Positions 1 to 26,124 of a DNA stretch of 26,124 nt are shown here, one piece after another. Made by a program: the position numbers and the translations under genes. Positions within the stretch are counted from its first letter, which is position 1; each line of letters begins with the position of its first letter. The stretch is from a virus. The notes beneath the pieces were generated by a model. It had not been told where the DNA came from. It saw nothing but the letters and a program-made list of their open reading frames with translations, and did no database searches. The stretch spans positions 1 through 26,124 of the IMG/VR virus record IMGVR_UViG_3300018041_000054. One strand, 5' to 3'.

Positions 1-3000
1 CTCAATTCCGGACTTGCATCGTTGCCAAATAAAAGTTTAAATTTACCGCTTTTATATACTAGTATATCACTTGCTGTTTTAAATTGATTTAGGTCTGCAA
101 ATTCTAATGCAAGATCATTACTTGTTGGAGGTAATGGGAAGGCAGTTCCAGGAACATTTAGGTACCTTTGTACTTGGTCATTATATGTTTCAGTCAATAC
201 TAAAAATTCTACAACATTGCTGATACTGGGGTCAATTCTTACATTCTTATCAGCAACATGATTCCATTTAAATATCATTGCATTTTTAACTGGTAAAAGT
301 GTATTTTGTGTTTCCCCTCTACCGTTTCTTACAGAACAATCTGTTGTTACAACACCTCTAATCTGTAATGTATTCGTACTATTAGGTGTGAGTAAATATA
401 CCTTATCTTCTGATTCAACATATACCTTTGTACCGGAAAGTTTACCACTGTCATTTTCTAAATCATTCTCTAATATAGATTTACTTACAACTGATATCCA
501 TGCTATATCATTACCACTTATATCAACTGGGTCACTATAAGATGTAGGACTTATTGTATCTGAACCTATGTCCAAATTAACAGATGTTTCTTTACGGTAA
601 TCTAAAATTTTTCCTGAAGATGGGACATCATAACTATAACCATCAAAGTCTAAATACTTTTCTAAATAAACTAAGTCATCAGTATCAACAAATTCATAAA
701 ATTGTAACGGTCTATCCGGGATCAAATCGTTATCAGTATCAAAAGGCGCAATTACAACTTTAGATCTATCGGTATACCCGTCATCTTCTATAACAGTATC
801 AACTATATGCCAATCTATGTTAGTGTCTAATCTTTCTTTATAATTCACATAATCCAATCTTATTTTATCTGTACTTGTTACAGCAGTAGAATCTTGTGCT
901 AAAAGATGATTATTATTATCTAAATCTTCATATAGGAATGTGCCTGATTGTGTGGATGTATTTGAGCTTGTTAGTATTAAATGCCCATCTGCACTAGCAT
1001 TATAAGTTGCTCCGTCTGTACCAAAACTTTTTGTGGCTCCACTATTATTTGCCTGATAAAATTCTACGACTCCTGTGCCTGAATTTAATTGCTTGTAATG
1101 TACATTTCCAGACCCATCTAAAATATTAAAGCCGAATGTTGCATTATTAAATGATACATTTACGTTACTAGGTACTCTATTTACTCTACCCAAATTATTT
1201 GCTATAGTTACATTTGGTGTAAGTGCGGCCGCATCACCGTTATCAAAATATGTATTAATTGGAACTACTGCTTCATGAACAAATTCATTTTCTGCAGTAA
1301 TTACTGAAACATTGGATTCTCCCTCTGATTTTAAAATACCAAAGTTACTGACCCAGTTAAATTCAACATCATACCATTTTTGATTTCTTGTTCTTAATGG
1401 AAGATTTATTTCAAATCCGTTTGGTGTGGTAGTAGAAGCAGTCTCTTCACTGTACCAGGTATCGCCTATTCCATTACCTGTACTGTCGTACCATCTAAAT
1501 ACTTCACTACTGCCGGGTTTATCGTTAAATGTTGTGATTGTAATTTTATCTGTGTTTGCTTTATTATTAGAATCTACAACTTTTATATTTTTGATATTGT
1601 AAAATTTTATATCTTTAGCACTTTGTAATATATATTGTTCACCTCGTATGGATACATCATACTTGTATGAATTATCATCTATTGGAACGTAATTAAATAA
1701 TACTACCCAACTTGCATCTATTGGTGAGCCCGTTGTGCTACCTGCATTGGATACGTTGTATGGACTTGTTTTATCTAAATTTTCATTTTCTATTACATAC
1801 CATTTATCTGCTAAAAGAGATGTAGATTTATTAGTCAACATGTATCCTATGCCAAACGTTTTCTTATCTTCTATCTGCTGTTGTATTGAAGATATTTCTG
1901 CACTATCAAATTCTTTTCTTAATGTAACAATAACTTCATGTGCAGTCCAATTTAAGGGAACATCTTCACTGAGTGTCCATGGACCTACACTTGTACTTAA
2001 TCCACTTGTTAAAAGACCTGCATTGGTTTCTTTAGTGATTCTTACCCATTTGTAATCTGCTGGGTCATTTGGATTAACAAATTTTATAAAATTATTTTCT
2101 TGTATTTGTTTAAATGTTTCATATACATTTGTTAAAACTTGTTCACTGCCAGAGGACGAAACACTTGTGGTTTCCGTCATATAACCTGTTGAGCTTTCTG
2201 ATGATACCGGTAGTGGTTTCCATTTTATATCTAATGTTTCTAAATTAAAAGAAACACTTTTATAATCTATCCAGGCACGTCTAGCACCATCATATATAAA
2301 ATTATTGACATTTTGTTGTCTTAACAGATCAGGAATCGTGTTTTTAATAATATTATTAGCAGTATTATTCGCACTAACAATTACAGAAGATGATGTATCT
2401 TTCTTTTGTTTGTATATGTATCCGTCATCAGCAAATAATTCTATATTTTGGAATGTTCCTGTTGGGTCGTTTATATCAATATATCTACTATGCCCAGCAT
2501 GTGTTTTATTAACCGCTCTTAATTTTTTAATATTACTGCTTTGTGAAAATGGAAAAATATTATAATCCTGTGCTGACACCATTCTATTTTGTGTGTAATA
2601 TGTTTGTGGTGCTTTGGATTTAATACTTGCAAGAGTTTCGGTAGGTAAACTATTATTTACAGATGTCTGTAAACTCAGTATTACTGTTAGAATATATTTT
2701 CCACCGTTTTTGTTTTCATATGGTATTTCTATGGGAATATTTCTTGCATTCTCAGGTTGAATAGAATACCTATCACCAGAACTTGCTCTATGCCATACTC
2801 TAAATGAACCTACCGGAATATTACCAAAATTACCGTCTGGAAATTTTATTCTTACTCCGTCATTATTTAAATTTTCTGTTGCAAATAGATTTCTAGAACC
2901 TAATGCTTGGCTGTTAAAGTTAAGAGTTTGCCCTACTGTATTAGGTATCCTTGTCCATTTATTTAAAACGCCGCCGTTTTCTGTAAGTTCTTGTACATAT

Positions 3001-3872
3001 AAATCTGTTTCATTTATGTTAGTTAGATTTATATCTGCTACTCTGTTTGCTATTGGAGTTGTAAAATTTAAATCTGTGAACGACAAATTTCCTTGTTTAA
3101 ATAACATAAAGAAACCAGTGTTGCTACTGTTTAATCCTTTACCGTCGTTTCTATAAAAAACACCCATATCGTTAAGAGGGTCAGGATGTCTTTCAAAGAA
3201 AAATTCACCGTCATTAAAATCACCATCTACTGCTTCGAAATTACGTTGTACTCCGTTTATAGTTAGTGGCATGGAAATAGCATTTGTAGTTCCAATTTGT
3301 TTTGTTATTCTATATAATTCAGTTTTTATATTACTAATTTTGCCTGATTTAATAGGATATGAGAATCTATTTGTATTACTAAATGTGCTATTTAAAATAG
3401 TAATAAATTGTTCGTAACTTTCAGGATTGTTTACATCGTCCCAAAAGACTGTCTTGTTTGCAAGGTTCCTATTGAGACTATCTGTTAAAGGCTCGTTTGT
3501 TCGTAAGCCTGTAATTTTCATTAATCCACTTGCTGGTACGTTTCTTCTTGGATTGTATCCAAGCATTCTGGCAAGTTTAAATACTGAGTCTCTTCGTTCA
3601 GCAGTTTCTAAAAAGTTTTCCCTGCTGTTTAAATCCATTCTAAAGGCCAATGATTGAGATAGATATGCAAGTAATTCTATAATTGCTATAAACTCTGAGC
3701 TCTCAATGTAGTCGTTGAAATTTTCTGGAAAATTTTGTCTTATGTAATTTACCATAGACAATCTCATGGTATCAAAATCATAAGATGTAAAATCTATGTT
3801 AGAGAAGGCTTTATATGCGACTTTCCAATCTTCTGCCGCGAATAAATTATTTTGTCTTTCTGAATATGCCAT
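1..3872 (-). CDS. 6: Baseplate wedge protein gp6-like, very long, C-terminus outside the window
   Basis: I read this frame on the minus strand from the ATG at 3872 to the left edge. I found no stop through the stretch I checked line by line (positions 3 to about 3540) or in the translated N-terminus, so at least 1290 codons are open and the end lies outside. The N-terminus (MAYSERQNNLFAAEDWKVAY, later ELLAYLSQSLAFRMDLN and ARMLGYNPRR) has the layout of T4 gp6, the wedge protein that dimerises into the ring holding the baseplate together. Around residues 419-440 a segment KAPQTYYTQNRMVSAQDYN matches the conserved 'AP.fy.TQNRaVTa.DY' block of gp6/J-type baseplate proteins. T4 gp6 has 660 residues, so this protein is at least twice as long; the extra part follows the conserved block and is rich in Ser, Thr, Asn and Asp. 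It starts two bases after the gp25 stop, so the two are probably co-translated. Identity as gp6 is firm; the role of the extension is unknown. Confidence 0.85.
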   Translation of the reverse strand, partial: MAYSERQNNLFAAEDWKVAYKAFSNIDFTSYDFDTMRLSMVNYIRQNFPENFNDYIESSEFIAIIELLAYLSQSLAFRMDLNSRENFLETAERRDSVFKLARMLGYNPRRNVPASGLMKITGLRTNEPLTDSLNRNLANKTVFWDDVNNPESYEQFITILNSTFSNTNRFSYPIKSGKISNIKTELYRITKQIGTTNAISMPLTINGVQRNFEAVDGDFNDGEFFFERHPDPLNDMGVFYRNDGKGLNSSNTGFFMLFKQGNLSFTDLNFTTPIANRVADINLTNINETDLYVQELTENGGVLNKWTRIPNTVGQTLNFNSQALGSRNLFATENLNNDGVRIKFPDGNFGNIPVGSFRVWHRASSGDRYSIQPENARNIPIEIPYENKNGGKYILTVILSLQTSVNNSLPTETLASIKSKAPQTYYTQNRMVSAQDYNIFPFSQSSNIKKLRAVNKTHAGHSRYIDINDPTGTFQNIELFADDGYIYKQKKDTSSSVIVSANNTANNIIKNTIPDLLRQQNVNNFIYDGARRAWIDYKSVSFNLETLDIKWKPLPVSSESSTGYMTETTSVSSSGSEQVLTNVYETFKQIQENNFIKFVNPNDPADYKWVRITKETNAGLLTSGLSTSVGPWTLSEDVPLNWTAHEVIVTLRKEFDSAEISSIQQQIEDKKTFGIGYMLTNKSTSLLADKWYVIENENLDKTSPYNVSNAGSTTGSPIDASWVVLFNYVPIDDNSYKYDVSIRGEQYILQSAKDIKFYNIKNIKVVDSNNKANTDKITITTFNDKPGSSEVFRWYDSTGNGIGDTWYSEETASTTTPNGFEINLPLRTRNQKWYDVEFNWVSNFGILKSEGESNVSVITAENEFVHEAVVPINTYFDNGDAAALTPNVTIANNLGRVNRVPSNVNVSFNNATFGFNILDGSGNVHYKQLNSGTGVVEFYQANNSGATKSFGTDGATYNASADGHLILTSSNTSTQSGTFLYEDLDNNNHLLAQDSTAVTSTDKIRLDYVNYKERLDTNIDWHIVDTVIEDDGYTDRSKVVIAPFDTDNDLIPDRPLQFYEFVDTDDLVYLEKYLDFDGYSYDVPSSGKILDYRKETSVNLDIGSDTISPTSYSDPVDISGNDIAWISVVSKSILENDLENDSGKLSGTKVYVESEDKVYLLTPNSTNTLQIRGVVTTDCSVRNGRGETQNTLLPVKNAMIFKWNHVADKNVRIDPSISNVVEFLVLTETYNDQVQRYLNVPGTAFPLPPTSNDLALEFADLNQFKTASDILVYKSGKFKLLFGNDASPEL

Positions 3873-3874
3873 TT

Positions 3875-4246
3875 TTATTGTTCGTCTAATACTTTGTTTA
3901 CGAATTCTAAATACAATATATCTTCATCGTTTATTCCCCTATAGGTCAAAGTTACCTCTGCTCTAATTGTGTGATCTAAAATAAAAATACTGGTATCTAT
4001 TAAATCTACTCTGGGGTCTGTATCTATAATTCGTTCTATATCTTCTTTTACTAAATCTTCTGTAAGATCATCTTCTGGGTTCATTAATAGATCCCAAATA
4101 ATAGACCCAAATTGTGGTCTCATTAATCTTTCGCCCTTGCGTGTATGAAAATGGTTTAAAAGATCTCTTTTTACAAGTTCTTTATCTATAAGAGTATAAG
4201 GCGCTCTTGCCTTATCTATTGTACTAAATCCTTTAAACATTGCCAT
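3875..4246 (-). CDS. 25: Baseplate wedge protein gp25 (lysozyme-like fold family)
   Basis: This small protein matches the gp25/W family: RDLLNHFHTRKGERLMRPQFGS and IWDLLMNPEDDL correspond to T4 'LLGIITTRKGSRPFDPEFGC' and 'LFENMTPLTADT'. It is followed by the usual 'ERIIDTDPRVDLID' segment. gp25 joins the sheath-initiating part of each wedge to gp6 and gp53. It sits directly before gp6, as in T4 (25 then 6). The frame is open from an ATG at 4261, but that ATG overlaps a GATAAATA late-promoter octamer (4259-4252), so a late transcript would start inside it. I therefore prefer the ATG at 4246, with a further in-frame ATG at 4240. None of the three has a clear Shine-Dalgarno sequence, so the start is uncertain. 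With the 4246 start the protein has 123 residues; T4 gp25 has 132. Confidence 0.85.
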   Translation of the reverse strand: MAMFKGFSTIDKARAPYTLIDKELVKRDLLNHFHTRKGERLMRPQFGSIIWDLLMNPEDDLTEDLVKEDIERIIDTDPRVDLIDTSIFILDHTIRAEVTLTYRGINDEDILYLEFVNKVLDEQ

Positions 4247-4251
4247 ACAAG

Positions 4252-4259
4252 TATTTATC
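4252..4259 (-). promoter_or_regulatory. Late promoter octamer GATAAATA for gp25-gp6
   Basis: The minus strand reads GATAAATA here, one base from the T4 late consensus TATAAATA and identical to five other copies in this window. By T4 rules transcription would begin about 6-8 bases downstream, near 4245. That leaves almost no untranslated leader before the gp25 start. The site would let gp25 and gp6 be transcribed separately from the genes further upstream. Confidence 0.55.
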
Positions 4260-4289
4260 ATAATAATTAAATATAGTTTTAATAAGATA

Positions 4290-4318
4290 TTGACTATTGG
4301 GTAAAAAGACTGTATAAT
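4290..4318 (+). promoter_or_regulatory. Sigma70-type promoter for the 61-residue gene
   Basis: A -35 box TTGACT (4290-4295) and a perfect -10 box TATAAT (4313-4318) are separated by 17 bases. The region in front of the -10 box (AAAAAGACTG) closely matches that of the promoter at 11724-11751, which suggests a shared early or middle promoter class read by host RNA polymerase. The only rightward gene it can serve is at 4362. Confidence 0.7.
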
Positions 4319-4327
4319 GTGTCTAAT

Positions 4328-4350
4328 TTGTATTTTTTAATTAAATACAA
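4328..4350 (+). promoter_or_regulatory. Leader hairpin just before a ribosome binding site
   Basis: TTGTATTT (4328-4335) and AAATACAA (4343-4350) form an 8-bp stem with a 7-base loop. The stem ends two bases before the Shine-Dalgarno GAGGAG (4353-4358) of the gene at 4362. It has no G+C-rich part and no U-run, so it is not a terminator. It might set ribosome access, but this is inference from position only. Confidence 0.35.
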
Positions 4351-4361
4351 GTGAGGAGAAA

Positions 4362-4547
4362 ATGGAAATATCATTAAACAACACCCTAGAAGAAGAACTA
4401 AGAGTAATGCTTGTTGATAAAAATAATGAATGTGCCGCTCTAAGAGCTCATATTGAATTATTGGAAAAAGCAGTAGCAGAAGAGCAAGAGCAAAAATATA
4501 GATTGCTTGTTGAGAATGCTGATCTTAAAAAGTTAATTAAAACTTAG
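4362..4547 (+). CDS. Small acidic coiled-coil protein, function unknown
   Basis: A 61-residue protein with a good ribosome binding site (GAGGAG, then AAA, then ATG) and its own sigma70-type promoter at 4290-4318, so it is very likely real. After a short head, most of its length is one amphipathic helix with heptad spacing of Leu/Ile (LEEELRVMLVDKNNECAALR, then HIELLEKAVAEEQEQ and LLVENADLKKLI), so it probably forms a coiled coil. There is no membrane segment, signal or known motif. It lies alone on the plus strand inside a leftward late operon, and its last four bases overlap the end of the lysozyme-like gene. I do not recognise a family. A small early protein that binds a host or phage partner is possible, but nothing in the sequence proves it. 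Confidence 0.75.
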   Translation: MEISLNNTLEEELRVMLVDKNNECAALRAHIELLEKAVAEEQEQKYRLLVENADLKKLIKT

Positions 4548-5194
4548 TAAATAGGGTAATTCGGATTATCTGGTAGATCGCCTGGTTCTACAGGTTGTCC
4601 AGTCACTGGGTCATCATTAATGAATTTTTTAGCCTCTAATTCTGCTAAGGCTTCTTTTTTATATTTTTTTAATTTCGCTGTTAATTGGGCCCAAGTCAAA
4701 CTGGAGCCTTCACTTGGTTTATAATCAAAATTTACAAAGTCTGGTGTTGTGAATAATTCTGCTTCAAATCTTCTTCTATCAGCATATTCTTTTTTATACT
4801 GCGGTGGAGTATTATCATTTATAGGGCCTTTCCTCCATCTTTGAATCAAGCCGGGTATTCTTTCGTAAAATTCTTTATTAAGTTCTCTTACTATTGTGCT
4901 TTTTGCAAAATTCTTTGGTCCTATATGCATTGCCAAACTTACTAGAGAAATGAATTGAAAATCACTTATTTTGACCTTGATTAATTTTTTCACAGCAACT
5001 GATGCCTCCTCTGCCTGTGATATAATTGTCATATTAGTTCCAACTGGGCCTAGACCGTTAGAAAAATCAACAAGTTTTGTTCCTTTTTTGTCTACTAAAA
5101 TAATACTTGGGCCATCTATAATTGGTTCTATGCCTTCTTTTAAAAGTCCCTCAACTATGTCTTTAAATAATTTTATATTTGTATTACTTGCCAT
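4544..5194 (-). CDS. Detached lysozyme-like (GH24-type) baseplate protein, catalytic region altered
   Basis: The middle of this 216-residue protein looks like the C-terminal half of phage lysozymes. FQFISLVSLAMHIGPKNFAK (80-98) corresponds to the 'FdALVSFaFNvG.gnFk.STLL' block, and QRW (118-120) to the 'F.rW' block. ADRRRFEAELFTTPDF (138-153) corresponds to the 'GL..RR.aE..LF' tail. An EG pair (15-16) sits where the family has its catalytic Glu, and D35 may match the second acidic residue. The usual TIGYGHT segment is replaced by LVDFSNGLGP, so normal catalysis is doubtful. T4 gp5 carries its lysozyme domain inside the spike; here it is a separate gene joined to gp5 by a TAATG stop/start overlap. 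The C-terminal 60 residues are charged and then Pro/Asp-rich. It may sit on the hub or serve in structure only. The lysozyme relation is from motif reading; activity is unknown. Confidence 0.6.
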   Translation of the reverse strand: MASNTNIKLFKDIVEGLLKEGIEPIIDGPSIILVDKKGTKLVDFSNGLGPVGTNMTIISQAEEASVAVKKLIKVKISDFQFISLVSLAMHIGPKNFAKSTIVRELNKEFYERIPGLIQRWRKGPINDNTPPQYKKEYADRRRFEAELFTTPDFVNFDYKPSEGSSLTWAQLTAKLKKYKKEALAELEAKKFINDDPVTGQPVEPGDLPDNPNYPIY

Positions 5195-7389
5195 TATCCA
5201 ATTCCTTTTTTAGCATCTTTAACAATATTTTGTAATGTGTCTACAGAAACTTCATTTTGTAATGTATTAGATAGATTACTAAGATCTTTTAAACCACCGC
5301 CTGGAAGACCTGCTTTAGCAAAAACTCCTCCTATTGCCCCGTCTACTTTGCCTTTTAATTCTGATAATGCATTAAGTTTCCCACTTGCAATATTTTCTAA
5401 ATCTTGAAACTCCAAAGGAAGACCATCAAAACCAAATCCCATTGCTGAAAATCTTGCTTCTAATTCTGTGAGTATTTTAGATTGTCCTATAATTTTTTGT
5501 GCAAATGCATTAGTTGTAGGGAATCTCAAAGGCGGTAATAATTTAGTTAGCATATCACTATAATTAGAAAATCCTTGCAGACTTTGTAAGTATTTCATAC
5601 CAGGTATATTAAAGTTACTTAATTTGTCTTTAAGAGGGCCTCCAAACTTGTCTCCCAGTCCACTGATTTTATCTGTTATACCACCAAGTTTATCTGATAT
5701 TCCTGAAACACCTTTAGCAAGATCCTTGGCCTTAGATGCCGCCTTGCTTTTTTCTATGGTTAATAAACTTGCTTCAATTGCCTGTTTATACCCTTCAGGA
5801 GAATTGGCATCTGCTACCGGCTGTGTCGCAGGGTCTATGTCCGCTTCAGTATCTTCCACCATACCTTCACTGCTATGTGTCATAAGGTCTGGCATGTCGT
5901 GTCCGTCCCAAGGTTCAGCAGTTACAAGGACACCAACTAAAGAATCTAATTCTGTGGGGCCGCCTGGACGTTCACCGTTTTCAGGTAATTTTTGTTCGCT
6001 GTCTCTGTCATATTCTGGTTGATCTTTAGGTTGATCTACATGTGTTTGTACTTCTAATTCAGGTGCTGTCTGTGCCTTTACAGGAATAATAGGAGCCGCA
6101 CCAGGACCACTGTTTAATAGTACTGTGAGACCTTGTACTGCTGTCGCCACTTCACTTTTAAATGTAGCACCTAAAAGACTGCTCATATACATTTGTCCCT
6201 GTGTGCCCACAGAGATTCCTCCTACTCCAACATCTAAATCATATTTTAGCCCTGACTGCCTGATCATGCCTGCCGCATTTATATCAAAGTCGCCGTCTTT
6301 GGATGTGAGTTTTGTTCCTGTACCAGCATGTGCTGTAAATTCACCTACACTCTCTAATCTTATATGTCCGCCGTATCCAAGAGGACCACCTGGTAAAGGT
6401 ATTCCTTTTTTAGGTATACCAACATTTTTATCCCCAAGTGTGTCTCCTGCGGCTTTTATTTTTACGTCGCCACCTGCCTCTATTTTTATATCTTTATCTG
6501 CACGTAGGTTAAAATCTCCTTTAGTTCTTACATTAAAAGATCTTTCACCGTATAAATTTATAGACCCGTCTGCACCCAATTCAACCCAGGCTCTACCGCT
6601 TTTGTTAATGATATAAACTGTGCCAGTTGTATCGTCTAATAATAACTGATTACCACCGCCCGTTCTTAATCTTATATTTCTACTGTTAAGATTGTCGTCC
6701 ATTATAAACTGGTGACCAGTGTGTCTATGACCGTCATTTTTGGTGTCTTTAGGACCGGGTGTTAAAATACCAAATACTTCACTTGGTGATTCTCTTTTTG
6801 CACCACTAGATGATGCACCTCTTATTGTGTCGTTTATGAGACCCTGTTTTGTGATTGTTTCTGCTAAATCGTCATGCACTGGCCTTAAAATATCAGTACC
6901 ATCTTCTGGCATGGGGTCAAATTTATTTTTTTCTGCTACAGGTAAGTTGTTCCCTAATGCACCGTAATTTCTGACACTACCAGGTATGCCTGGTATCATG
7001 TGATTTGCTCTATGTGGGTATAAACAACTAATAATGAAAGGATATTTCATATTGCCGTCACCAAAAGCAACAAGTACAATATTACCTTTATCGGGCGGTA
7101 CCATCCACATACCATAAGATTTTTGTGTGCCTATAAATGATTTCGTATCATTAACCTGGATTGCCGCATAATTTGTTCCACCTGCAAACGGTGAGCTCCA
7201 AATACATTCAAAGTATCCGTTTTTATCTTCTTTATTTTTTGCTAGGGAGGCGATGAATACTGTAAGTGTACCTGTTTTGGTAATGTCTGTTGTAGCCATT
7301 ACTTCGCCCAGATAAATGCCTGCTCTTTTACTAGTTCTTAGTTGTTTCCTATTAATCGGATTATTTGTTGACTGTTTACTACTATCCAT
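5194..7389 (-). CDS. 5: Baseplate hub spike gp5-like (OB fold plus beta-helix, no lysozyme domain)
   Basis: The protein (731 residues) has the order of a gp5/VgrG spike. First comes an OB-fold-type domain (about 22-125; GYFECIWSSPFAGGTNYAAI, then MWMVPPDKGNIVLVAFGDGN and YPFIISCLYP). A linker follows, then the NDGHRHTGHQFIMDD motif (218-232). Repeated short strands of the needle come next (NIRLRTGGGNQLLLDDTTG, INLYGERSFNVRTKGDFNLR, DIKIEAGGDVKIKAAGD, about 238-316, resuming near 345). In T4 a lysozyme domain stands between OB fold and needle; it is absent here and a lysozyme-like gene follows directly. After about residue 450 there is an acidic Pro-rich linker and a Gly/Lys/Leu-rich helical tail (SGISDKLGGITDKISGLGDK) that T4 gp5 lacks. 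gp5 is the membrane-piercing tip of the tail tube. It starts 9 bases after the upstream stop. Confidence 0.85.
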   Translation of the reverse strand: MDSSKQSTNNPINRKQLRTSKRAGIYLGEVMATTDITKTGTLTVFIASLAKNKEDKNGYFECIWSSPFAGGTNYAAIQVNDTKSFIGTQKSYGMWMVPPDKGNIVLVAFGDGNMKYPFIISCLYPHRANHMIPGIPGSVRNYGALGNNLPVAEKNKFDPMPEDGTDILRPVHDDLAETITKQGLINDTIRGASSSGAKRESPSEVFGILTPGPKDTKNDGHRHTGHQFIMDDNLNSRNIRLRTGGGNQLLLDDTTGTVYIINKSGRAWVELGADGSINLYGERSFNVRTKGDFNLRADKDIKIEAGGDVKIKAAGDTLGDKNVGIPKKGIPLPGGPLGYGGHIRLESVGEFTAHAGTGTKLTSKDGDFDINAAGMIRQSGLKYDLDVGVGGISVGTQGQMYMSSLLGATFKSEVATAVQGLTVLLNSGPGAAPIIPVKAQTAPELEVQTHVDQPKDQPEYDRDSEQKLPENGERPGGPTELDSLVGVLVTAEPWDGHDMPDLMTHSSEGMVEDTEADIDPATQPVADANSPEGYKQAIEASLLTIEKSKAASKAKDLAKGVSGISDKLGGITDKISGLGDKFGGPLKDKLSNFNIPGMKYLQSLQGFSNYSDMLTKLLPPLRFPTTNAFAQKIIGQSKILTELEARFSAMGFGFDGLPLEFQDLENIASGKLNALSELKGKVDGAIGGVFAKAGLPGGGLKDLSNLSNTLQNEVSVDTLQNIVKDAKKGIG

Positions 7390-7398
7390 CTATTATCT

Positions 7399-10300
7399 CT
7401 ATGACAATGGTACACCGTCAGGACCAATATTGCTATTAAGTACTTCATCTATTACACCTTCACGAGCCACGTCACCTCTTCTTTCTTCAAACTGTGTGTT
7501 AATTTCCTGTTTAATTTGTTCTAACATAGACATTTCGTATGCGTTATTTTTCTTAGCATGTAAGTCGCATGTAAATAATCCATTACTGAAATTTAAGGTT
7601 GTTTTTAAACACTGATAAACACCACTCATAGTATAATTTATCCCAGAAAAATCATATAATCCTGTATTTTGGTCTTCATCGTCTATATTAAAATCTAATT
7701 TTCTTGGACTCTCTAAAACAAGTAAAAAATCTGTGTCTGAATCATCGTAAGACATACCAAATAAATTTGTTGTTAGATGTTTTTCTGGTTTGACATTAAT
7801 ACTAGTGTTTTCGTTTATACTTCCTACTGCATCATCATATAAATTATTATTTCCTATCCACCAAGGATCTCCCCTAACAGTCATATTAATTTCTAATGTA
7901 CTTTTTGTTTTATTACTGTGAGCATCCATTAAATGAGAAAACATACTGGGTCTAAACGATCCCCTTTCTCCTGGAGCATTTGTAGTTTTATCGCCGGGTT
8001 CTACTGATTTAACCGCAGTTTTATTTCTAACATTTGCTAATACAACATTTTTAGCAATTTGTTCATCTCGTATAGCATCTTGATCAGACCCGTCACCCTC
8101 TAAACCTTTAATAAGTTCAGAAGAATACAAAAAGTCTATATACCCCTTGTCATTATAGGAAAGGTCATCATCAAATTCGTCACCATCAGTGGGAGACCCC
8201 TCCTGAGGTGCTGTTACTTTTTTAACAAGTTCGTTACTTGCTAATGCAGAACTTATCTGTTCATCTGCTAAACTTTCTGCTAATTGTTGAGCTTTTGTGC
8301 CGTTAATGTCGTTTTCAATTTCTTTAATTTCTGCATCAGTGAACCCAACATATTCACCAAACTGTCCTAAAATATTACTAAATTCATACCCTTTTCTTTG
8401 CTCATCAAATTTGTTTTTTAAATCAGTAAGACCTGCTAATATACCTTGCTTTTTAGATTCTTTCTTTTGTTTTTCTACAACAGGAGCCTTATCTTGAACA
8501 TTTTCAGAGGCTTCGTCCTCAGTTAGTGATGTTGCTGTAGCCATTGCGGCTTGATCTGCAAAACTTCCCTCTCCGTAATAAGGAGATGTAAGAACAAATG
8601 CCTCATCAAAACGTAAATTTAAATCTATAACTTGATCGTTTTTACCTGTAAACATATAATAATATTCTTTGTATATTTTAAGATCATTAATTCGTTTCTT
8701 TACGTTTTCCAATTGTAAATTTTGACCAGCATTAAGTTCATTCATAGAAACGCCTACGTCTGTACGGCTTTCTCTTGTAAGCACAGGTTCAAATATAAAA
8801 ATTCTTTTATATTCATTGCGTTTTGTATCAAGTTTATTATAATCTATAATTACTTTTGTATTAATTTTATACCAACTAATAAAAGCCTGATCTAATTCAA
8901 CACTACTTCTTGGATCATTTGGATCTGTCATTCTGGTTGCTTTTTTAAATAGATCTTCACTTAGTGATAAAATTGTTGCTAAAATATCTTCAAAACTTTC
9001 TTTTTCAGGAAAATTAATTATTACCCCTTGTGTACGAGGAATAGCCAAAGCGCCTGTGGTCTCCGGATTTAAAAAAACGCTGGTTGGATTCGACTCTAAT
9101 TCTAATGATGGTCCGTCTCCTGTGTCATCTGTAATTTGCTGATTTTCTTCTTCATCGCCTCCAACAGTAAATGTTCCTCCTGGAAATCTTTGAGCAAATT
9201 CTTCTTTAAGTGCTATACTATGAAATAATTTGTCTTGTAATAAATGTTCATCGCCTTCATATTCATCGCTTGTAACTTGAACCTCTTTGTGAACACCGTC
9301 TATAGTTGGTGTCCTACTAGCAGAATTTTGTATTAAATTATCTACATTTATTATAACTTCATCTGCTACAGTTCCATCCTTTTCTGCATTTTCTTTAAGT
9401 TTTGCATTCCATACTGATTGCAAACTTCCATCACCGTCGTTTAGTAATGTTCTTAATGTTGTACCTGTGATTTTTAATTGTTTGGGTATTCTGTAGTTTT
9501 GGTCAAATAATGCTATGTCATTATTTGGTGTTGCTGTAAAATCATATATACCTCCTTCCGGTGTAATTTCCATAGTATATGTTACAGCACCTAGTTGAAA
9601 AAAGAAAGGGCCTTTTATAACAATAGGTGAGCCACCACCGTCTTCATTAGAGTTCGCATCTTGTCCTACATATCCTTTGAATTCTATTTCTAAAATTAAA
9701 GGCAACTCCGTCGCTTCATATCCACAAAAAGATTTTGTTGCCGAAAGTCTGTCTAATAATGTTACTGCGCCTGCTTCTGTTAATGTAAATTTAACCTGAG
9801 CCGCTTTATCTGGGAAATTTAATATACTGAGATTATCTATATTGATATCCGTACTTCCAGTTTCTGCAATAATTACTATATCTCTGGGATCAGGTGTGGT
9901 ACGTTTTACATCAAATTCCTCTCTGCCATATTCGTTTTCTCGCTCTTGTTGTGATTTTTGTCTTTCTATTAAATTATTTTGTTCGATTGCCGCGGCATCT
10001 TTCTTCTTCATGAATAATCTAAGTTTGTATGTTGATACATCAAAATTATCTAAAATATTGCCGGCTACAGGATGATCAAGGTATAGTGAATCCCTAAAGG
10101 TCTTACTTGCGTCGGTGGGGTCAAGACCTAATTTTTTAAGTGTTTCGTCAGCGATATTACTAATCGGGCCTTCTTTTCTTTGTTCAAATAGTCTATCTAA
10201 TTCTGCACGTTCTTCTGTGGTAAGTAGACCATTTCCTACAAGGTCCAGTTTATTTCCATCGTATGTTATAGTCTCATCGCCCTTACCCAGAGCTTGTTCA

Positions 10301-10476
10301 TCAGCAGTAGTCTTTCTTTTGCCTATATTGCCTTTTATTCTATTATCATTTTGTATAATTTGATCATAATAATTTGTGAAGTCACCTAGTGTGCCCTTTT
10401 GTGCAATCTCGGTTAAATTAAATAAGTTTGTGGTTAATCCATATGGCTGAAATTTAGGAGGTGTGTAATTGGACAT
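7399..10476 (-). CDS. Large baseplate hub-type structural protein (gp27-like by position)
   Basis: A 1025-residue soluble protein without signal or membrane segments. It lies between gp53 (TAATG overlap) and gp5 in one leftward operon, so it is almost certainly a baseplate part. Beta-rich segments such as LPLILEIEFKGYVGQ, FFFQLGAVTYTMEITPEGG and the C-terminal YTMSGVYQCLKTTLNFSNG with FTCDLHAKKN resemble hub and tail-tube-type domains. The hub (gp27) binds gp5 directly in T4 and is usually encoded next to the spike in contractile systems, so a gp27 role is my inference. T4 gp27 has only 391 residues; here a long charged, Asp/Glu/Lys-rich middle (about 640-860) separates the N-terminal and C-terminal domains. 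The first 170 residues are hydrophilic and rich in Asp/Lys/Thr. Sure: structural tail protein. Unsure: which one. Confidence 0.6.
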   Translation of the reverse strand: MSNYTPPKFQPYGLTTNLFNLTEIAQKGTLGDFTNYYDQIIQNDNRIKGNIGKRKTTADEQALGKGDETITYDGNKLDLVGNGLLTTEERAELDRLFEQRKEGPISNIADETLKKLGLDPTDASKTFRDSLYLDHPVAGNILDNFDVSTYKLRLFMKKKDAAAIEQNNLIERQKSQQERENEYGREEFDVKRTTPDPRDIVIIAETGSTDINIDNLSILNFPDKAAQVKFTLTEAGAVTLLDRLSATKSFCGYEATELPLILEIEFKGYVGQDANSNEDGGGSPIVIKGPFFFQLGAVTYTMEITPEGGIYDFTATPNNDIALFDQNYRIPKQLKITGTTLRTLLNDGDGSLQSVWNAKLKENAEKDGTVADEVIINVDNLIQNSASRTPTIDGVHKEVQVTSDEYEGDEHLLQDKLFHSIALKEEFAQRFPGGTFTVGGDEEENQQITDDTGDGPSLELESNPTSVFLNPETTGALAIPRTQGVIINFPEKESFEDILATILSLSEDLFKKATRMTDPNDPRSSVELDQAFISWYKINTKVIIDYNKLDTKRNEYKRIFIFEPVLTRESRTDVGVSMNELNAGQNLQLENVKKRINDLKIYKEYYYMFTGKNDQVIDLNLRFDEAFVLTSPYYGEGSFADQAAMATATSLTEDEASENVQDKAPVVEKQKKESKKQGILAGLTDLKNKFDEQRKGYEFSNILGQFGEYVGFTDAEIKEIENDINGTKAQQLAESLADEQISSALASNELVKKVTAPQEGSPTDGDEFDDDLSYNDKGYIDFLYSSELIKGLEGDGSDQDAIRDEQIAKNVVLANVRNKTAVKSVEPGDKTTNAPGERGSFRPSMFSHLMDAHSNKTKSTLEINMTVRGDPWWIGNNNLYDDAVGSINENTSINVKPEKHLTTNLFGMSYDDSDTDFLLVLESPRKLDFNIDDEDQNTGLYDFSGINYTMSGVYQCLKTTLNFSNGLFTCDLHAKKNNAYEMSMLEQIKQEINTQFEERRGDVAREGVIDEVLNSNIGPDGVPLS

Positions 10477-10778
10477 TATCTACCTCTAAATCTTAATACA
10501 ATATTCTCTGCCGGTAGTTTGATTGTTTTACCTGCTTTGAAATCTCGTATAGGGTCACGTATTTCATCTAAATTTCTCATAGCAAAAACCCACCATAGTC
10601 TAGAACTTTCGTATAATTGGTATGCTAAAAGATCAGGCCTTTCATCATATTGTTGAGGTATTACATAATCTTCATCATAAGGTGATGCTTGTATTGTAGG
10701 TAACTTATTTACATCCAAAAATTTTCCTTCCATGACTGAAAAATTTTTAATAAATGATTCGTTAGTATAAGTAGCCAT
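10476..10778 (-). CDS. 53: Baseplate wedge protein gp53-like
   Basis: A 100-residue protein with the typical gp53 pattern. The core YDERPDLLAYQLYESSRLWW (54-73) and the following VFAMRNLDEIRDP, then FKAGKTIKLP, match the 'RPDlLAydlYg...LWWvi...N.i.DP....G..l.iP' block shared by gp53 and LysM-type baseplate proteins. T4 gp53 (196 residues) bridges wedges to the hub. Here only the core is present, as is common in the short marine and Myoviridae forms. Its start codon overlaps the stop of the gp48/54-like gene (TAATG), and its own stop overlaps the start of the large hub gene in the same way, so translation of all three is probably coupled. Confidence 0.8.
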   Translation of the reverse strand: MATYTNESFIKNFSVMEGKFLDVNKLPTIQASPYDEDYVIPQQYDERPDLLAYQLYESSRLWWVFAMRNLDEIRDPIRDFKAGKTIKLPAENIVLRFRGR

Positions 10779-11650
10779 TAAATAAATCCGTCCTTATAAA
10801 GTTTACCATTTCTAAATGATTCAACATTAAATTTCTCTCTAACTTTCTTAGGTGTTAATGCTGGTACCAAGTTAATACTGATATTCATTCTAACTGGCAT
10901 GTATGTGGTTTGATCTTTACCTGCTACTTTTGTTTTTACAGGAATATAATCAACATCATCTGGTAACTGTATTGTGTAGTCTCTTAAAATTACTGGTACT
11001 TTATTAAATCCATGCTCTCCCATGTATTCAAAAAGTAATACCGGTGGGGGTGTGCCTTTTTTATCTGGTCCTGTTTGGTCACCAAAATAACTTTTTGTAA
11101 CTGTTCTTAAAAAATGAAATACTGCCAAAAGATATTGTGCATCATATATGTCATTTGCATAAAAGTCTGCTGTAACAGGTAATATAGGCGGTCTTGTTGC
11201 ACTATATGAATATATTGGATAGTTCATACCATGTAAAAGTTGCTCTGCATATTCCACGATACCTGATATAAAGATGTTTGGTGTTGTTTGCCAAACTAAG
11301 CCACCAGCACGTCTTAAAGGTTCTAATAGACCATTATTATCAGCAGAGTAAATTACATCTGCACCACCGTCTTTAGGTCTCAATCTAGCTCTCCAGTCAG
11401 ACCTTGGTACACTACCGCCTTGAGCAGACTTGTTTTGAACAAGTCCTGCATTTATGACTTGATCTGATAATTCTTGTGAGTTTAATTGCTGAGCCTGAAA
11501 AAATGTATTATCTGAATAATTTTCAATACCACCTGCTAATCCAGGCAAAAATGCATTGAGAACACTTTGTACTCTAGGGTCTAACTTACTTACAGCCTTG
11601 CCTGCTTTTTTAGTTAGATAGTTATTTACTGATTTTTCAAAAAATGACAT
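10778..11650 (-). CDS. 48: Baseplate tail-tube cap protein gp48/gp54 family
   Basis: This is the first gene of the leftward late operon, with a good ribosome binding site (GGAGA, nine bases or so before ATG) and a GATAAATA late promoter at 11676-11669. The 290 residues contain the central motif MNYPIYSYSATRPPILPVTA (140-159) followed by ANDIYDAQYLLAVFHFLRTV, typical of the gp48/gp54 family that starts the tail tube on the baseplate. FEYMGEHGFNKVPVILRDYT and YIPVKTKV...PVRMNISINLVPAL are the usual C-terminal strands. T4 has two paralogues, gp48 (364 residues) and gp54 (320). Only one is visible here, and I chose gp48 because marine T4-like phages keep gp48 next to gp53; gp54 cannot be excluded. 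Confidence 0.75.
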   Translation of the reverse strand: MSFFEKSVNNYLTKKAGKAVSKLDPRVQSVLNAFLPGLAGGIENYSDNTFFQAQQLNSQELSDQVINAGLVQNKSAQGGSVPRSDWRARLRPKDGGADVIYSADNNGLLEPLRRAGGLVWQTTPNIFISGIVEYAEQLLHGMNYPIYSYSATRPPILPVTADFYANDIYDAQYLLAVFHFLRTVTKSYFGDQTGPDKKGTPPPVLLFEYMGEHGFNKVPVILRDYTIQLPDDVDYIPVKTKVAGKDQTTYMPVRMNISINLVPALTPKKVREKFNVESFRNGKLYKDGFI

Positions 11651-11668
11651 TATAAATCTCCATGCTTA

Positions 11669-11676
11669 TATTTATC
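11669..11676 (-). promoter_or_regulatory. Late promoter octamer GATAAATA for the leftward baseplate operon
   Basis: The minus strand reads GATAAATA, 18 bases before the gp48/54 start codon. Transcription starting about seven bases downstream would leave a short leader carrying the GGAGA ribosome binding site. It is the only late promoter I see for gp48/54, gp53, the hub protein, gp5 and the lysozyme-like gene. Confidence 0.7.
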
Positions 11677-11723
11677 GTATTCATTAAAACTAGTTTTAAT
11701 CTGCCAGTTTTACTAAATACTAA

Positions 11724-11751
11724 TTGACATACACAAAAGACTGTGTATAAT
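11724..11751 (+). promoter_or_regulatory. Strong sigma70-type promoter for the gp55-gp47-gp46 block
   Basis: A perfect -35 box TTGACA (11724-11729) and a perfect -10 box TATAAT (11746-11751) have a 16-base spacer. The sequence AAAAGACTGT in the spacer is shared with the promoter at 4290-4318. It starts a rightward unit from gp55 to the GIY-YIG gene, with a leader of about 35 bases containing GAGGAG before the gp55 start. Confidence 0.8.
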
Positions 11752-11790
11752 ACTAACAATATAAATGAACGATAATTTTGAGGAGAGTTA

Positions 11791-12651
11791 ATGGCACAGC
11801 CTAAAAAAGTTAATTATCTTAATAATAGAGATATATTAAAAGAAATACACAAAAGCAAGATGTCTTTTTGCTATCTTGCAGACGAAAAATATTCTATATT
11901 TGATATCATATTAGAAGATGTCAAAAAAATCAATAGAAACAGCATAAAATTAGCCAGAGAAAACAGGGCCGCTAGGATACAATATGATGGGTATCAGGCC
12001 GCAATGGCAACACATGATGTTAAGGATTATAAAAATAAACCCAAACAAAAAGAATTTGCTGTAGACCCTAAAGAGATACCCTTAGAGGATTTAGTATTTA
12101 GGGTTATGACATATGATCATATTCCAGATGCCCCAGGCAGAAAGAAAAATCCCAAAAACGAAGCAGAAACCAAAGAAAGAGTAAACTTCCCTGCATATAA
12201 ACATTATGCTTATATAAATGATGAACTTAAAGAAGTTGCTAGAAGCCATTGGGAGGGCAGTTTAAGTAATGGGCACTTTAGTGTTTCTCATGGAACCCTA
12301 ACAAATAAATTAGGAATCATGTTTTTAAAACTAGTTGAAAGATATAGTCATAGATCTAATTGGCGTGGATATACTTATGTTGACGAAATGCGAGGACAAG
12401 CAATTCTTCAATTAGCACAAATTGGATTGCAATTTAACGAAGCAAAATCAGATAATCCATTTGCATACTATACTGCGGCGGTTAATAATAGTTTTACAAG
12501 AGTTCTTAATATGGAAAAAAGGAACCAAACAATCAGAGACGATATTTTAATAGACTCTGGACATTTACCAAGTTATGGCAGACAAATAAGGCACGAAGAA
12601 GAAATGAGAGCCATTAGAGAATCTGCACAAAATGAATCAAACCCAGAATAA
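11791..12651 (+). CDS. 55: Late-transcription sigma factor gp55, with a large internal extension
   Basis: gp55 is the T4 sigma factor that directs host RNA polymerase to late promoters. The N-terminal NYLNNRDILKEIHKSK (8-23) corresponds to T4 'NYVNNKELLQAIIDWK'. The conserved sigma core is at about 172-250: LGIMFLKLVERYSHRSNWRG, then YTYVDEMRGQAILQL and DNPFAYYTAAVNNSFTRVL, matching T4 '[20 protein letters not shown]' and '[21 protein letters not shown]'. Between these two parts lie about 145 residues absent from T4 gp55 (185 residues total). The C-terminus (RAIRESAQNESNPE) lacks the T4 'SLDFLYE' tail that binds the sliding clamp. The ribosome binding site is GAGGAG and the promoter at 11724 is host-type, as expected for a gene made before late genes. 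The window's six GATAAATA sites are its likely targets. Confidence 0.88.
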   Translation: MAQPKKVNYLNNRDILKEIHKSKMSFCYLADEKYSIFDIILEDVKKINRNSIKLARENRAARIQYDGYQAAMATHDVKDYKNKPKQKEFAVDPKEIPLEDLVFRVMTYDHIPDAPGRKKNPKNEAETKERVNFPAYKHYAYINDELKEVARSHWEGSLSNGHFSVSHGTLTNKLGIMFLKLVERYSHRSNWRGYTYVDEMRGQAILQLAQIGLQFNEAKSDNPFAYYTAAVNNSFTRVLNMEKRNQTIRDDILIDSGHLPSYGRQIRHEEEMRAIRESAQNESNPE

Positions 12652-12654
12652 TTT

Positions 12655-13671
12655 ATGAGTCAGTTGTTTAAGACAGCGGCCTGTTTTACGGACATACATT
12701 ACGGATTAAAACAGAACAGTCGTTTACACTTACAGGATTGTGAGAGATATGTTGACTGGTTTATTGCAGAAGCAAAAGCCAGAAATGCAGAAACTTGTAT
12801 ATTCCTTGGTGACTGGCATCATCACAGAGCAAGTGTTAATGTTGCTACAATGAATGCAACTATCAGAGATCTTAAAAAAATAAATGAAGCATTTGAAACT
12901 GTTTACTTTATAACAGGTAATCATGATTTATATTACAGAGAAAAACGTGATTTAAACAGTATTGAATACGCCAGAGACCTGTCTAATTTTGTAATGGTGG
13001 ACGAACATTTTGTCCAAGATGACGTTGCTATTATACCTTGGCTTGTAGGGGACGAACACAAACAAGTAGCAAAGATGGATGTCAAATATATGTTTGGACA
13101 TTTTGAATTACCTTACTTTAAAATGAATGCAATGGTAGAGATGCCAGACCACGGAGGTATAAACGACAAAATGCTGAGTGGTCCTGAATATGTGTTTAGT
13201 GGCCATTTCCATAAACGCCAATATAAAAATAATATACATTATATAGGAAATGCTTTCCCACATAATTATGCAGATGTAGGGGACGAAGAAAGAGGAGCAA
13301 TGTTTTTGACATGGGGCGAAGAACCTCAATATGTAAATTGGGAAGATTGTCCTAAGTATAGAGTATTTACATTGAAAGAACTATTGGACAACCACCAAGA
13401 TTTATTGGATGAATACACTTATGCAAGGGTAAAATTAGATATTAGTATTTCATATGAAGAAGCAAATTTTATCAGAGAAAAATTTGCAGAACAATATAAG
13501 GTTAGAGAATTACAACTTATTCCTGTAAAAGACGAAGAAGAATTTGAGGGCGGTGATATAAGTTTTGAAAGTGTTGATCAAATAGTTTTACAACAACTTG
13601 AAACAATAGAAAGCAACACGGTAGACAAACAAAAACTAATTGATATTTACAATGAGATCGAGATACAATAA
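12655..13671 (+). CDS. 47: Recombination nuclease subunit gp47 (Mre11/SbcD-type phosphoesterase)
   Basis: The 338-residue protein has all metallophosphoesterase motifs in order: FTDIHYG (D13, H15), FLGDWHHHR (D53), FITGNHDLYY (N89, H90, D91), GHFELPYF and FSGHFHKRQ. This is the nuclease partner of gp46; together they resect DNA ends for recombination-dependent replication and host DNA breakdown. The length equals T4 gp47 (339). It starts three bases after the gp55 stop without a clear Shine-Dalgarno sequence, so it likely depends on coupling. The partner gp46 is not directly next: a 39-residue ORF and a pyrophosphatase gene lie between. Confidence 0.92.
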   Translation: MSQLFKTAACFTDIHYGLKQNSRLHLQDCERYVDWFIAEAKARNAETCIFLGDWHHHRASVNVATMNATIRDLKKINEAFETVYFITGNHDLYYREKRDLNSIEYARDLSNFVMVDEHFVQDDVAIIPWLVGDEHKQVAKMDVKYMFGHFELPYFKMNAMVEMPDHGGINDKMLSGPEYVFSGHFHKRQYKNNIHYIGNAFPHNYADVGDEERGAMFLTWGEEPQYVNWEDCPKYRVFTLKELLDNHQDLLDEYTYARVKLDISISYEEANFIREKFAEQYKVRELQLIPVKDEEEFEGGDISFESVDQIVLQQLETIESNTVDKQKLIDIYNEIEIQ

Positions 13672-13673
13672 TA

Positions 13674-13793
13674 ATGGGCAAATTAAGACAATGGTTTAGA
13701 CGTTGGTTTGACAAACAAATAGAACTAAGTTTTCAACGTCAAGCAAACAAATTATTTTTAAAAGGTCAAAAGACAAAGAATGCTAAAAATTAA
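13674..13793 (+). CDS. Small basic 39-residue ORF between gp47 and ppa
   Basis: The ATG lies two bases after the gp47 stop, and the reading frame (MGKLRQWFRRWFDKQIELSF then QRQANKLFLKGQKTKNAKN) ends inside the start of the pyrophosphatase gene, overlapping it by 14 bases. The protein is short, strongly basic, and has an amphipathic Trp/Phe/Arg-rich N-terminal half. There is no known motif. It is supported by tight packing on both sides and by the fact that it fills the only gap in this operon. The last residues (AKN and stop) are encoded by the repeat that also forms the ppa and gp46 starts. It could be a real small protein or a coupling leader; I do not recognise a family. Confidence 0.55.
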   Translation: MGKLRQWFRRWFDKQIELSFQRQANKLFLKGQKTKNAKN

Positions 13794-13806
13794 AAACATA
13801 TCAGCA
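13780..13806 (+). repeat. Direct repeat copy 1 at the start of ppa
   Basis: ATGCTAAAAATTAAAAAC (13780-13797) is identical to 14291-14308, and the next nine bases match in seven (ATATCAGCA against GTTTCAGCA). Both copies hold the stop of the upstream frame (AAAAAT TAA) and the start of the downstream one. Confidence 0.9.
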
Positions 13807-14304
13807 GGTAACTTACCAGATGAAGTAAATGTTATCATTGAGATACCAGCAAATTCATCTCCTGTAAAGTATGAGATAGATAAAGAGTCTGGTGCAATGT
13901 TTGTAGATAGATTTTTATCGTCTCCTATGTTTTATCCTTGTAACTATGGATTTGTACCAGATACATTAGCAGAAGACGGTGACCCTACTGATGTATTAGT
14001 TATAACACCGCATCCACTAATACCTCATAGTGTTATTACTGTTAGGCCCGTTGGTGTATTATTAATGACAGACGAAGCAGGAAAAGACTCTAAAATATTA
14101 GCAGTTCCTACAGATAATTTATCAGAGGCGTACAGACATATTAGATGCATTGATGATGTAGAAACAACACTTAAGAATCAAATTGAGCATTTCTTTAAGT
14201 ATTACAAAGATCTAGACGATGGCAAGTGGGTGACTATTGAAGGATGGGGCGATGCCGAAGAAGCCAAGCAAGAGTTATTAAAGGATAGACATGCTAAAAA
14301 TTAA
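13780..14304 (+). CDS. ppa: Inorganic pyrophosphatase, family I, complete
   Basis: The 174 residues align over their whole length with E. coli Ppa (176 residues): IIEIPANSSPVKYEIDKESG (19-38), then FVDRFLSSPMFYPCNYGFVP (41-60), EDGDPTDVLV (65-74) and RPVGVLLMTDEAGKDSK (89-105). Active-site residues are present: E21, K30, E32, R44, Y52, Y56, D66, D68, D71, D98, D103, K105, Y142 and K143. One signature position differs: T70 where bacterial enzymes have Val, Leu or Ile. The enzyme splits pyrophosphate released by polymerases and so pulls DNA and RNA synthesis forward. It is not a T4 core gene. It stands between gp47 and gp46, overlaps the frames on both sides by 14 bases, and its first codons (MLKIKN.SA) copy those of gp46. 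A host-derived auxiliary gene is my inference; function is firm. Confidence 0.95.
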   Translation: MLKIKNISAGNLPDEVNVIIEIPANSSPVKYEIDKESGAMFVDRFLSSPMFYPCNYGFVPDTLAEDGDPTDVLVITPHPLIPHSVITVRPVGVLLMTDEAGKDSKILAVPTDNLSEAYRHIRCIDDVETTLKNQIEHFFKYYKDLDDGKWVTIEGWGDAEEAKQELLKDRHAKN

Positions 14305-14317
14305 AAACGTTTCAGCA
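14291..14317 (+). repeat. Direct repeat copy 2 at the start of gp46
   Basis: Second copy of the 27-base sequence at 13780-13806, two mismatches (first and third bases after the 18-base identical part). The offset between copies is 511 bases, which equals the ppa cassette. Confidence 0.9.
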
Positions 14318-16060
14318 AAAAACTTTATGAGTGTTGGCAACAACACACAGGCAGTTAATTTTGACAACTGCCAACTTACACTTGTATTAGGACATAACTT
14401 AGACATGGGTGGAGACGGTAGCAGAAACGGTACTGGTAAAACTACTATAATAAATGCATTAAGTTATGCACTTTATGGGGAAGCATTAACAAACATCAGA
14501 CGTGATAACCTTATAAACAAAACAAACGGTAAAGGAATGATTACTACTGTTGAATTTGAGATTCAAGATAAAAAGTACAGAATAGAAAGAGGAAGAAGAC
14601 CTAATATTTTAAAACTGTTTATAGACGGAGAGGATGTTTTAGATAATGAACAACAAGGTGATAGTAGAGAAACACAAAAAGAAATTGAAAAGATAATTGG
14701 TTTCCCTCATAATATGTTTAAGCATTTAATTGCTCTCAACACATACACAGAACCTTTCCTAAGTATGAAAGCCAATGACCAACGTGATATGATTGAACAG
14801 TTATTAGGTATAACTGAGCTTTCTAAAAAAGCAGAAGTTCTTAAAGAAAGACAAAAAGTTACTCGTGAAAGTATCAAAGAAGAAGAAATCAGAATAAATG
14901 CTGTGGAAGAAAGTAATAAAAGAATTGAAAAAAATATTAATGAGATAGAAAGTCGCAGTAGAGCCTGGGAAAAAAATAAGGATGACAAATTAATAGAGTT
15001 AGGCGAAAAAATTATTCGCATGGAACGAATAGATATTGATGCCGAATTAGAAAATCATAAATTGTTATCTACTATAAAAGAAAAAATTAATCAAAAAACT
15101 ACATTAGAAGCAGATCAGAAAAGACTGACTAATAGTGCTGATCGCAGTAAAAATAAACTGGAAGAACTTAAAAGTAATTTAACAAGAGCCAAAGAGGGTG
15201 TATGTCCTGCATGTGGGCAAGATACAGCACATTTAGAAACACATGAGGAATATACCGAAGAATTACAGGAAAAAATCACAGCAGAAAAAGAATACTATGA
15301 TGATTTAGAATTACAACTATTAAAAACATGTGGAGCAATAGATGAAATAGGTGATATTCCTGAAGCATCGGATGTATATTATAATACATTGGAAGAAGCA
15401 TTAGAACATAAACATAATCTTGTCACGATGCAGTCAAATTTAGAAACAATGGCATTAGATGTAAATCCGTACATAGAACAAATAGAAGGACTAAAAACAA
15501 CTGGTATACAAGAAATAAGTTTTGAAACAATGAATGAACTTACTCATTTACAGGAACATCAAGAGTTTTTATATAAGTTATTAACAAGTAAAGATAGTTT
15601 TATTAGAAAGAAAATAATAGATCAAAATATAGCATACTTAAATCACAGATTGGCACACTATTTGGATAAACTAGGACTTCCACATGATGTTAAATTTGCT
15701 AGTGATTTAGGTGTAGAAATTACAGAATATGGCAGGGACTTAGACTTTGATAATTTGAGCAGAGGTGAACGTAATAGACTTATACTTGGATTAAGTTGGG
15801 CATTCAGAGATATGTATGAAAGTTTAAATAGGCCTATGAATTTAATGTGTATTGACGAACTTATAGATTCAGGTATGGATACTATGGGTGTAGAAAATGC
15901 ACTTGGCATACTTAAAAAGATGCACAGGGAACAAGGCAAAAACATCATGCTCATTTCTCACAAAGAAGAACTAGTCGGACGTGTAAATAATGTTTTAACA
16001 GTCGTTAAAGAAGGCGGCTTTACAGCATATAACACGGACACTGAGTATCTTGATGGCTAA
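14291..16060 (+). CDS. 46: Recombination nuclease subunit gp46 (Rad50/SbcC-type ATPase)
   Basis: A 589-residue SMC-type ATPase, close to T4 gp46 (560). It begins with FMSVGNNTQAVNF, as in T4 'IMSVGQNG'. The Walker A loop is GSRNGTGKTT, a zinc hook CPAC (C305, C308) lies between two charged coiled-coil arms, the signature is NLSRGERNRL, Walker B is LMCIDELIDSG, and the His switch is MLISHKEEL. With gp47 it forms the end-resecting complex. A Shine-Dalgarno AAAGGA lies a few bases before the ATG, within the end of ppa. The loop between the N-terminal strand and Walker A (GHNLDMGGDG) is a little longer than in T4. Confidence 0.93.
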   Translation: MLKIKNVSAKNFMSVGNNTQAVNFDNCQLTLVLGHNLDMGGDGSRNGTGKTTIINALSYALYGEALTNIRRDNLINKTNGKGMITTVEFEIQDKKYRIERGRRPNILKLFIDGEDVLDNEQQGDSRETQKEIEKIIGFPHNMFKHLIALNTYTEPFLSMKANDQRDMIEQLLGITELSKKAEVLKERQKVTRESIKEEEIRINAVEESNKRIEKNINEIESRSRAWEKNKDDKLIELGEKIIRMERIDIDAELENHKLLSTIKEKINQKTTLEADQKRLTNSADRSKNKLEELKSNLTRAKEGVCPACGQDTAHLETHEEYTEELQEKITAEKEYYDDLELQLLKTCGAIDEIGDIPEASDVYYNTLEEALEHKHNLVTMQSNLETMALDVNPYIEQIEGLKTTGIQEISFETMNELTHLQEHQEFLYKLLTSKDSFIRKKIIDQNIAYLNHRLAHYLDKLGLPHDVKFASDLGVEITEYGRDLDFDNLSRGERNRLILGLSWAFRDMYESLNRPMNLMCIDELIDSGMDTMGVENALGILKKMHREQGKNIMLISHKEELVGRVNNVLTVVKEGGFTAYNTDTEYLDG

Positions 16061-16478
16061 TTGGCTTTACAAAAACAAAACAGTAACAACATTACCAGAC
16101 GATTGTGAGGCATTTGTATATCTAATAACGAATAACACAAATGGAAAAATGTATGTTGGTAAAAAATTAGCCAAATTCAAAACAACCAAACCTCCCTTAA
16201 AAGGTAAAAAGAACAAACGTCGTGGCACCAAAGAAAGCGATTGGCAAACTTATTGGGGTAGTAACGATCATCTCAAAGAAGACGTTGAATCATTGGGAGA
16301 AGATAAATTTACACGAGAAATTTTGTACTTTTGTTCCAGTCGAGGCATTGCAAGTTATTTAGAAGCAAAGGAACAATTTGACAGAAAAGTATTACTCACA
16401 GACGATTATTATAATGGAATTATCAATGTCAGAGTGGGCGGTTCAAAAATCCTCAAGGAAGAGCTCAAAGACATATAA
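16053..16478 (+). CDS. GIY-YIG-type endonuclease (SegE-like)
   Basis: The N-terminal part holds the GIY-YIG core in variant form: FVYLITNNTNGKMYVGKKLA, where VYL and YVG take the places of GIY and YIG. It is followed by a basic stretch (TKPPLKGKKNKRRGTKESDW), QTYWGSND, FTREILYFCSSRG and the E of SYLEAKEQF. This matches the SegE-like group common in marine T4-like phages, which may act as homing nucleases or in DNA metabolism. The frame can also be opened at a TTG at 16050, but the ATG at 16053 is the better start; it overlaps the gp46 stop by eight bases. It is the last rightward gene before the gene-free convergent gap, so any homing activity would have acted near here. Confidence 0.8.
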   Translation: MANWLYKNKTVTTLPDDCEAFVYLITNNTNGKMYVGKKLAKFKTTKPPLKGKKNKRRGTKESDWQTYWGSNDHLKEDVESLGEDKFTREILYFCSSRGIASYLEAKEQFDRKVLLTDDYYNGIINVRVGGSKILKEELKDI

Positions 16479-16889
16479 GTAGGTGTGTTAAAACGAAAGT
16501 TAAAACACAATTCACTAAGGCATACAAAGGCACAAACATAGGACTATACACCGGCCCCAACAGAGGCAAATTAAATCTGGCTCCTTGACAATCCGGCAAT
16601 GGCAACACCCGGTGCGAGATACTGGAGATGTATAGCGGCAAAGTACAAACACACGACAGACAGTATAAAAGGATGTAAGCTCTGAGAAAAAGCAACTTAC
16701 AAGTTATATAACTAAACTTACCTAGGTTATATGATTTCCGTGAGATTCGTGACGGTAGTGTATGGGGACAGAAGGCTCACTGGTTCCTAGTAGCACCCGA
16801 GGTTAAGATGGCGACGGCATCACATGATGACTTCATTCTCACCTGTATAGGTGAGTTATGGCTTCAACATACATGATAACGGTCTACTT
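16479..16889. other. Gene-free convergent gap with GC-rich, foldable segment
   Basis: No convincing gene is visible. Two parts are about half G+C (31 of 60 bases at 16561-16620 and 32 of 60 at 16741-16800), far above the flanking genes. On the plus strand, CTATACA (16544-16550) pairs with TGTATAG (16629-16635). That helix encloses CTCC/GGAG (16581-16584, 16624-16627) and CCGG/CCGG (16593-16596, 16609-16612). Further on, CTAGG (16722-16726) pairs with CCTAG (16786-16790) around CCGTGAG (16738-16744) and CTCACTGG (16776-16783). CTCACCT-GTAT-AGGTGAG (16838-16855) is a perfect hairpin. An open but startless frame of about 55 codons covers 16717-16880. A structured RNA, in either direction, or a decayed gene is possible; I cannot decide. 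Confidence 0.4.
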
Positions 16890-16917
16890 AAAAAATTCTT
16901 TCAAACAAATGAAAGAA
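16890..16917 (-). terminator. Rho-independent terminator of the leftward gp26 unit
   Basis: Read leftward, TTCTTTCA (16917-16910) pairs with TGAAAGAA (16903-16896) around a 6-base loop, followed directly by six T (16895-16890). The stem is AT-rich like the genome. It lies about 70 bases past the stop of the 65-residue gene and would stop leftward transcripts before they run into the gp46 block. Confidence 0.7.
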
Positions 16918-16951
16918 CGAAGTTTACGAAGTGATTGAATGTAGTTTGAAA

Positions 16952-16966
16952 AGGTCCGTAGGACCT
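16952..16966. other. Short hairpin AGGTCC-GTA-GGACCT
   Basis: A perfect 6-bp stem with a three-base loop, 17 bases past the end of the leftward gene. Read leftward it is followed by TTTC only, so it may be a weak first terminator or an RNA-protecting end before the stronger terminator at 16890-16917. Confidence 0.4.
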
Positions 16967-16982
16967 ATATAGAGTTTAAAGA

Positions 16983-17180
16983 TTAAAGTTGTTCTGTTGG
17001 AGATTTGCCTGCTTTTGCTTGATTATAATCATTTATAGTTTTAACTAATGAAGCTCTTTGTTTTGATGACATTTCCCATGCTTCAGACCAGGTGACAGAT
17101 CCATTACTATACACAACTAGTTCAGTTATGTTTTTCTCTATGGCGTCTGTTTCTTCGTTGAGCTTCCTAAGGTATGCCAC
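16983..17180 (-). CDS. Small protein downstream of gp26, function unknown
   Basis: A 65-residue protein (MAYLRKLNEETDAIEKNITE, then WSEAWEMSSKQRASLVKTIN and a basic tail) predicted mostly helical. It starts with GTG, only two bases after a very strong Shine-Dalgarno AGGAGG (17188-17183), a tight spacing that may limit its rate. It lies 23 bases after the gp26 stop and ends its transcription unit. In T4, genes 26 and 51 (hub assembly) are neighbours, so a hub-assembly role is possible by position, but I see no sequence proof; it is far shorter than T4 gp51 (249). Confidence 0.65.
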   Translation of the reverse strand: MAYLRKLNEETDAIEKNITELVVYSNGSVTWSEAWEMSSKQRASLVKTINDYNQAKAGKSPTEQL

Positions 17181-17203
17181 TACCTCCTCAGGCTCTGATT
17201 GAG

Positions 17204-18079
17204 CTAGGAAGCCGTGAAAAAATTTACGGGATTAAAGTTTACCTGTGCTTGGAACTCATATGGTTCTTCTTCAGTACCACATGCAGTACATCTCATGAGT
17301 ACTTCTTTGTTTACACCTATATTAGAAATCTCTGAGATAAATTCTTCTATCTGTTTTCCAACAGCACTTTCACAGTTTTCTAAAAATTCGCGAATATTAT
17401 TTGAGTCATTAACGATTATGTCATCGCTGTCTTTATCAACGGCAGGAATTGTGATAGAAGCCACACTATCCACCATTATATCAAAATTTAATTGAGAAAG
17501 TTCTATAAAATTACTATTAAATGCACGAATTCTTTCCACTTCATCATCTATGGTAGCAATTGATTGTAAACTTCTTTCACTTCTAAAGTTTGCTACTCCG
17601 GCCTTTACTGTAGTTTCATAACTAAAAGGTCTAATTTCTACTAGTAGACCTGTATCAGTATTAAATTGATATGCATCATCTAATGTACTCATAGTGGATA
17701 AAGCACCCTCTACACTGACGTTTTCAGTGACAACTTCTTCACATTTATCACAAGTGCTGGATACCTCCATATCATCACCATAAGTAGCACCCTGAATAGC
17801 AATTAGTAATGCATCTATGTCATTACTTAAAAGTTTTCTTGGTAATTTGATTGTTGGTATACAACTGCTAATTACTGTGGCAATTGCTTCACCGTTTAAT
17901 AATGCATCTGGATTTTTTAGCATTAGTTCATCCTTAGCAGTCATGGGATATACTGGTAATTCTCCAGTTTCCGACATGTCTACTACATCCGGGGTATAAA
18001 ATTTACCTTTACTGGGTAATTGTGTATATAACTTTGGCGACCTAAAATGTCCTGCTAGTGGATTGGTATTATCTGCCAT
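17204..18079 (-). CDS. 26: Baseplate hub protein gp26-like (T4 baseplate family)
   Basis: The 291-residue protein has the hallmarks of the T4 gp26 family: an N-terminal SPKLYTQLPSKGKFYTP, then YPMTAKDELMLKNPDALLNG (43-62) with VISSCIPTIK, and paired cysteines CDKC (about 110-113) and CTAC (about 268-271) that could bind a zinc ion. The family takes part in hub assembly at the centre of the baseplate. T4 gp26 has 208 residues; the added length lies between the two Cys pairs. The start has a good ribosome binding site (AGGAG, 18091-18087), and a GATAAATA late promoter is at 18144-18137. It diverges from the tape-measure candidate. Confidence 0.8.
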   Translation of the reverse strand: MADNTNPLAGHFRSPKLYTQLPSKGKFYTPDVVDMSETGELPVYPMTAKDELMLKNPDALLNGEAIATVISSCIPTIKLPRKLLSNDIDALLIAIQGATYGDDMEVSSTCDKCEEVVTENVSVEGALSTMSTLDDAYQFNTDTGLLVEIRPFSYETTVKAGVANFRSERSLQSIATIDDEVERIRAFNSNFIELSQLNFDIMVDSVASITIPAVDKDSDDIIVNDSNNIREFLENCESAVGKQIEEFISEISNIGVNKEVLMRCTACGTEEEPYEFQAQVNFNPVNFFTAS

Positions 18080-18103
18080 ATTAAAACTCCTGTTAATTAA
18101 GTT

Positions 18104-18111
18104 GATAAATA
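18104..18111 (+). promoter_or_regulatory. Late promoter octamer GATAAATA for the tape-measure gene
   Basis: The plus strand reads GATAAATA, 68 bases before the ATG at 18179. The predicted start near 18118 gives a leader of about 60 bases that crosses the opposing late promoter at 18137-18144. Confidence 0.6.
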
Positions 18112-18136
18112 TACATAGTGATAATTTATCATGTAG

Positions 18137-18144
18137 TATTTATC
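18137..18144 (-). promoter_or_regulatory. Late promoter octamer GATAAATA for gp26
   Basis: The minus strand reads GATAAATA, 58 bases before the gp26 start. It faces the plus-strand copy at 18104-18111, so the two leaders would be complementary over a short region. Confidence 0.6.
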
Positions 18145-18178
18145 TTCATTAAATACGCATATAATAGAGAAACCGGTA

Positions 18179-20815
18179 ATGGCAAATTTTAAGGGTACGA
18201 TAACAGACAGTGAAAGCAACACATATAACGTTGATGTGTCTGTGCCTGATTTTGCCCTGGAATCAACATTAAAAAAGATAGAAGATATTTTAAGTAAGTC
18301 AACTAAACTTAATTCTGACACAAAAGAATCCATAGAAAAACTAGTTAAAGAAACAAAATCAGGCAATGAGAAAAAAGAAACTGATAACCTAGTTAAAACA
18401 ATGGAAAAGTTCTTTAAAGAAAATCAGTCTAAAAAGAAAACACTCAGAGAAAGAGTTAGTGCTGATGTTCTTGATAATATGGAAAGGGACTTCAGACAGG
18501 TTGGTAATGCTGTAACTACTTTAACAACAGTATTAATAACAGCAGGTGCAGTTGCAAGTACATTCTTAGTAAAAGGATTTACAAATTTAGGTGAAGGGTT
18601 AAAAACATTAACCGATGTTGGTGGTGCTTTTGGTGATTCTCTCTCACAAACAAGTATAAGTGCAGAAGAGAATATCCTGTCCATGAACAAACTGGGCTTG
18701 ACAACAGGTCAGGCTGTTGAAGTACTGGGTAATTATTCAAGGACTATGGCGGTATTAGGCCAAAGTAGTGTAGTTGGTGCAACAAAATCTTTCTTAGACT
18801 TATCAGACGGCGGATTAGCATTTGGTTCAACTCTTCAAGATGCAACAGAATTCTTGCAAGAAGACTTAATGTTCAGAACAATGATGTTGAGAAGAGATCA
18901 GATCAACAATGAACAAGCAATTAGAGATTCTTTAGCATTAAATCGAAATCTCAGAATGTTCTCTACATTACTAGGTATTAACAGTGATGAATTAAAGAAA
19001 AATGCTCAGAATGTTATAGACGGAAATACAGCCTTTAAAGCCTATGCGGCTAGTTTGCAAAACGGCCAAAGTGTTATTACAGGTGCAGAAATGTTGGCAA
19101 CAGGGTTGTTTGGTTCGTTAGGTGAAGCAGGACAACAGGTTGCAAATGGTCTTTTAACAATATCTGCTACTGGTGTTGGTGCTATAGATGATTTTGTAAA
19201 TGAGTTAGTGCCTTTGGCTCCTGGCGTTGCTAGAGTGGTTGAAGATGTTGCGAAAGGATTAAGATCAGGGCGTATAGACCAGTCAAATGCCAACCAAGCA
19301 GTATTAAGAATAACAGAAGCATTTGCTAATGTAGACCCATCAACAATCAATCAACTAATACCTATTATTTCAGGATTAGGTGGCGAGCTTGCCGGAACTT
19401 CAGAAGTTTTGGTACAAGGATTTATTAATGCAGGTAATAGTGTTGACAAATTAAGACAGCAATTAGATATGCCACTTGCATTTAGTGATACACAAAGCGG
19501 TCTTATCACATTCCAAAACATTGTAAGTAAAGCACAAGGAGCCTTGTCAGGTTTCCAAAATGCATTGGTGATAGGTGCAAGTCAAGGATTAAATGGATTT
19601 AGTAAATTACTTGATTCCGCAATACAGAACGAAGAATTTGCAGAAATGCTTACAAATGCAGGTAGAAGATTTGGCACAATATTTAATAATGTGATTTCAA
19701 GAATGGGCGGTATGGATGCCGCAATAGCAAAGATTTCAGACGGCATAGGATATCTGCTTGAAGAAGGTGCACAATTATTTGAAAATATTTTAAATGGGTT
19801 TGTGGACAAACAAGGCAACTTGCAAATATATCAAGGCTTTGTCAACATGATAGCAGAAGGCCTAGTAGCGGCACTAAAATTAGCAGGTGTTGTTATAATG
19901 GAAGGCTTTAAAATAGCAATTACAAATATGGATGTAGTTGGTGCAATAGTTGGAGGCTTTTTGACCTTGTTTGCACTAAAAAGTTTGGCTACAGCCGTAA
20001 CAAGTGTACTTATTGCAGGAATGACCTCTTTATTTACAAAAGCGGCGGCTGGATTGGGTTTAACTACTACATTAACAACTGCAACGACGGCAGGAACATC
20101 AGCCGCAGGTGCGGCCGCAACAGGCACCGCCGCTAATAAACTTTTAAATAAAGATGGTAAACCTAACAACAAGCCCAAAGCAAACAAAACAACAACTAAA
20201 GGAGTACTAAAAGGTGCTACTAGAGTTGCTGGTAAATTCCTACTACCTGTAACTGCGGCATTGGGACTGTATGATGCCTTTCAAGGTTTTGGTGCAGATC
20301 AGAATGCTTCATTTACTGGCAAAATGGCAAATGCAGGTTCCAGTTTATTAAATGGTTTAACCTTTGGATTATTAGGTAGCAGTTCCAAAGAAATTGCAGA
20401 AAGAGCTCAAGGAAAAGAGGTTGAATCTAATACAGCACTAGACAGCAATGTTGCCTTAAGAGAAGCAGTGATGAATGTTACTGCAAAATCTATGACAATA
20501 CATATTACAGACCCAACTATTGTTAGATTGGTTAATCCTGTGATGAATACAACTAATAGGTTGAATGCAACACAACGTAATAATACTGCTCCAATAGATG
20601 TTGTTACGGCGACACAAAGGGAAATTGATACTGCAACTAATATTCAAAACAGTGGCATAGATCCTAAGAATTATACACCTGAGGAAAAAGAACTAGTAGA
20701 CAAAGTAAACAACCTGTCCGATCAACAAACATCGGTTTTACAACTTATGCTTAGTGAATCTAAAAAACAAACTAAACATCTTGCAGATTTACTAAACAAA
20801 GACTTTAACGATTAA
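18179..20815 (+). CDS. Probable tail tape-measure protein
   Basis: An 878-residue protein, one of the longest in the window. The N-terminal 100 residues are charged and helical (VKETKSGNEKKETDNLVKTM). A hydrophobic segment follows (VTTLTTVLITAGAVASTF, about 111-128), then a long Ala/Gly/Ser/Leu-rich helical region. A second hydrophobic stretch follows at about 560-627 (VVGAIVGGFLTLFALKSLAT and VLIAGMTSLF), then a Gly-rich third (FLLPVTAALGLYDAFQG; SSLLNGLTFGLLG). Length, low Cys content and internal membrane-like segments fit a tape measure that sets tail length and may leave with the DNA. T4 gp29 has 590 residues, so a longer tail is possible. It diverges from gp26 and is preceded by a late promoter. 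No strong Shine-Dalgarno is seen before the ATG. I do not see clear gp29 motifs, so the call rests on composition and position. Confidence 0.6.
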   Translation: MANFKGTITDSESNTYNVDVSVPDFALESTLKKIEDILSKSTKLNSDTKESIEKLVKETKSGNEKKETDNLVKTMEKFFKENQSKKKTLRERVSADVLDNMERDFRQVGNAVTTLTTVLITAGAVASTFLVKGFTNLGEGLKTLTDVGGAFGDSLSQTSISAEENILSMNKLGLTTGQAVEVLGNYSRTMAVLGQSSVVGATKSFLDLSDGGLAFGSTLQDATEFLQEDLMFRTMMLRRDQINNEQAIRDSLALNRNLRMFSTLLGINSDELKKNAQNVIDGNTAFKAYAASLQNGQSVITGAEMLATGLFGSLGEAGQQVANGLLTISATGVGAIDDFVNELVPLAPGVARVVEDVAKGLRSGRIDQSNANQAVLRITEAFANVDPSTINQLIPIISGLGGELAGTSEVLVQGFINAGNSVDKLRQQLDMPLAFSDTQSGLITFQNIVSKAQGALSGFQNALVIGASQGLNGFSKLLDSAIQNEEFAEMLTNAGRRFGTIFNNVISRMGGMDAAIAKISDGIGYLLEEGAQLFENILNGFVDKQGNLQIYQGFVNMIAEGLVAALKLAGVVIMEGFKIAITNMDVVGAIVGGFLTLFALKSLATAVTSVLIAGMTSLFTKAAAGLGLTTTLTTATTAGTSAAGAAATGTAANKLLNKDGKPNNKPKANKTTTKGVLKGATRVAGKFLLPVTAALGLYDAFQGFGADQNASFTGKMANAGSSLLNGLTFGLLGSSSKEIAERAQGKEVESNTALDSNVALREAVMNVTAKSMTIHITDPTIVRLVNPVMNTTNRLNATQRNNTAPIDVVTATQREIDTATNIQNSGIDPKNYTPEEKELVDKVNNLSDQQTSVLQLMLSESKKQTKHLADLLNKDFND

Positions 20816-20848
20816 TTTCCAGTTTCCTGTCAAATATTAAAATCACTC

Positions 20849-20877
20849 TTGACACAATACGATAAATAGTGTAATAT
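20849..20877 (+). promoter_or_regulatory. Sigma70-type promoter overlapping the gp20 late promoter
   Basis: TTGACA (20849-20854) and TAATAT (20872-20877) have a 17-base spacer, and the late octamer lies between the two boxes. The -10 box is imperfect (TATAAT expected). It may allow early portal-region transcription or have no use. Confidence 0.45.
20861..20868 (+). promoter_or_regulatory. Late promoter octamer GATAAATA for gp20
   Basis: GATAAATA 28 bases before the gp20 ATG; the transcript would begin near 20875 and carry AAAGGA (about 20882-20887) as ribosome binding site. Confidence 0.7.
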
Positions 20878-20896
20878 AACTAAAAGGATTATATTT

Positions 20897-22618
20897 ATGA
20901 GTTGGAGAAAATACTTTTCTAGTGTCGATAACAGTGGTTTACCATTAAATGTAACAGGTAATACCCCTGAAGGAGGCCCAGGAGCGGCAACAAGCAGATA
21001 TGCTAGTTGGTTGCCGGAAGTTTATGCCGGTTCTCCTAACCGTTTGATGAGATATATGCAATATGATCAAATGGACAATGACTTAGAAATCAATTCAGCA
21101 TTGGACACAATAGCAGAATTTGGTACTCAAGAAGATGAATATAGTGGACTTCCTTTTGAAATAAACTATAATAGAGACCCTTCTGACACAGAACAAAAGA
21201 TAATTACTAAGACCCTAACTCAATGGTGCAGGCTCAATGAGATGCATAAAAGAGCATTTAGAGTGTTCCGTAGCACTATAAAATACGGTGATCAATTCTT
21301 TATTAGAGACCCAGAGACTTATAAATTATTTTGGATAGACCCTGCTAATGTAGAGAAAGTTATTGTTAATGAAAGTGAAGGCAAAAAGATAGAAACATAT
21401 TTCATTAAAAATTTAGAACCTAACTTTGCAGATATGGTTGCTACAGATGTGTCCGGATTACATGCAAGGCCATATGGCTCCGGTGCCGGAATGATGGGCG
21501 GTGGACTTCAAGGACCGCAAACTGGTAACTATTTAACTGGTGCAATAGACGGTGTAGACCAGGGTGTTCCTGTAGATGCAAAACATGTTGTTCATATAAG
21601 TTTAACTGAAGCAATGGACCATGCATGGCCTTTTGGTGTAAGTATTTTAGAACCAATATTTAAAGTATTCAAACAAAAAGAATTATTAGAAGACAGTATT
21701 ATTATATACAGGGTTCACAGAGCACCTGAAAGACGTGTGTTCTTTATTGATGTGGGTAACATGCCACCACATAAAGCAAGACAGTATTTGGAACAAGTAA
21801 AATACGAAGTACAGCAAAAACGTGTTCCTAATAAAAAGTCAGATGGCAGTAGTGTTGCAGATGCGGCCTACAATCCAATGAGTATGTTAGAAGATTACTT
21901 CTTTGCACAAACGGCAGATGGTAGAGGTAGTAAAGTAGACACACTACCAGGCGGTGAAAACTTAGGACAAATAGACGATTTAAGATATTTTAATAATAAA
22001 CTTTTAAGAGGTTTAAGAGTACCAAGCAGTTACTTGCCTACTGGACCAGAAGATGGAAGTAGTGTTTATAACGACGGTAAAGTGGGTATTGCTTACATTC
22101 AGGAATACAGATTTGCTAGATACTGTGAAAGATTACAAAAACAAATACAAGAAGATTTAGATACAGAATTCAAAATGTTCCTCAAACACAGAGGTATAGA
22201 ATTAGATAATTCAGATTTCTTTATTACATTTAATAAACCAATGAACTTTAGTTCATATAGAGACCTACAAATTGATCAGGAAAGAGCTAACTTGTTTAAT
22301 ACATTGGCGGCTACACCGTTCTTAAGTAATCAATTTAAATTGAAGAAATATCTAGGTCTTACAGAAGACGAATTTAAAGACAACGAAGAATTATGGCGTA
22401 AAGAAAACGGTTATGAAAAATTTGTTGATGGTGAAAAACAAGCAGATCTCAGAAATCTTGGTATAAGACCAGAGCCTGATGCATCGGTAACACCTGGAGC
22501 AGATTTAGACTTTGGTGATTTACCTGATCAAGCAATGGATAATACAGACGATCTAGGCATAAATACTACTGATACAAATCCAAACCAAATACCTGGTGGG
22601 AATACACCAGAACTTTAA
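20897..22618 (+). CDS. 20: Portal vertex protein gp20
   Basis: The 573-residue protein matches the T4-type portal through its length: YASWLPEVYAGSPNRLMRYM, then MDNDLEINSALDTIAEFGTQ, KYGDQFFIRDP, HISLTEAMDHAWPFGVSILE, IIYRVHRAPERRVFFIDVGN, and LPGGENLGQIDDLRYFNNKL with LRVPSSYL. This last block is the stretch used to survey marine myoviruses. The dodecameric portal forms the DNA entry vertex, starts prohead assembly and joins the tail. T4 gp20 has 524 residues; the extra lies in a Gly-rich loop (GSGAGMMGGGLQGPQTGNY, about 195-213) and the acidic Pro/Asp-rich tail. It is followed after one base by the next gene. Confidence 0.95.
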   Translation: MSWRKYFSSVDNSGLPLNVTGNTPEGGPGAATSRYASWLPEVYAGSPNRLMRYMQYDQMDNDLEINSALDTIAEFGTQEDEYSGLPFEINYNRDPSDTEQKIITKTLTQWCRLNEMHKRAFRVFRSTIKYGDQFFIRDPETYKLFWIDPANVEKVIVNESEGKKIETYFIKNLEPNFADMVATDVSGLHARPYGSGAGMMGGGLQGPQTGNYLTGAIDGVDQGVPVDAKHVVHISLTEAMDHAWPFGVSILEPIFKVFKQKELLEDSIIIYRVHRAPERRVFFIDVGNMPPHKARQYLEQVKYEVQQKRVPNKKSDGSSVADAAYNPMSMLEDYFFAQTADGRGSKVDTLPGGENLGQIDDLRYFNNKLLRGLRVPSSYLPTGPEDGSSVYNDGKVGIAYIQEYRFARYCERLQKQIQEDLDTEFKMFLKHRGIELDNSDFFITFNKPMNFSSYRDLQIDQERANLFNTLAATPFLSNQFKLKKYLGLTEDEFKDNEELWRKENGYEKFVDGEKQADLRNLGIRPEPDASVTPGADLDFGDLPDQAMDNTDDLGINTTDTNPNQIPGGNTPEL

Positions 22619-22619
22619 T

Positions 22620-22823
22620 ATGAGATTAAACGAATTTTACAATCCTGAATTTGATGAGTTTCAAAAACAACATCAAGATGATACAAGAAAGAGCAAAATG
22701 ACTCTTGAAACTCTTGGCAAACTCAGAAAAGTTCGCGAAGTACAACGTGCAGAAGAGTTAGAACATGCAAAATTTCAGAAGGTAATGTATGCTACTCCAG
22801 TTGACAATAATAATGCATTTTAG
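22620..22823 (+). CDS. Small charged protein after the portal (gp67 position)
   Basis: The ATG one base after the gp20 stop gives 67 residues (MRLNEFYNPEFDEFQKQHQD, TLETLGKLRKVREVQRAEEL, KFQKVMYATP). The frame could be opened earlier with GTG at 22596, inside gp20, but the coupled ATG is more likely. It is highly charged, mostly helical, without membrane segments. In T4, the prohead-core gene 67 follows gene 20 directly, so a role in capsid assembly is possible. T4 gp67 is acidic, whereas this one is balanced to basic, so I do not claim orthology. Its stop region holds the next late promoter. Confidence 0.7.
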   Translation: MRLNEFYNPEFDEFQKQHQDDTRKSKMTLETLGKLRKVREVQRAEELEHAKFQKVMYATPVDNNNAF

Positions 22824-22830
22824 ATAAATA
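22823..22830 (+). promoter_or_regulatory. Late promoter octamer GATAAATA for the prohead-core to capsid genes
   Basis: GATAAATA overlaps the last base of the preceding stop codon. TTGACA (22801-22806) lies 16 bases upstream, so host polymerase might also use it, with GATAAA as a poor -10 box. A long leader of about 140 bases precedes the next start. Confidence 0.65.
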
Positions 22831-22846
22831 CTTTAGAGAAACAACT

Positions 22847-22892
22847 AAAAAACATCAAAAACACTCAAAAAACACCTTTTTATACATAAAAA
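22847..22892. repeat. Five A/T tracts phased at about 10 bp (predicted bent DNA)
   Basis: A-runs at 22847-22852, 22857-22861 and 22867-22872, a T-run at 22877-22881 and an A-run at 22888-22892 have centres about 10 bases apart. The first three form near-identical ten-base units (AAAAAACATC, AAAAACACTC, AAAAAACACC). Such helical phasing is the known recipe for intrinsic curvature. Confidence 0.65.
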
Positions 22893-22917
22893 CACAACTT
22901 TACTATAAGTAATTAGA

Positions 22918-22940
22918 TGGCTCGGTATATTTCCGAGCTG
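22918..22940 (+). promoter_or_regulatory. Leader hairpin upstream of the prohead-core gene
   Basis: GCTCGG (22920-22925) pairs with CCGAGC (22933-22938) around TATATTT, with two more wobble pairs outside. No U-run follows, so it is not a terminator. It lies in the late leader 40 bases before the start codon and might protect or process the abundant capsid transcript. Confidence 0.5.
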
Positions 22941-22979
22941 AGTGTTCAATCACTTTAAATTTTATATGGAGAGACCACA

Positions 22980-23798
22980 ATGTCAGAATCAAGAAGTAAA
23001 TTAGAAGAAATTCTTGAACTTCTCCTTGCTGAAGAAAACGAAAAAGCAGAAGAAATGCTTCATGAGTATGTTGTTGCAAAAGCAAGAGCAGAATATGAAA
23101 AAGTTCTAGATGAAGACGTTTCTGAAGAAGAAGCAGTTGAAGAAATTGAAGAAGCAGAAGAATCAGAAGAAGAAGCAGTTGAAGAGGCTGAAGAATCTGA
23201 AGAAGAGGCTGTTGAAGAATCAGAAGAAGCAGTCGAAGAAGAGTTCGAAGTTGATGAAGTAATTGATCAATCAAACGATTTTGAAGATGATATTCTTGCT
23301 GATGAAGAAGAAATCGAAGCAGACGAAGTCGGCGAAGAAGAAGAAAGCGAAGAAGAGGAAGAAAACGGAGACCTAGAGGACAAAGTTGACGACCTAGAAG
23401 ACGAGCTTGACGAACTTAAAGCAGAATTCGAAAAATTGTTAGCAGACGACGAAGAAGTCGAAGACGGTGAAGAAGCAGAAATGGACGCAGAAATGGACAT
23501 GGAAGACGAACTCGATTTAGAGTCAGTTGAATATGATCTTGATGAAGAAGTTGCTGAAGAAGATGAAGTTGTTGAAGAAGCAACTAAACTTCAAGATAAA
23601 GCACCTGAAGTTGCTAAAAACGAAAACCCAGACAACAAAGAATCTTCACTTACAAATGCACCTAAGAAAACATTTGTAGTTGACGGTCAAAAAGCAGGCA
23701 TCGAAAATAAAGATGGCGGCGAAGGTAGTATGGGCGACAACAAACCAGCAGATAACACACCAACAGATAACATAAACGTTGAACCTAAAAAGGCGTAA
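22980..23798 (+). CDS. Acidic prohead core (scaffold) protein, gp67/gp68-type
   Basis: A 272-residue, extremely acidic protein between portal and prohead protease, the place of gp67/gp68 in T4. The first 45 residues form a helical domain (LEEILELLLAEENEKAEEML, HEYVVAKARAEYEKVLDED) like the start of prohead-core proteins of marine T4-like phages. Residues 48-88 are four imperfect Glu-rich repeats. A coiled coil follows at about 126-152 (LEDKVDDLEDELDELKAEFE). The last 80 residues are Asn/Pro/Lys-rich and likely disordered. Core proteins fill the prohead and are cut by gp21 before packaging; the acid would be removed or balance DNA charge. The ribosome binding site is GGAGAG. The call is from composition and context; the match to gp67 or gp68 is not certain. 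Confidence 0.7.
   Translation: MSESRSKLEEILELLLAEENEKAEEMLHEYVVAKARAEYEKVLDEDVSEEEAVEEIEEAEESEEEAVEEAEESEEEAVEESEEAVEEEFEVDEVIDQSNDFEDDILADEEEIEADEVGEEEESEEEEENGDLEDKVDDLEDELDELKAEFEKLLADDEEVEDGEEAEMDAEMDMEDELDLESVEYDLDEEVAEEDEVVEEATKLQDKAPEVAKNENPDNKESSLTNAPKKTFVVDGQKAGIENKDGGEGSMGDNKPADNTPTDNINVEPKKA
23121..23243 (+). repeat. Glu-rich tandem repeat in the prohead-core gene
   Basis: Four units that begin SEEEAVEE or SEEAVEEE (14, 11, 8 and 8 residues; residues 48-61, 62-72, 73-80 and 81-88). At DNA level the units share GAAGAAGAAGCAGTTGAAGA with changes mostly at third codon positions, so the repeat is old or under protein-level selection. Confidence 0.75.
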
Positions 23799-23821
23799 GT
23801 CTTTTTAATTAGGAGTAACTG

Positions 23822-24448
23822 ATGGCGAGAAAACTATACGAATACATGAGTCCTGAGCAGTCTAAGGTTCAGATTACTGAATCTAATGACGGTAAAGACC
23901 TGTTCATGCAAGGATTATTCATTCAAGGTGATGTAAAAAACCAAAATGGTAGAGTATATCCCAAAGATGAAATAAGAAAAGCAGTAGAAAGTGTAAAATC
24001 TCGTTTATCTAGTGGTGAAACTGTAATGGGAGAGTTAGATCACCCAGAAGAATTACAAATTAACCTAGACCGTGTAAGTCACATAATAACAGATATGCAT
24101 TGTGATGATTCAAACGGATTAGGAAAATTAAAAATCATAGAAACACCAATGGGTAACATTGCAAGAGCATTGTTAAAAGCAGGTGCTAAACTTGGTGTAA
24201 GTAGTAGAGGTTCAGGAAACGTTAACGAAAGTGGTAAAGTTTCCGACTTCGACATAGTAACAGTGGACATTGTGGCACAACCAAGTGCACCAGATGCCTA
24301 CCCAAAGACAATCTATGAAAGTTTATTTAACATGCGAGGCGGAGCATCATTATTTGATACCGCTGGAGCATTAACACACGATAAAAGTGCAGAAAAGTAT
24401 TTGATGAAAGCAATCACTGGTTTCATCAATGAATTAAAAATAAAGTAG
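23822..24448 (+). CDS. 21: Prohead maturation protease gp21
   Basis: The 208-residue protein carries the T4 gp21 protease signature: GLFIQGDVKNQNGRVYP (31-47), VMGELDHPEEL with the catalytic His (H74), and LGVSSRGSGNV with the catalytic Ser (S127 or S128). VDIVAQPSAPDAY (148-160) may give the acidic third member (D149). It is a serine protease that cuts core and capsid proteins after an L/I-x-E pattern during head maturation. T4 gp21 has 212 residues. The ribosome binding site is AGGAG; the gene lies 23 bases after the core gene and nine bases before gp22. Confidence 0.93.
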   Translation: MARKLYEYMSPEQSKVQITESNDGKDLFMQGLFIQGDVKNQNGRVYPKDEIRKAVESVKSRLSSGETVMGELDHPEELQINLDRVSHIITDMHCDDSNGLGKLKIIETPMGNIARALLKAGAKLGVSSRGSGNVNESGKVSDFDIVTVDIVAQPSAPDAYPKTIYESLFNMRGGASLFDTAGALTHDKSAEKYLMKAITGFINELKIK

Positions 24449-24457
24449 GAGACTACG

Positions 24458-25570
24458 ATGGCAGTGAATTTTAAAGACCTACTTGAAAATGCGGAACTTA
24501 CTGAAGAAGTAAAATCTGCTCTTCAAGAAGCATGGGAAGGTAAAATTTCTGAAGCAAGAGAAGAACTTACTGCGGAACTTAGAGAAGAGTTTGCACAAAG
24601 ATACGAGCATGACAAAGGTCAAATCGTTGAAGCAATGGACAAATTCATCTCAGAAAAAGTAACAGCAGAAGTGGCGGAAATTGCAGAGGAAAAAACAGCC
24701 CTTGCAAACGATCGAGTAAAATACACGAAAGCCATTAGTGAACATGCCAAAGTTTTAGACAAATTTGTAACTGAAATGGTTGCAAAGGAAGTTAAAGAAC
24801 TTAGAGCAGATAGAACAAAAACAAGTGAGCATGTAGCAAAATTAGATAATTTTGTAGCAGAGCAACTTGCTAGTGAACTGTCTGAATTCCACGAAGACAA
24901 AAAAGGCTTAGTGGAGCAAAAAGTTAAAATGGTAAGAGAAGGCAAGAAGCAATTAGCAGAAGCCAAACAAGATTTCATTAAGAAAGCGGCAGACAAAGTT
25001 GAAAACGTTGTCAATAACGTAATTACTAATGAAGTTAAATCTTTCCGTGATGACATTACTAAGGCACGTGAAAATGACTTCGGTCGAAGAATTTTTGAAG
25101 CATTTGCAAATGAATATAACGTAAGTTATCTGAATGAAGCAAAAGAAATCAAGAAAGTAGAAAAAACAATCGCTGAGATGGAAACTAAACTTAACGAAGC
25201 ACAGCAAATTATTGCTGATAAAGAAGAAGCAGTTGCTTTAACTGAGTCTAAGTTAAGAGTAGCAGAAGATCAAATGAATCGTAAAGAAACATTAAACGAA
25301 CTTTTGGCTCCACTTGGCAAAGAGAAGAAAGAAATTATGTCAGACTTACTTGAAAGTGTTAAGACAGAGAACTTAGAGAAGCAATTCAATAAGTATCTTC
25401 CATCTGTTTTAGATGGCGAAACACCAAGAGTGAAGAAGACGTTGTCAGAATCAGTTACTAGTGAACACACTGGTAATAAGGCGGCTGTAATAACAGAAGC
25501 CGATGACAAAAGTGCGAATGATATCGTAGAAATTGATATGATCCGTAAATTAGCCGGACTTTCAAAATAA
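24458..25570 (+). CDS. 22: Prohead core scaffold protein gp22
   Basis: A 370-residue, charged, nearly all-helical protein directly before the major capsid gene, as gp22 is in T4 (269 residues). Internal repeats start at about residues 60, 100 and 129 (MDKFISEKVTAEVAEI, LDKFVTEMVAKEVKEL, LDNFVAEQLASELSEF), followed by a weaker fourth. A second coiled coil covers about 230-280 (VEKTIAEMETKLNEAQQIIA). The end (VEIDMIRKLAGLSK) is a conserved-looking tail. It forms the inner scaffold around which gp23 assembles and is later digested by gp21. The ribosome binding site is AGGAG. Confidence 0.88.
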   Translation: MAVNFKDLLENAELTEEVKSALQEAWEGKISEAREELTAELREEFAQRYEHDKGQIVEAMDKFISEKVTAEVAEIAEEKTALANDRVKYTKAISEHAKVLDKFVTEMVAKEVKELRADRTKTSEHVAKLDNFVAEQLASELSEFHEDKKGLVEQKVKMVREGKKQLAEAKQDFIKKAADKVENVVNNVITNEVKSFRDDITKARENDFGRRIFEAFANEYNVSYLNEAKEIKKVEKTIAEMETKLNEAQQIIADKEEAVALTESKLRVAEDQMNRKETLNELLAPLGKEKKEIMSDLLESVKTENLEKQFNKYLPSVLDGETPRVKKTLSESVTSEHTGNKAAVITEADDKSANDIVEIDMIRKLAGLSK

Positions 25571-25585
25571 TAACAGGAGTTAGAA

Positions 25586-26124
25586 ATGGCAGAATTATTT
25601 GAAAGCAACTGGTCCGCAACTAAAGACGCTTTGCTTGAAGGCTTATCTGGAAACAGAAAATCTTCATTAGATGTGGTCCTCGAAAATACAAAGAGACATT
25701 TGTCAGAGGCCGCAACAGCAGGTGCCACAGGTGCAGGTTCAGTAGCAACATTAAACAAAGTTATGTTACCATTAATTAGAAGGGTTATGCCTTCAGTTAT
25801 TGCTAACGAACTAGTAGGCGTTCAGCCTATGACTGGTCCAGTAGGACAAATCCACACACTAAGAGTCAGATATGCTGAAACTGGTGGTGGAGCAACAGCA
25901 GGTGACGAGGCTTTAAGTCCTTTTAAACTTGCAGGTAGTTACGCAGGTTCTCCAGACGCTACAGCGGCGGCTGAAGGAACAGCAGGTAACAAAATGTCAA
26001 TCCAAATCTTAAAAGAAACTGTTGAAGCAAAAACAAGACGTTTAAGTGCTAGATGGACATTTGAAGCGGCACAAGATGCAGAAGCAATGCATGGCGTGGA
26101 CGTTGAAGCAGAAATTATGCAGGC
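25586..26124 (+). CDS. 23: Major capsid protein gp23, N-terminal part
   Basis: The first 179 codons are present; the rest is beyond the right edge. KVMLPLIRRVMPSVIANELV, then GVQPMTGPVGQIHTLRVRYA, match T4 'AVMGMVRRAIPNLIAFDICG' and 'VQPMNSPTGQVFALRAVY'. The later ETVEAKTRRLSARWTFEAAQ and DAEAMHGVDVEAEIMQ are the usual gp23 core segments. An LSE tripeptide (39-41) followed by AATAGATG is a likely gp21 cleavage site, so a short propeptide of about 41 residues would be removed (65 in T4). The start has AGGAG eight bases upstream. Confidence 0.96.
   Translation, partial: MAELFESNWSATKDALLEGLSGNRKSSLDVVLENTKRHLSEAATAGATGAGSVATLNKVMLPLIRRVMPSVIANELVGVQPMTGPVGQIHTLRVRYAETGGGATAGDEALSPFKLAGSYAGSPDATAAAEGTAGNKMSIQILKETVEAKTRRLSARWTFEAAQDAEAMHGVDVEAEIMQ

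Follow-up and report, generated by a model that had tools for sequence, protein, structure and literature searches.

A phage pyrophosphatase gene that appears to begin with the opening codons of its downstream neighbor, gp46

A pyrophosphatase gene, ppa, lying between gp47 and gp46 in 26,124 nucleotides of viral DNA (positions 1 to 26,124 of IMG/VR record IMGVR_UViG_3300018041_000054), raises the question of how a packed phage operon can take in foreign coding sequence and stay unbroken; this whole stretch is referred to here as the window. The window is part of a T4-like myovirus, with gp46 and portal proteins 53% and 54% identical, respectively, to those of PA5oct-type Pseudomonas phages and a capsid fragment, cut by the window end, that is 70% identical to theirs. 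One stretch of a 91.6-kb environmental contig is 99.92% identical to the window across its full length. Phage capture of host genes is mostly reconstructed a long time after it took place. At this locus relatives of both parents, an empty site and a second recipient are visible together, and the type of bacterial gene, the phage start codons that were taken over and the shared codons of the probable join can all be traced. The features concerned, in window coordinates, are as follows.

12655..13671, plus strand: gp47 (SbcD-like subunit; phrog_100, E 2e-64; Pfam Metallophos), the upstream flank of the insertion site
13674..13793, plus strand: orf39, a 39-aa ORF that shares its last 14 bases with the start of the next gene
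13780..14304, plus strand: ppa, family I soluble inorganic pyrophosphatase, 174 aa (PF00719)
13780..13806, plus strand: left copy of the gp46 start (ppa ATG and 8 codons), with no difference from the right copy in bases 1-18
13798..13806, plus strand: codons 7-9 of ppa (ATA TCA GCA), the likely crossover zone
14280..14285, plus strand: AAAGGA, a Shine-Dalgarno-like site in the phage-specific ppa tail, 5 bases before the gp46 ATG
14291..14317, plus strand: right copy, the native gp46 start
14291..16060, plus strand: gp46 (SbcC-like subunit; phrog_77, E 3.5e-99), the downstream flank, overlapping ppa by 14 bases
16050-16478, directly after gp46: SegE-like GIY-YIG gene, 142 aa (Pfam)

The start of ppa and the start of gp46 agree in 25 of 27 bases, with an exact stretch of 18, ATGCTAAAAATTAAAAAC, common to both, as a preliminary description of this DNA had noted. 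The repeat is real. Allowing up to three mismatches, the 27-mer is found in the window at these two places only, and the 18-mer with up to two mismatches also occurs just twice (0.01 expected). Dinucleotide-preserving shuffles of the window gave a mean of 0.00 matches to the 27-mer, and the pair arose in none of 100. With a repeat finder the copies extend to one pair of 35 bases at 86%, the sole direct repeat family in 13600-14420. The preliminary description was also correct that each copy combines the stop of the upstream frame with the next ATG: orf39 and ppa both end in AKN-stop with a 14-base overlap. Because each copy holds the stop of the upstream gene, the two AKN C-termini are the gp46-type start read in another frame. 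A coincidence or convergence, in which bacterial Ppa proteins naturally begin this way or an AT-rich start was selected in both genes, would draw on the fact that both starts are AT-rich. However, it is already disfavored by the shuffles, and the relatives of the two parents, discussed below, bear on it further.

The gp47-gp46 junction was surveyed on 93 contigs, namely the best 80 of 230 from a gp46 search, 12 from a pattern search with the gp46 start and one, L007, found through a ppa search; they are not independent, several being near-identical phages. In 75 of the contigs gp46 comes straight after gp47. Six encode ppa, five of them belonging to the window's phage and the sixth being L007, and on these six, besides the window record, the gene lies between the core phage genes gp47 and gp46. 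Every one of the six has a second copy of its local gp46 start, as compared with none of the 87 contigs without ppa (at most six mismatches in 27 bases, looked for over 4 kb if the locus extends so far), which again argues against coincidence. The distances across the slot take the values -1, 2 or 3, 102 or 108, 510 and 622 bases and no others in 141 locus rows, many of them contigs fetched twice. Apart from orf39 and ppa, no other gene was found in the slot on the 93 contigs; as the ppa search relied on six exact 8-residue patterns, a diverged ppa outside the 93 could be missed. The orf39 gene, which encodes a basic 39-aa protein with no match in Pfam or PHROG, is present or absent independently (it is found on 17 of 93 contigs, 12 without ppa and five with it), and every row with orf39 only has an orf39 match and an open frame ending inside the gp46 start.

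The best and a clean empty site is that of L019, whose gp47 and gp46 proteins are 99% identical to those of the window. Bases 1-5035 of L019 correspond to window 8777-13814 at 97.4% and bases 5001-8084 to window 14291-17374 at 98.8%. These matching segments have 35 bases of L019 in common, the repeat being present once there and twice in the window. The preliminary description had anticipated an empty site with a single copy in related phages, and L019, at 97-99% DNA identity, provides it; rather than all relatives carrying ppa at this place, 87 of 93 contigs have the one-copy arrangement without it. An assembly artefact was rejected as the source of the window's junction since five other contigs with different IMG/VR numbers carry it at >99.9% identity. 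Alternatively, ppa might be ancestral between gp47 and gp46, and recombination between the repeats might have removed it from most relatives. The same one-copy site would remain after a deletion of this kind, and L019 is so close to the window that a recent loss there is conceivable. However, ppa is absent from 87 of the 93 contigs, and the orf39 tail of L019 is unlike that of the window and nearer to that of L022. Along with the divergence values from L007 given below, this makes ancestral loss an improbable history of the locus.

The composition of the ppa start was examined against 31 ppa genes of the bacterial family that includes Ca. Ruthia, one with its start cut off and 30 with complete starts, by aligning phage and bacterial starts on their SAG or TAG residues. 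Except for one, the complete starts (29 of 30) read M[QL]N[SNT]L[KR]PV[ST]AG[NK], mostly MQNSLKPVSAG, while the phage Ppa begins MLKIKNISAG. That bacterial Ppa proteins might naturally start like the phage protein, an outcome the preliminary description had allowed for, is therefore not what the family shows, and the differing starts count against coincidence. Codons 1-6 of ppa equal gp46 in 18 of 18 bases versus an average of 5.8 of 18 for the bacterial genes (n=30), codons 7-9 are common to the gp46 and bacterial parents, and from codon 10 onward ppa is of the bacterial type (Ca. Ruthia family). Judged by these codons, ppa opens with the gp46 start (ATG and about five codons), passes through a stretch that fits both parents and goes on with codons of the bacterial type. 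A second, intact gp46 start follows ppa, giving the site two copies. A gp46 origin, proposed in the preliminary description for the N-terminus, is thus required only for codons 1-5 or 1-6, codons 7-9 being shared by both parents.

The exception among the 30 is L179, which begins MQNSTNITAG, has the same length as the phage start and matches it in 20 of 27 bases, including AAC ATA at codons 6-7. A reading by coincidence can point to this resemblance. If the donor resembled L179 at this point, the join could be placed a few codons upstream, and part of the likeness (codons 6-7 and 9) could be bacterial. Compared with gp46 of the L044 or L012 type, 16 of the 30 bacterial ppa genes have 9 or 10 identical bases through codons 7-9; the gp46 allele of the window itself gives shorter runs, 6 bases for 17 of the 30 genes and never more than 8. 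A run of 9-10 bases therefore needs a gp46 of the L044 or L012 type. Codons 7-9 would be a natural place for a short-homology join, perhaps made in an L044-type phage. Codon 7 of ppa is ATA in the phage and GTT or GTA in the gp46 starts compared, which requires a later change or another donor.

The right-hand join of ppa is not explained. The C-terminus of the phage Ppa, ELLKDRHAKN, differs from bacterial ones, e.g. ELLESFASYKK, and no convincing source for it was found among orf39 and gp47 tails: against seven orf39 tails and 11 gp47 tails the best likeness was weak, and of 2000 simple shuffles 96 and 308, respectively, did as well. The AAAGGA site carried by this tail is absent at the same distance before gp46 in the three empty sites inspected (L019, L014 and L044).

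The bacterial part of ppa points to a gammaproteobacterial donor. The best four among the matches listed for genome contigs, at 78-79% identity, come from a Bathymodiolus symbiont, a Ca. Ruthia genome and two gammaproteobacterial MAGs. A Ppa match is found in 49 of 83 genomes of the Ca. Ruthia family, three in pieces only, the best being 81-82% identical; full-length proteins of the family are 68-82% identical to the phage Ppa, most of them 74-82%. Outside the family identity reaches 66% at most among the matches listed (369 genomes sampled from the class, 398 from the phylum), and by the same comparison a SAR11 or other alphaproteobacterial origin is not supported. A 92-row tree unites the family with both phage Ppa proteins in one clade (support 100/99), the phage pair being placed above L179 and its twin L093 at weak forks (87/54 and 82/78) on a long stem of 0.4 changes per site. 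Because the forks are weak and the stem is long, what the tree allows is a donor within or adjacent to the gammaproteobacterial family that includes Ca. Ruthia and the Bathymodiolus symbionts, its exact place being weakly supported. We take this family to be the SUP05 clade. The preliminary description had suggested SAR11 and other marine bacteria for the Ppa tree; a SAR11-like donor is not what the clade shows. Named phage records with a Ppa match numbered 10 (three Salmonella-named, three bacteriophage without a host name, two Acinetobacter, one Escherichia and one Moraxella), all below 60% identity and not counted as close relatives. tRNA genes, sought as a clue to the host, were not found in the window, the 91.6-kb contig or five other loci. 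A wider scan of viral contigs gave six further Ppa-like loci, L169-L174, at 34-59% identity; the start of L169 resembles enterobacterial Ppa.

In L007, the second carrier, orf39 is missing and ppa comes straight after gp47, which suggests that ppa moved after its capture. This arrangement also qualifies the scheme of the preliminary description, in which gp47, orf39 and gp46 were once contiguous and ppa entered at the gp46 start with duplication of the junction: insertion at that start is well supported by L019 and the one-copy sites, but orf39 is not needed. Between the window and L007, dS is 1.36 for the late sigma factor gene and 1.11 for gp47, as compared with 0.097 for ppa; within gp46 it is 0.38 over the first 33 codons and 2.5 over the next 142. 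By these values nearly the same ppa occupies the same place in a diverged phage, far less diverged than its neighbors. Since ppa has a dS of 0.097 where gp47 has one of 1.1, the shared copy is younger than the split of the phages, which, as does the bacterial type of the gene, speaks against an ancestral ppa.

L007 is a mosaic. Its bases 4288-4907 are identical to L014, bases 4908-5018 are L044-like (differing from L044 at 10 of 111 positions, all of them before the last 26), and ppa of the window type follows base 5018. The first 18 bases of its ppa, ATGTTACAAATTAAAAAC, equal the gp46 allele of L044, the two starts agreeing in 26 of 27 bases, and its own gp46 begins ATGCTAAAAATTAAG. The first codons of the L007 ppa are hence those of another gp46 allele. 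Its left and right repeats differ in allele type, which a move of ppa by crossover inside the repeat would predict. As gp46 starts are conserved, the right breakpoint in the L007 gp46 is not sharp. With a ppa start that follows a different gp46 allele in a second phage, coincidence or convergence is barely credible as an account of the repeat. The evidence for transfer comes from this one contig, and for that reason repeated movement of ppa is something we infer.

Under a different scenario, a dedicated mobile element, either a transposon or a SegE-type homing endonuclease by gp46, placed ppa and made the duplication. A GIY-YIG SegE-like gene does lie directly after gp46 (16050-16478), and metabolic cassettes adjoin endonucleases in cyanophages, according to the passages available from one study (PMC3037559). 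However, the duplicated stretch is the coding start of gp46, fused in frame, and SegE-like genes are present also in relatives without ppa. Moreover, the 511 bases from copy to copy are filled by ppa, the only other ORF of at least 35 aa there being a 41-aa frame on the minus strand, and the repeat finder gave no inverted repeats of at least 12 bases in 13600-14420. Given these points, a dedicated element is very unlikely to have been involved. A transposon or integron cassette was not found at this site, which has no recombinase gene within the 511 bases and none of those inverted repeats. The protein encoded at 16050-16478 is a SegE-type GIY-YIG endonuclease by Pfam, while its best PHROG is labeled NAD synthetase; in many relatives its best homologue is on the opposite strand, about 1-2 kb or more past gp46.

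In the history we favor, capture fused ppa to the gp46 start, and the gene later moved between phages, probably by crossover within that start. The first join may have occurred through short-homology recombination at the shared V-S-A codons. Later moves would then have used homologous recombination, on the left between the donor's ppa start and the recipient's gp46 start and on the right in gp46. As both ends of ppa resemble the gp46 start, the gene would take over an existing translation signal and overlap its neighbors by 14 bases, with gp46 left intact. Taking all steps jointly, from the joining of a bacterial ppa at the gp47-gp46 junction through its later moves to the predicted role in pyrophosphate cleavage described below, we consider this the best explanation and a highly likely one. 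Such a history would offer a concrete, testable rule for how a foreign gene enters a packed phage operon unbroken and how its spread could follow.

A broader reading, which we put forward tentatively and rate at somewhat less than an even chance, is that ppa is a start-codon-guided mobile gene, for which the opening codons of gp46 provide a single site of homology in all phages of the group. Each move could then swap the first codons of ppa for those of the recipient's gp46 allele, and ppa would land in frame with its translation signal while the neighboring gene stayed intact. The recombination proteins encoded by the flanking gp46 and gp47 could themselves drive the moves, and the shared gp46 start may let ppa slot into other phages.

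The phage Ppa looks like an ordinary enzyme with its catalytic residues and fold intact. It matches PF00719 with an E-value of 3e-55 and 186.7 bits (cut-off 23.5), while no PHROG family matches it at E 0.001. The catalytic and metal-binding positions, E20, K29, E31, R43, Y51, Y55, D65, D67, D70, D97, D102, K104, Y141 and K142 in E. coli numbering, are all invariant (14 of 14, +1 numbering) in 18 aligned proteins, consistent with the statement in the preliminary description that the active-site residues are kept. The predicted model has a pLDDT of 88 and a pTM of 0.86, with lower quality at its ends (75 for the first ten residues and 51 for the last block), and its closest solved structures are bacterial Ppa, including that of E. 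coli (2eip_B, TM 0.96, rmsd 0.9 A). The predicted enzyme would split the pyrophosphate released by phage DNA and RNA synthesis, pulling synthesis forward and returning phosphate; coupled translation and a push on DNA synthesis by the putative Ppa activity are both plausible. Alternatively, ppa could be a passenger without benefit or serve something other than DNA synthesis, such as phosphate salvage or the diversion of pyrophosphate from a membrane H+-pyrophosphatase of the host. Its presence in only 6 of the 93 contigs fits such a role, as does the occurrence in the donor family (the family of G002) of the membrane H+-pyrophosphatase in 68 of 83 genomes versus the soluble Ppa in 49 of 83, numbers in which absences of either enzyme are uncertain because the completeness of the genomes is not given. 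A mere passenger is less easily reconciled with the retention of all catalytic residues, with a dN of 0.14-0.17 between phage ppa and six bacterial genes (dS being saturated or near saturation) or with a dN/dS of about 0.12 between the two phage copies, the latter estimated from only 5 and 10 changes. On balance, we find a role outside DNA synthesis, or none, possible though not the likelier outcome. If the host is a bacterium of this kind, a soluble Ppa made during infection would either supplement the membrane enzyme or compete with it for pyrophosphate. One bacterial family has two routes for handling pyrophosphate.

Several known systems share features with this locus. PeSL elements, reportedly described by Arbiol 2010 as mobile regulatory cassettes of T4-type phages, are said to consist of promoter-stem-loop motifs sitting between genes; here the handle is instead coding sequence and supplies a start codon, and there is no intergenic room at the borders of ppa because the genes overlap by 14 bases on both sides. 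As in the present case, PeSL repeats are short, stand at gene borders and serve as recombination handles. The cassettes are mentioned for T4-type phages in another paper (PMC4503421). In T4-like cyanophages, too, metabolic genes of host origin are gained and lost between core genes; those cassettes, in the passages seen, lie by endonucleases and at varied places (PMC3037559), whereas ppa stands alone between two copies of the gp46 start. In lambdoid mosaicism phages recombine, as here, between diverged but similar sequences, but that work concerns lambda rather than a T4-like phage, and its abstract does not mention gene capture at a translation start (PMC2327257).

Phage-borne ppa itself has precedents. 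It has been noted in viromes, in the part of the source available (PMC3877843), and reported from soil phages, where two examples were expressed and split pyrophosphate (PMC10987575). The soil-phage proteins are, like the one here, family I or II Ppa with an intact active site; the passages available are silent on how those genes were joined, while here the donor family, the gp46 fusion and the empty site are resolved, and, unlike the soil-phage examples, the window's ppa is in a T4-like phage adjoining gp46 and gp47 (PMC10987575). Viruses of SUP05 carry other metabolic genes, and the string "pyrophosph" is absent from the main text of the paper describing them (PMC4164917). In the literature searched, whose coverage leaves out most subscription-journal papers, no description of this ppa junction or of a start-fused capture was found.

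Further open frames were noted elsewhere. Between the portal gene and the capsid region, the window encodes at 22980-23798 a 272-aa protein made up mostly of glutamate-rich stretches. Outside the window, on the L002 contig (G827), the baseplate genes are followed at 29876-47953 by one uninterrupted frame of 6025 aa, and further on a run of about ten ORFs, most of 397-504 aa, occupies 63244-75775.

Follow-up and report, generated by a model that had tools for sequence, protein, structure and literature searches.

A pseudoknotted structured RNA in T4-superfamily phages and its inferred homologues in jumbo phages

Introduction

What occupies the gene-free, G+C-rich gap that follows a GIY-YIG nuclease gene in a marine phage whose genes are only about one third G+C? 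The stretch analysed here, hereafter the window, comprises the 26,124 nucleotides of IMG/VR record IMGVR_UViG_3300018041_000054, and represents part of the genome of a marine T4-superfamily phage. The genes run in the order late sigma factor, SbcD, pyrophosphatase, SbcC and SegE-type GIY-YIG nuclease, followed by the gap, a gp26-like baseplate gene on the opposite strand and a portal gene, whose product is nearest to those of jumbo phages of the PA5oct, Atu_ph07 and 121Q kind. G+C content reaches 43.7% at 16501-16800, versus about 30-37% in the surroundings.

A preliminary description, made without database searches, had proposed a structured RNA at 16541-16861, in a gene-free segment lying after the GIY-YIG gene and between converging units, with two 60-base lines of about 52-53% G+C. 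All of this held: the lines at 16561 and 16741 contain 31/60 and 32/60 G+C by hand count, neither an ORF longer than 80 aa nor a gene family match was found in the segment, and the flanking ORFs are complete and convergent. The conserved region reaches further in both the 5′ and 3′ directions, spanning 16515-16885 and possibly extending to 16966.

Results

The segment is under selection for RNA structure

Relatives were fetched from viral contigs through similarity to the GIY-YIG gene, and the region downstream of that gene proved to be 71-92% identical in more than 20 related phage contigs. We aligned the window RNA and its relatives (alignment A1, 23 sequences), for which the RNAalifold consensus showed double changes in 38 of 82 pairs. 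The final structure, written by hand with a pseudoknot included, comprises 83 base pairs, 41 of which carry compensatory double changes. Under this structure 98.2% of cells are paired, compared with less than 44% when the partners are slid, and double-change cells number 193 versus 54±6 in shuffles and 7-27 in slid controls. Moreover, indels break any frame in the A1 relatives: within the RNA body, 229 of the 279 gap runs have lengths that three does not divide, and no reading frame stays open throughout. Collectively, the paired cells, the double changes and the frame-breaking gaps show that the segment is under selection for RNA structure. The single-sequence folding energy of the region is ordinary (z of -1.0, -0.55 and 0.0), so that energy alone would not have supported a structured RNA; the evidence is comparative. 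One coding candidate, a short ORF whose ATG at 16858 follows a Shine-Dalgarno-like AGGWGA, was considered and rejected, as its frame shifts between relatives.

The preliminary description had named three findings that would count against an RNA, namely a lack of covariation among homologues, a conserved protein frame across the region and a match to a decayed known gene, and each outcome favoured RNA. Its statement that tRNA, tmRNA, RNase P RNA and group I cores could not be matched also held. Rfam 15 covariance models gave no match in the window, and none even at an E value of 10 for 16400-17000, while the relatives L246, L139 and L288 returned chance-level matches only. Neither ARAGORN nor the Rfam tmRNA model detected a tRNA or tmRNA, and no homology to GOLLD or ROOL was found by sequence or covariance model. 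The interpretation as a structured RNA is thus supported by a conserved fold that lacks an Rfam, tRNA or tmRNA match. Likenesses to the 23S rRNA GTPase centre, SRP RNA, RNase P RNA and 5S rRNA, noted by eye, were dropped because the pairing pattern differs and Rfam returned nothing.

A decayed intron or decayed gene would be an alternative source of such a segment, and in its favour the neighbouring gene bears the name of a homing-type nuclease family. Against it, no group I or group II catalytic core was matched in Rfam at E values up to 10, flanking exons are absent, the pairs are under strong present-day purifying selection and no frame is conserved. We therefore regard this explanation as all but excluded. 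The earlier suggestion that the place suits mobile introns was likewise not supported, since the RNA is intergenic and convergent to the gp26-like gene, has its own promoter-like and terminator-like signals in other phages and survives without the GIY-YIG gene.

The RNA is built around an H-type pseudoknot

The features of the window RNA and the jumbo-phage copies described below are listed in Table 1. In 29 leaders of close relatives the GGCA motif occurs 70 times, against 4.6 expected from shuffles. In the P1 domain, CTATACA (16544-16550) pairs with TGTATAG (16629-16635) and encloses two hairpins, and compensatory changes were found in the P1 helix and in the inner hairpins. The long-range pairing that closes the central domain is conserved and shows little covariation. 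Within that domain, the P6 loop, CTCTGAGAAAAAGCAA (RNA: CUCUGAGAAAAAGCAA), is nearly invariant.

The core consists of helix X (16740-16744/16776-16780, GTGAG/CTCAC), which crosses helix Y (16764-16769/16783-16788, GGGGAC/GTTCCT) to form an H-type pseudoknot. Both helices are doubly changed in three separate alignments, A1 and the A4 and A5 alignments introduced below. Of the helices predicted from sequence alone, CTATACA/TGTATAG closing 16544-16635 and the perfect hairpin at 16838-16855 held and covary in A1, and CCGTGAG/CTCAC held as part of the pseudoknot; an outer helix CTAGG/CCTAG (16722-16726/16786-16790) failed, as it is not conserved in A1.

An ATGGC...CATGATRAC stretch occurs as two imperfect copies, one on either side of the 3′ hairpin (16808-16883), and distant relatives carry this duplication too. 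Further downstream lie two conserved hairpins, TTTCAAAC/GTTTGAAA and AGGTCC/GGACCT; in relatives, the first has T runs behind it when read on the minus strand. These hairpins may complete the RNA at its 3′ end or, alternatively, terminate the convergent gp26-like message.

Table 1 Features of the window RNA and multicopy counterparts in three jumbo phages
Feature	Position or locus	Strand	Basis or remark
GIY-YIG nuclease gene	16050..16478	+	Pfam SegE_GIY-YIG; directly 5′ of the RNA
5′ leader with repeated GGCA motifs	16520..16540	+	GGCA count in relatives' leaders
5′ domain P1	16544..16635	+	RNAalifold and pair counts
Central multibranch domain	16636..16799	+	Closed by CGG 16636-16638 / CCG 16797-16799
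Hairpin P6, GTAAG/CTTAC	16675..16700	+	Double changes in 4/5 pairs (A1)
Long hairpin P7	16701..16737	+	Double changes in 9/13 pairs (A1)
Pseudoknot core	16738..16788	+	Double changes in X and Y
Helix P9, GTGT 16758-16761 / GCAC 16793-16796	16758..16796	+	Surrounds Y; A1 pair counts
3′ hairpin, TCTCACC...GGTGAG	16836..16857	+	Double changes in 4/8 pairs (A1)
Two conserved 3′ hairpins	16899..16966		Double changes in 11/14 pairs (A1)
121Q copies	L388, L391, L394, L397	same strand	~450-nt ncRNA
GAP32 copies	L389, L392, L395, L399, L401	same strand	~450-nt ncRNA
XaC1 copies	L390, L393, L396, L398, L400	same strand	~450-nt ncRNA

Several observations concern the neighbouring genes in their own right. 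The pyrophosphatase between SbcD and SbcC (13780-14304) matches Pfam PF00719 with an E value of 3e-55, and the GIY-YIG gene belongs to PHROG 447, whose label, NAD synthetase, is likely a misnomer. Within 16983-17250 on the minus strand, the gp26-like gene stops just past a TTTTTTC that is conserved, as is a second ORF in the -1 frame, open from 13-25 nt ahead of the stop (from further ahead in L095). This ORF is kept in almost every relative inspected, among them marine phages, PA5oct, GAP32 and 121Q (loci L085, L088, L092, L095, L096, L100, L103, L242, L246 and L249), and by analogy with tail assembly chaperones the gene end might be a -1 programmed frameshift.

The RNA is widespread and separable from its nuclease neighbour

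Two DNA patterns that do not depend on the GIY-YIG gene, one derived from the invariant P6 loop and the other from the pseudoknot, were used to find further members. Each recovered at least 120 stretches in viral contigs. The pseudoknot pattern added many members with the loop GUGAAAAAGAUACAACC, which are likely of freshwater origin, an inference drawn from the look of their sources. Alignment A4 was built from these putatively freshwater members found with the pseudoknot pattern; the hairpin and the two pseudoknot helices are paired in 97.7% of its cells, with 53 double-change cells versus 12.5±2.9 in shuffles. A covariance model of the core, R1, matched 80 times in 86 chosen loci. No homologue was returned when the window region was compared with isolate phages by blastn. 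A search for paralogues in marine and freshwater contigs of 180-350 kb yielded only one confident copy per contig. One contig that also carries the new RNA contains a freshwater-2 RNA (Rfam RF02980; L229, 11068-11144).

The immediate upstream gene was a GIY-YIG nuclease in 46 of 57 and 47 of 77 GIY-independent loci, in most loci on the same strand and often 50-140 nt away; in 12 of the 77 it was a PDDEXK nuclease. In jumbo phages, the upstream gene encodes endonuclease VII, RusA or a Holliday junction resolvase that has RNase HI close by. The RNA also occurs without a GIY-YIG gene and next to unrelated genes, it is divergent from GIY-YIG in six loci (L119, L158, L183, L202, L213 and L214), and in G021 the two are about 120 kb apart. 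Conversely, GIY-YIG genes occur without the RNA; in Methylophilales phage Melnitz the gene is present and no RNA was detectable beside it. A strict module of GIY-YIG and RNA, entertained as a candidate, is weakened by the RNAs without GIY-YIG, the divergent pairs and the separation. Because the RNA can be divergent, distant or unaccompanied by GIY-YIG, it is neither an intron remnant nor a mere 3′ UTR. The resolvases that fill the equivalent slot in jumbo relatives suggest that the SegE-type gene may encode a structure-specific, resolvase-like nuclease rather than a homing enzyme, although this is inferred.

Two rival explanations bear directly on this linkage. In the first, the RNA acts in cis as an element at the 3′ end of the nuclease operon mRNA, where it protects the SbcC/GIY-YIG message or sets its level. 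The frequent position immediately downstream of GIY-YIG on the same strand speaks for it, as does the window itself, in which no promoter or terminator was predicted on the plus strand for the RNA, so that the RNA there may belong to an mRNA 3′ region. Against it stand the divergent loci, the distance in G021 and the unrelated neighbours, which include those of several jumbo-phage copies; the RNA does not always lie 3′ of one gene on one strand, as such an element should. We consider this explanation unlikely.

In the second, the RNA guides a GIY-YIG nuclease, much as omega-RNA guides IscB or TnpB, a view for which the tight physical linkage and the precedent of nuclease-linked structured RNAs could be cited. 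However, the nuclease type varies (GIY-YIG, PDDEXK, endonuclease VII, RusA or none) while the RNA locus stays, so that the constant partner nuclease of an omega-RNA-like class is absent; RNA and GIY-YIG are each found without the other; the 142-aa protein of the window has a nuclease domain only; and no guide-like variable segment was identified. This explanation is very unlikely.

Jumbo phages carry an inferred homologue, in several copies in some genomes

In 121Q, GAP32, CBB, XaC1, PA5oct and Phosso, a gap of ~650-1000 nt, unannotated or sparsely annotated, lies at the syntenic place beside the gp26-like gene. The 121Q gap contains a TATAAT with a TG extension upstream of the RNA and a terminator-like hairpin with a T run downstream of it, ~450 nt apart, and a consensus TTGACA-17-TATAAT lies upstream of the syntenic gap in PA5oct. 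Matches to the 121Q gap sequence came from 40 phage records, as a rule several in each genome. The copies are dispersed and lie on the same strand, with four in 121Q, five in GAP32 and five in XaC1; PA5oct, with the RNA place at 75.8-76.8 kb, has a single full place plus two partial ones. The remaining GAP32 and 121Q copies also lie in ORF-free gaps between annotated genes, and some records leave jumbo-phage copies without annotation or place small, probably spurious ORFs over them.

Twelve of the 121Q, GAP32 and XaC1 copies were aligned (A5). The pseudoknot is 100% paired, with 7 of 10 pairs doubly changed, and in the rest of the RNA 46 of 71 pairs are doubly changed. Helix X varies as GUUGC/GCAAC, GUCAU/AUGAC, GUUAC/GUAAC and GUUGU/ACAAC, and helix Y as GAGAG/CUUUC, GGAAG/CUUCC and ACUGG/CCAGU. 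Marine and 121Q RNAs have in common the motif CCG-X5′...Y5′-(AAACAG, UACAG or UACCG)-X3′-(C)CGC-Y3′, and the defining trait, crossing X and Y helices, an ACAG/ACCG-type linker and CGC between X3′ and Y3′, is met in A1, A4 and A5. The marine-core model R1 gave no match to the jumbo RNAs and does not cross this distance; the homology of marine and 121Q RNAs is thus inferred from the common pseudoknot motif together with synteny. Comparison shows that the RNA is present in hundreds of T4-like and giant phages, with the T4-like-to-jumbo link resting on that inference.

The multiple copies raise the further possibility of a replication-origin transcript, acting as an R-loop or primer, with dispersed copies marking several origins; phage T4 uses several replication origins. 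In support, the RNA has recombination genes around it (SbcC/D, resolvase-type nucleases and, in Phosso, RNase HI), iteron-like GGCA repeats precede it, the GAP32 copies are 64-84 kb apart, and G-over-C skew in 121Q rises modestly after 4/4 copies (0.036-0.09; permutation p of 0.077 for the mean and 0.006 for the minimum). Against it, RNA pairs are under strong selection along the whole length, a terminator-like signal lies immediately 3′ of the RNA in 121Q, the marine and freshwater contigs have a single confident copy, the skew sign is unchanged at 3/4 121Q copies, and GGCA repeats were not seen in the 121Q leader. We judge an origin transcript, one of the two main rivals together with the cis element, to be unlikely.

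Discussion

Comparison establishes a non-coding RNA with a pseudoknot core that is widely distributed, separable from its neighbours and present as paralogues in some genomes. What it does is inferred. The reading we prefer, with a modest margin of confidence, is a stand-alone, trans-acting structured ncRNA gene of T4-superfamily and jumbo phages. The RNA would be a stable transcript in its own right or, at loci without a visible promoter, a processing product of the SbcC/GIY-YIG operon transcript, and would fold into a compact pseudoknotted particle of ~350-450 bases. It may then act in trans and in high amounts, binding a protein partner, not known at present, in early or middle infection, with the GGCA-repeat leader as a putative unpaired docking stretch. 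That it acts in trans is an inference solely from how the genes are arranged, without transcript data; the four to five dispersed, same-strand copies in 121Q, GAP32 and XaC1 suggest a need for dosage, again by inference.

Among known systems, GOLLD and ROOL are large, ornate phage-associated RNAs with Rfam families (PMC2864571, PMC12286853), and the new RNA resembles them as a highly structured phage ncRNA of unknown function; it is smaller, belongs to other hosts, lies beside recombination nucleases and is multicopy in some phages. HEARO, the omega-RNA of IscB, is likewise structured and encoded beside a nuclease gene, whereas here GIY-YIG, PDDEXK, endonuclease VII or RusA stands in place of IscB, the linkage is not strict and no Rfam match exists. 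T4-like group I introns offer a further likeness, a pseudoknotted RNA near a SegE-type GIY-YIG gene, yet the new RNA has no core match, no exons and, in several phages, its own promoter and terminator signals. Other phage-encoded noncoding RNAs include the stable RNAs C and D of phage T4, which are short and lie within the tRNA cluster, and ncRNAs reportedly detected in PA5oct by RNA-seq. No description of the RNA was found in the open-access literature searched; we regard the family as categorically new, with the reservation that subscription papers, including the PA5oct transcriptome, were outside that search.

A bolder reading, which we find rather less convincing than the preferred one and would not yet expect to be right, is that one ancient pseudoknotted RNA of 350-450 nt, if not longer, belongs to the core of the T4-like/jumbo superfamily. 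Some members would make it in bulk from several copies, and large phage genomes would need it in trans for their takeover, replication or recombination. Present annotation displays the copies as empty gaps or spurious hypothetical proteins. Since carriers include the culturable E. coli phages 121Q, PBECO4 and slurp01, as well as Salmonella phages and other relatives, direct laboratory tests are feasible. That the RNA is kept across diverse, abundant phages, in four to five copies in certain giant phages of the E. coli type despite the pressure for coding density, implies an important role.
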